Source: Clostridia bacterium | Lineage (GTDB): Bacteria; Bacillota; Clostridia; Oscillospirales; CAG-272 | DNA length: 64,000 bases | Assembly (NCBI GenBank): GCA_017472305.1 | Contig: JAFUQP010000019.1 | Span: 1 to 64,000 of the forward strand | Reading direction: 5' to 3' | In this document: piece after piece, positions 1 to 64,000 of the stretch | How the letters are laid out: each line of letters opens with the position of its first letter | Numbering within the stretch: the first letter of the stretch is position 1 | Translations under genes and position numbers: made by a program | The notes under the pieces: model-generated | What the model saw: the letters and a program-made list of their open reading frames with translations, nothing else | Databases searched by the model: none | Told to the model about the DNA's origin: nothing

Positions 1-197
1 TTCCAGGGCTTCTTACCGCCACCGGATACTTCGGTACGGGTGAGAGTGGACTGGGTGCCCTGTCTCTGATTCAAAAGGAATGCTCTTACTGCGGTGTGGA
101 GGACTGCTTCGTTTACTTCTCTGCCGAAGACCTTTTCGGAGAGGGCGATTTCGCCGACTTCCTTGCCCGCCATATCAACAACTTTCATATTAGGCAT
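1..197 (-). CDS. rplD: 50S ribosomal protein L4 (partial, N-terminal part)
   Basis: The minus strand reads MPNMKVVDMAGKEVGEIAL and continues into the L4 signature GGGKKPW before running off the window edge, so only about the first 65 residues are present. L4 binds 23S rRNA and in several bacteria also represses its own S10 operon. The start at 197 is preceded by GGAGG at 206-210; a second Met three residues in is less well placed. It follows rplC with an 18-base gap, the usual S10-L3-L4 order. Confidence 0.93.
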   Translation of the reverse strand, partial: MPNMKVVDMAGKEVGEIALSEKVFGREVNEAVLHTAVRAFLLNQRQGTQSTLTRTEVSGGGKKPW

Positions 198-215
198 TTT
201 ACGTTCCTCCTTCCG

Positions 216-845
216 TTATGCTTTTACAGAATCGCGAATGAATACGATGCCGCCCTTTGCGCCGGGAACCGCACCCTTCACTGCGATAAGGTTCTTTTCT
301 GCGTCAATCTTAACCGCTACGAGGTTAAGGATGGTAACCTGCTCGTTACCGTACTGTCCAGCCATCTTCTTGTTCTTGAAGATTCTCGCAGGGTCGATAA
401 CACCCATCGAGCCGGACTGGCGATGCACAGGGCCCACGCCGTGAGTCATTCTGAGCTTGTGGAGATTCCATCTCTTGATAGCACCGGTGTATCCGTGGCC
501 CTTGGTAATACCTGTGATGTCGACCTTGTCGCCCTGGGCGAAGGTATCGACGGTTACTACCGCGCCTGCCTCGAGACCGCTGCAATCGTCAAGTCTGAAC
601 TCCTTGAGATGACGCTTGGGGGTGATGCCTGCCTTTTCAAAGTGACCGAGCTGTGCCTTGTTTACGTTCTTCTTCTTAACGTCTTCGTAAGCAAGCTGAA
701 CAGCGTTGTAGCCGTCGCACTCGACGGTCTTCTTCTGTGCTACCACGCAAGGACCTGCTTCAATCAGGGTTACGGGTATCACGTTGCCTTTTTCGTCGAA
801 GATCTGGGTCATTCCCAGCTTCTTACCGATAATGCCTTTTTTCAT
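216..845 (-). CDS. rplC: 50S ribosomal protein L3
   Basis: The 209-residue product starts MKKGIIGKKLGMTQIFDEKG and contains the L3 core around residues 120-150 (GHGYTGAIKRWN, then MTHGVGPVHRQSGSMG). Both are hallmark L3 segments that line the peptidyl transferase centre. The reading frame is open upstream to 914, but the start at 845 has an AGGAGGA site 6 bases away and gives the normal family N-terminus. It lies between rpsJ and rplD in the S10 operon. Confidence 0.97.
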   Translation of the reverse strand: MKKGIIGKKLGMTQIFDEKGNVIPVTLIEAGPCVVAQKKTVECDGYNAVQLAYEDVKKKNVNKAQLGHFEKAGITPKRHLKEFRLDDCSGLEAGAVVTVDTFAQGDKVDITGITKGHGYTGAIKRWNLHKLRMTHGVGPVHRQSGSMGVIDPARIFKNKKMAGQYGNEQVTILNLVAVKIDAEKNLIAVKGAVPGAKGGIVFIRDSVKA

Positions 846-983
846 TTTTTCCTCCTGAAGGTTATTGGTTGACGGCTTTGAATTTACGCATAAGCGCTCC
901 GCCAACTTGACCACGAGGCCGTGGTGTTTCGGGGACCTGCCCCACGGGACTTGAAGCTCCCGTTTCGCGGTGGGTTAATCCGC

Positions 984-1292
984 TTAAGCCTTGATTTCGA
1001 TCTCTACTCCTGCGGGAAGCTCGATGCTCATAAGAGCCTCTACAGTCTTCTGCGAGGGGTCAAGAACGTCAATCAGTCTCTTGTGCGTACGCATCTCGAA
1101 CTGTTCACGGCTATCCTTGTACTTGTGTACTGCGCGGAGAATAGTTACAATCTCCTTGTCGGTAGGAAGCGGAATAGGACCGCTTACTCTGCTGCCGTTT
1201 CTCTTCGCAACGTCTACAACCTTTGCTGCTGCGGCGTCAATGATTGTGGAATCATAGCTCTTAAGACGTACTCTGATTTTGCTCTGTGCCAT
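984..1292 (-). CDS. rpsJ: 30S ribosomal protein S10
   Basis: The 102-residue protein is full length for S10, with the N-terminus [19 protein letters not shown], the central [10 protein letters not shown] loop and the C-terminal [11 protein letters not shown]10 is a small-subunit protein that also partners NusB in antitermination. A strong AAAGGAGG site precedes the start. It is the first gene of the S10-L3-L4 operon, with a leader of about 250 bases upstream. Confidence 0.98.
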
Positions 1293-1550
1293 TTTTGTTT
1301 TCCTCCTTTTAGGTTTTGCTTTGAACCGTTTTAAGAAGGCGATGAGGTTTTACACTGCCTCGGGTGTTTCTTTTACACCCAACAAAATCAGTTCGTAAAG
1401 CCTCCGCAGCGGCAAACGAACCGAATAAAGTAATGCAGTGCGCCTAAATCGGCAACACTCTTGCTTCGCCCGGTTAAATATCGGACATACTCCACGGAAA
1501 TTCCCTGCCTCTATGGGCAGCCACCTCCCGCTTCAACGCATATCAAGCCT
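1293..1550 (-). promoter_or_regulatory. S10 operon 5' leader RNA
   Basis: About 250 untranslated bases separate the promoter from rpsJ on the minus strand. They contain short inverted repeats, for example GGGTGT-AAAAGA-AACACCC around 1361-1382. Long S10-operon leaders often mediate L4 feedback, but I cannot match this one to a named L4-binding fold, so the regulatory role is inferred. Confidence 0.45.
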
Positions 1551-1554
1551 ATAT

Positions 1555-1583
1555 ATTATACATTAAGAGTAGCAAAAATGCAA
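1555..1583 (-). promoter_or_regulatory. S10 operon promoter
   Basis: On the minus strand TTGCAT is followed after exactly 17 bases by TATAAT. It faces rpsJ and lies in an AT-rich stretch with no competing gene. Confidence 0.75.
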
Positions 1584-1746
1584 GAGGCTTCGAAAAAAAA
1601 GTAAAAAATATTTTCTTAAAATTTTCACGAACTTTAAAAGGTTTTTTTGTGCATAATTACCAATTATTAAATTTTTCCGCATTTTTCGCCGAAGAAAAAG
1701 CCCCTCGCGGGATATTTTTTTGCTATTTTCCGTATTTGTTTACATT

Positions 1747-1775
1747 TTGTCCACATTTATGTTGTAGAATAATAT
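1747..1775 (+). promoter_or_regulatory. Promoter for the membrane protein-polA pair
   Basis: TTGTCC, 17 bases, then TAATAT, about 75 bases upstream of the start at 1849. The match is moderate. The rest of the 1584-1848 gap is AT-rich without a gene. Confidence 0.5.
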
Positions 1776-1848
1776 AAATAAACTCAAATTTGCGGGGGGC
1801 GCACCGCTTTCTCGCGCGCGTATTTTAATTAATGAAGGAAACAACGAT

Positions 1849-2907
1849 ATGAAAAGGTTTTCCACAAAGCTCGGCATCTATCTGCCGCTAATACTTACAG
1901 CAACGGTTCTCGCCGTCGCCTTCAGAACGGTCGCAACCCTTTCGGATTTTGACTTTGAGTCAGGTACGGCAGGGCTTATATATTACAAATCGGGAGCGCT
2001 TATCGGTATTGCCAACTGGACCGCCGTCGCGGCAATAGTCCTCTCCCTCGGCTTTATTTTCATAGCACGTAGCTTCAACCCGAGAGTATCATTTGACAGC
2101 CCCCTCACATACGTTCCGTCGGGTGCGGTTGCCACAGCACTGATATTCATTTCGGCGAATATGCTCTACACGGCAAAGGAGGCTTCCGGCTCGCTAATCT
2201 CGCGAGAGGCTCTCACCTTCCCGAATATACTCCTTATAATTCTTGCCGTACTCGGCATCGCGGCAGCGGTCAATTTCTCCCTGAACCTCTTTTCCGAAAA
2301 GGTCAGAAGCACCGCCCGTGCCTCCTTCTCAATTCTCTCTGCCCTGTTTCTTTGTGGCTATGCGGCGTTCCTCTACTTTGACCCCTCGCTCCCGAAAAAC
2401 GCGCCGACGAGAATTGTTGACGAGATGACCTATCTCTTTGCCGCGGTGTTCTTCCTCTACGAAGCCAGAATATCGCTTGGCAGACGGCTTATGCGCGCCT
2501 ACGTGTCATTCGGTCTTTGTGCAATGCTTCTCTCTGCTTATTCCTCAATCCCGACACTCATCGTCTATCTTTCTAAGGGCAGTATGATTTCGCACTCGCT
2601 TGCCGAATGCGTTCTCACGCTCTCGCTGTTCGTTTATATTCTTCTGCGGCTTTGTATGCTTCTCTTCTCGGGAGAGGACAAAATCAATCCGGTGACAGAG
2701 GCAATAAAGGCTATTGCAAACGAAAGGCAGTCCGAGATTCTCGAACGGCGCGAGGAGCTTCGCGCGCGCGATAATAATATTATGGTAGAAAGCGCCGAGG
2801 AGGACACCGACAGAGAGGATGAAGAAGCGTCCGAGGTTCTGCCCTACCAGCAAACGCTTGACATTCCCGAGCTGCAAATAAGCGAAAGCGAGAAGAACGA
2901 AGAATGA
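1849..2907 (+). CDS. Multi-pass membrane protein of unknown function, upstream of polA
   Basis: The 352-residue protein has about seven to eight hydrophobic segments between residues 10 and 275 (for example near 10-27, 55-75, 85-105, 120-145, 155-175). A charged, acidic, glutamate-rich cytoplasmic tail of about 75 residues follows. I do not recognise a family. AAGGAA upstream supports the ATG at 1849. Its stop overlaps the polA start (ATGA at 2904-2907), so the two are translationally coupled. The link to DNA polymerase may be only an expression arrangement. Confidence 0.85.
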   Translation: MKRFSTKLGIYLPLILTATVLAVAFRTVATLSDFDFESGTAGLIYYKSGALIGIANWTAVAAIVLSLGFIFIARSFNPRVSFDSPLTYVPSGAVATALIFISANMLYTAKEASGSLISREALTFPNILLIILAVLGIAAAVNFSLNLFSEKVRSTARASFSILSALFLCGYAAFLYFDPSLPKNAPTRIVDEMTYLFAAVFFLYEARISLGRRLMRAYVSFGLCAMLLSAYSSIPTLIVYLSKGSMISHSLAECVLTLSLFVYILLRLCMLLFSGEDKINPVTEAIKAIANERQSEILERREELRARDNNIMVESAEEDTDREDEEASEVLPYQQTLDIPELQISESEKNEE

Positions 2908-5543
2908 AGAAAATACTCGTCGTAGACGGAAACAGTATAATCAACCGTGCCTATTACGGTATGCGCCCTCTGACCACCAAAAGCGGAAAATCAACGCACG
3001 CGGTTTACGGCATGATAAATATTATATGGCGGCAGATAAACGAGCTGTCTCCCGACTACACGGCAGTCGCCTTCGACCTTAAGGCGCCGACCTTCCGCCA
3101 CAAGCTCTACGAGGGATACAAGGCAGGCCGCCACCCTACCCCCGAGGACCTTCTCTCGCAGTTCCCTGATGCAAAGGAGTGCCTGAAGCTCCTCGGAATG
3201 ACCGTGCTTGAGCTTGAGGGCTACGAGGCAGACGATATTCAGGGCACTGTTGCAAAAATGGCGCACAGCTACCCCGACACCGAGGCATATATTCTCTCGG
3301 GCGACCGCGACCTGCTCCAGCTTATTGACAGCAAGGTAACCGTTCTTCTTGCGACAAATTCCGACACGAAGGCTATGAGGCGCGAGGAGTTCAGCCTTGA
3401 ATACGGCATTTCCCCCGAGTCATTCGTAGATATGAAGGCGCTTATGGGCGACTCCTCGGACAACATTCCCGGTGTTGCCGGAATAGGAAAAAAGACCGCC
3501 GCAACACTAATACAGAGCTTTAACACTCTCGAGGGAATTTACGAAAATATCGAGGACAAAAGCATCAAGGCGGGAGTACGCGACAAGCTCCAAAACGATA
3601 AGGAAAACGCCTACCTCTCGAGGACTCTTGCGAAAATCAACACCGAGGTTCCCCTCGGAATTACCCTTGAGGACATAGCCTACAAGGGCATTGACCGCGA
3701 TGGGCTATACAGAAAATTCACAGAGCTTGAGCTTAATTCCCTGATTGCGAAATTCAAGCTGACCGCAAAGTCGGATAGCACCGCCAAGCACCCCATGGAG
3801 GCAGACAAAGAAACGGCATCAGCCGATAAAGACGCAAAGGAAACCGCCGCAGAAGGCAACGGTTGCAAAGAAAGTGCATCCGACAGTGAAGCCGACTGTT
3901 CCGCTTCGGAGTGCGCTCCTTCCATTGAGAATTTGCCGAGCTCCGAGATTGCTAAGATTGACAAAAAGCGGATTGCAATCGAGATTTTGAACGGTATAGT
4001 TTACGTTTTTGACGGTTTTTGCTGCTACAAGCTCGACGAGAGCTTTTCCTTCCCTGCCGATTTCTTCAATGGAAAGGAGATAATCTGCCACGAGGGAAAG
4101 GCGCTTTGGCACAGGCTTAAAAGAGCCGGACTAAATCTTCTGGACACAGTCTTTTACGACCTTCAGCTCTACGCCTACGTCTTAAATCCCGGCAGGGGCG
4201 CGCCGACTGCCGCCTCTCTTGCATCGGGATTCGTTGGCAAAACTCCTCTGCCCGAGGAGCCCTCGGTGCATCTCTTCTTCGAGATTGAAGAAAAAATGCG
4301 CGAGAAAATAATAGCCGACGGGCTTGAAAAAATCCTATTCGATATAGAGATTCCCCTCTTACCCGTGCTTGGCGAAATCGAGGACGCGGGCTTTATGATT
4401 TCCCCGTCGCAGCTCGAGGAGTACGGCGACGCGCTTGAAGCGCTTGCAAACGACCTCACCTCAAGAATTTACATTCAGGCAGGCAGGGAGTTCAATATCA
4501 ACTCGCCAAAGCAGCTCGGTGCCGTTCTCTTTGACGAGCTTGGGCTTACGACGAAAAAGAAAAAGACGAAAACAGGATATTCCACCGATGCCGAAACCCT
4601 CGAGGAGCTTCGCTCGGAGCACCCGATAGTTGACGACGTGCTTGAATACCGCCAGGTTACAAAGCTCCTCGGCACCTACGCTCGCGCCCTTCCCGAGGCT
4701 GCCGACTCCGAGAGCCGAATTCACACCGATTTCAAGCAGGCACTCACCGCTACGGGCAGGCTTTCGAGCGCAGACCCGAACCTTCAGAACATTCCTATCA
4801 GAACGAAGATGGGAAGAGAGCTTCGCAGAAGCTTTATTTCAAAGGAAGGCTACACCCTTGTTGATGCCGACTACTCGCAGATTGAGTTAAGGCTTCTCGC
4901 CCATATCTCCGACGATTACAATATGTGCGAGGCTTTCCGCTCGGGCGAGGACATTCACAGAAAGACCGCGGCGGCGGTATTCGGTATGCCCGAGGAGTAC
5001 GTCACAGATGAGATGAGAAAGCGCGCGAAGGCGGTAAACTTCGGTATAGTCTACGGCATCAGCGGCTTCTCGCTTGCAAAGGATATCGGCACGTCTGTTT
5101 CAGAGGCGACAAAATATATCAAGAATTATCTCTTCAACTACCCCTTTATCGACAAGTATCTTGAGGACGTGGTTGAGCTTGCCAAGAAGCAGGGCTACAC
5201 TACAACCGTGTTCGGCAGGCGCAGATACATTCCCGAGCTTTCTGCTCAGAACGCCGCTCTTCGCGCCTTCGGCAAGAGGATTGCCATGAACGCACCGATA
5301 CAGGGTGCGGCGGCGGATATAATGAAGCTTGCTATGCTCGCGGTTTACAGAAGAATCAAGCGCGAGGGACTTGACGCAAAAATCGTAATGCAGGTCCACG
5401 ACGAGCTTATTCTCGAGGTACGCGACGACGAGGTAGAGCTTGCAAAGCAGATTCTCCGTGAGGAAATGGAAGGAGTAGCAACACTCTCTATTCCCCTGAC
5501 GGTTGACGTCACCTCGGGCAAGAATTGGCTTGAGCAGAGCTGA
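2904..5543 (+). CDS. polA: DNA polymerase I
   Basis: The 879-residue enzyme fills gaps and removes RNA primers. Residues 1-290 form the 5' nuclease (VDGNSIINRAYYG, EADDIQG, SGDRDLLQL, GDSSDNIPGVAGIGKKTA). Residues about 350-480 are a 3'-5' exonuclease-like domain lacking the Asp-x-Glu metal motif (it reads RIAIEILNG there), so proofreading is probably absent, as in many Firmicutes. Residues 500-879 are the polymerase, with motif A DADYSQIELR near 653, motif B RAKAVNFGIVYG near 706 and motif C QVHDE near 829. A Ser/Ala/Glu/Lys-rich linker at about 293-350 separates the nuclease from the rest and is longer than usual. The start overlaps the upstream stop. Confidence 0.98.
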   Translation: MKKILVVDGNSIINRAYYGMRPLTTKSGKSTHAVYGMINIIWRQINELSPDYTAVAFDLKAPTFRHKLYEGYKAGRHPTPEDLLSQFPDAKECLKLLGMTVLELEGYEADDIQGTVAKMAHSYPDTEAYILSGDRDLLQLIDSKVTVLLATNSDTKAMRREEFSLEYGISPESFVDMKALMGDSSDNIPGVAGIGKKTAATLIQSFNTLEGIYENIEDKSIKAGVRDKLQNDKENAYLSRTLAKINTEVPLGITLEDIAYKGIDRDGLYRKFTELELNSLIAKFKLTAKSDSTAKHPMEADKETASADKDAKETAAEGNGCKESASDSEADCSASECAPSIENLPSSEIAKIDKKRIAIEILNGIVYVFDGFCCYKLDESFSFPADFFNGKEIICHEGKALWHRLKRAGLNLLDTVFYDLQLYAYVLNPGRGAPTAASLASGFVGKTPLPEEPSVHLFFEIEEKMREKIIADGLEKILFDIEIPLLPVLGEIEDAGFMISPSQLEEYGDALEALANDLTSRIYIQAGREFNINSPKQLGAVLFDELGLTTKKKKTKTGYSTDAETLEELRSEHPIVDDVLEYRQVTKLLGTYARALPEAADSESRIHTDFKQALTATGRLSSADPNLQNIPIRTKMGRELRRSFISKEGYTLVDADYSQIELRLLAHISDDYNMCEAFRSGEDIHRKTAAAVFGMPEEYVTDEMRKRAKAVNFGIVYGISGFSLAKDIGTSVSEATKYIKNYLFNYPFIDKYLEDVVELAKKQGYTTTVFGRRRYIPELSAQNAALRAFGKRIAMNAPIQGAAADIMKLAMLAVYRRIKREGLDAKIVMQVHDELILEVRDDEVELAKQILREEMEGVATLSIPLTVDVTSGKNWLEQS

Positions 5544-5550
5544 CAAAAGA

Positions 5551-5626
5551 AAAGAGAGAACACCGCGTCTTAGTCTGATTGCATAACGCTTATATCAGAC
5601 GGCTCTCGCGGGAGCTCTCTCTTTTT
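5551..5626 (+). terminator. polA terminator
   Basis: Just after the polA stop, AAGAGAGA pairs with TCTCTCTT, which is followed by a T run. Inside this outer stem lies a second stem, GTCTGAT (5573-5579) with ATCAGAC (5594-5600). Confidence 0.7.
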
Positions 5627-5737
5627 GTTTTGCTGATTTTGGGTTATTTTGACTATTATACTTTACATTTTTGGTTTTGGATTACTTTTCCTCAAACAAA
5701 ATGCATCGCGGTGCTGATTTTTAGAGAGAAAGAACAA

Positions 5738-7294
5738 TCAGAAAATCATAAGCCTTTCCGTACCCGAGAGAGAGTAGCCCTCCGTTCCGTCGGCAGATGC
5801 CGTTGCCGAAAGAGAGTTATCAAGAGCAATTTTACTCTCCGAGGTGTGGAATTTCTTTGCAACCGAATAGAGGCTTTCGCCTGCCTCGGGATAGTATACT
5901 ACAATCTCAGAGCGACCGCCGAATTTCTCGCCCTCGCAGGTATTTGACGAGGAAAGCAGCATGTACTCACTGTATCCGACAGCGGTAGCAGAGCACTCGA
6001 GCTCACAGCTGACGTACACCGTTCCCGCATCTACCGTCACACCGACTGCCCCCGCCTTGATTTTGGCATCTGCCTTCATGTTTTCCCTACCCTTTAAAAC
6101 ACTCACAGTACGCGTATATGGTACCGTGAATTTTACCGCTGAATAGCTCGGCTCGCCGTCCTCGGAAAGCGCAGAAGCTACACCCGTGTATTTAATTTCG
6201 CCCGAAAGAGTCATACTTCCCTCTCCCGTATCAATAGAGTTAAGCCGCGGCGATGCCTTCAGGAACACTATCTCCCGTATGCCGTCCTCAAGAATATCCG
6301 CGCGGGGAAGCTCTGCCGCAAAGCTCTCGCTCTCACGCGAGGCATAAAGCAGCTCTCCCGAGGAAATTTTTGTGTAGCCGTTTTCGGTCGCGCGCGACTT
6401 CAGATATGCGTCCTTAACATATTCAACGCTCTCGTTATACTTGCATACCGCCCCAAGCTCCACTATAAAATCAGCGACAACCTCGCTTCCCGTCTCCTCC
6501 GCATTTACGTTGACTCTCAGCGAGGTGACCGTTGCCGTCGGGAAGTACACCGCCCCCTCCTTTTTATCAGGGGTTTGAAGCGTTTCGCTGAAGCTAAGTG
6601 TCTTTGTATAGAGGCGGGCAGGCTCCTCGTAGCTTTTTATTACCGCAGAGAGAAGAATTTCGCCGCTGACGGCTATTCCGTCCTCGGCATCCGTGAGCTC
6701 GTTTATCTTTACCTCAGCATCCGAGAAAATCACGCTTACCTCGTCTGCTATCGCACCGTCAAGCCTTACAATAGGCTCGGCATATTCCCTCTCGAGTGTC
6801 TGTGTGGCGCACTCCCTCTCGTAATTCATTTTACCGCGCAAAAGCTCGGGCTCCTCCTCTCCGGAGAACACGTCGCCGTCAATTTCGCACCCCTCCTTAT
6901 AGGAAAGAGTTATCGAGCTTGCAAGCGAGCACCTCGCGCTAATCCGCCTCGGACCTATCGGACGTATTGCGAAATTCTGCACACGGGTATCAAAAATAAC
7001 CTCTTCAAGCCCCTCTGTGTTGCACTTTGAGGTAAGGTCGTAGTCCGACGTAAAGCTGACACTCTCAAGCCTTCCCTCGTTGTCTGAGTAGACAACCGTA
7101 TAGACAACTATTCCCGATAGCTCAAGCTCTCCGTCGCCGACAAACTTGCTCGCGGGCCTCACCTCGGCATCGGTAAAGAGTATTTTTCTAACGTCGGAAT
7201 TATAGTCGGGGAGCGAGTAGTCGGCAGCGCTCTCGGCATAAGCCTCGGGCCGCCTTTCAATTCTGTAAAATTCGCAGGTTTTCTTCTGTTGCAT
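5738..7294 (-). CDS. SPOCS (DUF3794) and LysM domain protein
   Basis: The 518-residue protein starts MQQKKTCEFYRIE after an AGAGGAG site. It has repeated DUF3794/SPOCS segments: an N-terminal one with YSLPDYNSDVRKIL, and repeats near residues 170-280 and 330-430 (FLKASPRLNSIDTG). The C-terminal LysM-like domain of about 45 residues reads AGESLYSVAKKFHTSESKI. Proteins of this build are known from spore-forming Clostridia and Bacilli as spore coat or cortex-associated factors, the LysM binding peptidoglycan. No signal peptide is visible, as expected for a protein made in the mother cell. It lies downstream of hprK but a terminator-like hairpin separates them. Confidence 0.85.
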   Translation of the reverse strand: MQQKKTCEFYRIERRPEAYAESAADYSLPDYNSDVRKILFTDAEVRPASKFVGDGELELSGIVVYTVVYSDNEGRLESVSFTSDYDLTSKCNTEGLEEVIFDTRVQNFAIRPIGPRRISARCSLASSITLSYKEGCEIDGDVFSGEEEPELLRGKMNYERECATQTLEREYAEPIVRLDGAIADEVSVIFSDAEVKINELTDAEDGIAVSGEILLSAVIKSYEEPARLYTKTLSFSETLQTPDKKEGAVYFPTATVTSLRVNVNAEETGSEVVADFIVELGAVCKYNESVEYVKDAYLKSRATENGYTKISSGELLYASRESESFAAELPRADILEDGIREIVFLKASPRLNSIDTGEGSMTLSGEIKYTGVASALSEDGEPSYSAVKFTVPYTRTVSVLKGRENMKADAKIKAGAVGVTVDAGTVYVSCELECSATAVGYSEYMLLSSSNTCEGEKFGGRSEIVVYYPEAGESLYSVAKKFHTSESKIALDNSLSATASADGTEGYSLSGTERLMIF

Positions 7295-7310
7295 AGCTTC
7301 TCCTCTTTTC

Positions 7311-7326
7311 GCCCGATAGCGCGGGC
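7311..7326 (-). repeat. Leader hairpin of the SPOCS gene
   Basis: A small inverted repeat GCCCG-6 bases-CGGGC lies just upstream of the ribosome binding site and could affect translation. Confidence 0.35.
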
Positions 7327-7350
7327 ATTATTATTCACTTGATTATATTC

Positions 7351-7387
7351 AAAAGGAGAGGCCGTTATTACTAAAACGACCTCTCCG
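7351..7387 (-). terminator. hprK terminator
   Basis: On the minus strand GGAGAGG...CCTCTCC forms a stem of about 11 pairs with a short loop, followed by CTTTTGAATATA. It lies between the hprK stop and the SPOCS gene. The T run is short, so termination may be partial. Confidence 0.6.
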
Positions 7388-7428
7388 AGAAAAAGCTATT
7401 AATTTTTTTAAGGTTATCTGCTCCCCGC

Positions 7429-8367
7429 TTAGAGCGAGCCTGCGCCCATAGACTCCATAAGACGCTTGTTGAACTCAACCGACGTGTTGTAGCCCATACG
7501 CTTCTGACGGTTGTTCATTGCCGCGACCTCGATAACAACCGAGAGGTTACGGCCGGGGCACACCGGTAGAACTATGCTCGGCACCTTGATACCGAGAATA
7601 TCGGTGGTTTCCTCGTCAAGACCGAGCCTGTCGTACATCTTGCCGTCCTGCCAGGGCTCAAGATTGATAACGAGGTCAATCTTCTCGGTTTCCTTAACCG
7701 CACCCATACCGAAGAGCCTTCGCACGTCAACGATACCTATTCCGCGAAGCTCTACGTAGTGTCTGATTATCTCGGGGGCGCGTCCGACAAGCGTCGTTGC
7801 AGAAACTCGCTTGATTTCAACCGCATCGTCGGCAATAAGCCTGTGTCCGCGCTTAAGAAGCTCGATAGCGGTCTCACTCTTGCCGACACCCGAGTCACCA
7901 AGCAGCAAAATACCCTCGCCGTAAACCTCGACGAGAACGCCGTGACGGGTAATTCTCGGTCCAAGCTCAACGTTAAGAAAGGCGATAAGCGCCGCCATGA
8001 AGTCAGAGGATGACTTCGAGGTACGAAGCAGCGGAACGCCGTACTTCTCCGCAAGCTCGACGGTTTCGTCGCTGATTTCGATAGAGGTTGTGTAGATTAC
8101 ACCGACAGGCTTTGAGCGATAAAATTCCTCAAGCCGCTGACGGCGCTCCTCGGTAGGCAGGCTCTTCAAGAAGAGATTCTCAACCTTTCCGATAATCTGC
8201 ACGCGCGCCTGCTCGTAGTGGTCGTAGAATCCGACCATCTGAAGTCCCGGGCGGTTTACCCTCGTGCAGGAAATTTTTATGTTCTCGGGAAGGTCGGGAA
8301 GATAAACACACTCAAGATCAAACTCCCTTATTACCTTCTCCATAGTTACGGTATATGATTCTTCCAT
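7429..8367 (-). CDS. hprK: HPr kinase/phosphorylase
   Basis: The 312-residue bifunctional enzyme phosphorylates and dephosphorylates Ser46 of HPr and controls CcpA-linked catabolite repression. The Walker A motif GDSGVGKSE lies near residue 154, followed by LIADDAVEIKR and the family signature ELRGIGIVDVRRLFG. The C-terminus VIEVAAMNNRQKRMG is also typical. The frame is open 57 codons further upstream, but ATG at 8367 has AAAGGAA and gives the normal length. ptsH is not in this window. Confidence 0.96.
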   Translation of the reverse strand: MEESYTVTMEKVIREFDLECVYLPDLPENIKISCTRVNRPGLQMVGFYDHYEQARVQIIGKVENLFLKSLPTEERRQRLEEFYRSKPVGVIYTTSIEISDETVELAEKYGVPLLRTSKSSSDFMAALIAFLNVELGPRITRHGVLVEVYGEGILLLGDSGVGKSETAIELLKRGHRLIADDAVEIKRVSATTLVGRAPEIIRHYVELRGIGIVDVRRLFGMGAVKETEKIDLVINLEPWQDGKMYDRLGLDEETTDILGIKVPSIVLPVCPGRNLSVVIEVAAMNNRQKRMGYNTSVEFNKRLMESMGAGSL

Positions 8368-8506
8368 TTTCAGTTCCTTTCTGTAGCTGTGATGGGCTAC
8401 GGTAGCTCGGGGCGGCAGAGTGCGAAGGAAAAAGGTCGCATTACAGTCTGCACCGAAAGCCGAGTGTCTTAGGCTTCCGATTTTTCCCCGTGCCGGTGAT
8501 AAATAG

Positions 8507-8535
8507 ATAATACCACATTTTTTCCTTAATTGCAA
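8507..8535 (-). promoter_or_regulatory. hprK promoter
   Basis: Minus strand TTGCAA, 17 bases, TATTAT. It gives an untranslated leader of about 130 bases before the hprK start. Confidence 0.6.
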
Positions 8536-8585
8536 CAATTATTTCGGCTTTTTTTCGTCCGAAGGGCAAAATTTCCTCTTTTGTC

Positions 8586-8614
8586 TTGATTTATTAATAT
8601 ATATCTGTTAAAAT
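8586..8614 (+). promoter_or_regulatory. Promoter of the foldase-like lipoprotein gene
   Basis: TTGATT, 17 bases, TAAAAT on the plus strand, 50 bases before the start at 8664. A small hairpin GGCTA/TAGCC follows in the leader at about 8630-8646. Confidence 0.65.
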
Positions 8615-8663
8615 ATTTCTATACCACAGGCTATCAAAGGTAGCCAAAAAAGAAGAGGTAACA

Positions 8664-9758
8664 ATGAAAAAGCTGCTTTTACCGATAGTAATAATTCTCT
8701 CGCTTCTTATCCTTGTTGCCTGCAAGGACGAATACGAGCCGCAAAAAAGCACGAAGGAAGAGTCAAGAGTCGTCGCTACAGTGACCGTCGAGGGCGAGAG
8801 GTACGATATAAAATACGAGCTTTACCGCGCGCTGTTCTTAAGTAACAAGGCGGCAGTTGACGGCGGTGACGAGTCGGTGTGGTCGGGCGAAAACAAGGAC
8901 GAATATATCGACAGAATAAACGAGATAATATTTGAACGCGCAGCTGAAATATACGCGGTGATAAGTCTCGGGCGCGAGCTTGGAATCGACGCCTACTCAA
9001 AGGAAATCGACGAGCAAATCCGCGAGCTTGTACGCGTTGGCGTCGAGGGCAACGGCGCGGATATAGAGGGGCACGGAAGCTACGACAAATACCTCGAGGC
9101 ACTGAAGAAGCAGGGACTCAACTACTCTGTTCACGACCTTCTTTACCGCTACTCGATAGTCCTTACGAAAATCGAGGAATACTACAAGGGTACAGAGGAT
9201 AAGGCTCTTGGAAGACTCCCGGGAGATATAGAGATAAAGCGCGAGGACGTCAAGGCATATTACGAGAGTGACGACTGTGCAAGAATCTTCCATATATACT
9301 TCGAGGACGGCAAAAGTATTTATCCTATGTCCACCTACAAGGCGGGGCTTGAGGGCAAATCTGACGACCTTTCGGCAGCGCTCTATATAATCCAGAACGC
9401 GCCGCATATAGTTTACACCGACCTGCTTCTTGACGAGGGCGTAACCGGCATTATGCTCGGTAGGTATACCCTTGACTTGAGAGCCTACTCGGAGTACACC
9501 GCGGCAGCCTTCAGCCTTGCGGCAGGCAGCGTCAGCGACGTTATCACGGTCACCGACGGCACGAAGGTAAATTACCTCATTTATAAGCTCGATAAGGACA
9601 GCGAGCATTTTGACAGATGCTTTGACAGTGTGCTTAACTCCTATATCGACAACGAGATAGGCAAGTCGGTAAGCACAATCAAGGGTACACTGCTTTCCTC
9701 TCTTACAAAAAAGGACGCGTACGGAGATATTTCACACAAGGACATTTCGATGGATTGA
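8664..9758 (+). CDS. Lipoprotein with SurA/PrsA-like (degenerate parvulin) architecture
   Basis: The 364-residue protein begins with a lipoprotein signal peptide ending LILVAC (Cys at residue 20). A helical SurA-N-like region follows: the IDRINEIIFERAAEIY and LGIDAYSKEIDEQIREL helices at about 75-130 resemble the chaperone part of PrsA-type foldases. The C-terminal part, near residues 205-330, contains AAAFSLAAGSVSDVITV, which matches the parvulin segment that follows the active site. The canonical isomerase residues are not clear, so catalysis is uncertain. It probably acts outside the membrane in folding secreted proteins. It overlaps or abuts the next gene. Confidence 0.65.
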   Translation: MKKLLLPIVIILSLLILVACKDEYEPQKSTKEESRVVATVTVEGERYDIKYELYRALFLSNKAAVDGGDESVWSGENKDEYIDRINEIIFERAAEIYAVISLGRELGIDAYSKEIDEQIRELVRVGVEGNGADIEGHGSYDKYLEALKKQGLNYSVHDLLYRYSIVLTKIEEYYKGTEDKALGRLPGDIEIKREDVKAYYESDDCARIFHIYFEDGKSIYPMSTYKAGLEGKSDDLSAALYIIQNAPHIVYTDLLLDEGVTGIMLGRYTLDLRAYSEYTAAAFSLAAGSVSDVITVTDGTKVNYLIYKLDKDSEHFDRCFDSVLNSYIDNEIGKSVSTIKGTLLSSLTKKDAYGDISHKDISMD

Positions 9759-9760
9759 CA

Positions 9761-10300
9761 ATGGAAAAGAGCGAATTTGAGAAAAGATTTAAGTTTGAGA
9801 ACGCAACCCCCTTCTCCCCTGAAAAATATCTTTTGAATACCGACGGTTTCGCAGAGGCTCTTGAGGATTTCTTTGGCAAGAACTTCTCGGAGCTGATAGA
9901 GCTGACAACCGATATAAGGATAGCAAAGAAAATCAGCGTATCTCCCGAGTATACCGCCTTTTTCTTCAAGCTTATGCTTTACTACATAAGAGCCAGAGCG
10001 TTTATTCGGGTCGCCGTGCTTGACCTATCCGACGAGCTTTGCATATCTATCACTATAGACCGCCCCGTGGAGCTTCTGCTTCGCGAGAGCACCGATATTA
10101 TCAGAGCGGCGAGGAACGCAGGCTACGAGATTACGCCCACAGAGTCGGGATACAAGCTCCGTGTAAAATATACAGAGGACTACCGAATGAAGGTGTTCGC
10201 AAGGAGCTGCTCGGTGCCCGAGCTGCTTTATGCTCTTAACGAAATTTTCTTTATTAATATCAAAAAATCCGACGACCAAAGAAAAAGCAGGAAAAAGTAA
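9761..10300 (+). CDS. Unknown cytosolic protein downstream of the foldase-like lipoprotein
   Basis: About 179 residues from ATG 9761; an in-frame TTG at 9755 overlaps the previous stop as TTGA and may be the true coupled start. The protein has no signal peptide or membrane segment. It alternates helices and strands (LFLKLMLYYIRARAF-like helix, then VAVLDLSDELCISITID strands) in a way loosely reminiscent of a degenerate histidine-kinase-type ATPase fold, but no nucleotide-binding motif is visible. It ends in a basic tail. I do not assign a function. Confidence 0.7.
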   Translation: MEKSEFEKRFKFENATPFSPEKYLLNTDGFAEALEDFFGKNFSELIELTTDIRIAKKISVSPEYTAFFFKLMLYYIRARAFIRVAVLDLSDELCISITIDRPVELLLRESTDIIRAARNAGYEITPTESGYKLRVKYTEDYRMKVFARSCSVPELLYALNEIFFINIKKSDDQRKSRKK

Positions 10301-10379
10301 TTACCCCCATTTTAATATATAATAAATCAAATAATAAAGCGCAAAAGCTTTGATTAGCAAGTAATAATATGTTATCCGT

Positions 10380-10406
10380 GAGCTCGGTTTTCCCGAGCTC
10401 TTTTTT
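10380..10406 (+). terminator. Terminator after the 8.7-10.3 kb operon
   Basis: GAGCTCGG, loop GTTTT-like, CCGAGCTC, then TTTTTT. A compact, strong intrinsic terminator. Confidence 0.85.
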
Positions 10407-10479
10407 CTTCCTATTTTTGTTACTCATACACAAAGTCCTTTGTGAGCAAATTAATATCAGTGCAAATATGGGCGCTTAA

Positions 10480-10497
10480 TGTAAATCACACTTTACA
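10480..10497. promoter_or_regulatory. 18-bp palindrome TGTAAA-N6-TTTACA upstream of spoIVB
   Basis: A perfect six-base inverted repeat with a six-base centre (TCACAC), 28 bases before the spoIVB start. Similar sites occur at 22204, 48330, 52820, 54958 and 62900. It may be a regulator-binding site; function unknown. Confidence 0.5.
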
Positions 10498-10524
10498 TTA
10501 ATAAACAAAAGGCAAGGGATTAAG

Positions 10525-11733
10525 ATGAAAAGAAAAGTAGCGGGGAGAATTCTTTTTCTCCTTTCAATTATATATACGCTCTCGCTTCCACTATCCGTCG
10601 GGGCGGCGGAATGCTCACACGGGCAGGAGAACGGGTGCGGGGGGAAGCACTCGTCTGCCGATAACGTGGGCAGCGAGATTCAAGAGTCGGACTGCGAGAA
10701 TATATGCGGAACAGAAGAGGGCGCACTTCTCTCAAATGAACTAGGTGAGGATTATGCCGAGGTCGGCAGCGTTAAGGTTTCTTCAAGGCTCTGGGAGCTG
10801 CTCTTTGGCAAGGAAGGAGCGGCAAGAGAGAAGCTGCTTTCAGTCGGCGGCGGAGTTTTCGGCGTGAAAATCAAGCAGAAGAACGTCACAGTCACCGAGT
10901 CAAAATCAATTCCGCTTCTCTCCCCCGGGGATAAAATTCTCGCGATAAACGGCAAGCGGGTATCCACGGTATCGGAGATACAAAGCGCCGTAGAGCGCTC
11001 GGGCGGCAGCAGTATAACGATTAAGGCAATACACAACGGCTCCGAGATTACCCTCGAGGCTCGTCCTACGCTTATCGACGGCGAGTATAAGCTCGGGCTT
11101 TCGCTTCGCGACGGAGCGGTGGGAATCGGTACTGTCACCTTCGTAGACCCCGAAACGGGGCTCTTTGGCGGTCTTGGACACGGAATATGCGATGCCGAGA
11201 GCGGTGACATCGTCGAGCTTCATACAGGAGATATATCGGGGGTAATTCTCGGCGGCATACACAAGGGCGAATGCGGTAAGCCCGGGGAGCTTTCGGGAAT
11301 TCTGACAGGCGAGGACAAGGGCGACCTCACCGAGAACTGCGAGTGCGGCGTCTTCGGTGTTGTTGACAATCCCGAGGCATTCGGCGGCGAGTGTCTGCCC
11401 GTCGGCACAAGAGATGAGCTTCACGAGGGCGAGGCGACCGTCTATTCTACCCTGAAGAACGGTATGAAGGGCGAGTACAAGGTCGAAATTTACGACATCG
11501 ACAGAACGAGCGAAGGCTCGAAATCCTTCCGAATTCGCGTCACCGACCCGACGCTCATAGCCCTCACGGGCGGCATAGTCCGCGGAATGAGCGGCTCTCC
11601 TATCATACAGGACGGCAAGCTTGTTGGAGCGGTCACTCATGTAATGGTCGCCGACCCTACGGAAGGTTACGGTATATTCATAGAGAACATGTTGAATGCC
11701 GCGCAAAATCAAGTAATACCCAAGGCGGCATAG
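10525..11733 (+). CDS. spoIVB: SpoIVB serine peptidase
   Basis: The 402-residue protein has an N-terminal membrane/signal segment (residues about 8-28), a Cys/His/Ser-rich linker, a PDZ domain (about 115-185, with LSPGDKILAINGKRV) and the SpoIVB peptidase domain. The catalytic His lies in GGLGHGI near residue 217 and the Ser in RGMSGSPII near 356, followed by QDGKLVGAVTHV. SpoIVB is secreted from the forespore and cleaves SpoIVFA to trigger pro-sigma-K processing, so this organism is predicted to sporulate. Its 3' end has a second broken relative at 17.5-17.7 kb. Confidence 0.95.
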   Translation: MKRKVAGRILFLLSIIYTLSLPLSVGAAECSHGQENGCGGKHSSADNVGSEIQESDCENICGTEEGALLSNELGEDYAEVGSVKVSSRLWELLFGKEGAAREKLLSVGGGVFGVKIKQKNVTVTESKSIPLLSPGDKILAINGKRVSTVSEIQSAVERSGGSSITIKAIHNGSEITLEARPTLIDGEYKLGLSLRDGAVGIGTVTFVDPETGLFGGLGHGICDAESGDIVELHTGDISGVILGGIHKGECGKPGELSGILTGEDKGDLTENCECGVFGVVDNPEAFGGECLPVGTRDELHEGEATVYSTLKNGMKGEYKVEIYDIDRTSEGSKSFRIRVTDPTLIALTGGIVRGMSGSPIIQDGKLVGAVTHVMVADPTEGYGIFIENMLNAAQNQVIPKAA

Positions 11734-11735
11734 AG

Positions 11736-11778
11736 AAAAAGGCAATATCATTCCAAAACGGTTTGATATTGCCTTTTT
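11736..11778. terminator. Bidirectional terminator between spoIVB and the SDR gene
   Basis: A long inverted repeat pairs AAAAAGGCAATATCA (11736-11750) with its complement at 11764-11778, giving T runs on both strands. It serves the convergent genes on either side. Confidence 0.85.
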
Positions 11779-11783
11779 GATAT

Positions 11784-12566
11784 TTATCCTTTAGGAATAA
11801 TTGGATAAAGTTGGATCGTATTTCCTCCGTCAACAACAAGCTCCGCTCCTGTGGTGTTACGTGCGTGGGCGGCAAAGTAGTAGATTGCATCTGCTATGTC
11901 CTCGCCAACCGCCACATCACCGATTGGAGTAAATCGTGATGGTACAGTATCATAAAATTCAGGTCTTTCTTCCCAACGGTTGGTCTTGATCATTCCGGGT
12001 AGTACCGCATTTACGCGGATATTGTATTTTCCGAGGTCAAGTGCAAGTCCGCGCATCATACCAAGCTGACCACCTTTGGAGGCTTCATATGCGATTCTGT
12101 CGGGGATCGCGCGATAGGCGGTGTTGGAATTGACAAACACGATATTTCCACCGCCATTTTCCTTCATTCGTTTTGCGGCATGCTCGGAAATGCAGTAATT
12201 CCAAACAACGTTGGTATTAATCACTTTCATAAAATCGGTGAGGGGATTTTCAAATATCTTCTGTCCGAGTCCCTGATCGGCGGCATTGAGCACGAGGGTT
12301 TCCGCAAAAATGCCCTTTGCGTCCAAATCCGCAAATATTTTCTCTACCGAAGCCTCGTCAACCGTTCGCTCATCGAGCAGCGAGTCGATGTGATAACCGA
12401 TGATCTCCACATTCGGGAAGTGCGCTCTGTATTCTCTTTCCTTTGCGTGCACTTTCTCTGCATTTCTGCCCGTGAAAATGACGTTATATCCCTCGGAAGC
12501 GAATTTTTCAACGATTGCCACGCCTGTGTTGATACAAGCACCGGTTACAAGTACAGCCTTCTTCAT
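11784..12566 (-). CDS. Short-chain dehydrogenase/reductase (SDR)
   Basis: A 260-residue classical SDR. The N-terminal Rossmann motif is TGACINTGVAIVEKF (a variant of TGxxxGxG). NAA lies near residue 92, VNSNTAY holds the catalytic Ser, and YEASKGGQ holds the catalytic Tyr-Lys pair. Such enzymes in sugar-acid clusters oxidise or reduce sugar acids at C3 or C5; the exact substrate is unknown. Start 12566 follows a GAGGT site; the open frame upstream lacks one. It is the last gene of the minus-strand 16.5-11.8 kb cluster. The N-terminal 70 residues resemble those of the broken gene at 12939-13250. Confidence 0.88.
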   Translation of the reverse strand: MKKAVLVTGACINTGVAIVEKFASEGYNVIFTGRNAEKVHAKEREYRAHFPNVEIIGYHIDSLLDERTVDEASVEKIFADLDAKGIFAETLVLNAADQGLGQKIFENPLTDFMKVINTNVVWNYCISEHAAKRMKENGGGNIVFVNSNTAYRAIPDRIAYEASKGGQLGMMRGLALDLGKYNIRVNAVLPGMIKTNRWEERPEFYDTVPSRFTPIGDVAVGEDIADAIYYFAAHARNTTGAELVVDGGNTIQLYPIIPKG

Positions 12567-12576
12567 TTTCTTTACC

Positions 12577-12924
12577 TCACCTGAAATAATAGTAGTCGGT
12601 ATTTTCTCTACCTGTGTTATGATTTTCAACAATAATAACCTTGGCGTCGCGCTCCATAAGAAGAGCGTGAAAGACGCCGCGTTTTACGTTATATAGTCTC
12701 CCCATCTCAAGTGGCGTTTCGGAAAATTCCTTACCGATAACAAGCCTCGCCTTCCCCGAAACAAGAACGAAAACCTCGTCAGTCTCTTTATGCGCCTCAA
12801 GATAGTTATATCTCTCCTCGTCAAAATACTCACCGAAGTTGGCTATGGCAACGCGCCACTCTCCATAGTTCATCGTAGGGTTATACCCCACGCCATTATA
12901 CTCAAAAATTTCAAGTCCCTTCAT
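12577..12924 (-). CDS. Small cupin-fold protein
   Basis: The 115-residue protein has the single-domain cupin pattern: KETDEVFVLVSGKARLVIG (strand pair after the first motif) and MGRLYNVKRGVFHALLM with a His in the second motif. Small cupins in such clusters act as sugar or sugar-acid isomerases, lactone-handling enzymes or sensors; no specific role is provable. It lies 10 bases upstream of the SDR gene in the same operon. Confidence 0.75.
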   Translation of the reverse strand: MKGLEIFEYNGVGYNPTMNYGEWRVAIANFGEYFDEERYNYLEAHKETDEVFVLVSGKARLVIGKEFSETPLEMGRLYNVKRGVFHALLMERDAKVIIVENHNTGRENTDYYYFR

Positions 12925-12938
12925 GTTTCACCCATAAA

Positions 12939-13250
12939 TCAAAAATAAAATTCAGTCTTCGCGGAACGAATGTCGGTCAGAGCACCCGTGTAGTAGCTCA
13001 AATTGTGCTCGACATAGGGGTGCTTTAAGCACTCCTCCTCGTTAACCGTCTGTTCCTCGGTATGCGACTCAAGTGAACAGCCGATAATCTCAAGGGTGGG
13101 ATAACTTTTTCTGTATTCCGCCTCTTTGTCAGCCACCTTTTCGGCACTTCTGCCCGTAAAAATAATATTGTGCCCCTCGCTTGCAAATTTTTCAACTATG
13201 TCAACACCTGTGTTGGCGCAAGCACCGGTTATAAGAGTAGCTTTTTTCAT
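12939..13250 (-). pseudogene. In-frame chimera: SDR N-terminus fused to enolase-family C-terminus
   Basis: The 103-residue reading frame starts MKKATLITGACANTGVDI and follows the neighbouring SDR for about 68 residues. It then switches at TVNEEECLKHPYVEHN into the last 34 residues of the enolase-superfamily protein encoded at 14668-15828. Neither part carries an active site, so it is best read as the scar of a deletion between an SDR gene and a second dehydratase gene. The switch falls at a shared GAGGAGG stretch. It still has a start overlapping the glycosidase stop (ATGA at 13247-13250). The enolase tail differs from the intact copy at many bases, so the lost gene was a diverged paralogue. 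Confidence 0.85.
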
Positions 13251-14656
13251 AATTCACAATCTCCGAAAATCAAGAACATTGGATAATCCTTTATGGGAAG
13301 AAGCTTCAGAAGGTCAACACCCCACTCATCCTTTGTCAGCATATCCTCGCAAAGCTCATAAATTTTGCCGTCCATCGGGTCGAGAAGGCGCGGATTTCCG
13401 TCGATTGCCGAGTGAAACGATACAGCGCCCTCGTAATCGGTTGTCATATAATCGGAAGGATGCCAATAGGCGAGCGCGAGTGCACCGTTGTCAAGGCGGA
13501 ATCCGTACATCTCAACTCCGCTTGCTTTCAGAGTGGGAGCGTTTCCGCAGTGCGGTGCCATGTCAAGGTAAACGGTGACGGGAAGGTCGATGGCGGTGGT
13601 TTCTCCGCTCAAAAGCGAAGAGAGGTTCGAAAGTGCATAATATGAGGGCTTTTCGAAATAATTGCCCACAGCCACACCGTTTTCATCAAACTCCGCTCCA
13701 AGCACACCGAAGTAACCGTAGTCCTTGTAGCTTCCCGCATCTCCAACCTTGCCTTTGAGTGCTTCCATCATATCAAGCGCGGAGAAGTAGGATGCAAATT
13801 TACACCCCATACCGAGGTCGGTAACGAGATGGCGGAGCATAAATTTACACTGTTTTCTTTCGGTCCAAGCACCCGTTCTGAGCGCACCGTGACCGTAGGG
13901 GCGGGATTGAGCTCCCGATTCGCCCTGAATTATTTCAATTTTTGGGTTGTACATATCAACAGCCGCACGAAGGGCGCGGATATTGCCTTTAAGTCTTGTA
14001 TCATCGAAAATATAAGCGTGGAAGGATATGGCATCGACATAGTCAAGCATTCCCGTCTTGAAAAGATCTCTCTCAAAGGGCATGTAAATAGACCCAAGAG
14101 CACCGCCGATAATATAGCAATCGGGGTTTCCTTCCTTCAGTGCCTTTGCTGTTGCAATGTTAAATACGCCAACCTCTTCGGCACAAATACCGTGCTTCCA
14201 GCAGTGGAGTCCGTCCGGCTCGTTCCATACTTCAAAATGATGGACTCTGCCCTTGTAATGCTCAGCGAGAGCGCGGCAATAATTGTGCCAAGCAGACTTT
14301 TGCTCCTCTGTGTGAATAGGAGGACATCCGACCGCACCGAAAACCTCTTCAGCCATACCGCCGTAGATTTTATTTCCGTAGCAAACGCACATCCAAGGGA
14401 TCATATCTCTTGCCAAAATGTTGTCAACGATACTGTCAAGCCAAGCAAAATCGTATACGCCCTTTTCCTTTTCGGTCTTTTGCCAACCCGACTGTATTCT
14501 CACCCATTTTACGCCTATTTTTGAAATTTTATCGTAGGCGTTTTCGGGATTAAAGGCATCACGGTCAAGCTTTTCAAAGCCTATTCCGAGTCTGGATTTT
14601 GCTACCTCGGATGCGCTTTTCGTCTTTATTCTTCCTATCTCCTTAAGTCTGTACAT
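13247..14656 (-). CDS. Clan GH-A glycosidase (GH39-like beta-xylosidase/glycosidase)
   Basis: A 469-residue (beta/alpha)8-barrel hydrolase without a signal peptide, so it acts in the cytosol on imported glycosides. The acid/base Glu lies in VWNEPDG near residue 145 and the nucleophile Glu in IIQGESG near residue 250, both typical of clan GH-A. The region KWVRIQSGWQKTEKEKG near residue 50 also fits GH39-like enzymes. A short C-terminal beta domain follows the barrel. The start at 14656 is chosen because AGGAGA lies 7 bases upstream; the open frame begins earlier at a TTG inside that site. It sits between the dehydratase gene and the SDR chimera in one operon. Confidence 0.82.
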   Translation of the reverse strand: MYRLKEIGRIKTKSASEVAKSRLGIGFEKLDRDAFNPENAYDKISKIGVKWVRIQSGWQKTEKEKGVYDFAWLDSIVDNILARDMIPWMCVCYGNKIYGGMAEEVFGAVGCPPIHTEEQKSAWHNYCRALAEHYKGRVHHFEVWNEPDGLHCWKHGICAEEVGVFNIATAKALKEGNPDCYIIGGALGSIYMPFERDLFKTGMLDYVDAISFHAYIFDDTRLKGNIRALRAAVDMYNPKIEIIQGESGAQSRPYGHGALRTGAWTERKQCKFMLRHLVTDLGMGCKFASYFSALDMMEALKGKVGDAGSYKDYGYFGVLGAEFDENGVAVGNYFEKPSYYALSNLSSLLSGETTAIDLPVTVYLDMAPHCGNAPTLKASGVEMYGFRLDNGALALAYWHPSDYMTTDYEGAVSFHSAIDGNPRLLDPMDGKIYELCEDMLTKDEWGVDLLKLLPIKDYPMFLIFGDCEL

Positions 14657-14667
14657 CTCTGTTCTCC

Positions 14668-15828
14668 TCAAAAATAAAACTTGGTTTTTGCAGGTCTTAT
14701 ATCGGTAAGCGCGCCTGTGTAATGGCGGAGATTATGCTCTACATAGGGGTGCTTTAAGCACTCCTCCTCATTAAGCTCTATGCCAAGTCCCGGCTTGTCG
14801 CCTATCTTGATGCGACCGTTCTCATAAATGAGATTTTCGTCGGTGATATACTTTCTGTACTCAACGTCGCTATACATAATTTCAAGTATGCAGAAGTTGG
14901 GACAGCACGCGGCAAGCTGAAGCGTTGCAGCGTTGGCGATTGGCCCTGACGGATTGTGGGGGGCGAACGGAATATAGTTCGCTTCGGCAATCGCCGCAAT
15001 TTTTTTGAGTTCCATAATACCGCCCGCGTGCGAAATATCGGGCTGAATGTAATCGCAGGCACGACGACGGAATAGCTCGTTATAGTCAAATCTCGTATAA
15101 AGTCGCTCGCCTGCCGAAATGGCAACGGGCGATTTTTCACGAACTGCCGCGAGTGCTTCGAGATTGTTGGGCGGCACGGGTTCTTCCAGAAGCATCGGCT
15201 TGAACTGAGCCACCTCTTGCGCGATTTTGATACCCGTGGGAACGTCAAAGCGTCCGTGTGCCTCGATCAGCAGATCGACCTCGTCGCCCACCGCCTCGCG
15301 AACGGCGGCAATACAACGAAGCGCCTTGTCGAGATCCTTGTTGGAGATCTGTAAATAATTCTTTCCAAACGGGTCCCACTTCATCGCGGTGACACCGCGC
15401 TTGACCGCTTCCGCCGCTTTTTCTCCAAATTCCTCAGGCTCCTTCGCGCCTGCAAACCAACCGTTGACGTAAATGCGGCAATCCTCGTTGACCTTGCCGC
15501 CAAGCAGCTGATATACGGGAACGCCGAGAGATTTTCCGAGAATATCCCATAGTGCCATTTCCACAGCGGAGAGCGCACTCATCAGCACCGCGCCCCCACG
15601 CCAATAGGCATCGCGGTAAATGTCGTGATAATGCTTTTCAATCTGTCTGGGGTCTTTACCCACAAGATAGCTCTTGATGTGCTCGATAGCGCCTACAAGT
15701 GCCTTTTCCTTGTATTCAAGCGTTCCCTCTCCAACGCCCGTGATTCCTTCGTCGGTGTAAACCTTTACAAACACCCAGTTTGTGCGGAAGCAGTCTACAA
15801 CAAATGTTTTAATATCAGTTACTTTCAT
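14668..15828 (-). CDS. Enolase-superfamily sugar-acid dehydratase (mandelate racemase/galactonate dehydratase group)
   Basis: The 386-residue protein has the N-terminal capping domain (1-120) and a barrel. Metal and catalytic motifs are LLIEAHGRFD near residue 189, LEEPVPPNN near 214, SAGERLYTR near 239, DISHAGG near 267 and HNPSGP near 288. These match acid-sugar dehydratases such as galactonate, gluconate or mannonate dehydratase, which make 2-keto-3-deoxy sugar acids. The substrate cannot be fixed from sequence alone. GAGG precedes the start. The last 34 residues recur, diverged, in the chimera at 12939. Confidence 0.87.
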   Translation of the reverse strand: MKVTDIKTFVVDCFRTNWVFVKVYTDEGITGVGEGTLEYKEKALVGAIEHIKSYLVGKDPRQIEKHYHDIYRDAYWRGGAVLMSALSAVEMALWDILGKSLGVPVYQLLGGKVNEDCRIYVNGWFAGAKEPEEFGEKAAEAVKRGVTAMKWDPFGKNYLQISNKDLDKALRCIAAVREAVGDEVDLLIEAHGRFDVPTGIKIAQEVAQFKPMLLEEPVPPNNLEALAAVREKSPVAISAGERLYTRFDYNELFRRRACDYIQPDISHAGGIMELKKIAAIAEANYIPFAPHNPSGPIANAATLQLAACCPNFCILEIMYSDVEYRKYITDENLIYENGRIKIGDKPGLGIELNEEECLKHPYVEHNLRHYTGALTDIRPAKTKFYF

Positions 15829-15836
15829 TTTTTACC

Positions 15837-16520
15837 TCACTTTATTTTTATTTCTTGATATATTTGGGGAATGACTGCGTTTGGAAGGTTGAATTCTTCG
15901 GGAGAAAGCTCGTCGAACATTCCGAAGTGTATCGGCACGACGAATCTTGCGCCTGTATTTTTTGCAAATCTTGCCGCATCTGCCATGTTCATATTGTTTC
16001 CAACACCGTTTATGGGAAGAAATATAATGTCTACGTTTTCGGGAAGATCGGCAAAAATTGCTTCGTTGTAAAGAGTGTCGCCCGTAACGTAGAATATTTT
16101 TGCGGTGTCAAGCTCCTCGATAAGCACGCCGATAGCATGAACGTCACTGTGCTCTGCCTTGACCGCGGTAAAACGAAAGCCGTATTCCGTCCACGACGTT
16201 CCTCTGTTGAACAGCACGTTGTTATGTGACTTAAACGCTCTCGCCTTTTGCCATACTGACGAGGGCGAGAGAACAGTCATTCGTTTTTCTTTTCTTTCTA
16301 AAAAAATCGGTGCCGTTTCGGGATCGTAATGATCAAGATGATCGTGTGTAAATATCATAACGTCGGGAGTAACGGATAAAAATTCTTCTTTTACGGGAAC
16401 TCTGCGGTAATTGAAGGGCTCCACCTTTTCCACACTGTTCGATAAATACGGATCCACCATAATTTTTACTTTTCCGTTGTCAAATATAAGTCCTGCCTGT
16501 CCAAGCCATGTTATTTTCAT
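15837..16520 (-). CDS. UlaG-like metallo-beta-lactamase-fold hydrolase
   Basis: The 227-residue protein starts MKITWLGQAGLIFDNG, with MVDPYLS and the metal motif THDHLDHYDP near residue 58. Further ligands lie in AEHSD, VTGDTLYNE and PIHFGMF. This is the UlaG/YtnP-like branch, which includes lactonases and sugar-phosphate lactone hydrolases. A lactonase fits next to a sugar-acid dehydratase, because it would supply the open acid. GGAGGA precedes the ATG. It is the first gene of the minus-strand operon, divergent from the AraC regulator. Confidence 0.82.
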   Translation of the reverse strand: MKITWLGQAGLIFDNGKVKIMVDPYLSNSVEKVEPFNYRRVPVKEEFLSVTPDVMIFTHDHLDHYDPETAPIFLERKEKRMTVLSPSSVWQKARAFKSHNNVLFNRGTSWTEYGFRFTAVKAEHSDVHAIGVLIEELDTAKIFYVTGDTLYNEAIFADLPENVDIIFLPINGVGNNMNMADAARFAKNTGARFVVPIHFGMFDELSPEEFNLPNAVIPQIYQEIKIK

Positions 16521-16538
16521 AAAAGTTCCTCCTTTATA

Positions 16539-16567
16539 TTGACATCGTTTTTGTTTTATTATATAAT
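16539..16567 (+). promoter_or_regulatory. Consensus promoter of the AraC-type regulator
   Basis: TTGACA, 17 bases, TATAAT, a perfect consensus, in the 114-base divergent region. The -10 overlaps the AT-rich stretch likely used by the opposite operon. Confidence 0.8.
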
Positions 16568-16620
16568 ATATCTTGCTCGAAAACTACATATTACTTGTCA
16601 TATTTATTAGATATCTTGCT
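16568..16620. promoter_or_regulatory. Direct repeat ATATCTTGCT, candidate AraC operator
   Basis: ATATCTTGCT occurs at 16568-16577 and 16611-16620, 43 bases apart (about four helical turns) in the divergent promoter region. AraC-family proteins typically bind such direct repeats, so this is a candidate site for the adjacent regulator. Confidence 0.5.
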
Positions 16621-16634
16621 ATTTTGGAGTGACC

Positions 16635-17447
16635 ATGAAAAAAATTGTTTTGCCGCAGATAGTAGCGATCGGAATATACAATGCCCAAATCGGAATAAAA
16701 AAACGATCGATAACCAAAAACAGAAAAACGACGATGTTTGAGCTTGAGTTGCCAATTGGCAACGGTGGATTGTCATATATCAATGACGAATCCTACCCGA
16801 TCCATGAGAATATGGTCATCTGTGCCAAGCCCGGGCAGATCCGACATACCCGTTTACCGTTTAAGTGCTATTATATTCATATGATCGTAACCGATGGGTA
16901 TCTTGGAGACATACTCACCTCGCTTCCAAACTATATTGATTTTTCAGACACAGAGCAGATAAAAAAGATATTTATATCGCTATATGAGCACTATAATACG
17001 GGAATTTCAAACGATGATATACTGCTTCAAAGCTTAATTCTAAAACTCATATATATATTAGGTGAAAGCTCGGTATCTGTCATAAAATCCGCTCCGAAAA
17101 GTAACAATCACAAAACAATAGAGAGGACGCTGGAATATATCAACAACAATCTGTCTGCCGATCTTACACTTGAAAGACTAGCAAGCGCGGCAAATTTTAA
17201 TGCAATATATTTTCACAAGCTTTTCAAAGCTTCCACAGGAAAAACGCTGCACGAGTATGTAGAAGATCAACGAATCAAAAAATCGATAAGCCTGCTCATA
17301 TCTACCAATATGACACTTGCAGAGATCGCCTACGAGTGCGGTTTTTCATCGCAATCCTATTTCAGCTATGCCTTCAAGAAGAAAAACGGTTTCACTCCGC
17401 GGGAATATGCGAAAAAGATTCAATTAAAATATGAAAATCCGAAATAA
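16635..17447 (+). CDS. AraC-family transcription regulator
   Basis: About 270 residues. The N-terminal part is a cupin-like ligand domain (about 30-95, with YPIHENMVICAKPGQIRH). The C-terminal AraC/XylS DNA-binding domain has two helix-turn-helix units (about 165-265, LTLERLASAANFNAIYFHKLFK and LAEIAYECGFSSQSYFSYAFKK). It is transcribed away from the sugar-acid operon and is the likely sensor for its inducer. ATG at 16635 follows GGAG; an in-frame GTG at 16629 is less likely. The gene is markedly more AT-rich than its surroundings, which supports acquisition by transfer. Confidence 0.9.
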   Translation: MKKIVLPQIVAIGIYNAQIGIKKRSITKNRKTTMFELELPIGNGGLSYINDESYPIHENMVICAKPGQIRHTRLPFKCYYIHMIVTDGYLGDILTSLPNYIDFSDTEQIKKIFISLYEHYNTGISNDDILLQSLILKLIYILGESSVSVIKSAPKSNNHKTIERTLEYINNNLSADLTLERLASAANFNAIYFHKLFKASTGKTLHEYVEDQRIKKSISLLISTNMTLAEIAYECGFSSQSYFSYAFKKKNGFTPREYAKKIQLKYENPK

Positions 17448-17481
17448 TATTTTTCAAATCTGTTGTCCTTTACCCACCACA

Positions 17482-17675
17482 CTCGTGAGCGGCAGCCCGA
17501 TAATCAAGAGCATTCGCATCGATAAGCTTGCTTATCAGGGCGAATGCCGCAGATTGCTCCTCGGCGGCTCGATACTAATCGAGCATAGCACGAAGTGCCA
17601 AGGGCGCGAAGCGCACTTGCGCCGAAATGGAGTATTATCCAGAACGGCAAGCTCGTGGGTGCGGTGACGCACGTT
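17482..17675 (+). pseudogene. Remnant of a spoIVB 3' coding region, interrupted by a hairpin block
   Basis: Two pieces encode parts of the SpoIVB catalytic end. LVSGSPII (17482-17505) corresponds to the active-site Ser motif, and IIQNGKLVGAVTHV (17634-17675) corresponds to the segment that follows it in the intact gene. About 128 bases containing several perfect hairpins separate them. Third-codon positions differ widely from the intact spoIVB at 10525-11733, so this is not a recent duplicate. Both copies point the same way and flank the 11.8-17.4 kb cluster. Confidence 0.75.
17506..17633. repeat. Hairpin-rich insertion block within the spoIVB remnant
   Basis: The block contains GCATTCGC (17510-17517) pairing with GCGAATGC (17540-17547) around an inner GATAAGC-TT-GCTTATC. 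It also contains GCTCGAT-ACTA-ATCGAGC (17567-17584), GCAC-GAA-GTGC and GCGC-GAA-GCGC. The bases on either side, ATAATCAAGA and ATTATCCAGA, match at 8 of 10 positions and look like an aged target duplication. Confidence 0.65.
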
Positions 17676-17724
17676 ATACTCCTTTGCGGTGCAAAATCAG
17701 GCGCAGCCGAAGGCGGCGTGAAGA

Positions 17725-17753
17725 AAAAAGAGGGCGCCGCCCTCTTTTTTTTT
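17725..17753. terminator. Bidirectional terminator at the fic 3' end
   Basis: AGAGGGC-GCC-GCCCTCT (17729-17745) flanked by A and T runs. It can end the fic transcript on the minus strand and anything from the left on the plus strand. Confidence 0.85.
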
Positions 17754-18640
17754 CATATTTCAATATTGAATTTTTGCAAGAGTATCTTGAATTTATCCTG
17801 AGCTGAAAGGCAGGTGTCGGTAAGAAAGCCTCTCTCGGTATCCCACTCTTTGAGCCCTCTGTAATAAAAGAGCTTATGCTCCTCGTCTATTATGAAAGGG
17901 ACAATATTATGCTTTAAGCATTCGCCAAACATAATGAGTCTGCCGACTCTACCGTTTCCGTCCTGGAAGGGGTGGATTCGCTCAAATGCTACGTGGAAGG
18001 AGAGTATATCCTCAAGGCTTTTTTCTTTCTTTGAGTTGTAGCTATCAAGCAGGGCTTTCATTTCCTTTGCCACCGCCCTCGGTGCGGTTGTATCAATTCC
18101 GCCAACCTCATTGGCAAGCTTCTTATATTCGCCAACCTTGAACCAATCAAGACGACTGTCGCTCGTTCCGCTTTTTAAGAGAAAATGGAGTTCTTTGATA
18201 TATTTTTCCGAAAGTGTAAGATGGGCGTTATCTATCATACGGTCAATGCATCTGAAATGGTTTGACGTTTCAATAATATCATCAACGTTGACCGCTTTTT
18301 CGGAAAGACCTATGGTATTCGTTTCAAAGATATACCGCGTTTCGTCGTGAGTGAGCTTAGAGCCTTCGATGTGGTTAGAATTATAGGTCAGGTCTATCTG
18401 CACTCTGTGGTAAATTCCGCCCGAAAGACGAGCCGTCTTTTCCTCACGCAAAACGTCAAGCAGTGTGCGCTTCTTGTCCGAACGCACAGCCCTTTTCGGC
18501 TTCTGTGCAACATCGGGAATTTCCCAAGTCTTACCCACAAGGCGCGCCCCGGCAACTCGCCCCTCACTGCAATAATTTCTGACACTCCTCTCGGAAATCC
18601 CCCATTTCAGAGCCGCCTCGGCAACCGAAATATATTTCAT
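17753..18640 (-). CDS. Fic-domain protein with N-terminal helix-turn-helix
   Basis: A 295-residue protein. Residues 1-50 (SVAEAALKWGISERSVRNYC...GRVAGARLVGKTWEIP) form a helix-turn-helix/MerR-like DNA-binding unit. Near residue 88, SNHIEG matches the (S/T)xxxE(G/N) inhibitory motif of class II Fic proteins. The Fic core HPFQDGNGRVGR lies near residue 227 and is intact, so AMP-transferase activity, held by its own inhibitory helix, is predicted. Start 18640 follows GAGGTGAT; the open frame extends 10 codons further without a site. It is monocistronic and has three copies of a possible operator upstream. Confidence 0.92.
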   Translation of the reverse strand: MKYISVAEAALKWGISERSVRNYCSEGRVAGARLVGKTWEIPDVAQKPKRAVRSDKKRTLLDVLREEKTARLSGGIYHRVQIDLTYNSNHIEGSKLTHDETRYIFETNTIGLSEKAVNVDDIIETSNHFRCIDRMIDNAHLTLSEKYIKELHFLLKSGTSDSRLDWFKVGEYKKLANEVGGIDTTAPRAVAKEMKALLDSYNSKKEKSLEDILSFHVAFERIHPFQDGNGRVGRLIMFGECLKHNIVPFIIDEEHKLFYYRGLKEWDTERGFLTDTCLSAQDKFKILLQKFNIEI

Positions 18641-18660
18641 AAATATCACCTCAAAAACCG

Positions 18661-18749
18661 TTATCGGCAATTTACAATACTATTTTACCACATTATCGGC
18701 AAAATATCAAGTGTTTATATGATTATTTTTAAGAGTTATTTTGCCGATA
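18661..18749 (-). promoter_or_regulatory. fic promoter with three TTGCCGATA operator-like repeats
   Basis: On the minus strand TTGATA, 17 bases, TAAAAT (18682-18710) forms the promoter. The motif TTGCCGATAA lies inside the spacer (18693-18702) and downstream of the -10 (18661-18670), and an inverted copy TTGCCGATA lies at 18741-18749. This spacing suggests repression, possibly by the Fic protein's own N-terminal domain. Confidence 0.6.
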
Positions 18750-18753
18750 GATG

Positions 18754-18790
18754 TAAAAATTGAGAGGGTCGCCCGAAGGCTTCCCTCTCG
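18754..18790 (-). terminator. Terminator of the 18.8-19.2 kb gene
   Basis: GAGAGGG (18762-18768) pairs with CCCTCTC (18783-18789); on the minus strand the stem is followed by AATTTTTAC. Confidence 0.7.
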
Positions 18791-18810
18791 CTTGATTATT
18801 TGCCTGTGCG

Positions 18811-19161
18811 CTAGCCAATGCCGCATTTTTGCTTGAGAATTTCTTCTATTTTCTCCTTCGGCCAGCTAGGAAAATTTCGCGCGTAGTAGTTATACAGAGT
18901 GTCGTATACTTCTTGGCACTTATACCTCTCGTAAAGCTCCCCGAAGAAGTTCTCAACCTCAAGTCGGTTCCTCTTAAGAAACTCGATTGCTTCGTCCTTG
19001 TTCCTGAGAAGCTCTTCTCGAAATTTTTCCCGTCCCGCTTCTAAAAGCGGCTTTATCATCTCAAGCTCTTCAAGCGTTCCTGTATACGGGGGTGAAACGA
19101 GCTGTGCGACCTCGCTGTGCCACGCTTTATGTGCAAGCTCCAGCCTAGTTAAATTAGTCAT
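18811..19161 (-). CDS. Small hypothetical helical protein
   Basis: The 116-residue protein starts MTNLTRLELAHKAW after a GAGGAG site; the open frame extends 14 codons upstream without one. It is predicted to be almost all helical, rich in Glu, Lys and Leu, with the segment REELLRNKDEAIEFLKRN and a C-terminal SWPKEKIEEILKQKCG. It has no signal peptide or membrane segment. I recognise no family. It sits alone between fic and typA with its own terminator. Confidence 0.7.
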   Translation of the reverse strand: MTNLTRLELAHKAWHSEVAQLVSPPYTGTLEELEMIKPLLEAGREKFREELLRNKDEAIEFLKRNRLEVENFFGELYERYKCQEVYDTLYNYYARNFPSWPKEKIEEILKQKCGIG

Positions 19162-19244
19162 AATAACAGCTCCTCTCATACAAAAATTAAATTGCAAAAG
19201 CAAATTTAAGTTATGCCTTATTCTCTTTTAACCGAGGGCGAGTG

Positions 19245-21086
19245 TTATCTGCCCTCTTTAAGAGCGGCGCGCTTCTGAGCCTGCATACGCTTACGTGCGG
19301 GAGTGTCGAGAATTACCTTACGGAGTCTGATGCTCTTCGGGGTTACCTCGATAAGCTCCTCGTCGGTGATAAACTCGATAGCCTCCTCGAGAGAAAGCTG
19401 AACGGGAGTAATAAGCGTAAGCTTCTCATCAGCACCCGAGGAACGGACCGCAGTGAGGTGCTTCTCCTTGCAGACGTTGACCTCGATATCATCGGGCTTC
19501 GGGTTCTCTCCGACAATCATACCCTCGTAAACGGGGGTAGCGGGGCCGATAAACAGAGGTCCTCTGTCCTGCGACTGATAGAGTCCGTAGGTGGTTGCAG
19601 TACCAGTTTCGGAAGCAACGAGAGAGGAGGTGAAGCGTGTCTTTATCTCGCCTCTGTAGGGCTCGTAGCCTGCGAATATCGAGGAAATAAGACCTTCTCC
19701 GCGAGTATCTGTAAGCAGCTCGCTTCTGTAGCCAAAGAGGCAGCGGGTGGGAATTGTATAGAAGAGCTTCTGGCGCTTTCCGTGAAGCTGCATATCGGTA
19801 AGAGTACCCTTTCTCGCGCCAAGCTTCTCCATTACCGAGCCAACGTACTCCTCGGGAACGTCTACGATAACGTTCTCGATAGGCTCGCACTTGACTCCGT
19901 CAATATCCTTGTAAAGAACTCTGGGGTTCGAGCAGCAGAGCTCGTAGCCCTCACGGCGCATATTCTCAATAAGTATCGAGAGGTGCATCTCTCCTCTGCC
20001 CGCAACGCGGAAGGAGTCGGTGGTGTCGCCGTCGGTCACACGAAGAGAAACGTCGCGGAGAAGCTCCTTATAGAGCCTTGCGCGAAGGTGACGCGAGGTA
20101 ACGAACTTACCCTCCTTGCCTGCAAAGGGAGAGTCGTTTACCGAGAAGGTCATCTCCATTGTAGGCTCACCGACCTTGACAAACTCAAGCGGCTCAACTC
20201 TCGCGGGAGAGCAAACGGTGTCACCTATGGATATATCCTCGCAGCCCGAGAAGCAGATAATGTCGCCAACCTCTGCCGACTCAACGGGCACGCGCTTAAG
20301 TCCGTCGAACTGATAAATCGAAACTATCTTCGCGGGCTTCGACTTACCGTCGCCGTGATAGTTACAAATTGCAACGCCCTGTCCCTGCTTAATCGAGCCG
20401 CGCTCAATTCTGCCGATACCTATTCTTCCGACAAACTCGTTATAGTCTATCGAGGACACGAGAAGCTGAAGAGGCTCGTCCTCCTCGCCGTCGGGCGCGG
20501 GCATATATTCAAGTATGGTGTCGAGAAGCGGCTGAAGGTCGGTGCCGGGGGTGTGGGGGTCGAAGGAAGCAGTGCCTGCTCTGCCCGAGCAGAAGAGCAT
20601 AGGGGAGTCAAGCTGCTCGTTTGTCGCATCAAGCTCGAGAAGAAGCTCGAGCACCTCGTCGCCAATCTCGTCAAGACGGGCATCGGGACGGTCTATCTTG
20701 TTTACGACGACGATAACGCGGTGATTAAGCGCAAGAGCCCTCTCAAGCACAAACCGCGTCTGGGGCATGGGACCCTCCGCCGCGTCAACGAGAAGGATAA
20801 CTCCGTTAACCATCTTGAGTATACGTGCAACCTCGCCACCAAAGTCAGCGTGGCCGGGAGTGTCGATAACGTTAATCTTGACTCCCTTGTAGTGGATTGC
20901 GGTATTCTTTGCAAGAATGGTAATACCGCGCTCGCGCTCGAGGTCGCCCGAGTCCATAACGCGGTCAGCCATCTCCTGGTTTTCGCGGTAGATACCGCCC
21001 TGACGAAGCATCTCGTCTACGAGCGTCGTCTTGCCGTGGTCAACGTGGGCAATTATTGCAATATTTCTTAAATCGGTACGCTTCAT
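19245..21086 (-). CDS. typA: Ribosome-associated GTPase TypA/BipA
   Basis: The 613-residue translational GTPase has G1 [11 protein letters not shown]2 around RERGITI, G3 DTPGHADF and G4 NKIDRPDAR, followed by the EF-Tu-like domain 2. EF-G-like domains and the TypA-specific C-terminal domain ending in ALKEGR complete it. TypA/BipA binds ribosomes and aids 50S assembly and stress adaptation. Length and order are normal. AAAGGCG precedes the start. It is transcribed alone. Confidence 0.97.
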
Positions 21087-21126
21087 ATTCGTCGCCTTTC
21101 ACTTTTTCTGCTTTTTACAACCTAGT

Positions 21127-21155
21127 ATTATAGCACAAACAGAGAAAAAATGCAA
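21127..21155 (-). promoter_or_regulatory. typA promoter
   Basis: Minus strand TTGCAT, 17 bases, TATAAT, about 40 bases upstream of the typA start. Confidence 0.75.
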
Positions 21156-21198
21156 TATTTTAAATAAAAATATATTTTAGTGTATATTAATATATCTT

Positions 21199-22122
21199 TC
21201 AGAAGGTCCAGCCCTCGCCGTTTATCTCGTGTGCGCGGTGAATTGTGACGAATGCGCCCCTGTCACAGCCCGAGATAACCGACATAAGACTCGCGTATTC
21301 ACGCATAGTGAAGGAAACCTTAAGCATCTTCTTTTTCTCTCCCGAATATCCGCCAAGAACCTCTATTACAGTGGTTGTACGCTGCATTTTTTCGATAATC
21401 TGTCTGTTGATTTCAGCATATCTGTCCGACACAATCTCACAGACAAAGGCGCGAGTGCCGCCGAGGAAAATTTTATCAATCACAACAGCGCTGATAAAGA
21501 CGGCGACTACACCGAGAAGCGAAACAATCATATCACCTATAACGAAAACGCCAAGCAGAACGACAGTCGCATCGACAGTGAAAACCGCATACGAGCTTTT
21601 GAATTTCGGCACTGCCTTAGATATCATAAAGGCGAGAACGTCGGTTCCGCCGGTTGAGCCGCCGCCAAGAAACGACAGAGCGCAGCCTGCACCCATAAGA
21701 GCACCGCCCGATACCGCCGCGACAAGCAGGGCAACGTCGGCAAATTCATACCCGACAAGATAAAAATAGCCCGAAAGCACGTCGGGAGAGACGAGCTTCA
21801 TAAAAAGCGATATTAACGGTGGGTAAACAATTGTTGACAATAGGGTTTTTGCAGCAAAGCCTCTGCCGAGAAAAATTGCCCCGAGAATAAAGAGCAGCCA
21901 GGTCTCGATGGTGATTATCAGGTCAACCGTCAACCACTCAAAAGGTATAAGCTTATCAAGCACTATGGCAATGCCCGACATTCCTCCCGCGACAAGGTCA
22001 AAGGGGATAAGAAATACCGCCGTGCCAAAGGCAAGAATTGCCGTTCCGACTATTACGAGAAGCGTGTTTTTAAGAGTATTAAGAAGCTTTTCTCTAGATA
22101 CTTCTCTTCCAAGAATTTTCAT
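21199..22122 (-). CDS. YitT family membrane protein (DUF161 and DUF2179)
   Basis: About 307 residues with five to six membrane segments in the first 220 (AILAFGTAVFLIPFDLVAGGMSG-like first repeat; LSFLGGGSTGGTDVLAF in the second). A soluble DUF2179 domain of about 85 residues follows (TTVIEVLGGYSGEKKKMLKV). YitT proteins are abundant in Firmicutes; their transport role is not established. Start 22122 is preceded by GAGGTG at normal distance; an in-frame GTG at 22128 is too close to the site. The 18-bp palindrome lies 82 bases upstream. Confidence 0.92.
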   Translation of the reverse strand: MKILGREVSREKLLNTLKNTLLVIVGTAILAFGTAVFLIPFDLVAGGMSGIAIVLDKLIPFEWLTVDLIITIETWLLFILGAIFLGRGFAAKTLLSTIVYPPLISLFMKLVSPDVLSGYFYLVGYEFADVALLVAAVSGGALMGAGCALSFLGGGSTGGTDVLAFMISKAVPKFKSSYAVFTVDATVVLLGVFVIGDMIVSLLGVVAVFISAVVIDKIFLGGTRAFVCEIVSDRYAEINRQIIEKMQRTTTVIEVLGGYSGEKKKMLKVSFTMREYASLMSVISGCDRGAFVTIHRAHEINGEGWTF

Positions 22123-22203
22123 TTTCACGTCACCTCACAGATAAAAATAGTATTTGCAAGACTTTAGTAAAATAGACAAAAAATACACAAGATGCACTTG
22201 TTT

Positions 22204-22221
22204 TGTAAATTACGATTTACA
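22204..22221. promoter_or_regulatory. 18-bp palindrome TGTAAA-N6-TTTACA upstream of the YitT gene
   Basis: A perfect inverted repeat with centre TTACGA, lying between the YitT start and the serA terminator. It is one of six similar sites in the window. Confidence 0.5.
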
Positions 22222-22257
22222 AAAAAAAGAAGGGATAGCGCTCGAACACGCTATCCC
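22222..22257 (-). terminator. serC-serA terminator
   Basis: Minus strand GGGATAGCG, 8-base loop, CGCTATCCC, then TTCTTTTTTTT. A strong intrinsic terminator. Confidence 0.9.
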
Positions 22258-22275
22258 ACAAAAAACAATAACCGC

Positions 22276-23433
22276 TTAAATTACTCTGACCTTAATCATT
22301 CCGTCGATGGCCTCAAGCTTCGGTACAATGCCCTCGGGAGCCGCAACACCCATCTCAACTATCGTATAGGCATAGTCGCCCTTCGAGCCGTTAGAGAGGT
22401 TCTCAATGTTGATGCCCTCTCCGGATACGATAGAGGTAATCTGCGAGAGCATATTGGGTGCGTTAAGGTGCATAAGGCAAATTCTTGCCGCTCCTGTATG
22501 CGGGATAGAAACAGCAGGATAGTTCACCGAGTTCTTGATGTTACCCGTTGTGAGGAACTCAACAAGCTCCTGCGCCGCCATAACAGCGCAGTTGTCCTCG
22601 CTCTCCGCGGTAGACGCACCGAGGTGAGGAATGTTCACAACGTTCTTAAGACCAAGAGTTGCCTCTGTGGGGAAGTCTGTAACGTAGCTTGCTACCTTGC
22701 CCGACTCGAGCGCAGCCTTCATATCCTCGGAGTTAACGAGGTCGGCGCGCGCAAGGTTAATAATTCTGACACCGTCCTTCATCTTCGCGAGGGTGTCCTT
22801 ATTAATCATTCCGCGAGTGGTTGGTGTTGAAGGCACGTGAAGGGTGATATAGTCTGCGGTCGCGTAGATTTCGTCATAGTTCTGCGCGTTGTGGACGGCT
22901 CTTGAAAGGCTCCAAGCCGCGTGAACTGTAAGGTAGGGGTCGCAGCCCGTAACCTTCATACCGAGCGAGCGCGCGGTGTTCGCAACAAGTCCGCCGATAG
23001 CGCCAAGACCGATTACACCGAGAGTCTTACCGAGAATTTCACAGCCTGCAAACTTCGACTTGCCGGCCTCAACAGCCTTTGCAACGTCGGGGGTGTCGGT
23101 AAGAGTTTTAGCCCATTCGATACCGCCTACGATATCGCGCGAGGCGAGTATGAGAGCCGCTATAGCAAGCTCCTTAACGCCGTTGGCATTCGCGCCGGGG
23201 GTATTGAAAACAACGACACCGTGCTTTGCACACTCGTCGCAGGGGATATTGTTCACGCCTGCGCCTGCGCGTGCTATAGCGAGAAGGTTATCGCCAAGCT
23301 CCATATCGTGAAGGTTCGCCGAGCGCACCATTATCGCATCGGGATTTTCTACCGCGTCAGACACCTCAAAGACCGTCCTGTCGAAAACGTCTGTGCCGAC
23401 TGCGGCTATTTTATTCATTAACTTGATTTTCAT
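22276..23433 (-). CDS. serA: D-3-phosphoglycerate dehydrogenase
   Basis: The 385-residue enzyme of the short ACT-containing type makes 3-phosphohydroxypyruvate, the first step of serine synthesis. It has RAGAGVNNIP with the catalytic Arg, the NAD motif GLGAIGGLVAN near residue 140, NLARADLVN, and the His of IPHLGASTAESE near 277. The C-terminal ACT domain (ARICLMHLNAPNMLSQITS) is likely the serine sensor. GGAG precedes the ATG at 23433; an earlier in-frame ATG has no site. It follows serC, separated by a 187-base highly structured spacer. Confidence 0.96.
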   Translation of the reverse strand: MKIKLMNKIAAVGTDVFDRTVFEVSDAVENPDAIMVRSANLHDMELGDNLLAIARAGAGVNNIPCDECAKHGVVVFNTPGANANGVKELAIAALILASRDIVGGIEWAKTLTDTPDVAKAVEAGKSKFAGCEILGKTLGVIGLGAIGGLVANTARSLGMKVTGCDPYLTVHAAWSLSRAVHNAQNYDEIYATADYITLHVPSTPTTRGMINKDTLAKMKDGVRIINLARADLVNSEDMKAALESGKVASYVTDFPTEATLGLKNVVNIPHLGASTAESEDNCAVMAAQELVEFLTTGNIKNSVNYPAVSIPHTGAARICLMHLNAPNMLSQITSIVSGEGINIENLSNGSKGDYAYTIVEMGVAAPEGIVPKLEAIDGMIKVRVI

Positions 23434-23445
23434 TTTTAACTCCAT

Positions 23446-23620
23446 TCTGTCGCTTGAAAGAATACTTAACGAATTTTCGGTACCGCCGCATCGGCGGCAT
23501 TTTGGAACAAGGCTCCAAAATGCGAAAATTCAAGGCGTGAAACGCACTGAACGTTAAGTCTTTTGGTACTGAGATTTCACGCAATCTCCAGTTGTCGCCT
23601 AAGGGCGACGGTTATTTTGT
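23446..23620. repeat. Nested inverted-repeat block between serC and serA
   Basis: ACTTAACG and AATTTTCG at the left pair with CGAAAATT and CGTTAAGT at the right. Between them lie CCGCCG-CAT-CGGCGG and CATTTTGGA-7 bases-TCCAAAATG. Further hairpins, GAGATT...AATCTC and GTCGCC-TAAG-GGCGAC, lie toward serC. The block is within the serC-serA operon but contains no gene and no T-box signature. Confidence 0.75.
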
Positions 23621-24721
23621 TTATTCGCCGATTTTGGGGTTCTTAAGCGCGAACTCCTTCATAAACTCAACGAGCTTCTCTACTCCCTCGTAGGGCATAG
23701 CGTTGTAGATTGATGCGCGCATACCGCCAACCGAGCGGTGACCCTTAAGGTTCTTGAGGCCTGCCTCTGCGGCTTCCTTTGCGAACTTCTTATCAAGCTC
23801 GGCATCTCCTGTAACGAATACAACGTTCATCATAGAACGGCACTTCTTGTCAACGGGTGCTGCATAGTAGGTCTGGCTGTCGAGATAGTCGTAAAGAAGG
23901 CTCGCCTTCTTCTCGTTTCTGCGCTTCATCTCCTCAAGTCCGCCAATGGAAAGAATCCAGTCGAACACGAGCTTCGCCATATAGATGCACCAGCAGGGCG
24001 GAGTGTTATACATAGAGTCATTCTCTGCCATAAGCTTGTAGTCAAGCATAGCGGGAGTGTCGGGGCGAGCGTTGCCGATGAGGTCGTTACGTACTATAAC
24101 TATGGTAACGCCTGCGGGAGCAACGTTCTTCTGCGCTCCTGCATAGATAAGTCCGAACTTTGATACGTCAACAGGCTCGGAAACGATGCAAGAGGACATA
24201 TCGGCAACAAGCGGAATATTGCCTGTGTCGGGGATATAGTGGAACTTAGTTCCGTAGATTGTGTTGTTAAAGCAGATGTGCACGTAGTCGGCATCGGGGC
24301 GGAAATCCGCGCGCTTTGTCTCGGGAATGGTCGAGAAGGTAGGAGTTGCGCCCGCAGAGGACGCCGCGATAGCAATATCGCCGTACTTCTTCGCTTCCAT
24401 AGAAGCCTTCTTCGAGAACTGACCCGATACTATGTAATCAGCGCACTTGTGCTCCGAGAGAAGATTCATAGGAACAGCCGCAAACTGCGTAGAGGCGCCT
24501 CCCTGAAGGAAGAGAACCTTGTAGTTTGAGGGAATGTTCATCAGCTTTCTGAGTGAGTCCTCTGCCGAGTGGAGTATTTCTTCAAACTCGGGAGTACGGT
24601 GACTCATCTCCATAACCGACATTCCCGAATCTCCATAGCAAAGAAGCTCTGCCTGTGCTTTCTCCAAAACCTCGAGAGGGAGCATGGAGGGACCTGCGGA
24701 AAAGTTATAAACTCTGTCCAT
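23621..24721 (-). CDS. serC: Phosphoserine aminotransferase
   Basis: The 366-residue PLP enzyme begins MDRVYNFSAGPSMLP, the conserved SerC N-terminus. FLQGGAST, the Lys of YAGAQKNVAPAGV near residue 192, which carries PLP, and NTPPCWCIY are further signatures. It converts 3-phosphohydroxypyruvate to phosphoserine and pairs with the downstream serA. A serB-type phosphatase is not in the window. The start has AAGG eight bases upstream, just after a 16-bp dyad. Confidence 0.97.
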   Translation of the reverse strand: MDRVYNFSAGPSMLPLEVLEKAQAELLCYGDSGMSVMEMSHRTPEFEEILHSAEDSLRKLMNIPSNYKVLFLQGGASTQFAAVPMNLLSEHKCADYIVSGQFSKKASMEAKKYGDIAIAASSAGATPTFSTIPETKRADFRPDADYVHICFNNTIYGTKFHYIPDTGNIPLVADMSSCIVSEPVDVSKFGLIYAGAQKNVAPAGVTIVIVRNDLIGNARPDTPAMLDYKLMAENDSMYNTPPCWCIYMAKLVFDWILSIGGLEEMKRRNEKKASLLYDYLDSQTYYAAPVDKKCRSMMNVVFVTGDAELDKKFAKEAAEAGLKNLKGHRSVGGMRASIYNAMPYEGVEKLVEFMKEFALKNPKIGE

Positions 24722-24734
24722 TTTTCGTGCCTTG

Positions 24735-24750
24735 ATTACCCGCGGGTAAT
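24735..24750. promoter_or_regulatory. 16-bp perfect palindrome in the serC leader
   Basis: ATTACCCGCGGGTAAT is a perfect dyad immediately upstream of the serC ribosome binding site, downstream of the promoter. It could be an operator or a short hairpin limiting translation. Confidence 0.45.
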
Positions 24751-24796
24751 TCCTTTCATATATAAAAATTTAGCTAACTAAAGTTAAGATACGTAA

Positions 24797-24825
24797 ATTA
24801 TACTACTTGAGTACACTTTTGTCAA
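24797..24825 (-). promoter_or_regulatory. serC-serA operon promoter
   Basis: Minus strand TTGACA, 17 bases, TATAAT, a perfect consensus, about 75 bases upstream of serC. Confidence 0.85.
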
Positions 24826-24952
24826 TATGAAAATCAAAAAAACTTATCGCAAAACAGGCGTTTTTTTAAGATTTTTTCAATATGTCAAAAACTCACCGTT
24901 TAGTTACCAAAAATCAAGCATTTTCAAGCACTTTCGGGCTTTTCTTGCAAAG

Positions 24953-24991
24953 AAAAAAGGACAAGGAGTTTTATACTCTTCGTCCCTTTCC
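24953..24991 (-). terminator. Terminator of the 25-26.5 kb lipoprotein gene
   Basis: Minus strand GGGACGAAGAGT, loop ATAAA, ACTCCTTGTCC, then TTTTTTC. The stem has one or two imperfect pairs. The remainder of the 24.8-25.07 kb gap holds nothing I can name. Confidence 0.6.
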
Positions 24992-25073
24992 TGTAGGTAG
25001 GTATCGTATTTTACGAGATTTTAAAACTGTGCTTAAGAGTACACACCTTCTACGTCGTTTTTCGGTAATCTGT

Positions 25074-26513
25074 TCAGTTAGCTCTCGAAAGAGTGATTGT
25101 TATAGAGGTTTCGCCGTCAAAATAGTAGTAGTCGTCAGCATCCTTTCCCTCGGGGTAGCCGTAGCCCGAAGGAATAGAATTAATCTGTACGTGATATTCC
25201 TCGGTTACGAAATCAGCAAAGACAACCTTGCCGTCCGCACCCGTGGTCTTGGGCATAAAGCAGTTAGAGCCCGAGCACATCTGAATAACGACGCCTGCTA
25301 TGGCATTGCCGTCAGGGTCGATAACAGTAACCGTCCAGTCGGGAATGTCAACCGCGGTTTCCGAGAAGGTTGCTGTGAAGGAAATATCAGTCACGTCGTC
25401 AGCCGACGAGGAAACGTTGATTAGCACCTCGTCACCTACAGCTACCGCAAGGTAAAGCGTGACTGCACCGGGGTTGTAGTCTGTAACTGTGCTCTTTGTG
25501 CGGTTCTGAATAGTGATAACCGCGTCGTCGTCCTCGGTGGTAACAACGATATAGCCTGCCTCGGTTATCTCTACCGTGTAGAATACGGTGCCTTCCTTTG
25601 CGACAGTCGCGGTCTTAAGCGTTCCAAGCTCTGCCACGTAGGGGTTGCCCTGCGTTCCGGGGAGCGAGGTAAATACGAAGTCAAGCTCTACCGCAGTCGC
25701 CGCGGTATTGGTTACCGTGAAGGACGTCACCTGGTAAATCGACTCGGGGCCTTCGAGAAGAACAGAAAGCGCGCCCGACTCGGGAAGATAATCCTCGCCG
25801 TCGTAGCTGACCTTGAAGCTCTCGCCCTCAATAGAGAGAGTTCTGCTCTCGCCGCGCATCTGGAAATGAAGAGTTTCCCCAGCCGCAAAGTCGAAGGTCA
25901 TCTCCTCCTCGCTGATATAGAATGGCTTGTCCTCTGAGCCGTCGGGAGTAAGGTCGATAACGGTGTACTCAACGCTCGAATTCTCCGTAATCTCCATAAG
26001 GTGGCCGTCCTCGGCGATTGTGCACATCTCGGCAAGTCCCTCGAAATACACTCTGTACTCACCGACGGAAAGCTCAAGCGAGCCCTCGCCCTCGGAGTCT
26101 GTAACGAAGGAATCAACCTCGTCGCCCTCGAGGTCACGGACGGTTACCGTAACACCCGATACAGCGTTTCCGTCCTCGTCAACAATTACCGCAGTGTAGG
26201 TTGCCTTCGGCTGTGTGTAGGGAGCGAGGCAGTTGTCGCACTTGCCGTCCTCGTTGATATCGAGGTGAACGGGGCAGGTATACGCTGCCGTGCAGACGTC
26301 GCACTTGCCGTCGGAATTTGCATCTCTGTGTCCCGGGCAGGTGTAGTCCTCCTCGCACACGTCGCACTTTGAATCGCCGTTTGCGTCAACGTGCTTTGTG
26401 CAGGGCTCGCCTCCCTCGCCGTCGTCACCGCCGCCGCAGGACACCGCGAGAAGCGCTGTCAAGACAAGCGCCAGGGTCAAAAGAAGCATCGAAAGTATTT
26501 TCTTAAAGCTCAT
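25074..26513 (-). CDS. Surface lipoprotein with Asp-Asn-Asp/CxxC repeats
   Basis: The 479-residue protein has a lipoprotein signal ending LLAVSC (Cys near 26). Three tandem units follow at residues about 37-95: HVDANGDSKCDVC, HRDANSDGKCDVC and HLDINEDGKCDNC. Each joins an EF-hand/dockerin-like acidic loop to a Cys-x-x-Cys pair. Beta-rich domains follow: a carboxypeptidase-regulatory-like segment (AVIVDEDGNAVSGVTVTV), a central beta region, and a second similar segment near the C-terminus (VTVIDPDGNAIAGVVIQ). The role is unknown; metal-stabilised surface display is an inference. TTGGAGGA precedes ATG 26513. It is transcribed alone from a promoter located inside the preceding terminator. Confidence 0.85.
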   Translation of the reverse strand: MSFKKILSMLLLTLALVLTALLAVSCGGGDDGEGGEPCTKHVDANGDSKCDVCEEDYTCPGHRDANSDGKCDVCTAAYTCPVHLDINEDGKCDNCLAPYTQPKATYTAVIVDEDGNAVSGVTVTVRDLEGDEVDSFVTDSEGEGSLELSVGEYRVYFEGLAEMCTIAEDGHLMEITENSSVEYTVIDLTPDGSEDKPFYISEEEMTFDFAAGETLHFQMRGESRTLSIEGESFKVSYDGEDYLPESGALSVLLEGPESIYQVTSFTVTNTAATAVELDFVFTSLPGTQGNPYVAELGTLKTATVAKEGTVFYTVEITEAGYIVVTTEDDDAVITIQNRTKSTVTDYNPGAVTLYLAVAVGDEVLINVSSSADDVTDISFTATFSETAVDIPDWTVTVIDPDGNAIAGVVIQMCSGSNCFMPKTTGADGKVVFADFVTEEYHVQINSIPSGYGYPEGKDADDYYYFDGETSITITLSRAN

Positions 26514-26563
26514 ATTTCCTCCAAAAAAGTTAAGAGCATACGCCCTAAAATTTTCACCTCTTA

Positions 26564-26592
26564 ATTGTAACACAAAACCCTCGGATTGTCAA
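26564..26592 (-). promoter_or_regulatory. Promoter of the 25-26.5 kb lipoprotein gene
   Basis: Minus strand TTGACA (in the loop of the upstream terminator), 17 bases, TACAAT. Confidence 0.75.
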
Positions 26593-26607
26593 TACCGAGG
26601 GTTTTGT
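26572..26607 (-). terminator. Terminator of the ImmA-membrane protein pair
   Basis: ACAAAACCCTCGG pairs with CCGAGGGTTTTGT across a 10-base loop, a 13-pair perfect stem with a T run inside the arm. The loop holds the -35 of the next gene. Confidence 0.8.
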
Positions 26608-26663
26608 ATCTTGTGTATCTCCGAGCTTTACCGCGGCTTAGCCAATGCCGAGCAAAAGCAAGG

Positions 26664-27338
26664 TTATTTGCGTTTCTTCTTTTTTCCTTCCTCCTCACCG
26701 TCGCTATTTCTGAACTTCTGATAGTTGCTTATTACTCCGTTAAGAATTTTCAGAACGCTTGTTTCCTGCGAGGAATCAAAGGCGTATTTTATCATAAGTA
26801 TAATCGCGCCGAGCGTTTCGACAAAAACCGAGGCTATATAAACTATAATAACCTGGTCGGAGAGGCTTCCCGCGCCGAAAATTGCTCTGATTAATATCAT
26901 AGCAACAAGAATAGCAAACTGTACGGCTATAAAGTTTGTAAAGAACTCGTAAAACTTGTTTTTCAAGTCCTTTTTCGAGTCGTTCTGCTCGTCAAGCTGA
27001 TCAAGCGAGGCGTTAACTATGCTCTTGGCAATCTCGCGATAGTCTGCCTCGGAGTTTGCCATAAGCTCGGAGTCAAGCTTTCCGAGAGCCTCTGACTCGT
27101 TGACGGTTTCTCTGAAGGGGACGTCGCTGGCAGGAACCGAAGGAGCCTGTCTTGGTGCGGGCTTCTGCTCGGTCTTTTGCTCCGCGGTACCTGCCTCTTC
27201 GCAGCTGTCCTTTTCCACGCTGTCATTTTCGCCGAGCGACATTTCGGGCTTCGTCTTTTCGTCGCTTGAGGCTGCTTTGCCATCAGCGCAGAGAGCCTCG
27301 TTTACCTTTTCGAGGTCAATACTCGGAGCGTCTGCCAT
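26664..27338 (-). CDS. Two-helix membrane protein coupled to an ImmA-like protease
   Basis: The 224-residue protein has a charged, Glu/Lys/Pro-rich N-terminal half of about 125 residues, probably disordered. Two hydrophobic segments follow at about 133-157 (FFTNFIAVQFAILVAMILI) and 165-185 (IIVYIASVFVETLGAIIL), then a basic tail ending KKKKRK. I recognise no family. Its ATG shares one base with the upstream stop (TAATG), so it is made together with the ImmA-like protein and may be its membrane partner or substrate. Confidence 0.75.
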   Translation of the reverse strand: MADAPSIDLEKVNEALCADGKAASSDEKTKPEMSLGENDSVEKDSCEEAGTAEQKTEQKPAPRQAPSVPASDVPFRETVNESEALGKLDSELMANSEADYREIAKSIVNASLDQLDEQNDSKKDLKNKFYEFFTNFIAVQFAILVAMILIRAIFGAGSLSDQVIIVYIASVFVETLGAIILMIKYAFDSSQETSVLKILNGVISNYQKFRNSDGEEEGKKKKRK

Positions 27339-27943
27339 TATGCCTCCTTCTTATATCCAAGCATAATTCTCGACAGGACTGCGTCCTTCGTTACACCGAA
27401 CAGCTGGGCTATATCGTCAAGGGAGTCGTTTCTCTTCAAGGCCGTGCGGAAAACGTCGTCGGGCATCAGAACCATCAGCGCAAAGATATTTGCCGCCTGC
27501 TCGTCTACAAGCGTGGGGTCGGCATCAAGGTCGGCATCGGAAATGGACGTAAGGTCCATATCAATATGCGCGCTGAAAAGGTAGCCGTCACCCTCGTTCA
27601 TATTTTCAAGAGCGAGGTGACCGAGCTCGTGGACAAGAGAGAAGCGCTGCTTCTTCGGATTTTCCCTGCTGTTAAGGATAATCCTTGCAACAGTCTTATT
27701 CTGCTCCTCGGAAACGTACATAGCGGCTCCGTAGTTGTCAAATGCACCGGTGTTACCGTCTACGTCCTTAAGCAGACCGAAATCAAGCTCAGTGAACTTC
27801 GCGTCTATGCCGGTCATATTCTCAACTATTTTCATTATGTCGGCAGTAGGAACCAGCTCGCCGTACTTATAGCTAACCTGCTCGCTTACGTTTTTGGCAA
27901 TTCTGCGAGCTTCGTCAAATTCACGTCGTTCCAACCAATGCAT
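27338..27943 (-). CDS. ImmA/IrrE-family metallopeptidase
   Basis: The 201-residue protein contains the zinc motif VHELGHLALEN near residue 103 (HExxH) and downstream DEQAANIFALMVLMP, which supplies the third ligand and is typical of ImmA/IrrE (Peptidase_M78). Members cleave repressors of mobile elements or stress regulators. No Xre-type repressor gene is adjacent, which is unusual. The C-terminal DDIAQLFGVTKDAVLSRI resembles a helix-turn-helix. GGAGG lies nine bases before the start. It is co-translated with the membrane protein downstream. Confidence 0.9.
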   Translation of the reverse strand: MHWLERREFDEARRIAKNVSEQVSYKYGELVPTADIMKIVENMTGIDAKFTELDFGLLKDVDGNTGAFDNYGAAMYVSEEQNKTVARIILNSRENPKKQRFSLVHELGHLALENMNEGDGYLFSAHIDMDLTSISDADLDADPTLVDEQAANIFALMVLMPDDVFRTALKRNDSLDDIAQLFGVTKDAVLSRIMLGYKKEA

Positions 27944-28010
27944 CTCCTTTCACCTCCGATTCATACTTCTTTTATAAGATAATGAATACGGATTACTTCT
28001 TTCCATACTC

Positions 28011-28039
28011 ATTATAGCACAGTTTAGGCACGAATTCAA
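28011..28039 (-). promoter_or_regulatory. Promoter of the ImmA-membrane protein pair
   Basis: Minus strand TTGAAT, 17 bases, TATAAT. The following 28040-28370 stretch is AT-rich and gene-free; I see no convincing RNA gene there. Confidence 0.7.
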
Positions 28040-28373
28040 CCTTTTTAGTAAAAATTTAAAAAAACGGTAACTTTTTATTATATACAAGAAAATCTCCTTT
28101 TATTCGTTTCAGCAATGCCCGAGTATACGTCGAGCTATTGTCTGACTTTATTGTTGACAAGCGGCTAAAGGTTAAACCCTTACTCAACACTGCCGCTTTA
28201 AACTACCCTAATATACGATATGAAAAAAGTATTTACTTTATCATTTAAGGATAGTCGGTTATAGAATAAATCCGGATTAAAAAGAAGATTTTTTAGTAAT
28301 AATTAACAAACGAAAGGGACTGTACCGAGTAAAAAGCGCGAAGTGAAGCGACCGAAAGAAGCTACAAAAAGGC

Positions 28374-28402
28374 AAAAAGGAACCACCCCGAAGGGTGGTT
28401 CC
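28374..28402 (-). terminator. Terminator of the 925-residue lipoprotein gene
   Basis: Minus strand GGAACCACCC-TTCG-GGGTGGTTCC followed by TTTTT. A strong intrinsic terminator with a tetraloop. Confidence 0.9.
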
Positions 28403-28420
28403 GGAAGGGTAGATATTAAA

Positions 28421-31198
28421 TTATACCTGTGTAATAGTAACAGTAAACTCTACCTCGATTGCATCTCCGGTGTTGTTAAGGAAGCCGAAGAAGCAACCGT
28501 TAGAATTAGCATCGTTGGTAATGTTATCGCCGGAAGCGATGGTGTTCTGGAACATAGGAGTTCCTGTCTGAAGCATAACGTCAGCGGTGAAGGTAACCTG
28601 AACGTTATAAGCGTCAGTCATTTCGGTTCCGGGCCATGCAACGTAGAACCAAGCTGCGGAGCCTGCCGCAACGTTAACGGTATAGGTACCTGCTTCGAGA
28701 GTGGTCTCGGGTGCAGCTGCACCATAAATATTCTCAGAACCAACAACCTCGGTAGCATCTCCGTTGCCTGAATCACCCGAACCCGACGAGCTACCGGGAA
28801 GAGTAATAGTAAAGCTTATATTACCTGGATTTCCGCTATAAGTCGAAACCTTGAGATAGAAGGTCTGACCTGCGGTAACCGCTTTGGTTACGGTAGGCTG
28901 GAATCCCATATCGCAGAGATTAAAGCCGAAAGTACCGTAATCATAACTCCAATCGCTAGTTTCGTCAAAGGCAACTACTACATCTCCGTCAACAGTAGCA
29001 ACGTAGGTATAGTAAACGTAATCGCTTCCTACAATCGCTGTATATGTTCCGCTCTCGGTGATAACGTAAGGATCGTCTACAGTTCCACTGCCGGAAAGAG
29101 CAGGAGAATCCGAAGAAGGAGCTTCTTCTACTACGATAGTAAAGCTATCATAAATCTCTGCATTTGCGACAGACGTAATTGTCACAACGTATGTACCTGC
29201 AACGGTAGCATTGAAGGTTGCGGCATCAGCATCAGAGAAATCGATATATGCATATTCCTCGTTAAACTTACCTATTTCAATAGTTGTAGTACCAAAAGTA
29301 ACGCTTGTAGCATCACCGTTAACTGTAGTAACAGTAAGAGTGTATGCATTGTTTGCATAAATACTATTCGTTGTTATACCAAACACGAAATCAACTCCGG
29401 TGTATACGCTTTCGTCTCCGGTAAAATCAGTCCACACGCTATAAGGAACATTTTCGCCCCACAAAAGTGCGCTTTCACTTCCAAGAGTTTGAGCCTTCAT
29501 AGAAGTAAGTTCGGGTGCAGTTACCGTAAAGTCAATTTCCTTCGCCTCTGTCAGTTCAGAAGAAATCACGAGAGTATAATCTCCGGTCGCGGTGCTAGTC
29601 AACGAAATGTAATCGCCGTTATGATAAACCCTAATCGGGCAATCCCAAGCATCAAGATCCATCTCCTCGCCGTCCTCATCAAGAACAACAAACTCAAAGA
29701 TATTGTAAGCAGGATTTGCGGTTGCAGGAACGGTATTTGCGAAATAAATCTTAGTTTCCTCGCCCTGAACAGCAGAGAAGGAGTCATCTATAACATTATT
29801 ACCAATCTTAAGTGCATATTCAAGAAGAATATTTGCAACTGCGCCAAACTCGTCATAATTCCTATCGTCAGTATACTGCTTAACCTCGTAAACGTAGGTA
29901 GTCGATGCTACAGCATCGTCAGAAAGAGCAATGCTCTCAACTATAGGATTATCTTCCTCGTCGAGTATCTGATTGTCGTTTTCATCAGTCTTATATGTAA
30001 TTGTGAAGTTGGTTCCAATCACATCATAGTTTTCGTCAAACTGGTACTCACCATAAGCCTTTGACGTCATATTAAAGGTGTCGATAACATAATTCTCGTC
30101 AAGAGTAAACTCAACGGTAATACTGTAAAGATAATAGCCATAGCTCAAGAAGCTGAAGGAGTAAACGCCATCTTCACTTACAGACTGCTCAAAGCCATCA
30201 TATTCATTAAGAATAGCGCGAGTATAGAGCTCGGTAAGCAAACCTATAATGCCGTAAGGAGAGTACTCCTCGCCATACTCTATAGCGATATACTCCTGTC
30301 CGAAATCGTATCCGCCAAACATTCCGGTAGAAACATCATAGGTCTCTCTCTCAAAAGCACCCACGCCCTCTTTTACGAGAGCAAGAATGGAATCCTCTCC
30401 GTAAAGAGAATATAAGTACTCTTTTTTGGTAGTATCATACTCTGTACCGATAACGCTTCCCCACTCGCTATATTCAGGATAGAATTCTTCAATCACCTCA
30501 ATGATATGAAGAACCTCTCCAACCATAGCATAGTCGACGTTGACGTTTTCTCCGGTATCACCGCTGCTAGTATTTGCGCTACCCACAATTGTACCATACT
30601 TAACAAGAGCATCCTTAAGAGCTCCTACCGCAATAGCCTTATCAACAGTAGAAACGTCAACCGAAACTGCCTTGTCGCATACCTTACAGAAGCCGAGTGC
30701 ATCAAGGTCGTGTGCTTCCTTGGTGGGCGCTACAGTGTGTCCGCAGTCAGCTGCGTGCCAGTGATGGGTTGCGTCGGTCTCCCACGCATCTGCGTAGGTG
30801 TGGGTGTGTCCTGCGTTGTATCCGCAGGTGTCGCAGGCACCGTCATTGTTGGCATCTGCGTGTGCAGCGGAATCCTTGACTGCGATGGAGCAGCCGCAGG
30901 TTGCTGCGTGCCAGTGGTTGGTAGCATCGGACGTCCATGCGTCTGCTGCCTGATAGGTGTGGGTATGAGAGTAGTCATATCCACAAACGTCACAAAGCTT
31001 GTCATTGTTGACATCCTTGTGAGCTTCGGTGGCAACCTTCACGTCGGCACATGCTTCGTCCGTGCAGGTTATCCAGTGATTGGTCTCGTCTTTAGACCAA
31101 TCGGTGCTGAAGGTGTGTTCATGTCCGCCAAGTCCGCAGGAAGCGAGCATAAGCGCTACGAGCGTAAACACCAAAACCAAAATTGAAAATCTTTTCAT
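28421..31198 (-). CDS. Large repeat-containing surface lipoprotein (925 residues)
   Basis: The lipoprotein signal ends ALMLASC (Cys near 20). Residues about 25-175 alternate two motifs: WSKDETNHWITC / WTSDATNHWHAATC / WETDATHHWHAADC units, and HKDVNNDKLCDVC / HADANNDGACDTC / HDLDALGFCKVC units. The latter type is shared with the 25-26.5 kb lipoprotein. A long beta-rich body follows, with segments resembling immunoglobulin or bacterial pre-peptidase folds (GTVDDPYVITESGTYTAIV), a Gly/Ser linker near 830, and a final beta domain. The function is unknown; anchoring and surface binding are inferred. AAGGAGG precedes the ATG. It lies just downstream of the MoxR-VWA operon. Confidence 0.85.
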   Translation of the reverse strand: MKRFSILVLVFTLVALMLASCGLGGHEHTFSTDWSKDETNHWITCTDEACADVKVATEAHKDVNNDKLCDVCGYDYSHTHTYQAADAWTSDATNHWHAATCGCSIAVKDSAAHADANNDGACDTCGYNAGHTHTYADAWETDATHHWHAADCGHTVAPTKEAHDLDALGFCKVCDKAVSVDVSTVDKAIAVGALKDALVKYGTIVGSANTSSGDTGENVNVDYAMVGEVLHIIEVIEEFYPEYSEWGSVIGTEYDTTKKEYLYSLYGEDSILALVKEGVGAFERETYDVSTGMFGGYDFGQEYIAIEYGEEYSPYGIIGLLTELYTRAILNEYDGFEQSVSEDGVYSFSFLSYGYYLYSITVEFTLDENYVIDTFNMTSKAYGEYQFDENYDVIGTNFTITYKTDENDNQILDEEDNPIVESIALSDDAVASTTYVYEVKQYTDDRNYDEFGAVANILLEYALKIGNNVIDDSFSAVQGEETKIYFANTVPATANPAYNIFEFVVLDEDGEEMDLDAWDCPIRVYHNGDYISLTSTATGDYTLVISSELTEAKEIDFTVTAPELTSMKAQTLGSESALLWGENVPYSVWTDFTGDESVYTGVDFVFGITTNSIYANNAYTLTVTTVNGDATSVTFGTTTIEIGKFNEEYAYIDFSDADAATFNATVAGTYVVTITSVANAEIYDSFTIVVEEAPSSDSPALSGSGTVDDPYVITESGTYTAIVGSDYVYYTYVATVDGDVVVAFDETSDWSYDYGTFGFNLCDMGFQPTVTKAVTAGQTFYLKVSTYSGNPGNISFTITLPGSSSGSGDSGNGDATEVVGSENIYGAAAPETTLEAGTYTVNVAAGSAAWFYVAWPGTEMTDAYNVQVTFTADVMLQTGTPMFQNTIASGDNITNDANSNGCFFGFLNNTGDAIEVEFTVTITQV

Positions 31199-31247
31199 TT
31201 TTGAAAATCCTCCTTATATATTTTTTGGTTTCGAACAAATTAATTAG

Positions 31248-31337
31248 GGGCGAAGTGGAAAATTAAATCCGCTTCGCGGGTGAAGTCTGAGCTTGTCAGA
31301 GAAGGTCGCTCTGCGATGAAGTCCGCTCTCGCGGGTT
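31248..31337. repeat. Short-hairpin array with TGAAGT linkers
   Basis: Four very short hairpins in a row, CCGC-TTCG-CGG, CTGA-GCTTG-TCAG, TCGC-TCT-GCGA and CCGC-TCTC-GCGG, are separated by GTGAAGT, GAAGG and TGAAGT. The array touches the stop codon of the 658-residue lipoprotein and precedes the 925-residue lipoprotein gene. Confidence 0.7.
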
Positions 31338-33314
31338 TTATCGGAAATACGCAACCTTCGCGTAGAAGCCGACTCCGAAGAGCCACTGGTCGGCGTGCTC
31401 TGAATAGATGCTCTTCTGCGATTCTATCCAGCCGTTGCCGTCCATAAAGTAGCGCTGGGATTCCGAGAGCTTCTGAAGGAAGTCCTGAAGCTCGGCTGTG
31501 ACCGCATAATTGCCGTCGGAGTTACAGAAGGCGGAATAGCCAAGCATCACGTTCGGCACCAGAATGCCGCCAACGTCGGTTGCGGGGATTTCTCCGCGCT
31601 CCGCCGCCTCAAAGAGCGCCATTGCCTCGTCGGGAAGATTTCGGCAATCGGCGTGACAGTTCTCGCAGGATTCACCGCAAACTCCGATACAGGTCGGTAT
31701 ATCGGTAGGCTCGTTGTAGGCGTTACGGCAGGGGCATCTTCTGTCACAGAAATACGCACCGGTCGTTGCCGTCGGGTTATTAAGACCTGGGTCTATAAGC
31801 AGTGCGGGAAGCCCTTGAATAAAGAGCTTATAGTTCTCGGTTCCGTTAGAAACGGTAAGCGCCTTGTTACCCGCCTCCTCGATAGAGGTCAAGGGAGTGT
31901 TTCCGCCCTCGCCAAGAAAACGCGTGGGGCTTGATATATTGGCGTAGAGGATAGGGCCATAGACTCCCGTAGTCTTGTCGTAGAGGTGGTAATATCCGTC
32001 GCCCTTGCCGTAGAAGAGTGAGCCGTCGCCGTCAAGTGCCAGAGCAAAGTAGGGTATTACGTCGCCCGAGAGATACTCCGTGACGACATTTTCACCGACG
32101 AGCTCGTAGGAATATACCGAATACTCGATATCCTGCCTTACGCTACCCGGAATATAGTGGTCAACCGTTACCGTGCCGCGAGTCGAGCCGACTGCGTCGG
32201 GAGTGAAGGTTATATCGGTTTTCGCATTGTAGAAGTCCATAGAATAGCTGCCCGAGAGCTTATCGGCGGGAGTCGCTCCCACACCGTCGCGAACGAGGGG
32301 CATACCGAGCGCGTCCCTCTCCCAGTAGGAATACATTGAGCCGTCAAAGACGGTTGCGGTGCCCTCTGCCCTCTCGGGATAATAGAAGCTGTATTCATCG
32401 GAATATCCGAGCTGGTGCCGAAGCTCCTCCTCGGGAATAATAATTTCAGCCTCCTCGCGGTTGATAGGAAACTCACCGTCAAGCGTTATCGCAAAATAGA
32501 CCTCGGCGGGATACTCCGCGTTCTTCTCTTCCGCCATAATACCGAAGGTAAAGCGCACCTGACCGCCCGTCGAAATCATCTCGTCGGCAATATCGACGTC
32601 AAGCTTGAAGTTCTTGGTATAGGTCGAGGCTGCCGCGCCGTCGTCGGCGACACTCTGAAGCTGCTTGAAGGCAAAGTTTGCGCCGTAGTAATTTGCCTTA
32701 GGGTTAACGGTGTTCTCGGTTGTATCAACCCAGCTGGTTATCGAATACATACCGCTTCTTGTCGGGGCGAATTCGAAGAACACCTCATGCTTTGCGCTAT
32801 CCAGCTCAACGCGGTAAAGTCCCGTGGACTTTATGGGAATACAGTTATAGAGCTGCGTCTTTTTATCCTTGTAGGACACGAGCTTCTTTAACTCAATCTC
32901 GATATTTCTGTTATCGTTGGTTGCGACGTAGGCGTTGGGGTCGTAGGCATAGCCCGTCGGTGCCGCCGAGAGGGTGACTTGATAGTCGCCGTCGAGCCCC
33001 TCTATGCTTGCCTTGCCGTCACTGCCGACAGTTGCCGTGTGGTAGGAAAAGCCGTCGTTCCATCTTGCCTCGATAGTCTCGGCAGGAATATAGGTCTGCC
33101 CTCCGTATACGAGGGTGACTGTGAAGGGGCTTTCCTCGCCCGATGAGCCTGTGCCCGAGCCTGCGCCCGAGCTACCCGAGCCCTGCGAGCCTGAGCCTGT
33201 GCCCGAGCCCGACGGGTGGCCGCCTGTTGCGGGATTGTATTCTCCGCAGGACGAAAGCAGCGTCAGTATAAGAAGGAGAAGCGCCGTTATTCTGGTGAAT
33301 TTTGTTTTTTTCAT
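31338..33314 (-). CDS. Cysteine-cluster lipoprotein coupled to the MoxR-VWA operon
   Basis: The 658-residue protein has a lipoprotein signal ending TLLSSC (Cys near 23) and a Gly/Ser linker (about 30-60). A beta-rich segment with EARWNDGFSYHTATVGSDGKA, typical of carboxypeptidase-regulatory-like domains, follows, then a beta-sandwich region (170-290). Near residues 520-560 eight cysteines lie in about 40 residues (FCDRRCPC, then CIGVCGESCENCHADC). Such spacing suggests disulfides or a metal/cluster site. The ATG overlaps the stop of the upstream VWA gene (ATGA), so it belongs to that operon. GGGAGGAG precedes the start. No family is recognised. Confidence 0.85.
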   Translation of the reverse strand: MKKTKFTRITALLLLILTLLSSCGEYNPATGGHPSGSGTGSGSQGSGSSGAGSGTGSSGEESPFTVTLVYGGQTYIPAETIEARWNDGFSYHTATVGSDGKASIEGLDGDYQVTLSAAPTGYAYDPNAYVATNDNRNIEIELKKLVSYKDKKTQLYNCIPIKSTGLYRVELDSAKHEVFFEFAPTRSGMYSITSWVDTTENTVNPKANYYGANFAFKQLQSVADDGAAASTYTKNFKLDVDIADEMISTGGQVRFTFGIMAEEKNAEYPAEVYFAITLDGEFPINREEAEIIIPEEELRHQLGYSDEYSFYYPERAEGTATVFDGSMYSYWERDALGMPLVRDGVGATPADKLSGSYSMDFYNAKTDITFTPDAVGSTRGTVTVDHYIPGSVRQDIEYSVYSYELVGENVVTEYLSGDVIPYFALALDGDGSLFYGKGDGYYHLYDKTTGVYGPILYANISSPTRFLGEGGNTPLTSIEEAGNKALTVSNGTENYKLFIQGLPALLIDPGLNNPTATTGAYFCDRRCPCRNAYNEPTDIPTCIGVCGESCENCHADCRNLPDEAMALFEAAERGEIPATDVGGILVPNVMLGYSAFCNSDGNYAVTAELQDFLQKLSESQRYFMDGNGWIESQKSIYSEHADQWLFGVGFYAKVAYFR

Positions 33315-36004
33315 TTTGCTCCTCCCTTTGCGCGTTTTTTACCGAAGAAGCTGACGATGTCGCTCCACTTAAGCTTCCTTATTATTATATCGACGATATA
33401 TAGCACCGCCGAAAGAATCATAAGAGGTACGGTGAAGTACATCTCGTAGGTTGCGACCTCGCGCTCGTCGTTCTCGAGCGAGGGAAGCCGTCCCTCGTTT
33501 ACCGTTCCGCGGTTTCTGATTGCCGCGTGAAGCTCCGAGGGGTCAAAGCTTGCGAAGCTGTCATACTCGGGTGAATAGGACACGTTATGCACAAGCTCCG
33601 AGGTATAAGACCTTTCTCCGTAGGAATATGTAATCTCGATTACGTACTTACCTATTCCGTCGGCTCTGTATCTGTGAGAATACTTCTCGGAGTCGAAGGT
33701 CAGAGTGTACTCCGACACAGCTCCTGTGGGTGAGGTGACCTTAAGAATCATAGTCGCCTTGGGGTTCAGAGTCGTCGGGATTATTTCAACGTAGGAATAG
33801 GTTCCGTCAAACTCGGTGGTTACAGTGTAGGGATAGGCTATTCTCTCGTCGGGGATATTCTCGGTCAAAACGTTGCCGAGGAATATATCTCCCGCACTGC
33901 CGACAAAGTCAGCAGTCCACTCGCCCGAGAGGCTGCTCATAAAGCTTGATACCCTGCCCTCTCCGTAATTCCAATAGGAATAGAGGGGAGCCTTTATAAC
34001 CGTGTCGGCATTCTTCTCGTAATCTACCGAGAGGGGAGTTGTGGCGCTCGCCTTTGCCTTTGCGTATGCATAGCCGTAAATATCGGGAAGAGCCGCAACG
34101 CCCGATAGCACGGGGTCCTGTCTTTTGTCGATATTTATCGCGGTTTTGCCGAGAATAACAGACTCGGTGACGTCATCGGCAATCTCAGAGAACATAAGCT
34201 CCTCGAGTGCCTCCTCGCTGTCAAGGAAGTAATACTCACCGCCGCCTGCCGAGGCAATATCGCGAAGTGTTTCGGTACCCTCCTTCTCGGAGTTGTAGGG
34301 GTTTATAACCGAAGTCTTGACGTTCAGCCTTTCAAAGAGGTCGGTGGCAACGTCGGTCGGCTTATCGGATTCATAGGTGTAGGACATTCCGTCGCTTATC
34401 AGCATTATCTGCTTCTCTTCATAAGGAAGCGCCTCTATAAGCTCGCCCGCCTTGTCAAGAGCAGTACCGATAACCGTGCCCTGATAGGGACGAATGCCGT
34501 TTATAAGCCTCTTTACGTCCTCGCGGTTCTTTACTCTCGTTGGGGCTTGGAGCACGTTTATCTCGCCCCAGAAGTTAACTACCGTTACGTAGTCGTTATC
34601 CGAAAGAATGTCAAGCAGCCTGCACGCCGCCTGCTTTGCGATAATCAGCCTCGATGCCTGGTCCATACTGAGTGAGGAGTCGATAACTATAGCGTAAAGC
34701 TTCGGGTCCTGGTCGCTGTTGCCGAAGCGCACGGGCAGCATATTTTCAAGCTGCTTGAGTACGTCCTCGGTCTTGTTCTGTATTTTAAGGTCGCCGACGG
34801 TAACGAGGCTCTTGCCGAACTTTGATACCGCGGTGTCAATCGCGCCTATGAAGGCTGTGTAGTTGTTTATCTCACGTACGTCGAGGCTCGATAGCATTAT
34901 CTCGTCGTACTCAATAAGCTCCTCAACGCTCGAGGGAATAAGAACGCCCGACTGCTCCTTGCCCTCGCTCGGAACGAAGGTGTAGCTCATCTTGCCCGCG
35001 CGGCGTCTGCCGACGTAGGCGTCAAGCACCGCCTCCTCGCCGTATAGCGCCTTCGCGCGCTCGAGGTCATCTCTGTCGTCGGTTATGAGGAGCACACGCA
35101 CCTCGCCCTCGACGCTCTGGGTGAAGCTGTAGGAATTGTTATGGCTCGAGAGGTCGCCCTCGGCAGCTATCTTAACCTCGTAGTCATATTCACCCGAGGT
35201 GTCGGTAGGTAAACTAAAGTTTACAATATTGAAGCCGTTAACAAGCTCTACCGCCTGATTGTCAAGAAGCTCGCCGTTTCTGTATATTGAGGCGATAGCC
35301 TCGGTTTCATAGCTTGCTCGGACGAGCACGTCGGCAGATGCCTCGTGATTTTTGTAGGTTGCGGGGGTGAAGCCCACGTCGGAAATCTGCACCTCGGAAA
35401 CGTCTGCCGAGAGGTTATTGTCAACGTATATCGCGTCAACGTATATTCCCTCGGAGTAGAGTGCCTCTATAGAGGTGATAAGTCTGCCTCTGCCGTCGGT
35501 GTCGGTTTCCTTACCGTCGCTGATTATGATTATGCGCTTTATCGTGTCCTCGCTAAAGAGGGTTGCCGTGTAATCCAGCGCCGAGGAAAGGTCGGTCGCG
35601 CTATCGTCAATTCCCGAGTCCTTCACTGTGGAAAGCTCGCCGCCAAGCTCGGTAATAATCTTGAAGTCCTTACCGAAGGCAACGACACCGAGGCTCGAGT
35701 TGTTCGGCAGGTTTTCCTCAATCTCGGAAATATACCCGTCAACCTCGTCGAGGGTGCGGTTTGATGAATAGGAAACGTCGGCTACGACGTAAACCTCGGT
35801 TTTTGTGATAACGGTGGTCATTCTCATACCCGCAAGGGCAAGCGATGCGAGCAGCACTATGAGAATATGCAGGACGAGCGATACCGTCGTCGCACGCGTT
35901 CTGTTCTCGTGTCTTATGGCGACAAGGTGGGGGACTGTCACCAGAAGAAGGAGAGGAATTATTACGAGAAGTAAGAGCGGATTATCGAAGCTGATATTTA
36001 TCAT
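33311..36004 (-). CDS. Membrane protein with two VWA domains (BatA/BatB-like)
   Basis: About 897 residues from ATG 36004. Two membrane segments lie at the N-terminus (NPLLLLVIIPLLLLVTVP and LHILIVLLASLALAG). A first VWA domain follows, with metal motif VADVSYSS near residue 75, and a beta region comes after it. A glutamine-amidotransferase-like domain interrupted by a second VWA with VIDSSLSMD near 435 comes next. A final membrane segment near 860 precedes a basic tail. Both DxSxS MIDAS motifs are intact. VWA proteins of this type pair with MoxR AAA+ ATPases as co-chaperones. It overlaps the upstream gene by 23 bases and the downstream lipoprotein start by 4. Confidence 0.88.
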   Translation of the reverse strand: MINISFDNPLLLLVIIPLLLLVTVPHLVAIRHENRTRATTVSLVLHILIVLLASLALAGMRMTTVITKTEVYVVADVSYSSNRTLDEVDGYISEIEENLPNNSSLGVVAFGKDFKIITELGGELSTVKDSGIDDSATDLSSALDYTATLFSEDTIKRIIIISDGKETDTDGRGRLITSIEALYSEGIYVDAIYVDNNLSADVSEVQISDVGFTPATYKNHEASADVLVRASYETEAIASIYRNGELLDNQAVELVNGFNIVNFSLPTDTSGEYDYEVKIAAEGDLSSHNNSYSFTQSVEGEVRVLLITDDRDDLERAKALYGEEAVLDAYVGRRRAGKMSYTFVPSEGKEQSGVLIPSSVEELIEYDEIMLSSLDVREINNYTAFIGAIDTAVSKFGKSLVTVGDLKIQNKTEDVLKQLENMLPVRFGNSDQDPKLYAIVIDSSLSMDQASRLIIAKQAACRLLDILSDNDYVTVVNFWGEINVLQAPTRVKNREDVKRLINGIRPYQGTVIGTALDKAGELIEALPYEEKQIMLISDGMSYTYESDKPTDVATDLFERLNVKTSVINPYNSEKEGTETLRDIASAGGGEYYFLDSEEALEELMFSEIADDVTESVILGKTAINIDKRQDPVLSGVAALPDIYGYAYAKAKASATTPLSVDYEKNADTVIKAPLYSYWNYGEGRVSSFMSSLSGEWTADFVGSAGDIFLGNVLTENIPDERIAYPYTVTTEFDGTYSYVEIIPTTLNPKATMILKVTSPTGAVSEYTLTFDSEKYSHRYRADGIGKYVIEITYSYGERSYTSELVHNVSYSPEYDSFASFDPSELHAAIRNRGTVNEGRLPSLENDEREVATYEMYFTVPLMILSAVLYIVDIIIRKLKWSDIVSFFGKKRAKGGAK

Positions 36005-37826
36005 AGCAGTACACCATCCAATCCGCCGTGAATAGAAGCGCAAGCGCAATAAAGAGCGCAGTCAGCGCATCGTATTTTCCGTCAAAGCCGCCGCCCCCCG
36101 GCTCGCCGACGAGCATAACCCCCTCACCCGTAGGTGCGGGAATACATTCCGCATCGGTCATAGACGAATAAATATTAAATTGCCTCGGTGAGCCCGCGAC
36201 CGTCACGGTCACGGTATATACGCCGACCTCGTCAAGCGCTACGGTGGCGCTCGCTGAATCGGTATTCAGGTAAGAGATAACGCCGCGCGGGCTCTCTACC
36301 CTTATGCTGTCGCAGTTGGCTACGACGTTTATTTCTGCCTCCTCACCGCACTCGTACGAGGTCCTGTCTATCATCTCGGGGAAGGAATAATCCACGAGAT
36401 TCGAGATAAGCGCCATATAGTCGTAGAGGAGAGGGAAATTCGAGTTATGAAGGTCGAATGCAAGCGTTACCTGTCGGTTGCCGCCCGAGTTCGAGCCTGC
36501 GAAAATTACGGGGTTGCCCTTATACGAGTAGAGCGTTGTAAAGCTGCGGTAATAGGCGCACTTTACGTATTTGGTTACGTGAATTTCATCTCCGCGAAGC
36601 TCAGAGAGAAGCGCCTTTGTGGCACTTGACGACGAGCCCGATTTCTCGAGAACTGCCGACGAGGAGAAGGAAACCTCTCCCTGAACGCTGAAGCCTGCGC
36701 CCTCGGTGCTTCCCTGGGGATTTACAAGCCAGATTGCGCCGTCGCGCGGCAGGCTCTCGGGCGTGCAGCTGTCGAACACGTACAGACCGTAGCCCGTCTG
36801 TCCCGAATACTCATCGGGAGAAAGCACGTCAATTTTCGCGCTGATTGCCTCAGAGAGAGCCGATTCGATAAAGAAGGGACGCTCACTGACGATAAGCGTA
36901 TTATAAGAGCTCTCGCTCCTTACGTCGTAAAGAAGGTATTCGTTGTCAAGAGCCAGTCCGTCCTCGCCGTCAAGCGCAACGCGAATAGAGGAAAAGCTGC
37001 CCGAGGAGCACTCTAGAACGAATGGGGTAAGCTCCCCTGCCGAGAGGCTGAGCACCTCTACAGCCGACTCGGAGTCCGAGCCGTCAAGATACATTCTGAC
37101 GCTTACCGCTCTATCTTCGGTATGCGAAATAACGTTTCCGCTTACCGTAAGCTTACCTGACGAGCGGTGATAGACAACGTCAAGAAGCGAGGTATTCTTC
37201 TCGCCTACGGCAACGTTCTCTACCCTGATGCCATTTGCGCCCGAATAGTCGGTGTCGGTCAGAAGATATGTAAGGGCTCCGCGGTTCTCGTCAAAATAGC
37301 CCTGTGCCGTGCCGAGCGCATCGGTATAATCTGCCGTACGGTAGTCTGCCGAGAGGTCGGAGAGCAGAAGCAGCGCTCTATCCTTGTCGTCAAGCCTCTC
37401 GTATACCACGTTCGTGGTGTTACCAACCGAAATAAGCGAATAAACGCTGCCGTCTGCCGATTCCCCGATAAGCTCGCCTATACGTCTCTTTGCGCGCTCG
37501 AAGCGGCTCTCGCCGTCCGACTCAAAGTGCATGCTTCCCGAGCCGTCGAGAACGAACACGTACTCGTTCGCCGAATCGGGAACCGTAATCACAGGGTGAG
37601 CTATAAGGAGAGATATCGCCGTAACGCACAGAAGCTGCAGAATAAGGCTTATCATTCCAGCGAGCATGCTCGGCCGCCTCTTTCTCTTGAGAAAGCGCTC
37701 GCTAAGACTCCAGAGATAGGTAGAAGAAACCGTCTGCTCGGTGTATTTACTTTTGATAATATAAATGAATACCAGAATCGGAATTCCGATAAGTCCGAGT
37801 AATCCCAAAGGATATAAGAAGGTCAC
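35982..37826 (-). CDS. BatA-type VWA membrane protein
   Basis: The 614-residue protein starts with GTG overlapping the previous stop (GTGA). Residues 1-90 are the BatA N-terminal domain with two membrane segments (FLYPLGLLGLIGIPILVFIYI and LILQLLCVTAISLLIAHP). The VWA domain starts near 93 with VFVLDGSGSMHFES, an intact MIDAS DxSxS. A beta-rich extracellular or periplasmic-side region and a C-terminal membrane segment (LTALFIALALLFTADWM) follow. It forms part of the MoxR-DUF58-VWA operon and is expected at the membrane as a scaffold for the MoxR ATPase. Confidence 0.9.
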   Translation of the reverse strand: MTFLYPLGLLGLIGIPILVFIYIIKSKYTEQTVSSTYLWSLSERFLKRKRRPSMLAGMISLILQLLCVTAISLLIAHPVITVPDSANEYVFVLDGSGSMHFESDGESRFERAKRRIGELIGESADGSVYSLISVGNTTNVVYERLDDKDRALLLLSDLSADYRTADYTDALGTAQGYFDENRGALTYLLTDTDYSGANGIRVENVAVGEKNTSLLDVVYHRSSGKLTVSGNVISHTEDRAVSVRMYLDGSDSESAVEVLSLSAGELTPFVLECSSGSFSSIRVALDGEDGLALDNEYLLYDVRSESSYNTLIVSERPFFIESALSEAISAKIDVLSPDEYSGQTGYGLYVFDSCTPESLPRDGAIWLVNPQGSTEGAGFSVQGEVSFSSSAVLEKSGSSSSATKALLSELRGDEIHVTKYVKCAYYRSFTTLYSYKGNPVIFAGSNSGGNRQVTLAFDLHNSNFPLLYDYMALISNLVDYSFPEMIDRTSYECGEEAEINVVANCDSIRVESPRGVISYLNTDSASATVALDEVGVYTVTVTVAGSPRQFNIYSSMTDAECIPAPTGEGVMLVGEPGGGGFDGKYDALTALFIALALLFTADWMVYCYDKYQLR

Positions 37827-38707
37827 TTCAATACCCCCACGTTTGCCATTTTTCCAAATAATACCTCGCCGAGTGTATCCTCGGCAGATGCGAGAATATA
37901 GCTGCCGCCGCGCGACTGCGCCGCACGGTTAATACGCTCGGTCGCATAGACGAGCGCCTCTTTGTATGCCTTCGCTACAGCGCGGTCTATATTCTTTCTG
38001 TAGCTCTTAGACTGCACCTCGGAGTCGAAGAAATGAACTCTGCCGCGAGAGAGAGGAAGAAGCTCCTCACGCGAAAGCACCTGAATACAGAATATATCGC
38101 GCTTCTTGTCGGCGAGAGTGTTTATTGCCGTTTCGTAATCGGCATCGGTAAGAAAGTCGGAGATTATCACCGACATTCCGTCGCCGTATCCGACATTCGA
38201 CGGAGCTATCGCGTCGCTGATAAGGCTCTCGCCGTCAAAGACTATTCCCGAGAGCTTACCTATTTCGGAAAGATATGCTTCCTTTCCGACCATACCCGAG
38301 ATTACAGGCTCAAGCCTTCCGCCCTTGATGGCATAGACCGATACCTTATCCATCTCGCACACCGATATATACGCAAGAGCTGCGGCAATCCTCAGCGCCT
38401 GCACGTCCTTGCCAACGTCGCCGTAGGACATAGAGCGGCTCGCGTCTATGTATATTCTCGTGTGCATCTGCCTCTCGTCGAGGTAGAGCTTCAGGTAAAG
38501 CTTATCAAAGCGCGCGTAGGCGTTCCAGTCAATCTTGGTGACGTCGTCGCCGTCGGCATAGTCGCGGTAATCGGCAAACTCGGGAGAGGAGCCGAAGCTC
38601 TTACTCTTTCGGTTGCCGCCGAACATACCTGCAACGTTGTTTTTTATTACAGACTCGAGAAGCTCAAGCTCCGAGAGAAGCTCCTCGGTTATCTCAAATT
38701 TGCCCAT
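37823..38707 (-). CDS. DUF58 domain protein
   Basis: The 294-residue protein has the DUF58 signature FADYRDYADGDDVTKIDWNAYARFDKLYLKLY near residues 45-76 (shown here only as a landmark) and a VWA-like fold, with RIYIDASRSMSYGD near 88 carrying a DxSxS-type metal motif. DUF58 proteins almost always travel with MoxR ATPases. It has no membrane segment. The ATG shares a base with the moxR stop (TAATG), and the stop overlaps the next start. Confidence 0.92.
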   Translation of the reverse strand: MGKFEITEELLSELELLESVIKNNVAGMFGGNRKSKSFGSSPEFADYRDYADGDDVTKIDWNAYARFDKLYLKLYLDERQMHTRIYIDASRSMSYGDVGKDVQALRIAAALAYISVCEMDKVSVYAIKGGRLEPVISGMVGKEAYLSEIGKLSGIVFDGESLISDAIAPSNVGYGDGMSVIISDFLTDADYETAINTLADKKRDIFCIQVLSREELLPLSRGRVHFFDSEVQSKSYRKNIDRAVAKAYKEALVYATERINRAAQSRGGSYILASAEDTLGEVLFGKMANVGVLK

Positions 38708-39714
38708 TACTTCTTCTTAGTCTCGGAAACTATCATATCAATTACGTCGTCTACCGTGCGTCCGTCGTTTACAGCGGTGTAATTAAGCTTGATTCTATGA
38801 CGGAGAACGGGACGGGCGAGAGCATCTATATCGGCGTAGGAAACGTTGAAGGCGCCGTTCATAAGCGCACGCACCTTTGCCGCGGTAACTATTGCCTGTG
38901 CCGCACGGGGAGATGCTCCGTACTTAACGTACTTTTTGGTAGCCGCGGGAGAGGAGTCAAGCTCGGGGTGAGTGCCCGACACGAGTCTTACCGCGTAATC
39001 GAGAATTTCGTCGATAACGGGAACGCTGGAAGCAAGAGCGCGCATCTCGAGAATCGTTTTGCCGTCAAGAACCGCAGAGGCGGTCTCCGCCATAGTAACC
39101 TGCGTCATCTTAACGATATCAACAAGCTCGCTTGCCGCGGGGAATTTCATTATAAGCTTGAACATAAAGCGGTCCATCTGCGCCTCGGGAAGAGGATACG
39201 TACCGTCCTGCTCTATCGGGTTCTCGGTAGCGAGAACGAAGAAGGGCTCGTCTAAAACGTAGCTCTGATTCGCAACCGTCACCTTATGCTCCTGCATTAC
39301 CTCAAGCATTGCAGACTGCGTCTTGGGGGTTGCGCGGTTAATCTCGTCGGCAAGGACAAGGCTCGAGAAAATCGGGCCCTTGCGGAATACGTTCACCATA
39401 TTTCCCGAGGCGTCCTTCTTTACCACAACGGTACCGGTAACGTCCGAGGGCATAAGGTCGGGGGTAAACTGAATTCTCGAGAAGGGGAGCGAAAGCACTC
39501 TTCCGAGAGAGCGCACAAGACGTGTTTTACCAACTCCGGGAACGCCCTCAAGAAGCACGTTACCGCCTGCAATGATAGCGGTTATAACGTTGTCGATAAT
39601 GTCGCTCTGACCTACCACGTCACGGGCAAGCTCAGCTCTTACTCTTGCTATCGCCTCGCCGAACTCCTTGACTCTTACGTTTTCCGAAGCCTTTGTGTTA
39701 TTCTGTATATCCAT
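38707..39714 (-). CDS. MoxR-family AAA+ ATPase
   Basis: The 335-residue AAA+ ATPase has Walker A EGVPGVGKTRL near residue 55, the Walker B LVLADEINRATPKTQSA near 122, sensor FFVLATENPIEQDGTYPL near 158 and the C-terminal lid with GASPRAAQAI. MoxR ATPases act with VWA proteins in folding, metal insertion or activation of client enzymes. ATG 39714 is chosen, with a GAGAGG site; the open frame begins six codons earlier at a TTG. Confidence 0.95.
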   Translation of the reverse strand: MDIQNNTKASENVRVKEFGEAIARVRAELARDVVGQSDIIDNVITAIIAGGNVLLEGVPGVGKTRLVRSLGRVLSLPFSRIQFTPDLMPSDVTGTVVVKKDASGNMVNVFRKGPIFSSLVLADEINRATPKTQSAMLEVMQEHKVTVANQSYVLDEPFFVLATENPIEQDGTYPLPEAQMDRFMFKLIMKFPAASELVDIVKMTQVTMAETASAVLDGKTILEMRALASSVPVIDEILDYAVRLVSGTHPELDSSPAATKKYVKYGASPRAAQAIVTAAKVRALMNGAFNVSYADIDALARPVLRHRIKLNYTAVNDGRTVDDVIDMIVSETKKK

Positions 39715-39738
39715 TTTCTCTGAACCTCTCAAATTCTC

Positions 39739-41169
39739 TTATTTATCGCCGTTATAGAGCGCCGCAAAATACGCGCTTACGAGCTCCTCAAGCTCCTCGG
39801 GAACGTTGTCGTCCATAAAGTGCTCGGAAACCTTGGCAAAATATCTGTCAATAACCTCACCGTAGGTGAGATACTCTCCGCTCTCGGGGTCGTATACGGT
39901 ATCGTCACTTCCGTAAACCATATCGCCGCTTCCAAGACCGCCCGAGTTAAGCTCTTCGTCACTGTCCTCACCGTCATAGCCACCGTCAGAGCCGCCTGCG
40001 CCTGCATCCTTCGGGCGCTCGCTTGCCGGAAGCTCATCCTCGGTGATGCCGAATATCTGCAAAAGCCTTCTGACAACAGTGTTCCTGACGCCCTCGTTCG
40101 TGCTTTCGGCAAGAAGCGCCGTGCTTACAGTGTCCTTTGCGTGTCCTATTGCCACCTTCACAGCCTCGGTGAGCTCGGTCTCGGAGAAGGTAGCCTCGGA
40201 ATCGGCTATAGCGTCAAGCTCATCGGCAAATGCAAGAAGCGCAAGATAAAGCGCGCCGTCGGTCCTCGCACCCGAGCCGGTGAGAGCCGAGCCTACCGAT
40301 GAGGCAATAGCCGCCGCCTGCGAATATGCCACGTCACCCGAGAGTGCCTTTTCTATCGCATCAAGCTCCTCTCCGACGAGCGTGCCGCGAAGCGATGCAA
40401 CCGCAGCACCGAGCCGAATTACGGCAGGATTTACGGTATTTCTCATTTTTTCGCCTATGAGGTCGTATTCGTTGTGGTCGTTGATTTCCTTATTTACGGC
40501 GGTTACCGTGGAAATCACCGCGTTCTTCATTGCGCTGACCTTCTTTACCGACTTAAGCGTAAGAAGCAGCGACCGAAGCTCCTCTACAACCCCGGCCTTC
40601 GGGGACTCGTGAAGCGCAGATGCCTCAACCGTTTCAATAAGGTCGAGCAGCGCCTGCTCCTGCCAGGTGGAGAGGTTGAAATCGGGGTCGGTAACGGGGG
40701 GCTCGCCTCCGTCCTCGGTATGTACGGGAAGAAAAATTGCCACGAGTACAAGCGCCGCAGCAATTATCGGTGCTACGAGGTGGAGAAGAAGCCTCGGCGA
40801 AGCTCCCTTCGCTCTGACCGCCGCCCCAAGACGCTTGTCAGCGTCCTCTCGCTGAGCCTTATGTATTTCGCCGTCAGCACCGCTGAAGGCTATCATCGTA
40901 CGGACTCTCTCGCCGAGCCCGAATTTTTCATCGTAATATTTGGCAAGGCGGCGCTCCGTCGGGAATCGCAGGACGGTATAGAAAGCAAACACCGCCAGAA
41001 GCACTCCGACAGAGGCGACCAGAATCCTGCCACCGTCAACCTCACGGACGGTCAGCTTCTGTACTATGGCAACGAGCGAGCCGGTAACGGCTCCTGTGGA
41101 AAGCCCGAGAAGCAACGCCCCGAGAAGAACGAGCAAGCTACGCCTCGCCTTCAGTTTTTTAAACTGCAT
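39739..41169 (-). CDS. DUF4175-like membrane protein, first gene of the MoxR operon
   Basis: The 476-residue protein has three membrane segments: about 12-32, 44-65 and 130-150. Between the second and third lies LAKYYDEKFGLGERVRTMIAF, a pattern known from DUF4175-type proteins. A long helical region (160-390) and an acidic Gly/Asp-rich C-terminal part (400-450) follow. Start 41169 follows GAAAGGG; the earlier in-frame GTG lacks a site. Twenty-four bases separate it from moxR. Its helical, extracytoplasmic or cytosolic bulk could bind the operon's client. The family link is tentative. Confidence 0.72.
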   Translation of the reverse strand: MQFKKLKARRSLLVLLGALLLGLSTGAVTGSLVAIVQKLTVREVDGGRILVASVGVLLAVFAFYTVLRFPTERRLAKYYDEKFGLGERVRTMIAFSGADGEIHKAQREDADKRLGAAVRAKGASPRLLLHLVAPIIAAALVLVAIFLPVHTEDGGEPPVTDPDFNLSTWQEQALLDLIETVEASALHESPKAGVVEELRSLLLTLKSVKKVSAMKNAVISTVTAVNKEINDHNEYDLIGEKMRNTVNPAVIRLGAAVASLRGTLVGEELDAIEKALSGDVAYSQAAAIASSVGSALTGSGARTDGALYLALLAFADELDAIADSEATFSETELTEAVKVAIGHAKDTVSTALLAESTNEGVRNTVVRRLLQIFGITEDELPASERPKDAGAGGSDGGYDGEDSDEELNSGGLGSGDMVYGSDDTVYDPESGEYLTYGEVIDRYFAKVSEHFMDDNVPEELEELVSAYFAALYNGDK

Positions 41170-41238
41170 TGAATAAGCCCTTTCAAAATAACCTATCACG
41201 AATTAAAATATTTAACGCGCTAGGTGTAATTCTTAATA

Positions 41239-41267
41239 ATTATACTCCTATATTAATAAAAAGTCAA
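41239..41267 (-). promoter_or_regulatory. MoxR-VWA operon promoter
   Basis: Minus strand TTGACT, 17 bases, TATAAT. It gives a leader of about 65 bases. The 41270-41725 stretch beyond holds only a doubtful frame at 41319-41693. Confidence 0.8.
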
Positions 41268-41726
41268 TACCAAACTATCATAATTTGTTAAATTTTGTAT
41301 TCACAAGGGTATAATATGTCAATAAAAAAGCCGAGAATCGCTGAAAAAAGCAAGGGGGGCGCACAGAGTTAAAAACGGTTTGCTATAGCTGAAAATTCGT
41401 TCAATATTCCCCGTTCTTCTCACTGTTTTTTCATTCGATACTGACAGCCGGTCAAACGGATTAAGGTCGTAAAAGTGCTGTTTTTGTAAATCAGAGTTGT
41501 CAAAATAGCGCGGTTTTTCTGTTATGTCACAACTGCGACGAAGCTTTCTATCCGTTCGCCATACAGGCTCCGTGCTTGCGGTTATCTGCTTACGCCCCGC
41601 CGATGTCGGAGATAAGCAAAATTCGTTCACGGCATCAACGGCACCGTATATGTCAAATTTGTCAACAGAAGATATTTTAGGCAAAAGTAACAAATAAGAC
41701 TTAATAATATTTTACATACCCAAATC

Positions 41727-41755
41727 TTGACTTTCCTTTTTTGCGCGTGTATAAT
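41727..41755 (+). promoter_or_regulatory. Promoter of the 1662-residue lipoprotein gene
   Basis: TTGACT, 17 bases, TATAAT on the plus strand, about 140 bases before the start; the long leader is AT-rich. Confidence 0.75.
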
Positions 41756-41900
41756 ATATTTGCACATATATCAAATTCGTCTTATATATTTTTATTTCGG
41801 ATTGTATTAAATTGATAATTGTGTCAAGGTTGATACAATCATTTATAGTATTTGTTAAAAATTATACTTTCGTATTATTTCTATGGAAAGGAATAGTAAT

Positions 41901-44900
41901 ATGAAACGAAAATTCTCTTGGCTTATAACATTACTCATAGCGCTCTGTCTGACCCTTGCCTCGTGCCAGGTCGGAGATGGCGGTGACTCGGGCTCCGGAG
42001 GCAGTGGCTCGGGTGACTCCTCAGGAGATTCAGGCAACTCGGGCGGCGCGTCGGGTGATTCGGGCACATCGGGCTCGGGAAACTCAGGCTCCGACACAGC
42101 CACGGGGGACTACATATTCAAGTCGGGTAGCACGCTTAACATTGTATGCGCTTCATCGGGCGAGGCGGTAACGGCTCTCGCAGCCGAGCTCCGCGAGCTC
42201 GGCATTACGGTCAGCGTCGTCGGTACTGCTACATCTCCTGCCGACCACGAGATTATAATAGGTCAGTCAAGCCGAGAGGGCTCCGCGGCAGCCTATCGCA
42301 GGCTCTCGAGAGTGGAGCTTTCGGACGACCTTCACGTCGGCTACGTTATTTACTCCACGGGCACCTCGCTCGCCGTAGCCTACCACGAGGATAAATTCGA
42401 CCTTGAGGCGGCAAAGAATACCGCTATCGCTTACATAAGAGAAAATCTTCTCGGCAGCAGCACCCTCGCCCCCGGAAAGGGCACTGTTTGCTCGGAGCAA
42501 ACCACCCCCATAGATTACCAGGCGGCAATTGACGAGCTTGAACGCGCCCAAAAATGGGTTTCCTTCGAGGAAAAAATAGAAAAAATCAGCCCCGATAACG
42601 CACCTGAAATCGTCGAGGCGGTCAAAAACTACTACGAATGGGTTTGCACCCCCGACGTAATCTCCTGGTTTGCAAACCTCTACGACCCCGCGATAGGCGG
42701 CTACTACTACTCGAACTCGGCACGCGACAACGTCGGCTATCTTCCCGATGCCGAAAGCACCTCTCAGGCGCTCGGTCTGTGGGAGAAGTTTGGCGTACCG
42801 AGCCCCTACTCCGAGATTCCCGAGTGGATGCGACTTCAAATGATAGCCTTCCTTAAGGGACTGCAGGACCCTAAGACGGGTTATTTCTATCACCCGCAGT
42901 GGACAAAGGAGGAGGTTGACAGCCATCTCTCTCGCCGCGCCCGCGACCTTTCAAAATCCGTAAGCACGCTTCGCGCGCTCGGCTCTGCCCCGACCTACGA
43001 CACACCCGAGGGTGACAAGGGCGACGGAATTCTCGCCGACGGCACACCCGTCACAGGCGGTGAAGCCTCTGCCGTTTCGGCAAAGCTCACGTCAAGGCTC
43101 GGCTCCTCGGCATACGGCGCGGCATCGCGCGTGGTTGCGGTTGCCTCCAGCGTTGCAATTCCCTCTCATATGGTTGACGACGTAGCCTTCAAGGCATATC
43201 TTGCAGAATGCGAGGCGGCAAACGCCATTCCCGTAGGTCAGTCGGGACACCGCTCCTTCTACGCGATAGGAAACGAGATAGGCTCGCAGATTTCGCAGAT
43301 AAAGAAGCGCGACGCCGACCTTAAGGCGGCAGGCGCTAACTACTCACTCGGCATGATACTCTACGAGTGGTATAACGAGCATCAGAACAAGGAAACAGGA
43401 CTTTGGGACGAGGGTGTAAACTACGACGCGACAAACGCGCTCCTTAAGATATGCGGCACCTACACCGAGCTTGGCAAGCTCTTCCCCAACGCAGACCTTG
43501 CTATAAGCTCCTGCATCGAGATGCTCTCCTCCCCCGCCCCCGTAGAGGCTACGGTTTACGTTTACAACATCTGGATGGCTCTTGACAATATCTTCAAGAA
43601 CCTCTCGTCAAGCTTTGCCCAGGGCGACCCGAAGAACGCGCAGCTTGTCGCGGATTCGCGCGCTAAGCTCTTTGAGTCTGCTCCCTCAACTATTGAAATA
43701 TCGGCAAGAAAGCAGCTGACCTTCAAGAAGAACGACGGCTCCTTCTCATACATGCCTAATGAAACGGCAACGACCAGCCAGGGTATGAGAGTCGCCGTAC
43801 CGAGAACGAACGAGGGCGACATCAACGCAACCACCATAGCCATGGGCGGTACTATAGGCAACTGCCTTGACGCGCTCGGGCTTTCGGGCGCTGCTCCGAG
43901 CTACTTCACAAGAGCCGATATGTACTACTACATTTACCTTCTCGAGGGACTCGGCCCCGTAATCAAGGACGAGTCGGAAACGGTAATAGACTATCTAACC
44001 TTTGACGACGACACAGTCGGCAACGCTCCCACGGGTTCGATTCTCTCCAAGGAAGAGGGCAAGACCGGACTCGGCACGCTCACCGTCGTTGAAGACAAAT
44101 ACGGTGAGACACAGGGCAACCTCGCGGCAGAGTTCACCACCGTCAGTAAGTCAAGCGACACCTTGAGGCTCAACTCGCAGTCGGGCTCTCTCACCGCGTC
44201 CTGCTTCGTTTTCGAGGCTGATATTAATATGGTAGAGAGCGACGAGGCGTACGTTATGCAGCTTCTTCTTCAGCCCCAGACCTATATGCTCGGTCTTAAG
44301 GTTTCGAACGGCAGAGTCGGACTGCTTGAGTCGTCCTCTGCAACCTGGAAGTACGCAAAGGAGGTTGACCTCGGCGTATCGGCAGCCCTCGGCGAGTGGT
44401 TCAACGTAAGAGTTGAATACTACGTCGGTGACCGCGATTCGGTAAGAATTATGGTCTACTTCAACGGCGAGCTTATAGCAATCACCGACAACTACTACGA
44501 CCCTAAGGGCGAGAAGCTCTCGGGATTAGGCACTCCATCGGAGTCCTTCGACTACGTATCGATTATCGGTATGAATGACTATAACTTCACGGTTCTTCTT
44601 GACAACCTTGCAGCTTACAAGACGAATGCGTCCTATAAGACGCCCCCGATAGACGAGCTGCCCTTCATTAATATAGACCCGCCCGAAAGAGGCGAGCTGG
44701 TTCACACCTTCGACAGCTCCGATTCTCTTGAAATAAATCAGAATAACGCGCTAGAGAGCCCCGAGATTGCGACAAACCCCGAAACCTCGAGTAATTCCCT
44801 GAAGCTTGTCGGCACAGGCAAGGACAAGGTCAAAAACGAGGAGGGCAAGGACGTAGACCCCACGCCTTCAAGCGTCTTTATCCCGATTAACGTAAGAGGC

Positions 44901-46889
44901 CCCGGGGCAAGGACTATCGTCCTCGAGAGCGACGTAAAGATTGTAGCAGACAGCTCGGTTACGGCGCTTCGCATCTACATTCGAGAGAACAACACGGCAA
45001 GAAACGATATAGTCTGCTTTGACCTGAAGGTCGAGAAGGCGGCAGACGGCACCTTCATCAGAGTTCACGATGCTCCAAACGGCAGCCAGGCGGCGGCGTT
45101 CGAGGGAATAAGAGTCCCGATAGAGAACAGCTTCAGGCTTCGCCTCGAGTATTACGAGGAAGAGCTTACCACGCTTATCTACGTCAACGGCAAGCTCCTC
45201 GGTGCGAGCGGAACAATCTGCAACTATGCCGACAAGTATACGGCAGGACTGCTTGAAATCACGGGTGTGACAAAGCAGAACGGCTACGAAGCCTACCTCG
45301 ATAACCTTATCTTCGAGCGCACGAAAGGCTCCTTCAAGACAGCAACCGAACCGCCCCTTCCCGAGGTTAACCACGACTTCTCGAAGAACGACACAGGCAT
45401 CACCCTCTCGGGCGGCGCAAAGCTCGAGCGCGAGATGGCAAAGCTTTCTAAAGAGGGCGCAGCTCTCTCGCTTAATTCCGAAACGAGAGGCGACGTTTAC
45501 ACCGCGACCTCGTTCAGAACCTTTATGAAGCTTGGCACAGGCACGCTCGGCACCCACCGCTTCACCCTTCTCTCAGACACCGATGAGGCAATAACCTCTT
45601 TCGAGCTTGACAGAAGCAAGAAGGCACTCACCCTTCGCGAGTATTACGCCGGCGGCATAGGAAGCGATATGTTCCATACCGACCTTACCGCAGGCGAGGG
45701 AGAATTGTCCTTCAATTACTACCACGACAGAAAAATCACTACGATTTACCTTGACGGAGTGCTGATAGGCATCAACACTCTGACCTACTCCTACGAAAAC
45801 CAGAGCCTCATTCCCACAAAGCTGAAAATTGAGCAGGTCGGTGGCTCGGGAGCCGTGTATTTCGACAACATAGTGCTTGAAAAGTCACTTATTGTTTACA
45901 AAAAGTCGAAGGTTGAAGGCGTTATCACCCCGAGTGAGAACGATTGGGACTTCGAGAATTCCTACCGCGATATGCTCCCGCAGGGCGTTGTTACAGACCT
46001 CTCCTCGACGGGCGGTCAGTTTGACGTCAAGGGCGTAGAGATAGGTAAGGACGAGGACGGCAACCCGATATACAGTAAATTCGTTACTATGACCACAACG
46101 ATAGGCGGTAACGATTATATCGAGTTCAATATGAAGGAGGCAAATAAGCTTTCGGGCAAGGTTGTCAGTGTGTTCGAGGCTGATATGCTCTTCGACGGCA
46201 ATCCTTCGTCAAGCACAACCACCGTTGAGCTTTACCTTAAGGACGGTGCAAGCGGAAATTCCGCTTGGCGACTTCTCCTCCAGTTCAACGATGCCGAAAG
46301 CTCGGGCAAGAACAAGGGCAGGCTTCATATCAGCGACTGGATGAACAGCAAGGGCACAATCGGCGCAGAATTTGCCGACGAAGGAACGCTCATAAAGCTC
46401 CGCATTGAATATGCAGAGGCCGAGGACGGCAGTATGTTCCTTAACGTATTTATTAACGGAAAATACGTGGCAACAAGCACCAACCCCTATTCGCTGACCG
46501 CGGTTTACTCGCCCGAGAGTATAACTAAGGTACGCTTCTACGCTACCAGCGCGGCAGTCGGAACTATCTTTCTTGACAACGTAAAGCTCTACCACGCAAC
46601 CGAGCTAACCTCGACTGAAAACGAGGACGAGGGCGGCGAAGGCGGAAACACCGGTGAAGGCGGAAACACCGGCGAGGGCGGTAACACCGGCGAAGGCGGA
46701 AACACCGGCGAGGGTGGCAATACCGGCGAAAGCGGCAACACCGGCGAAGGCGGCACACCCGAGGAGCCTATAGTACCCGAGGAGCCTGTGCTTCCCGAGG
46801 GTGACGGAAGCTTCGACAATATCGGAGAAATCCCCGAGGAGCCCGACGACGCGCCTATATACGACGGCAGCGGCTGGACAAAGCCTTAA
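41901..46889 (+). CDS. Giant surface lipoprotein: alpha-toroid plus four beta-sandwich domains
   Basis: A 1662-residue protein with a lipoprotein signal ending LTLASC (Cys 22). A Gly/Ser/Asp linker (23-68) leads to an alpha/beta domain (about 70-190). A helical domain (about 215-690) has YYYSNSARDN, LPDAESTSQA, YHPQW and SRRARDL. Four LamG-like beta-sandwiches follow (about 700-920, 925-1150, 1150-1340, 1345-1570), each ending in a strand such as LLDNLAAYK or YLDNLIFER. Six 6-residue GGNTGE repeats and a Pro/Glu tail complete it. The helical part resembles alpha/alpha-toroid polysaccharide-degrading enzymes, but I cannot name a family or catalytic residue. ATG 41901 follows GAAAGGAA; the earlier ATG at 41883 overlaps that site. 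A signal-less paralogue follows. Confidence 0.85.
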   Translation: MKRKFSWLITLLIALCLTLASCQVGDGGDSGSGGSGSGDSSGDSGNSGGASGDSGTSGSGNSGSDTATGDYIFKSGSTLNIVCASSGEAVTALAAELRELGITVSVVGTATSPADHEIIIGQSSREGSAAAYRRLSRVELSDDLHVGYVIYSTGTSLAVAYHEDKFDLEAAKNTAIAYIRENLLGSSTLAPGKGTVCSEQTTPIDYQAAIDELERAQKWVSFEEKIEKISPDNAPEIVEAVKNYYEWVCTPDVISWFANLYDPAIGGYYYSNSARDNVGYLPDAESTSQALGLWEKFGVPSPYSEIPEWMRLQMIAFLKGLQDPKTGYFYHPQWTKEEVDSHLSRRARDLSKSVSTLRALGSAPTYDTPEGDKGDGILADGTPVTGGEASAVSAKLTSRLGSSAYGAASRVVAVASSVAIPSHMVDDVAFKAYLAECEAANAIPVGQSGHRSFYAIGNEIGSQISQIKKRDADLKAAGANYSLGMILYEWYNEHQNKETGLWDEGVNYDATNALLKICGTYTELGKLFPNADLAISSCIEMLSSPAPVEATVYVYNIWMALDNIFKNLSSSFAQGDPKNAQLVADSRAKLFESAPSTIEISARKQLTFKKNDGSFSYMPNETATTSQGMRVAVPRTNEGDINATTIAMGGTIGNCLDALGLSGAAPSYFTRADMYYYIYLLEGLGPVIKDESETVIDYLTFDDDTVGNAPTGSILSKEEGKTGLGTLTVVEDKYGETQGNLAAEFTTVSKSSDTLRLNSQSGSLTASCFVFEADINMVESDEAYVMQLLLQPQTYMLGLKVSNGRVGLLESSSATWKYAKEVDLGVSAALGEWFNVRVEYYVGDRDSVRIMVYFNGELIAITDNYYDPKGEKLSGLGTPSESFDYVSIIGMNDYNFTVLLDNLAAYKTNASYKTPPIDELPFINIDPPERGELVHTFDSSDSLEINQNNALESPEIATNPETSSNSLKLVGTGKDKVKNEEGKDVDPTPSSVFIPINVRGPGARTIVLESDVKIVADSSVTALRIYIRENNTARNDIVCFDLKVEKAADGTFIRVHDAPNGSQAAAFEGIRVPIENSFRLRLEYYEEELTTLIYVNGKLLGASGTICNYADKYTAGLLEITGVTKQNGYEAYLDNLIFERTKGSFKTATEPPLPEVNHDFSKNDTGITLSGGAKLEREMAKLSKEGAALSLNSETRGDVYTATSFRTFMKLGTGTLGTHRFTLLSDTDEAITSFELDRSKKALTLREYYAGGIGSDMFHTDLTAGEGELSFNYYHDRKITTIYLDGVLIGINTLTYSYENQSLIPTKLKIEQVGGSGAVYFDNIVLEKSLIVYKKSKVEGVITPSENDWDFENSYRDMLPQGVVTDLSSTGGQFDVKGVEIGKDEDGNPIYSKFVTMTTTIGGNDYIEFNMKEANKLSGKVVSVFEADMLFDGNPSSSTTTVELYLKDGASGNSAWRLLLQFNDAESSGKNKGRLHISDWMNSKGTIGAEFADEGTLIKLRIEYAEAEDGSMFLNVFINGKYVATSTNPYSLTAVYSPESITKVRFYATSAAVGTIFLDNVKLYHATELTSTENEDEGGEGGNTGEGGNTGEGGNTGEGGNTGEGGNTGESGNTGEGGTPEEPIVPEEPVLPEGDGSFDNIGEIPEEPDDAPIYDGSGWTKP
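46641..46748 (+). repeat. Six tandem 18-bp units encoding GGNTGE
   Basis: Units such as GGCGGAAACACCGGCGAG repeat six times with few changes. The unit is a multiple of three, so copy-number change would alter linker length without breaking the frame. Confidence 0.9.
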
Positions 46890-47048
46890 CGGAAGCCACT
46901 TGGTGCTTTGGCACGCAAAAAGCCAATTGGCATAAGGCTAGTACAGAACGCCCTGCCAAGTCTCACAAGTAAAAGAGGCTGTCCCGAATAAAGACTAAGG
47001 TCAGCCTCACAAAAATATTATTTTCCAAAACCCGAAAGGACAAAAACA

Positions 47049-48326
47049 ATGGACACGCGCGAAATGCAATGGGAAAGGCTCGCAAAGGAGGCGACACGCC
47101 TCGGCGGCGACGGAAACGCAATCGTAGATGCTTACAGGGAGCTATACTCGGTACACAGCGAGAAAATCTGCTCCTGGCTCGGTGCGCTCTTTGAGCCCGA
47201 GATTGGTGGCTTCTACTACTCAAACTCCGCAAGGGATAACGAGTACGTGGAGATTGGTGGCGAGAAGCATTACTTCCTTCCCGACATTGAGTCTACAAAC
47301 CAGGCGACCAATATGCTGCTCAGCACGGGTATGCTAGAGAGCTGTATGGAGCTTCCCGAATGGATGCGAAAAAAGATTGTTAGCTTTACCTCTTCTCTCC
47401 TCTCCCCCGAGGACGGCTACATCTACCACCCGCAATGGGGCAAAAACATAAGGCTTTCAAGGCGCGGCAGGGACCTCAACTGGGCTATAGAGATGCAGGG
47501 CAAGTTCGATTTCAAGCTCCCCTACCCCACGGCAATTGAGAGGCTTCGCGAAAGCGGAGATAACCCCGACAAGAAGGCGGAAATAATGGAGAATATGCCC
47601 GAGCACCTTCACTCAAAGGAAGCCTTCCTCGAGTACCTCAACTCCCTCGATTGGGAGAACAAGGCATATCCCTCGGGCAACACCGTAACGGCACAGGGCA
47701 CGCAGATTGTTGCGGCAGGGCTTGCCGACGTGGCGGTTGATTTCCTCAACTCGATACAGAGGCCCGAAAGCGGCAGCTGGGGCAAGTACGACGGCTACGA
47801 GGCTGTTAACGGCATACTCAAGATAACCGGCGTATACCAGCAGGCAAAGAGAGCAATTCCCAATGCACTTAACACGGCGATGACTGCTATGGACTGCCTC
47901 AACCTTGACGTTGAGTGCGAGGCTGTCGTCTGGCAGTATAACGCGTGGTACTCCATAAGAAATATAACCGATAACCTCAGACGTTTCGGCGGTGAGGCAG
48001 GAAAAAGACAGGCGGCAGAGATTGTCGCTGAGTGCTTAAGGCGCGCGCCCGAGGCTATTCGCTCCTCGGCAAAGAAGTGTCTGCCCTTCCTCTGCGAGGA
48101 CGGTGCGTACTCCTACACCCCCGGCTTCTCGTCCTCGACCTCGCAGGCAGCGAGAGTTTCGCTCGGACTTAAGGAAGGCGACGTCAACGCGACTGTTATC
48201 AACTGCACGGGCATTATCCACAACTCACTGAAGGCGCTTGACCTTGAAGAAAGCTTCGTTCCCCTCTTCGGAAGAAGCGGCTACGAGAAGTTCCTCGCAG
48301 GCGTGGAAAGCGTCAGAAACAAGTGA
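47049..48326 (+). CDS. Cytosolic paralogue of the surface toroid domain
   Basis: The 425-residue protein lacks a signal peptide. It shares with the upstream lipoprotein the landmarks GGFYYSNSARDN, LPDIESTNQA, YHPQWGKN, SRRGRDL, a central WENKAYPSGNTVTAQG region, YNAWYSI and GDVNATVIN near the end. The pattern of repeated helices suggests an alpha/alpha toroid. Because one copy is outside and one inside the cell, the pair may act on the same glycan at two stages, or the inner copy may have a different role. AAAGGA precedes the ATG. The gap of 159 bases before it holds only a small hairpin (GAGGCTG...CAGCCTC). Confidence 0.85.
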   Translation: MDTREMQWERLAKEATRLGGDGNAIVDAYRELYSVHSEKICSWLGALFEPEIGGFYYSNSARDNEYVEIGGEKHYFLPDIESTNQATNMLLSTGMLESCMELPEWMRKKIVSFTSSLLSPEDGYIYHPQWGKNIRLSRRGRDLNWAIEMQGKFDFKLPYPTAIERLRESGDNPDKKAEIMENMPEHLHSKEAFLEYLNSLDWENKAYPSGNTVTAQGTQIVAAGLADVAVDFLNSIQRPESGSWGKYDGYEAVNGILKITGVYQQAKRAIPNALNTAMTAMDCLNLDVECEAVVWQYNAWYSIRNITDNLRRFGGEAGKRQAAEIVAECLRRAPEAIRSSAKKCLPFLCEDGAYSYTPGFSSSTSQAARVSLGLKEGDVNATVINCTGIIHNSLKALDLEESFVPLFGRSGYEKFLAGVESVRNK

Positions 48327-48329
48327 TTT

Positions 48330-48347
48330 TGTAAACTATACCTTACA
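48330..48347. promoter_or_regulatory. 18-bp near-palindrome TGTAAA-N6-CTTACA
   Basis: It lies right after the stop of the 425-residue protein and 49 bases before the 56-residue peptide gene. One mismatch to the recurring TGTAAA-N6-TTTACA form. Confidence 0.4.
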
Positions 48348-48395
48348 TTAAGCGCACTTTTATTAACATAAACCTCAGAAAGAAAGGAGAACAGT

Positions 48396-48566
48396 ATGAG
48401 CGAAAAATCGAAAAGACTCCCCTACAGAGAGCCAAAGGTAACCCTCATTACAATTGACTCCCTCGACGTAATCAGAACCTCGCCCATTGGCGGCGGCGAC
48501 GATGACACAGGCACTCTCGGCGGCTCAGGCGGCGGTGGCGGCTGGACTGGAAGCGGAGCTTATTAG
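48396..48566 (+). CDS. 56-residue Gly/Asp-rich small protein
   Basis: A short gene with a very good AAAGGAG site seven bases before its ATG. The product begins MSEKSKRLPYREPKVTLI and continues with a hydrophobic/acidic stretch TIDSLDVIRTS, a glycine-rich, acidic tail (GGGDDDTGTLGG, then a run of glycines) and the ending WTGSGAY. It has no signal peptide. It resembles in layout small unassigned proteins of Clostridia in which a YxxPxVxxIxxDxxDVIxTS-like segment precedes a Gly/Asp tail; that comparison is from memory. The function is unknown. It sits between the toroid paralogue and a secreted protein gene. Confidence 0.75.
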   Translation: MSEKSKRLPYREPKVTLITIDSLDVIRTSPIGGGDDDTGTLGGSGGGGGWTGSGAY

Positions 48567-48659
48567 ACAAAGCAAGCGGTTGCAAAGCAAGGAAAAGCTC
48601 TTGACAAAGCAGCCTCGCACCAAAAAGAAAAACTCATAATATTTGAAAGGAAAAGAAAA

Positions 48660-50222
48660 ATGAAACAGAGAAAAACCTCAAAGCTTATTATTCTCGCACT
48701 TTCTCTCGCGCTTCTTATCGGCTCGGCTGTCGGAATTGCAGTAAGCGCAAACGAAGCTACAGCCCCCACTATTCTTTCTAAAAACGTTGCGGCAGACGGC
48801 AACTTCTGCCTTATGTTCGCAGTTGACCCTGCAACCTGTGCAGGCGAGGACGTAACCCTTACGGTTTATAACACCAACCCCGAAGGCCTTGAAGGTGATG
48901 CTCTCGCAAGCGCTACCGTGCAGACCATCACAAAGCCTGTGACCGACACCCAGCCCGAGGACCTTGACGGCAATCCGGAAACCGCAAAAACCGACGTTCT
49001 CGTGTTCACCACCAAGGGCGTTGCCGCAAAGGACATCGCCGACGAGTGGTACATAACCGTTGAGTCGGGCGACCTTTCCACCACCGAAAAGTACAGTGTA
49101 AGAGAGTACGCCTTCGAGCGTCTTTACAAGGACCAGACCATTCTCGCGGCAGGCGGCACCTACGAGTACCGTCAGAAGCAGTTCTACCTCTCTATCCTCG
49201 CAGTAGGCTCTACCGCGCAGGACCTTCTCGTTAACGCAGAGCTTGAAGCAGGCGCTACTCCCGAAAGACTTGCAAACGAGTACTCCTACGCAGCAATCAC
49301 GAAGGGCAGTTTCTCAGGCGACCTTACAGGCACCTACGGCTTCGTTGAAATCGGCGACAGCCTTACCCTCACCGAGGACGCAGGCTTCACCGACCCCTCT
49401 TGGAAGGTTTACACCTACGGCACAAATGGCGCGCTTGATACAGTTGAAACCGTAGCACTCGGCTCTACTATCGAAATCACAGGCAACACCGTCGTAGTTC
49501 CCGGCTGGGCAGAAGGCAAGACCCCCGGTAAGTACTTTGGCGACCTCGGTGACGATGCTCTTGCATTTGACGGCTCGGAGTCTGTACCCAATGCAATTTC
49601 TCTTAATACGACAACCACGCCTAAAGACGGATACCACAAAATCATTGCAGATACCGGCAGAGGAAACGTTCTTGTTGTAGGCAAAACCGATTACACTTGG
49701 GTATCCGGCGACGTAAACTCTCCCGCGTTAACAGCAACAATTGTCGACAAGGCTAACGAAAACGGAAATACGCTTGTTATCGAGATGGATATCAAGATTG
49801 ACCTTACTTATACTAACTATAATTCTGCTAGCGAGTATTCATCCAGAACCACGGCAATGAATAGGCTAGACATATTTAATGGAAGCGGAACAAGCATTTC
49901 AAATTGGAATCACAATTGTGTAGAAACAAGTGGTACTCTTTCTGCAGATTCCCCTTTAGGTGGCGATATATGGAATATTAATGGTTCTGGGGAGTTCGAA
50001 TACGGCAAATGGTATAATTTATGCATTGAAATATTAGAGAAAGATACAACTTATAATAAAGTTACAATCTACATTGACGGAGAATATTTTACAAACTTCA
50101 ATATAGGAGCATCAACGGGTTACGATATTTATACAGCAACCTCGTTCAAGTTCACTTGGCAGCCCAGAACTGTTGCAGAAACCCACATTGATAACCTCTT
50201 TGTTGGTATCGTTGAGAAATAA
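48660..50222 (+). CDS. Secreted protein with C-terminal beta-sandwich (LamG-like) domain
   Basis: The 520-residue protein has a standard Sec signal (IILALSLALLIGSAVGIAVSA, cleavage near 30). A beta/helical region (35-200) with EYAFERLYKDQTILAAGG and QFYLSILAVGSTAQ follows. A second beta region precedes a C-terminal concanavalin-like sandwich (320-520) ending HIDNLFVGIVEK, similar to those in the upstream giant lipoprotein. It lacks an obvious anchor. The first two thirds are GC-rich, while bases 49780-50160 are clearly AT-rich, so the C-terminal domain may have been recombined in. GAAAGGAA precedes the ATG. Confidence 0.82.
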   Translation: MKQRKTSKLIILALSLALLIGSAVGIAVSANEATAPTILSKNVAADGNFCLMFAVDPATCAGEDVTLTVYNTNPEGLEGDALASATVQTITKPVTDTQPEDLDGNPETAKTDVLVFTTKGVAAKDIADEWYITVESGDLSTTEKYSVREYAFERLYKDQTILAAGGTYEYRQKQFYLSILAVGSTAQDLLVNAELEAGATPERLANEYSYAAITKGSFSGDLTGTYGFVEIGDSLTLTEDAGFTDPSWKVYTYGTNGALDTVETVALGSTIEITGNTVVVPGWAEGKTPGKYFGDLGDDALAFDGSESVPNAISLNTTTTPKDGYHKIIADTGRGNVLVVGKTDYTWVSGDVNSPALTATIVDKANENGNTLVIEMDIKIDLTYTNYNSASEYSSRTTAMNRLDIFNGSGTSISNWNHNCVETSGTLSADSPLGGDIWNINGSGEFEYGKWYNLCIEILEKDTTYNKVTIYIDGEYFTNFNIGASTGYDIYTATSFKFTWQPRTVAETHIDNLFVGIVEK

Positions 50223-50237
50223 TTTCAAACTTCAACC

Positions 50238-50263
50238 GAAACGGCGGCGATTGCCGCCGTTTC
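50238..50263 (+). terminator. Terminator after the secreted beta-sandwich gene
   Basis: GAAACGGCGGC, loop GATT, GCCGCCGTTTC, then TATTTT. Confidence 0.85.
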
Positions 50264-50359
50264 TATTTTCCGAATAGGACATTTTTTGCTTAAATCGGCG
50301 TTTAGGAAATCTTGATTTTTATTTAATAAATAATACTTGTATTTATTTCTAATAATCTC

Positions 50360-50388
50360 TTGACTTTTTCGGAGCGCGGATTTATAAT
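50360..50388 (+). promoter_or_regulatory. Promoter of the PHP phosphoesterase gene
   Basis: TTGACT, 17 bases, TATAAT. The 120-base leader holds GGGG-TAAAT-CCCC and a TCCGCCA/TGTGGCGGA hairpin just before the ribosome binding site. Confidence 0.75.
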
Positions 50389-50515
50389 TAAACCAAAGGG
50401 GTAAATCCCCACGTTTTCGGGTCAAAAAAGCCTCTCCAAAAATATCCGAAACAGACAAATCATTTCCGCCAAAACCACGTGTGGCGGACAAAGGAAAGCT
50501 ACGAGGAAAAACAGA

Positions 50516-51424
50516 ATGAAAGATTTCAAAGTATTTGCAAGCTGTCACAACCACTCCACCTATTCCGACGGAGAATACACGCCCGACACCCTTGCCAGAA
50601 TAGCAAAAAATCTCGGACACGGGGGCATAATTCTCACCGACCACGACACCGTTCAGGGCTATCCCTTTATGAAGGAGGCTTGCGACAAATACGGCCTTAA
50701 GACTATGATGGGTGCTGAGTTCACTACCTACCACACAATGCCCGACGGCAGACGCCGCGGTATTCACCTTCTCGGCTTCGATTTCGACCCCGAGCACGAG
50801 GCGCTCCGTGACTTTATTCCCTATGCGGCAGGCATGCAGACCGACCGCTCGAAGATACTCTTCCGGTTTGCGAAGGAAAGCGGCGAGATGCGCGAGGGAG
50901 TTGAGTGGGAGGACGTGCTTGCAGACCACCCCAACCATAATTATTTCTGTAACAACGAGGTGTTCGCGTCCTTTATGAAGCGCGGCATTTACCGCTACGA
51001 CGAGTACGACGATTTCGTAAAGAGATTCTTCTCCTACCGCGACGCAGAGCGCGAGCAGCGCGTACACGAGATTACGAAAAAGTCCTATAACGACATAGAA
51101 ACTGCCGACGTTATCAAGAGAATTAAGGCAGCGGGCGGCGTACCTGTTATCGCTCACCCGCAGGGCTATGAAAAATATGCCGACGAGCTGCTTTCAATAG
51201 GTGCTATGGGCTTTGAAACAAGGCACTCTATGATTAACGAGGAGGCGCGCGAGTTCTTCACCAATTACTGCAACGAGCACAAGCTCTACAAGATGGGCGG
51301 CGCAGACCACGAAAACGTTCTCGGCGGACTTCTCGTCTTCGGCGACGAGTGCTCCTCGCCCTACGAAACCTCGGGTATTGACGAAGAATGCTTTATGGAG
51401 ATTTTCGAGAGAAAGCTCGGCTAA
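50516..51424 (+). CDS. PHP-domain phosphoesterase
   Basis: The 302-residue protein has the PHP metal motifs in order: HNHSTYSDG near residue 11, ILTDHDT near 40, MGAEFTTYH near 67, VIAHPQG near 222 and GGADHE near 262. This group hydrolyses phosphoesters such as 3',5'-bisnucleotides or short RNAs, or histidinol phosphate. The YciV/RNase AM-like branch is the closest by layout but is not proven. The protein is cytosolic. AGGAAA precedes the ATG. Confidence 0.85.
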   Translation: MKDFKVFASCHNHSTYSDGEYTPDTLARIAKNLGHGGIILTDHDTVQGYPFMKEACDKYGLKTMMGAEFTTYHTMPDGRRRGIHLLGFDFDPEHEALRDFIPYAAGMQTDRSKILFRFAKESGEMREGVEWEDVLADHPNHNYFCNNEVFASFMKRGIYRYDEYDDFVKRFFSYRDAEREQRVHEITKKSYNDIETADVIKRIKAAGGVPVIAHPQGYEKYADELLSIGAMGFETRHSMINEEAREFFTNYCNEHKLYKMGGADHENVLGGLLVFGDECSSPYETSGIDEECFMEIFERKLG

Positions 51425-51477
51425 ACCAAGCACCGCATTTATCGAATAAATTCCCGATAGGATAAGTTCAGTACATA

Positions 51478-51533
51478 AAAAGAGCAAGAGTAAAAGGACG
51501 GAAAATCCTTCTATTCTTGCTCTTATATTTTTT
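51478..51533. terminator. Bidirectional terminator between PHP and DUF362 genes
   Basis: AAGAGCAAGA (51479 onward) pairs with TCTTGCTCTT, with an inner AAGGA/TCCTT stem. A and T runs flank it, serving the convergent genes. Confidence 0.85.
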
Positions 51534-51602
51534 AATTAAACTCTCCACGGCAAAGCCGCTTTGCTACTTCGATACAGAAATCTATTAACGCTATCGCCGT
51601 GC

Positions 51603-52796
51603 CTATCTTTTCTTCCTGTGGAACAGCGAGGCAAGGGCTGTTCTGTGAACCTTCATTGCGCTCTTGGGGCAGAACTCCTGACAGCAGAAGCAGCGAATAC
51701 AGCTTTTTCTGTCGATAACCGCCTTTTTGTTCTTGATAACAATCGCCTTCGCGGGGCAGATATCGCGGCAAATTCCGCAGCCCACGCAGAGGCTTTTTTT
51801 AAGCACGGGTCGCGTTTTTAGTATCGCTCCCGCGATTTTTGAGAACAGTCTTTTTATGGGGCTCTTACCGTCGCCCGCGAAGGCGAGCGAGCGGCGCTCG
51901 ACAACTCTCTCAAAGTCGGAAAGGCACAGTCCGTCGGTGCTTCCGATAACCTCCAGCTCCTCGGGAGAGCCGGGTGTCATACCGCGAAGATACGCGGCAT
52001 TGAGTATCGGCAGCTCCTCACGGGCAAAGCCGAGGATTTTCGAGGCGAGAAGGTCAAGATTATGCGGGTTGTGAGAGGCAAGAAGACAGCCAATCTGCCT
52101 CGGTGTGCCTGCCGTCGGGCCGTTACCTTCCATTCCGACAACAGCATCTGCTATCGAGAGTATTGGGTGGAAGTATTCGTCGAGGTCAACAATCATATCG
52201 GCAAAGTCCTCGTAGCGTGGGAAGCGGAAGTGATACTCGGGCTTGATAACCCCGGGGACCGTTCCGAACATATTCTTCGCGGCGCAGGACATTCCCATCA
52301 TTCCGTGGCTCTTCAGCTTTGCAAAATTGATAATCAGGTCAGCATTGTCGAGATATCCCGTGTAGGTGAAGCTATGCAGAACCTTTCCCTCGGGAAACTC
52401 TGCCTCGCGCTGCGAAAAGTCACTGTTAAGCCGAGCACCCACTCGCTCTACGGCGTGCATACCCGTGGCGTTATACACCCTGCCAACGAACACAGAGTTG
52501 TAAAGTCCCCCGGGGCTATCGCCGACCACAACCTCACATCCGCGCTCAATCAGCATCTCACACAGGGCGACGAGCAATGTTGGGTGTGTCGTTGCCGCCT
52601 CGTCGGGCTTCATAGCCGATACGAGATTTGCCTTGATTACAACGCGCGAGCCCTCGGAAATTTTCTCGAGTATCCCAAGCGGAGAGAGCAGCCTTTGGAG
52701 TGCCGCCTTTGCCGTCTTTTCGTCGTAGCTCTGATAGGATAATACCGACACGGGGTCGGTTTTTTCATAGCATTTTGAATTAAACTCTTTTTTCAA
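51603..52796 (-). CDS. DUF362 protein with C-terminal 2[4Fe-4S] ferredoxin domain
   Basis: About 397 residues. The N-terminal DUF362 domain carries VVIKANLV, THPTLLVALCEML and GDSPGG; the centre has NFAKLKSHGMMGMSCAAKN, typical of the family. The C-terminus has two cluster motifs, CVGCGICRDICPAKAI and CIRCFCCQEFCPKSAM. DUF362 proteins are common in anaerobes; the electron partner is unknown. No good ATG exists; TTG at 52796 has AGGCGG eight bases upstream and is chosen. The longer open frame would run through an 18-bp palindrome. Confidence 0.85.
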   Translation of the reverse strand: MKKEFNSKCYEKTDPVSVLSYQSYDEKTAKAALQRLLSPLGILEKISEGSRVVIKANLVSAMKPDEAATTHPTLLVALCEMLIERGCEVVVGDSPGGLYNSVFVGRVYNATGMHAVERVGARLNSDFSQREAEFPEGKVLHSFTYTGYLDNADLIINFAKLKSHGMMGMSCAAKNMFGTVPGVIKPEYHFRFPRYEDFADMIVDLDEYFHPILSIADAVVGMEGNGPTAGTPRQIGCLLASHNPHNLDLLASKILGFAREELPILNAAYLRGMTPGSPEELEVIGSTDGLCLSDFERVVERRSLAFAGDGKSPIKRLFSKIAGAILKTRPVLKKSLCVGCGICRDICPAKAIVIKNKKAVIDRKSCIRCFCCQEFCPKSAMKVHRTALASLFHRKKR

Positions 52797-52819
52797 GTTA
52801 ATTTCCGCCTTTTTAAAAA

Positions 52820-52837
52820 TGTAAACTAATATTGACA
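52820..52837. promoter_or_regulatory. 18-bp site TGTAAA-N6-TTGACA upstream of the DUF362 gene
   Basis: One mismatch to the recurring palindrome. It lies between the DUF4097 stop and the DUF362 start. Confidence 0.4.
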
Positions 52838-53722
52838 TCACCGACGGGCGGTGATTTTTAAATCTCCCGACGTCGTTTCTATTTCAAACGAGGCCAGCCC
52901 GTCCCCCGCGATATATTCCTCGCCGACCTTCCTCGTTGAAATCTCACAATCAAGGTCGCCCGAGGTTGTATCGTATTCAAGCCTGAAGCCCGAGTCCTCG
53001 GGCAGTGACAGGTGAATGTTTCCCGATACGCTCTCGCACTCGAGATTTTGCGGACAGCCGTCAAGCATCAAGGCGAGTGTTCCGCTCACGCTCTCCGAGA
53101 AGAGATTTTTCGTATTGCCAACAAGCGCCAGGTCGCCCGACACGCTCTCAAGCTCTACCTTGCTTGCCGTCCCGTCAAGCGCGATTGCGGTGTTTCCCGA
53201 CACGGTTTTTAAATCAAGCGTACCCGAGAGGCTGACACCTATCTCTGCATTTCCCGATACCGTATCTATATAGAGGTTGTCTATTTTCTGCTCCTCTACC
53301 CTAATATTTGCCGACACGCTATTGATTTCAACTATATCAAGCTCAACCCCCTCGGGCACGGTAACAGTAAGTGTTTTCAGTGGGAAATTTAATGCACGGG
53401 TACCGCTTTTAGCACATTTTAGTCGCAGAGTATCGCCGTCAAGGTAGTAGTGAAGTCTATGCTTTTCGTCAAGTGTCGCAGCCGACTGCTCGCTAAACGT
53501 AATAGCGCTTACCTCTCCGCGGACAATCCTTATATCTCCGCAAATCCAATCTATTTCAATACGGGAAGCCTCTCTCTCGAGCGCTCCGTCACCGACGGTG
53601 TATTTGTCGGCATTCTTATACTGAATTTTTTCAAAGGACCCAAGCGAAAACTTACAGGACGAAAGCCCGAGTGTAAGAATAGCAAGAAGAAGTAAGGATA
53701 TTAATAATCTCACTTTTTTCAT
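52838..53722 (-). CDS. DUF4097-type lipoprotein with SVSG beta-repeats
   Basis: The 294-residue protein has a lipoprotein signal ending TLGLSSC (Cys near 22). It then has the DUF4097 pattern of short beta-helix turns: VEINSVSANI, IDTVSGNAEI, LKTVSGNTAI, ESVSGDLAL, SESVSGTLAL, ECESVSGNIHL and TTSGDL. These proteins are often in envelope-stress or two-component contexts, but none is adjacent. GGAG precedes ATG 53722; an ATG four codons earlier lies too near that site. Confidence 0.87.
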   Translation of the reverse strand: MKKVRLLISLLLLAILTLGLSSCKFSLGSFEKIQYKNADKYTVGDGALEREASRIEIDWICGDIRIVRGEVSAITFSEQSAATLDEKHRLHYYLDGDTLRLKCAKSGTRALNFPLKTLTVTVPEGVELDIVEINSVSANIRVEEQKIDNLYIDTVSGNAEIGVSLSGTLDLKTVSGNTAIALDGTASKVELESVSGDLALVGNTKNLFSESVSGTLALMLDGCPQNLECESVSGNIHLSLPEDSGFRLEYDTTSGDLDCEISTRKVGEEYIAGDGLASFEIETTSGDLKITARR

Positions 53723-53770
53723 ATTAAACTCCATTCCGTCGCCTAAAAGACGACCGCCCTTTTTACATTT

Positions 53771-53799
53771 ATTATATAACAGCCGACTTTTCTTGTCAA
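53771..53799 (-). promoter_or_regulatory. Promoter of the DUF4097 lipoprotein gene
   Basis: Minus strand TTGACA, 17 bases, TATAAT; perfect consensus. A GTCG/CGAC hairpin lies in the leader. Confidence 0.85.
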
Positions 53800-53831
53800 G
53801 AAGATTATTCGGGGCAAATTTCTTACTGCTA

Positions 53832-53860
53832 TTGAAAAGCCGGGCATCTTGTGATAGAAT
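53832..53860 (+). promoter_or_regulatory. Promoter of the glycerophosphodiesterase gene
   Basis: TTGAAA, 17 bases, TAGAAT, 30 bases before the ATG at 53890. Confidence 0.7.
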
Positions 53861-53889
53861 ATATCTGTTAATAATTTTTGAGGTGTAAA

Positions 53890-54906
53890 ATGACTAAAGC
53901 AAAGAAAAGACTGATTTGTTTTGTCAGCGTAATTGTCGGCATAGCGCTCGTGTGGCTGATAATATTCCTGTGTCCAAGATATCAAAGCTACAAGAGTGAA
54001 AATCCCCTTATGCAAAGGGACGGCAAGCCCCTCGCCTTCGCGCACAGAGGCGGCTCCGACGAGTTCCCCGAGAACACTCTCGAGGCATACTATAACGCGG
54101 TGAGCATATCTCCCGATATTGTCCTCGAAACCGACGTCAGGCTGACAAAGGACGGAGTGCTTATCCTTCTTCACGACGGCACTCTCGACTCGACCTGCAA
54201 CGTGCAGGGAAATATTGCCGACTGGAATTATACCGACCTCATCTCGCAGAGAATTGACTTTGGCTATGATAACGACACCGAGGACGGAATACTCGTCGGG
54301 GAGCTTGAAAAATTCACAGACGACTACGGTAACGGGAAGCGCCCGACCGACGTAAGATATCCCGAGGGAATTACGGCGCGCGACGAGGAGATTTTCCTCG
54401 TTACAACCTTCGAGGAGCTGCTTATAGCCTTCCCCGATAATTTTATAAGCGTTGAAATCAAGGACGAGGAGCGCGGAATTGAAACCCTGCACGAGCTTAT
54501 CCGTGTAATCAAGAAGCATGGTGCCGCCGAGCGCGTGCTGGTAGCCTCGTTTATCTCCGAGGTGACAAGAGAATGCAAGAGAATGGTTAAGCGCGGTGAG
54601 GCTCCCGAGAACCTTCTCTACACCGTGTCCTTCCCTTCCTCTATAGTCTTTTGCGTGCTTGAGTTCTTCGGGCTTGACGCGCTCTATTTCACAAGCGGCG
54701 CGGCTATACACTTACCTATGGAGGAGTTCGGCTACAACCTCGCGACCGAAAGAATCATTGCCGCCGCTCACAGGCATAATCTTGCTATTCACTACTGGAC
54801 AATCGACGACCGCGAGGAGATGGAGCATCTTATTTCAGTCGGTGCTGACGGAATTATGTCAGACGAGCCGACAGAGCTTGTCGAGGTGCTAAACGAAAAC
54901 AAATAA
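53890..54906 (+). CDS. Membrane-anchored glycerophosphodiester phosphodiesterase
   Basis: The 338-residue protein has one N-terminal membrane anchor (LICFVSVIVGIALVWLIIFL) and a GDPD barrel: AFAHRGGSDEFPENTLEAY near residue 48 carries the conserved His, LETDVRLTKDGVLILLHDGTLDSTC (landmark) holds further metal and catalytic residues, VEIKDE near 190, and HYWTIDDREEMEHLISVGADGIMSDEP near the end. It hydrolyses glycerophosphodiesters from lipid or teichoic acid turnover outside the membrane. ATG 53890 follows GAGGTG; the open frame starts earlier at a TTG. Confidence 0.92.
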   Translation: MTKAKKRLICFVSVIVGIALVWLIIFLCPRYQSYKSENPLMQRDGKPLAFAHRGGSDEFPENTLEAYYNAVSISPDIVLETDVRLTKDGVLILLHDGTLDSTCNVQGNIADWNYTDLISQRIDFGYDNDTEDGILVGELEKFTDDYGNGKRPTDVRYPEGITARDEEIFLVTTFEELLIAFPDNFISVEIKDEERGIETLHELIRVIKKHGAAERVLVASFISEVTRECKRMVKRGEAPENLLYTVSFPSSIVFCVLEFFGLDALYFTSGAAIHLPMEEFGYNLATERIIAAAHRHNLAIHYWTIDDREEMEHLISVGADGIMSDEPTELVEVLNENK

Positions 54907-54957
54907 CCAGAACCGCAGAAAGTATTTTTTCTAAAAATCACTCAAAATTCCGTGTTT

Positions 54958-54975
54958 TGAACACTATAGTTTACA
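54958..54975. promoter_or_regulatory. 18-bp site TGAACA-N6-TTTACA upstream of the zinc-ribbon/LRR gene
   Basis: Half of the site matches the recurring palindrome exactly and the other half has two mismatches; it lies 22 bases before the start codon. Confidence 0.35.
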
Positions 54976-54996
54976 TTTTATGCAAAGGAGAGCAAA

Positions 54997-55737
54997 ATGA
55001 ACAGATGCTGCTGCCCGATATGCAAGAGAGAATATGACAGTCCGAAAAAGGTATGCGCCTGCGGATTTGAGGGGGTCGAATGCCCGATATATGAGTGCTC
55101 GGAGCTTTCTCGGGATTACGAGTCAAGGCGGCTTTTCAACCTCTACAAGTTCACAAAGCGAGTCGCGACGGGTGTTATTCCCTACGAGCCCTCGCCTCTT
55201 CAGACTTTGGAAATTGAGGACGGTGTTCTCACTATCGACGAGGCACTCGAGAAGCGCGGGCTTGCGCTCGTTGACGAGCCGTTTCGGGATAACCGAAAAA
55301 CCGTCGCGCGCGACGGTCTGCTCGCTCTTCGCACCGACGTTGAGGCGCTTATACTAAACTCCTACGGCGCAAACGCGATGTTTCTTGACGAGTCACACGT
55401 AAAGGCGCTGTTCTTCGGAAAGGATTTCCGAGAGCTTACCGACGGCTTCTTCTATCCCTTCTCTGCCGTTCGATATCTTTGGGTTGACGGTGACAATCCT
55501 GCCTTCACCTCGGATAACAACGTGATGTATAACAAGGACAAAACTCTCCTTATCTCCTACGCAAGGCTCCGCCCCGAGGAAGAATTCCGCGTTCCTGCAA
55601 CGGTGCGCTCGCTTTCGCGCGCCGCCTTTTACTACCCAAAGCACCTTCGCCGCCTCTATCTCCCCCGCGGCATAAAAATCCCCGACGGCGCCCTCACCTT
55701 CTACGACGACCGCGCCCCCGAGATTATTTACTATTGA
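54997..55737 (+). CDS. Zinc-ribbon protein with leucine-rich-repeat-like C-terminal part
   Basis: The 246-residue protein starts MNRCCCPICKREY, with a second pair KVCACGF, so four cysteines near residues 4-25 form a likely zinc ribbon. The C-terminal half (about 140-240) has repeated strand/turn units (VKALFFGKDFRELTDGFFY, VRYLWVDGDNPAFTSDNNVMYNKDKTLLISY-type) ending RRLYLPRGIKIPDGAL, typical of LRR_5/BspA-like repeats. It lacks a signal peptide, so it is intracellular. The function is unknown. AAAGGAGA precedes the ATG. Confidence 0.78.
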   Translation: MNRCCCPICKREYDSPKKVCACGFEGVECPIYECSELSRDYESRRLFNLYKFTKRVATGVIPYEPSPLQTLEIEDGVLTIDEALEKRGLALVDEPFRDNRKTVARDGLLALRTDVEALILNSYGANAMFLDESHVKALFFGKDFRELTDGFFYPFSAVRYLWVDGDNPAFTSDNNVMYNKDKTLLISYARLRPEEEFRVPATVRSLSRAAFYYPKHLRRLYLPRGIKIPDGALTFYDDRAPEIIYY

Positions 55738-55799
55738 TCTACGCAATCCACGCCGACAAAAGCTAAATGGCATAGGGCACGCCACTGCTCGAGCACCAA

Positions 55800-55864
55800 G
55801 CGCCCCTACCCCTCACGCGTTTTATGTTCCGTTCAAGTTTGCTCGTATATGCATAGCGTGAGTG
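55800..55864. repeat. 65-bp repeat, copy 1
   Basis: It is nearly identical to 56366-56430 (about five differences), with CTCACGC and GCGTGAG near the ends, so it is itself an imperfect inverted repeat. Confidence 0.8.
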
Positions 55865-55865
55865 A

Positions 55866-55898
55866 AAATCCCGACGGTATCGAGCCGTCGGGATTTTG
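55866..55898. terminator. Bidirectional terminator
   Basis: AAAATCCCGACGG, 7-base loop, CCGTCGGGATTTT directly after repeat copy 1. Strong stem with A and T runs on the two sides. It probably ends the zinc-ribbon gene. Confidence 0.8.
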
Positions 55899-55899
55899 T

Positions 55900-56365
55900 A
55901 CGGGAATTTGCTCCGTCTTGTAAAGCTTCCGACGCGGAAGCGACTGAGCAATGCTTCGAACCTATGCGCCGTCGCGCTCTGCGCTAGGCGCTGCGTGAGA
56001 TTCCTCGTACGAGCCACCAGAACGACAAAACACCACCCATTCGGGTGTCTGCACTTAATCTGTTTAACCTTCAGGTGCATTCCGCGGAGCGGAATATTGC
56101 CAGGCGAGGAGATGTTACTTGCAATCAGCAGAACAAGTGTAATAAGAAGAAATTATATCCCGAGCGGCAAACAAGTACGGGAATGCGGTGCGCGGGACAA
56201 TTATCTGTGATAAACCCACTTTCCGCTTTGTTCATACTTTTCCGCGCTACCGCAATACCACCTTTTGGTGGTATACGCATACCGCAAAGCGGTATCTTGG
56301 CAAGCGAGCAGATAGATGCTATCATCATATGCCTCACCTAGCAAATTTTACAAATTACATCGCGA
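55900..56365. repeat. Gene-free region with perfect mini-hairpins
   Basis: No supported gene is present; the open frames here lack ribosome binding sites. Three perfect hairpins stand out: ATTCCGC-GGA-GCGGAAT (56079-56095), ATACCACC-TTTT-GGTGGTAT (56255-56274) and ATACCGC-AAA-GCGGTAT (56279-56295). They resemble the units of the 59-kb array. Confidence 0.65.
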
Positions 56366-56430
56366 GCGCCAATACCTCTCACGCGTTTTATGTTCCATTC
56401 AAGCTTGCTCGTATATGCATAGCGTGAGTG
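56366..56430. repeat. 65-bp repeat, copy 2
   Basis: Direct copy of 55800-55864, next to the tRNA-Glu terminator. Confidence 0.8.
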
Positions 56431-56448
56431 GGTTCGAGGTTGTGCGAA

Positions 56449-56495
56449 GCACAAAAAACAGACAGGCACTCCTTGTGGGTGCCTGCCTGTTTTTC
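56449..56495 (-). terminator. tRNA-Glu terminator
   Basis: AACAGACAGGCACTCC / GGGTGCCTGCCTGTT form an almost perfect stem of about 12 pairs with T runs on both sides, immediately downstream of the tRNA on the minus strand. Confidence 0.85.
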
Positions 56496-56570
56496 TGGTG
56501 ACTCGTACGGGAATCGAACCCATGTTTTCAGCGTGAGAGGCTGATGTCTTAACCGCTTGACCAACGAGCC
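56496..56570 (-). tRNA. tRNA-Glu (anticodon CTC)
   Basis: The minus strand folds as a 75-base tRNA with acceptor GGCTCGT/ACGAGTC, D-arm TGGTCAAGCGGTTAAGACA, anticodon stem TCAGC/GCTGA around loop CTCTCAC (anticodon CTC, codon GAG), T-arm GGGTTCGATTCCC and an encoded CCA end. It reads the GAG codon, which is abundant in the neighbouring genes. Confidence 0.95.
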
Positions 56571-56589
56571 GTGTTTTGTTCGCCCGACT

Positions 56590-56618
56590 ATTATACTATA
56601 TTTCTTGCCGTTTGTCAA
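56590..56618 (-). promoter_or_regulatory. tRNA-Glu promoter
   Basis: Minus strand TTGACA, 17 bases, TATAAT, about 20 bases upstream of the tRNA. Confidence 0.85.
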
Positions 56619-56721
56619 GTGGTTTTTCAAAAGTTTTTTCGATTTTTGTTTTTATTTTTCGAGGCGACGCTTTTAGGAGTATTTATTTCGCTTTTCGTCA
56701 TTACTTTTTTCTTTAATTATG

Positions 56722-56750
56722 TTGATTTTAGACTATATAAATGATAAAAT
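56722..56750 (+). promoter_or_regulatory. Promoter of the second AraC regulator gene
   Basis: TTGATT, 17 bases, TAAAAT, 31 bases before the start at 56781. Confidence 0.7.
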
Positions 56751-56780
56751 ATATTTAAATTATATGGCGAGGTGTAAATA

Positions 56781-57620
56781 ATGGACTTTACGCGCTTGAA
56801 TCCCGTCGTGCGCTCGGCTTCGATTTACGAGAGGGTTTCGCGCACTGACGAGTGCGTGGGATACGATTCAAGAATTATATATATGCTCTCGGGCGACCTG
56901 TCGGCAACCGTTGACGGCAAAAAGCTCGGCCATCTGTCCCCGGGGACTCTTCTTTACATTCCCGCGGGTGTTCCGTACAGCCTTAAGAGTAAGTATCTTC
57001 GCGCGGTTGCGGTAACCTTTGACACGACCGACACAGAGCCCCTGCCCGAGGACAAAATTCCTCCCGTCGCACGCCAGGACTACGAACCTTCACTCGCCCA
57101 CACAGCCTCTATTCTCCCTCCCTTCGACAAGCCTATGCTTCTTACCGAGCGCGAGGAGTTCAGAGAAAGCCTTACCGATATGGCGCACGCCTTTACGTCA
57201 AGAGAGGGCGCGTACCGCGCAGAGGCGTCTGCACGGCTGAAGCTGATACTGCTTTCGGTGGCGGAATCTTCTGACGAGGCGGCGCTGCCGAGGCGGCTCG
57301 TATCCTCGCTTGACTCATACATAAGAGAAAACGTTGGCGAGGAAATTTCAAATACCGAAATCGGCGCGGTTTTCGGCTATCACCCCTTCTACGTGAGCAA
57401 GGTGCTTAAGGACAGGCGCGGCGTTACTCTCCGTCAGTACATCATTGGCTACCGCCTAAAGTTGGCGTGCCGCGCGCTTGAGCTGACCGACAGGAGCGCT
57501 GCCGATATAGCCGCGGAGTGCGGCTTCACCGATGCCTCGTATTTCGCAAAGACCTTCAGGGCGGCATACGGGCTTTCCCCAAAGGAATACCGCAATAAAT
57601 TCAAGGAAGATTTCATATAA
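56781..57620 (+). CDS. AraC-family transcription regulator with cupin sensor domain
   Basis: The 279-residue protein has an N-terminal cupin domain (about 20-85, GDLSATVDGKKLGHLSPGTLLYIPAGVPYSL as landmark) and a C-terminal AraC domain (about 180-275) with two helix-turn-helix units: ISNTEIGAVFGYHPFYVSKVLK and AADIAAECGFTDASYFAKTF. The linking region is helical. The target genes are unknown; no divergent operon is adjacent and the next gene is a housekeeping methyltransferase 30 bases downstream. GAGGTG precedes the ATG. Confidence 0.9.
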   Translation: MDFTRLNPVVRSASIYERVSRTDECVGYDSRIIYMLSGDLSATVDGKKLGHLSPGTLLYIPAGVPYSLKSKYLRAVAVTFDTTDTEPLPEDKIPPVARQDYEPSLAHTASILPPFDKPMLLTEREEFRESLTDMAHAFTSREGAYRAEASARLKLILLSVAESSDEAALPRRLVSSLDSYIRENVGEEISNTEIGAVFGYHPFYVSKVLKDRRGVTLRQYIIGYRLKLACRALELTDRSAADIAAECGFTDASYFAKTFRAAYGLSPKEYRNKFKEDFI

Positions 57621-57650
57621 AGTAAACTTTTGTTGTCGAAAGGTGACGCA

Positions 57651-59045
57651 ATGGCTTTAAAGAAAAACGAAACTGTAACTGTAATAATAGAGGGAATAAC
57701 GAATCTCGGCTTCGGTGTCGGACACGTTGGGGGCGAGGTAATCTTCGTTTCGGATGCGGTCACCGGCGATATGGTTGAGGCGAAGGTCATAAAATCCACC
57801 CCGTCCTACGCCATTGGCAAGGTTACAGAGTACAAGGCTCGCTCGGCGGTCCGTACAGAGGACAGGTGCAAAAATTCCGCCTGCCATAGCTGCGCGTACA
57901 AGGCTATCGATTACTCCTACGAAAAGGAGCTGAAGAAAGAAACTGTCAGGCAGGCATTCAAAAAATGCGGGCTTGGCGACGTCAAGGTTCTTCCGCTTGT
58001 TGGCTCGCCCACCGAGCGAGGATACCGAAACAAGGCTCAGTACCCCGTAAGACGTACAAAGGACGGCGAATATATCATCGGCTTCTACGCTCCGAAGAGC
58101 CACAGAGTCACCGAGGCGGCGGGCTGTCCTCTTGCGCCGCTTGAATTCGGTGAAATTCTTGAAACGGTCAGAGTTTTACTCAAAAAATACGAAATAACCG
58201 TCTATGACGAGGAGCGCCGCGAGGGGCTTCTCCGTCACATATATCTGCGCCGCGGCGAGGTGTCGGGTGAAATTCTTCTCACATTCGTAATATGCGGAAG
58301 AACGCTTCCTCACAGCGAGGAAATCGTCAGGGCTCTCACCTCGCGATACCCCGAGATATGCGGAATTCTTCTGAACGTTAACGAGCGTGACACGAACGTA
58401 ATTCTCGGTGACGAGTTTATCACTCTTTTCGGACGCGACTACATTTTCGACACACTTGCAGGGGTAAAATTAAAGATTACCGCGCCCTCATTCTATCAGG
58501 TAAACAGAGGGGCTGCGGAGCTGCTCTACGCAAAGGCGCGCGAGCTTGCCGAGCCGAAGCCCGACGAGCTTATCCTCGACCTGTACTGCGGTGCAGGCTC
58601 TATCGGTCTGTCGATGGCGAAGGATGCAGACGAGATTATCGGAGTTGAAATTGTTCCGTCGGCGGTTGAGTGCGCGAAATTCAACGCGAAGGAGAACGGC
58701 ATCAAAAACGCGAGCTTCTACGTTGGCGATGCGGCAAACACCGAGGGGCTTCTTGCCCGAGCCGAGGACGAACGCGGGGAGAAAATTCTGCCCGACACGG
58801 TAATACTCGACCCACCGAGAGGCGGCTGTGACGAGAAGCTTCTCGAGTACGTATCGCGCCTTTCACCGAAGAAAATCGTCTATATTTCCTGCAATCCTCA
58901 AACGCTCGCAAGAGATATCGTCGTGCTGAATAAATTCGGTTATTTTACCGATACAGTCGAGCCCTTTGACCTCTTCCCGCTTACGGGCCACGTCGAGTCG
59001 GTCGCGTGCTTAACGCAGCGACGCGACGTCGATATGCGCCGCTGA
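57651..59045 (+). CDS. rlmD: 23S rRNA (uracil-C5)-methyltransferase, RumA/RlmD family
   Basis: The 464-residue enzyme has an N-terminal TRAM domain (1-60) and a cysteine cluster CKNSACHSC with a fourth Cys in AAGCPLAP, typical of the [4Fe-4S] in RlmD-like enzymes. The SAM motif DLYCGAGSIGLSM lies near residue 309, LDPPRGG near 385 and the nucleophile Cys in YISCNPQTLARD near 413. It methylates uridines in 23S rRNA. ATG 57651 follows AAAGG. The last eight or so codons (RRDVDMRR) come from the adjoining hairpin array, so the array supplies the stop codon. Confidence 0.93.
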   Translation: MALKKNETVTVIIEGITNLGFGVGHVGGEVIFVSDAVTGDMVEAKVIKSTPSYAIGKVTEYKARSAVRTEDRCKNSACHSCAYKAIDYSYEKELKKETVRQAFKKCGLGDVKVLPLVGSPTERGYRNKAQYPVRRTKDGEYIIGFYAPKSHRVTEAAGCPLAPLEFGEILETVRVLLKKYEITVYDEERREGLLRHIYLRRGEVSGEILLTFVICGRTLPHSEEIVRALTSRYPEICGILLNVNERDTNVILGDEFITLFGRDYIFDTLAGVKLKITAPSFYQVNRGAAELLYAKARELAEPKPDELILDLYCGAGSIGLSMAKDADEIIGVEIVPSAVECAKFNAKENGIKNASFYVGDAANTEGLLARAEDERGEKILPDTVILDPPRGGCDEKLLEYVSRLSPKKIVYISCNPQTLARDIVVLNKFGYFTDTVEPFDLFPLTGHVESVACLTQRRDVDMRR

Positions 59046-59310
59046 CGCGACGCTCGATATGCCGCCTGCGGCGGCTCGATATATCCCATGCGGGGACTCG
59101 ATATGTTTTGCCTTACGGCAAAACGAGATTGTGGGAACGCGCGGCAGCCGCATAGCGGCACTCGTTGCGCGCAGCGCAGCATATCGAATGTGAACGGAGT
59201 GAGCATATATCGATTGCTCGCATTGCGAGCAAATATCGAGTTGCGAAGCGACATATCGACACACCTAAGGTATTTGGTATCGAGTTGCGAAGCAACATAT
59301 AGACAAAAAT
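59010..59310. repeat. Array of short hairpins with TCGATAT/ATATCGA linkers
   Basis: Short perfect hairpins are separated by a seven-base linker. In the left half the linker reads TCGATAT (for example 59029-59035) and in the right half ATATCGA, its reverse complement. Hairpins include GCCGCC-TGC-GGCGGC, GTTTTGCC-TTAC-GGCAAAAC, GCCGC-ATA-GCGGC, TTGCTCGC-ATT-GCGAGCAA, GTTGC-GAA-GCGAC and GTTGC-GAA-GCAAC. The array enters the end of the upstream gene and stops just before the ribosome binding site of the next. Confidence 0.85.
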
Positions 59311-59327
59311 AAAAGGAGCTTTCTCTA

Positions 59328-59678
59328 ATGACCGACAATAAGAACAAACTGCGAGAAGATGCAATTGAGTTTGCAATCCAATTATCTGACTTGTGCGATG
59401 AGATTAAAGGTTGCTCGGTTTACATCAATCAAATTGTCCGTTCTTCTTCGTCTATTGGAGCGAATATTCACGAAGCAAAGTACGCTCAAAGTAAAGCGGA
59501 TTTTATAAACAAGCTTGAAATTTCCTTGAAAGAGTGCTCGGAAACAGAATATTGGCTTGAACTGATTTTCAAAAAAGGAAAAATGGGCGAGAGTACATAT
59601 AAGGATTTACGAAACAAATGCGGCTCGATACGGCGCAGACTTATCTCATCCATCACCACCGCAAAAGAAAACGGATAA
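59328..59678 (+). CDS. Four-helix-bundle protein (23S rRNA intervening-sequence type)
   Basis: The 116-residue protein matches the S23/four-helix-bundle family: LREDAIEFAIQLSDLCDEIKG, then VYINQIVRSSSSIGANIHEAKYAQSK (landmark with the SxSIGANI motif), FINKLEISLKECSETEYWLELI, and a last helix. Members occur within rRNA intervening sequences or as stand-alone genes next to repeats; the function is unknown. AAAAGGAG precedes the ATG. It follows the hairpin array. Confidence 0.9.
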   Translation: MTDNKNKLREDAIEFAIQLSDLCDEIKGCSVYINQIVRSSSSIGANIHEAKYAQSKADFINKLEISLKECSETEYWLELIFKKGKMGESTYKDLRNKCGSIRRRLISSITTAKENG

Positions 59679-59761
59679 GGACAAAAGCAAGTTTTGAGTA
59701 AGACTCAAACGTTCATTTAAAAGCAGTACGATATAATATATCTGAGAAAAAGGAGAACAAA

Positions 59762-60388
59762 ATGAATCATTGGAACGGTAAACTATGGTATGCTTACGGC
59801 ACTTCGATGACAAGTATTAAGCAAGGAGAATACGTCCCGATTGTTGAAAAGCTTTCGGGTATGACCGTTGTAAATCTCGGTATTCCCGGCGGATGTCTGA
59901 CACCTGACGGTTACGGTAAGGGCAACAACAAGCGTGCTGTGATGAATATGGATGACGGAAAGGAAAATGCGGACCTTATCACACTTGAGGTTTTACCGAA
60001 CGAGGGAGCATTGATAGGAAACATCTATGACACGGACGATAAATCCTTCTGCGGTTGCTTTAACCAATGTTTAAGGTACTTGCAGGAAAACACCAAGGCA
60101 CAGATAGTTGTTATTATTATGATCGGTGGGAACGACAAGACACCCGAAACGGTAGTTGAAGGTAGAAAAATAACCCCGTTTGAATTTGCAGAAACAATAG
60201 ATCGCGTGGCGAAGTTAAACGGCGTTCCCGTCATAAACGTTTTCTGCGAAGCAGGCTTTGGCTACGCCCGCGTGAAATCGAGAGAATACCAGCTGGATAA
60301 CATACATCTGAACAAGCTCGGTGGAAAAAATATGGGCAACTTTGTCTGGAGCAAATTAAAGGATATTCCTTTGTGGGAAACAGAATAA
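59762..60388 (+). CDS. SGNH-fold hydrolase-like protein
   Basis: The 208-residue cytosolic protein has the SGNH layout: LWYAYGTSMTSIKQGEY at the N-terminus in place of the usual GDS block (Ser retained), VNLGIPGG near residue 40, IIMIGGNDKTPETV near 118 (the GxND block) and YQLDNIHLNKLGGKNMG near the end (D-x-x-H). Carbohydrate esterases have this arrangement, but the substrate is unknown. AAAAGGAG precedes the ATG. Confidence 0.8.
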   Translation: MNHWNGKLWYAYGTSMTSIKQGEYVPIVEKLSGMTVVNLGIPGGCLTPDGYGKGNNKRAVMNMDDGKENADLITLEVLPNEGALIGNIYDTDDKSFCGCFNQCLRYLQENTKAQIVVIIMIGGNDKTPETVVEGRKITPFEFAETIDRVAKLNGVPVINVFCEAGFGYARVKSREYQLDNIHLNKLGGKNMGNFVWSKLKDIPLWETE

Positions 60389-60457
60389 ATACACTTTTTG
60401 ACCTTATGACCCGTGTTGAAAACGTCGTTTGTCTTACAAGAAAGGAGCTTTTATAGT

Positions 60458-60853
60458 ATGCCGCTTGACAGTACGGATATATTTGTTATTGGTATAGGAA
60501 TTATAGGTGCTTTCGTTATAATCTTTTTGGTCTTTGCTTTAAAAGCCAAGCCGTCCAAGAAAGAAATGATGGCCGAAGAGGACGAAAGACTTAATGCCGA
60601 GGGCGAGATTTTTGAAACACACGCCGAGGTTGTTGATATGGCGTGCGACACAGTGTCGGTTGGTTACCAGTCGTACAAGCAGCCTAGAGCAGAAAAGCAT
60701 TTTTTCGTAAAATTCCGTGACGATGACGGTCAGATTTATGACATTCAGGTGAGCGAGGAATACTATTTTGCGTTTGAAGCGGGCCAGAGGGGTACACTTA
60801 CGCTCCTCGACGGCCAAATCGACAGCTTTGTGCTGGACGAAGAAAACCCGTAG
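60458..60853 (+). CDS. DUF2500-like membrane protein
   Basis: About 131 residues from ATG 60458, which has an AAAGGAGC site. The open frame runs 15 codons further upstream without one. One membrane segment (IFVIGIGIIGAFVIIFLVFAL) is followed by a charged linker. The beta domain KHFFVKFRDDDGQIYDIQVSEEYYFAF...GQRGTLTLLDGQI matches the DUF2500 pattern. The function is unknown. Confidence 0.75.
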   Translation: MPLDSTDIFVIGIGIIGAFVIIFLVFALKAKPSKKEMMAEEDERLNAEGEIFETHAEVVDMACDTVSVGYQSYKQPRAEKHFFVKFRDDDGQIYDIQVSEEYYFAFEAGQRGTLTLLDGQIDSFVLDEENP

Positions 60854-60898
60854 GTTCGCTTTAGTGCAGTAAGGTATAACGTACTAAACGGAGATAAT

Positions 60899-61270
60899 AT
60901 GGATATTGAGATTGAGAGGCAGTTTGTAAAAAGGTATATTGACAAGGATTATCAAGAGCGTTTATTATATGAATTTGGCTCACCGAAAAAGAGGGTCAAC
61001 GCTCTTTCGCGCTTTTCTCATAACGCCGAAGCAATTCTGAAAAAGAGTGTAAGAAAGAACGTACTTACAAGCCCTGACGGCTTTCAGGAAAAGGACCAAA
61101 CGGTCTATATAATTTCGTGGGGCGAAAATGACGGAGTGACTATGCCTCTTTCTGACGCTTTACGATATTTAGACAATTCGTATAGCTCGGTAATACTCGT
61201 TGGAAGTGATTTTTCGCTGCTCAAAGAAGAGGCAGAAACGGGATATAATAAAATTTTTTATTTGAAATAG
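60899..61270 (+). CDS. Small hypothetical protein
   Basis: The 123-residue soluble protein is not recognised. It begins MDIEIERQFVKRYIDKDYQERLLYEFGSPKKRV (landmark) and contains TVYIISWGENDGVTMPLSDAL and SSVILVGSDFSLLKEEAE, an alpha/beta pattern. CGGAGA precedes the ATG. It lies between two small membrane protein genes with short gaps, possibly one transcription unit. Confidence 0.7.
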   Translation: MDIEIERQFVKRYIDKDYQERLLYEFGSPKKRVNALSRFSHNAEAILKKSVRKNVLTSPDGFQEKDQTVYIISWGENDGVTMPLSDALRYLDNSYSSVILVGSDFSLLKEEAETGYNKIFYLK

Positions 61271-61333
61271 ATTGTACCTTTTGCCAAAGCACCCCTCTCT
61301 CTCCGAAAACATTTTTACAAAGAGGACTCTCTT

Positions 61334-61999
61334 ATGAAGCTTTTACTTAATGCGCTGATAAAATACGTAATGGGAATATTGCTCGTTTGTACAATGCTCT
61401 TTTTGCCCGCGTGGACGCTTTTCTATCCCGGGGCGTGGCTGTTTATCTGCCTCTTGTTTGTGCCTATGCTCGCTGTGGGTGCCGTGCTGTTTATAAAAGC
61501 ACCGTCACTCTTGGAAAAGCGCCTCAATAACAAGGAAAAGGAGAAGGCACAGCGAGGTGTCGTTGCCCTGTCGGGGCTTATGTTCCCTGTTGGGTTCGTT
61601 ACCTCGGCGCTCGACTTCCGCTTCGGGTGGTCAAGCGTTCCTCTATGGTGCGTTGCGGTTGCTTCAGTGCTGTTCCTTATAGGCTACGGAATGTATGCCG
61701 AGGTTATGCGTGAGAACGCGTATCTCTCTAGAACGGTTGAGGTACAGGAAAACCAAAGAGTTATCAAGACGGGACTCTACGGTATAGTCCGTCACCCTAT
61801 GTATCTTGCAACGCTGCTGATGTTTTTGCCAATGCCTCTCATTCTCGGCTCGCTTTGGGGTGTTATTCCGTTTCTCATTTACCCCGTCATAATCGTTTTC
61901 AGAATTATAAACGAGGAAAAGGTTCTCACTGAGGGGCTCGAGGGCTATGCCGAATACAAGGCAGAGGTTAAATACAGACTGATACCGTTTATCTGGTAG
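61334..61999 (+). CDS. Isoprenylcysteine carboxyl methyltransferase (ICMT)-like membrane protein
   Basis: The 221-residue protein has five to six membrane segments (for example 10-28, 32-52, 70-90, 100-118, 155-185). It carries the C-terminal SAM-binding signature GLYGIVRHPMYLATLL near residue 155 and NEEKVLTEGLEGYAEYKAEVKYRLIP at the end. It belongs to the ICMT/phospholipid methyltransferase superfamily; bacterial substrates are mostly unknown. AGAGGA precedes the ATG. Confidence 0.87.
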   Translation: MKLLLNALIKYVMGILLVCTMLFLPAWTLFYPGAWLFICLLFVPMLAVGAVLFIKAPSLLEKRLNNKEKEKAQRGVVALSGLMFPVGFVTSALDFRFGWSSVPLWCVAVASVLFLIGYGMYAEVMRENAYLSRTVEVQENQRVIKTGLYGIVRHPMYLATLLMFLPMPLILGSLWGVIPFLIYPVIIVFRIINEEKVLTEGLEGYAEYKAEVKYRLIPFIW

Positions 62000-62130
62000 C
62001 GAGCAGCGCTTGCGACTGTAGTCTGTCGCGGCGCATAGCTAATCAGCGCAGCGCTTGTCGGTAGCCTGTTTCAGGACGTTCCGAGCGAAGCTCATCTCGA
62101 AAAGCAAAATCATACTACCGAGGCAAAATA
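62000..62130. other. Gap with weak short inverted repeats
   Basis: The 130 bases hold GCGAGCAGCGCTTGCG and GACTGTAGTC-type small dyads but no supported gene or terminator. Confidence 0.4.
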
Positions 62131-62901
62131 ATGAAAAGCTACATTTTTACAGTTGACGATAATATAAGATTTCTTGCGGAGTGCGCGCGGGGAGAATACC
62201 CGAGCATTTTTTCGCACCCGTATATGCAGATGTATAAAAGACTACACGGGAGGTACGGCGTTAAGGTGCAGCTCAACCTCTTTTACGAGTGCGAGGGCTT
62301 TGACCTCTCTTATATGCCCGAGAGCTTTAAGGCAGAGCTTCTTGAAGCCTCGGATTGGCTCAAAATGTCCTTTCATTCAAAGCTCGAGAACGTAAAGCCG
62401 TACGAGCAGTCAGACTACTCCGAGGTATACGGCGACACTGCGAGAGTACATAGTGAGATAAAGAGATTTGCGGGCGAGCCTTCACTTGCAAAAACCACCA
62501 CAGTCCATTATTGCAGAACGACAGAGGAAGGGCGGCGCGCGCTTTACGACCTCGGGGTCAGGGGGCTTCTCGGGCTCTTTGGTACAGAGGAAAATCCGCG
62601 TAGCTCCTACTCTCTCCCCGAGGCTCTCGCAGAGAGGGCACGGCGCGGCGAGATTGTTGAGTGCGACGGCACAAAATACGCGTCAATCGACCTTATCCTC
62701 AACACCCTTGATATAGAAAAAATCCCGACAGCACTCGCGAGCCTTAAAGCCAGGGAGTGTGTCAGGATTATGATACACGAGCAATATTTTTACCCCGATT
62801 ATCCGCGCTATCAGCCAAACTTCGAAGAAAAGCTCGAGCTTGCCTTCGGTCTTCTTTCGGAGTGGGGTTACACCAGTGTGTTGTTTGAAGAGGTGCTTTA
62901 G
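62131..62901 (+). CDS. Polysaccharide-deacetylase-like (NodB-fold) cytosolic protein
   Basis: The 256-residue protein begins with SYIFTVDDNIRFL, where VDDN resembles the TFDD motif of NodB enzymes. WLKMSFHSKLENVKPY near residue 88 and KTTTVHYCRTTEEGRRAL near 125 supply candidate metal His residues. The C-terminal VRIMIHEQYFYPDY resembles the last motif. It lacks a signal peptide, unusual for wall deacetylases. Substrate unknown. Its stop overlaps an 18-bp palindrome. Confidence 0.7.
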   Translation: MKSYIFTVDDNIRFLAECARGEYPSIFSHPYMQMYKRLHGRYGVKVQLNLFYECEGFDLSYMPESFKAELLEASDWLKMSFHSKLENVKPYEQSDYSEVYGDTARVHSEIKRFAGEPSLAKTTTVHYCRTTEEGRRALYDLGVRGLLGLFGTEENPRSSYSLPEALAERARRGEIVECDGTKYASIDLILNTLDIEKIPTALASLKARECVRIMIHEQYFYPDYPRYQPNFEEKLELAFGLLSEWGYTSVLFEEVL

Positions 62902-62917
62902 TAAATAATAGTTTACA
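62900..62917. promoter_or_regulatory. 18-bp near-palindrome AGTAAA-N6-TTTACA
   Basis: It lies between two convergent genes, overlapping the stop of the left one, so here it cannot serve as an ordinary promoter operator. Confidence 0.35.
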
Positions 62918-62925
62918 AAATAGGG

Positions 62926-64000
62926 CTACTGACCGAATTTCTTTGCGTTCTCTTCGCCCCTCTTGCTTGCCACGTGGCAAATTACGCCGTCGGGCTTGTA
63001 GCCTAGCAGCTTCTGCACGAGGAATATTATCCTCGTTTTCATAGCGGCTACGGGACTGCGCAGCACGTGCTGTGCGAAGTAAAGGGTTATGCCGTTCTTC
63101 GCGTCGATTGTCATATCAGCGCCTGCCGCACCGCCCCAACCGAATATACCCGTGCTCTTGCCCGGGCGCGCGCATTTTACACCGAGGCCGTAGCCGTAAT
63201 CGGTTATCCAGTTGTCGCCTCGCCTGTGCTCAATTCTGTCGGTAGTCATAAGCTTAAGCGTTTCGGGCTTCAGAAGTTCTCCCTTGCGGAGCGCCTCGAT
63301 AAATTTCATACAGTCGTCGACGCTCGACACGCAGCCCGCGCCCCCGCTCTCATACTCACTGCCGAAATTATAGAAAATAATATCCTTAGATATTCTCTCC
63401 CTAACACCGTTTTCGTTAAAGCGGTACTGCGCCGCGACGGTTTCGTGGTCCCACTCGGCAGGATAGAAGGTCGAGTCGGTCATACCGCAGGGCAGGAATA
63501 TATTTTTGCGCACGAACTCACCGAATCTCTCGCCCGAGATGACCTCAACGAATGCAGCAAGCACGTCGTGGCAAAAGCTGTAGTGCCACATCTCGCCCGG
63601 CTCAAAGAGCAAGGGGCGGCGGGCAATATATCTTGCAAAATCGCGCGTTTTGCACACCCCACCCGTCTCGCGGCGAAAATCGACAAGCTCAGGCGCGTCG
63701 TGCTCGTAGTCGAAGCCCGCCGTCATTGTAAAGAGGTGCTCTATCAGTATCGGACGGGTGGCGGCTCTTACTCCGTCGCCATCGCGGACCTTCATCTCGG
63801 AGAACTCCGGCATATAGTCGGAAAGCTTATCCTCGAGTCGGAACAGTCCCCTCTCCCAGAGCATCATAGCGGCAGTAGCGGTCATAACCTTCGAGCAGGA
63901 ATAGAGATTGTATCTCTCCTTACCGTTCATTGGTATTTTATTCTCATAATCAGAATATCCCCTGAAGCGGCGGTACACGCACTCGCCCTTATGGAACACA
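62926..64000 (-). CDS. Serine hydrolase of the beta-lactamase class C/penicillin-binding family (partial)
   Basis: At least 357 residues; the gene runs past the window edge and the GTG at 63999 is unlikely to be the true start. The nucleophile motif YSCSKVMT (SxxK) lies near residue 34 of the visible part, the second-motif Tyr in MWHYSFCHD near 138, and IFGWGGAAGADM near 290 replaces the usual KTG/HTG motif. Such proteins include esterases, D-aminopeptidases and carboxypeptidase relatives. The substrate is unknown. Confidence 0.87.
   Translation of the reverse strand, partial: VFHKGECVYRRFRGYSDYENKIPMNGKERYNLYSCSKVMTATAAMMLWERGLFRLEDKLSDYMPEFSEMKVRDGDGVRAATRPILIEHLFTMTAGFDYEHDAPELVDFRRETGGVCKTRDFARYIARRPLLFEPGEMWHYSFCHDVLAAFVEVISGERFGEFVRKNIFLPCGMTDSTFYPAEWDHETVAAQYRFNENGVRERISKDIIFYNFGSEYESGGAGCVSSVDDCMKFIEALRKGELLKPETLKLMTTDRIEHRRGDNWITDYGYGLGVKCARPGKSTGIFGWGGAAGADMTIDAKNGITLYFAQHVLRSPVAAMKTRIIFLVQKLLGYKPDGVICHVASKRGEENAKKFGQ

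Follow-up and report, generated by a model that had tools for sequence, protein, structure and literature searches.

Bat operons have been described from the Bacteroides aerotolerance locus, from Borrelia (BB0170-0176) and from Leptospira (bat); in the strict sense, such an operon also carries the BatC/BatD/BatE partner genes. Excerpts of the Borrelia study place MoxR, DUF58 and VWA membrane proteins together in one operon (PMC5700661), and the Leptospira study, as excerpted, states that Bat function remains elusive (PMC3557215). MoxR and DUF58 are also found beside exported proteins in other bacteria. The mycobacterial ripA-ripB-moxR1 neighbourhood has been placed in the MRP subfamily (PMC12067865), and an interaction of RipA with MoxR1 is reported in the excerpt of a review. 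For the PFNA cluster of Bifidobacterium, the available part of the study records the authors' suggestion that the chaperone may fold FN3 (PMC8430577). In NorQD, according to excerpts of the corresponding work, the target depends on the MIDAS residues for its activity, whereas NorQ binding does not require them (PMC9976466).

The window, which is the whole stretch of 64,000 nucleotides of Clostridia bacterium DNA analysed here, contains on its minus strand what looks like a seven-gene unit related to these systems (Table 1). The first-pass annotation had described six minus-strand genes, and the sequence contains all of them with every junction named: TAATG between moxR and DUF58, GTGA between DUF58 and VWA1, an overlap of 23 bases between VWA1 and VWA2 (counted from the ATG at 36004) and ATGA between VWA2 and lipoprotein 1. 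The proposed MoxR-DUF58-VWA operon reaching a lipoprotein is real, but the 658-residue protein is not its last gene. A seventh co-directional gene, for lipoprotein 2, lies 139 nt past lipoprotein 1; the six-gene boundary was rejected, since the unit runs on into this gene and a terminator-like site, the best of the region, occurs only after it. The region holds 32 promoter-like sites; the mean for shuffled sequence is 13.2. The same gene order was seen in 37 genomes with lipoprotein 1, with contig ends hiding part of it in three, so the operon is more than a chance arrangement.

Table 1. Features of the unit and its flanks in the window
Feature	Position	Strand	Remark
Candidate promoter TTGACT-17-TATAAT, 5' of leader gene	41239..41267	-	Consensus match only, 11/12
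Leader membrane protein, 476 aa	39739..41169	-	Start ATG 41169
MoxR AAA+ ATPase, 335 aa	38707..39714	-	AAA_3 E 3.4e-59
DUF58 protein, 294 aa	37823..38707	-	DUF58 E 7.5e-25
VWA1, BatA-type, 614 aa	35982..37826	-	BatA E 2.6e-8 (N-terminal domain), VWA_2 E 8.1e-12
VWA2, 897 aa	33311..36004	-	Start ATG 36004; two VWA domains
Lipoprotein 1, 658 aa	31338..33314	-	Weak SpaA/prealbumin-like N-terminal domain
Insert of ~92 residues (343-434) in lipoprotein 1	32013..32288	-	Window copy alone
Seven-cysteine loop of lipoprotein 1, residues 523-557	31644..31748	-	All-or-none in family
Lipoprotein 2, 925 aa, last gene of unit	28421..31198	-	Homologue follows in relatives
Three HxH...HWH/HWI...CxxC repeats, lipoprotein 2	30674..31123	-	
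Intrinsic-terminator-like site, 3' of lipoprotein 2	28379..28402	-	10-pair stem, then TTTTT

The leader protein has three predicted transmembrane (TM) helices, with its N-terminus in and an acidic C-terminal part of about 327 residues predicted outside. Its reading as DUF4175-like is not sustained by Pfam, where PF13779 matched one of 11 relatives (E 0.0068) and not the window protein; VMAP-M1 also matched 1/11 relatives, at only E 0.0065. For MoxR, the sequence makes a start at ATG 39714 more likely than one at TTG 39732. Among aligned operon copies, its LADEINR motif is identical in 33/33 and GVGKT in 26/33, and the nearest solved chain is PDB 2r44 (E 1.5e-69). MoxR scores 198.9 bits for AAA_3 and also passes the curated Pfam cut-off for bpMoxR (41.6 bits vs 27, E 9.6e-11). 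The DUF58 protein retains a VWA-like DxSxS motif in all 34 aligned copies, and no membrane anchors were noted for it or for MoxR. A MoxR with Walker A and B motifs beside DUF58 and VWA genes is the gene content of the MoxR-DUF58-VWA (MRP-like) type.

For VWA1 and VWA2 alike, three TM helices and extensive outside regions are predicted. The BatA topology (two N-terminal TM helices, an outside VWA domain and a C-terminal TM helix) is predicted by hydropathy and charge count for 11/11 copies of VWA1 and for 11/11 of VWA2; the topology of BatA-type BB0173, the one protein for which it was measured, agrees with it in the excerpted Borrelia study (PMC5700661). Between TM1 and TM2, VWA1 has a conserved loop of 33 residues predicted inside. 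BatB (3ibs) and the aerotolerance protein 4jdu were the only two solved chains reported for VWA1; the third-position S of its DxSxS motif is T in 3/11 copies, and its MIDAS Thr was not identified. VWA2 corrects the first reading, as it holds two VWA domains in one protein, both predicted outside, with the second adjoining a GATase1-like segment; its nearest solved chains include 3ibs (E 2.1e-10), 2gk3 (E 2.7e-5) and 4jdu. Two of the three outside VWA domains have a complete MIDAS, both in VWA2. In the first, it is intact in 11/11 operons of the lipoprotein clade, and some other operons have gaps or altered residues there; in the second, D442, S444, S446, T510 and D538 are retained in 36/36 core operons. 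Since this second MIDAS is equally conserved where neither lipoprotein is present, it does not serve lipoprotein 1 alone.

Lipoprotein 1 had been assigned to no recognised family, and indeed no match of the window protein exceeded a curated cut-off in Pfam (best SpaA, 15.9 bits vs 23.1) or NCBIfam (10.7 vs 250). Across 11 members, the lowest E was 0.00056, with YxzE matched in 1/11 and SpaA in 2/11, and its profile A1 gave four marginal matches in PDB (E 0.061-0.094), with no known fold by sequence. Neither lipoprotein matched PHROG at E 0.01, and a phage origin of both was rejected on this ground. All seven cysteines of the loop are present in 29 of 36 copies, those 29 being all the copies that have the loop, and the whole loop is absent in the other seven (G956, with the gene cut by a contig end, is excluded); the cluster was consequently rejected as an essential core of the protein. 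In a lipoprotein tree built without the loop columns, two groups, each with support 1.0, lack the loop, as does the outgroup. At the position of the insert, none of the 35 other copies has residues. E479, E608, D625 and E631 are invariant in 11 copies, and over 36 copies D625 and E631 are conserved to at least 97%. Lipoprotein 1 has diverged more rapidly than the core, with a mean p-distance of 0.57 compared with 0.44.

A second lipoprotein lies 3' of lipoprotein 1 in all 35 genomes with room for it, a count that excludes G989 (L173) and G956 (L183); in 34 it is homologous to another member, and in one no homology was detected. The repeats of lipoprotein 2 were not found elsewhere in the window genome (86% complete) at E 0.001. 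His/Cys repeats are present in most relatives, among which length and repeats vary.

Lipoprotein 1 was found in 35 of 395 genomes of the family (10/71 genera), in one further genome of another family among 391 genomes of the class, and in one MAG, 37 in total. At E 0.001, profile A1 matched 82/196 genomes, mostly over the first 50-190 positions, where the signal peptide and the residues next to it lie; the count took in just the ten genomes below E 1e-100, and later searches used a threshold of E 1e-10. In the genomes sampled, homologues are not mostly located away from MoxR operons: in all 37 with a full-length or contig-cut member, the gene stands directly behind VWA2 (in G1030 it is split over two contig ends). 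The spacing, measured on the longest ORFs, is -23 to +18 nt in 34 and -65, 54 and 55 nt in the others. The five-gene core is visible in 34/37, and contig ends cut the other three. Away from the operon, the best match (G054:C20, E 3.4e-12) is confined to residues 1-193, the weaker ones cover mainly the first 50-190 positions, and the N-terminal part also occurs in the unlinked lipoprotein L185.

In a core tree of 36 operons, which leaves out L132 (VWA2 not found there), the 11 operons with lipoprotein 1 form one clade and five others a separate clade, both of support 1.0. The five end in BspA-type leucine-rich-repeat (LRR) lipoproteins instead of lipoprotein 1. As to whether related operons end before lipoprotein 1, none does so in its own clade, while 25/36 core operons are without it: the five with LRR lipoproteins and 20 with neither tail family in a search limited to same-strand ORFs that are 100 aa or longer and no more than 250 nt away, three of these 20 stopping at contig ends. 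The operons that stop short of lipoprotein 1 include the more distant ones. Distances of lipoprotein 1 and the core agree (Mantel r 0.906, 0/10000 permutations, 11 loci), which is also expected from simple joint inheritance. None of the papers searched combines MoxR, BspA and leucine-rich repeat.

That lipoprotein 1 belongs to the MoxR-DUF58-VWA system is well supported. It had been put forward as a candidate client; as an operon member it is a good candidate partner, and a direct client role is plausible from the sequence. With the VWA domains predicted outside, a lipoprotein partner is topologically possible. We propose, with about even confidence, that the unit encodes a membrane-spanning Bat-like MoxR machine along with the two surface lipoproteins that it serves. 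Both would be anchored on the outside of the membrane that holds VWA1 and VWA2. MoxR and DUF58 would engage the conserved inside loop of VWA1, and the ATP-driven movement would be passed on to the outside VWA domains, which may grip an acidic residue of lipoprotein 1 via the MIDAS metal, on the model of NorD, proposed to hold NorB. This grip would drive the folding, assembly or display of the pair, and the lipoproteins would form an end of the machine that is exchangeable and specific to the lineage. The joint inheritance of core and lipoproteins supports this reading, and exported partners beside MoxR-DUF58 have precedents in RipA (mycobacteria) and FN3 (bifidobacteria). Against a client role stand the 20 core operons with neither tail family and the N-terminal part shared with L185. 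The sister branch carries quite different surface lipoproteins, which suggests such proteins as the working partners of the machine. More tentatively, a general inside-out MoxR machine may be envisaged, with a cytoplasmic motor, outside VWA hands and exchangeable lipoprotein clients whose assembly, grip or display would be powered by ATP on the other side of the membrane; lipoproteins 1 and 2 and BspA-LRR/Big_3 lipoproteins would be alternative cargo sets, and the seven-cysteine loop, in the former set, an optional metal-binding or disulphide module.

The flow could also run from outside in, which we consider rather unlikely: the lipoproteins would sense or bind an outside ligand, the VWA domains would read their state, and VWA1 would relay it to DUF58 and MoxR and on to an unlinked cytoplasmic target. 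The faster evolution of lipoprotein 1 and the variable length and repeats of lipoprotein 2 are as expected of binding parts, and excerpts of earlier work suggest Bat proteins as a periplasmic signalling complex (PMC3557215) and BB0173 as part of a sensing system (PMC5700661). By eye, L040 and L043 have response-regulator-like ORFs close to the operon, and L035 has a sigma-factor-like one upstream of it, but on inspection such neighbours are not common to several loci. Co-regulation without physical contact, in which the lipoproteins merely share a promoter with the Bat-like genes and serve the same condition, is unlikely. The 20 operons without both tail families, which still keep the second-domain MIDAS of VWA2, agree with it. 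However, the genes are direct neighbours in 37/37 genomes and in most cases overlap or nearly touch, although the flanks inspected differ between most loci (the close pair L037/L038 shares them); moreover, each of two distinct core clades retains a lipoprotein tail of its own.

It is improbable that the MoxR-VWA machine supplies the seven-cysteine loop, the obvious place for metallation, with a metal or an iron-sulphur cluster. The joint retention of the cysteines wherever the loop occurs, as for bound metal, the His/Cys repeats in most relatives of lipoprotein 2 and the NorQD precedent in the excerpted study (PMC9976466) favour it. As a shared function it is disfavoured by the seven copies that lack the whole loop, all in the same operon, and by the loop-less tree groups; in addition, the metal supply would be outside the cell with the ATPase inside, and disulphides could give the same pattern, although seven is an odd number. 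A role in defence or conflict, as in the MoxR-vWA ternary systems (VMAP, iSTAND, FtsH, beta-propeller), was set aside as extremely unlikely, given little support from the domain scan and PADLOC. It would account for MoxR and VWA genes standing together and for the passed bpMoxR cut-off, but AAA_3 scores far above bpMoxR, no VMAP, iSTAND, FtsH or beta-propeller domain was reported in the scanned window proteins, and PADLOC matched only the ATPase, at E 2.9e-4 or weaker.

The two clades, each tied to its own lipoprotein family, name concrete outside partners for Bat-type MoxR operons and make the question of their function testable. If these partners are clients, ATP hydrolysed inside would shape proteins of the cell surface.

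Among the known systems, NorQ-NorD resembles the window unit in pairing MoxR with a VWA protein, the MIDAS of which serves the target, but its target is a respiratory enzyme. In NorQ-NorD, CoxD-type and RavA-ViaA systems the VWA partner is located in the cytoplasm, and to our knowledge NorQ-NorD has no DUF58, no membrane-anchored outside VWA and no lipoprotein. The analogy drawn with these systems in the first-pass annotation does not fit as worded, as the VWA domains here are predicted outside, with a precedent in BB0173. The operon differs from the NorQD/CbbQO/RavA-ViaA type, defined by a cytoplasmic VWA partner and absence of DUF58, and NorQD and RavA-ViaA are imperfect analogies. Compared by gene content and not by sequence, the Bifidobacterium PFNA cluster (pkb2, fn3, MoxR, duf58, tgm) likewise places FN3, a secreted surface protein specific to its lineage, next to DUF58 and a MoxR of the MRP type, with a kinase and a transglutaminase in place of the two VWA proteins and FN3 upstream. 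On the same basis, mycobacterial ripA-ripB-moxR1-DUF58-VWA combines MoxR, DUF58 and a membrane-bound VWA protein with cell-wall proteins that are exported; these are NlpC/P60 peptidases located upstream, whereas the lipoproteins of the window lie downstream. Bat operons share MoxR, DUF58 and BatA/BatB-like VWA membrane proteins with the window, and their VWA domain is outside, as predicted for VWA1 and VWA2. A domain scan of the operon proteins gave no TPR or BatD-type domain, and we call the operon Bat-like, not Bat, because the BatC/BatD/BatE partner genes were not found in it. Relative to Bat operons, its VWA2 has two VWA domains and a GATase1-like part, and the unit includes two surface lipoproteins.

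The predicted operon is composed of seven minus-strand genes, encoding in order a leader, MoxR, DUF58, the BatA-type VWA1 (614 aa) and VWA2 (897 aa), which together form the core, followed by lipoprotein 1 (658 aa) and lipoprotein 2 (925 aa). The gene joints described in the first-pass annotation are exact in the sequence, and lipoprotein 2 starts 139 nt past lipoprotein 1, preceded by AGGAGG. The region holds 32 promoter-like matches, against a shuffle mean of 13.2; since such matches are common there, the tabulated promoter-like site says little by itself. The terminator-like site ranks first among the 19 of the region (12.9 in shuffles).

Features of the operon and its surroundings in the window
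Feature	Position	Strand	Evidence or remark
S10-Clostridia ribosomal leader	1466-1545	-	Rfam RF03136, 43.6 bits
Fic/DOC family protein	17753-18670	-	E 1.7e-17
499-aa protein	25074-26573	-	SpaA/CarboxypepD_reg matches; third same-strand gene past operon terminator
Terminator-like site	28402-28379	-	ten-pair stem + TTTTT
Lipoprotein 2	28421-31198	-	no Pfam family above cut-off
His/Cys repeats of lipoprotein 2	30674-31123	-	three repeats
Lipoprotein 1	31338-33314	-	
Seven-gene operon	41169-28421	-	
Promoter-like site	41267-41239	-	TTGACT-17-TATAAT, consensus match
1668-aa lipoprotein-like ORF	41883-46889	+	divergent, adjoining operon; no Pfam match

MoxR matches AAA_3 (E 3.4e-59), with 2r44 as the closest solved chain (E 1.5e-69), and the DUF58 protein matches its own family (E 7.5e-25). 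VWA1 presents a BatA N-terminal domain (E 2.6e-8) and one VWA domain; its only two listed solved-chain matches are 3ibs and 4jdu. VWA2 presents two VWA domains and a GATase1-like segment (2gk3, E 2.7e-5), for which the Pfam GATase1_like match stays under cut-off; BatB (3ibs) and an aerotolerance protein (4jdu) are its second and third solved-chain matches. Our hydropathy count predicted three transmembrane segments in all 11 VWA1 and all 11 VWA2 relatives. Given these segments, short loops richer in Lys/Arg and large acidic parts (510 residues in VWA1 and 797 in VWA2 of the window), the VWA domains should face outside. This prediction agrees with the topology described in PMC5700661 for Borrelia BB0173, whose BatA-type VWA domain faces the periplasm. 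The leader has three predicted segments in 9/11 relatives (two at locus L040, four at L036), and its acidic C-terminal part in the window is predicted outside.

Lipoprotein 1, searched with an 11-row profile, was found in 10/196 genomes of the family (E below 1e-100) and, in a larger family draw, in 35/395 genomes from 10 of 71 genera. The order gave 2/295, both already known, and the class 2/391, of which one, G651, was new and belongs to another family; a contig scan added L034, a record named Clostridiales bacterium SIG403. VWA2 lies directly upstream of lipoprotein 1 in 37/37 genomes, the gene being split across two contig ends in G1030. The five-gene core is visible in 34/37; in G977, G988 and G956 some of it lies beyond a contig end, and in G651 the fetched stretch stops within the leader. 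The best off-operon match is a 432-residue lipoprotein of G054, by its N-terminal part only (E 3.4e-12). This protein and a tandem neighbour of 356 aa (L185, contig C20), neither of them linked to the operon, are both related to that part. Lipoprotein 1 very probably belongs to the MoxR-DUF58-VWA system; the observation of the first-pass annotation is borne out, and its interpretation in part.

The window lipoprotein 1 reaches no Pfam or NCBIfam cut-off; the strongest hint comes from SpaA, a prealbumin-like domain, over residues 87-143 (15.9 bits, cut-off 23.1). For 11 relatives the best E-value is 0.00056, for YxzE in one of them, and SpaA appears in two. Forty columns, the lipobox cysteine C23 among them, are kept in at least 97% of the 36 copies. 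In 29 copies cysteines 523, 527, 529, 546, 550, 553 and 557 are all present, and the whole loop is absent from seven (L043, L138, L178-L182). In a tree built without the loop columns, the copies that lack the loop fall, apart from the outgroup L138, into two groups with support 1.0. As the loop is optional, its metal loading cannot be the shared function. The window copy alone carries about 92 extra residues (343-434; 0/35 others) and alone lacks the cysteine at position 648, present in the other 35.

Lipoprotein 2 begins with three His/Cys repeats, of the form HxH...HWH or HWI...CxxC, found nowhere else in this genome (86% complete) at E 0.001. In its relatives the CxxC units range from 0 (L034) to about 8 (L039, L042). 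A second lipoprotein matching at least one other member occurs in 34 of the 35 genomes with room, the homology sometimes running through the repeats and sometimes resting on a contig-end fragment (L159, L181). In the remaining genome, G651 (L138), a lipobox protein occupies this position, with no homology detected.

A VWA1 profile matched 28/196 family genomes and, among 295 genomes of the order, two more; with paralogues and L034, these gave 36 core operons. Lipoprotein 1 is present in 11, and in five (L116, L119, L120, L122, L131) the tail is a BspA-type LRR lipoprotein of 929-945 aa (LRR_5, E 2.1e-141 or better), followed in L119 and L120 by a Big_3 lipoprotein. Among the remaining 20, three halt at contig ends, at L114 the lipoprotein 182 nt downstream is unrelated, and in 16 no lipoprotein gene comes next within 250 nt. 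Lipoprotein-1 and LRR-tailed operons each form a clade (support 1.0) in a tree of four core proteins. In the second VWA2 domain, all five MIDAS residues are retained in 36/36, so these sites do not serve lipoprotein 1 only. The first VWA2 domain and VWA1 show a few changes outside the lipoprotein-1 clade; within it, VWA1 has Ser replaced by Thr in 3/11.

The operon is patchy within genera, and the lipoprotein 1 tree places genus g1 in four separate positions and g3 in two. Patchiness and the scattered copies suggest that the unit was transferred as a whole or that old copies were lost. Shortened cores occur at L108, L110 and L113 (VWA2 524-542 aa, leader 381-398 aa), the next gene being no lipoprotein. 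At L107, VWA2 shares 4 bases with a different kind of gene (352 aa; 6252-7310), followed by a 481-aa gene (4803-6248), possibly a third sort of tail. Parallel core operons, two or three per genome, were seen in four genomes: the tails differ in G081 and G129, and in G089 and G176 the second copy runs into a contig end.

The best-supported interpretation makes the unit a Bat-like machine that spans the membrane and has surface partners of its own. MoxR and DUF58 would work inside, with the VWA domains outside and the lipoproteins tethered beside them. By analogy with NorQD, the outside MIDAS sites would hold the lipoprotein, a contact and direction of action that we infer. In NorQD, according to PMC9976466, MIDAS residues are required for the target's activity and dispensable for NorQ binding, and acidic residues of the target are required. 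Alternatively, the lipoproteins may act as an outside-in sensor, or be merely co-regulated with the core; whether lipoprotein 1 is a direct client of the Bat-like machine is evenly balanced.

Among the papers listed by our searches of the open-licence PMC literature, we found no description of the lipoprotein 1 family or of a MoxR operon with BspA-LRR lipoproteins. The window operon is a variation on MoxR-DUF58-VWA operons. MoxR-vWA conflict systems are treated in PMC7159879. Bat operons, as described in PMC3557215 and PMC5700661, have MoxR in common with the window operon. The mycobacterial moxR1 neighbourhood with RipA (reviewed in PMC12067865) and the bifidobacterial PFNA cluster (PMC8430577), as presented there, share with it MoxR, DUF58 and an exported partner.
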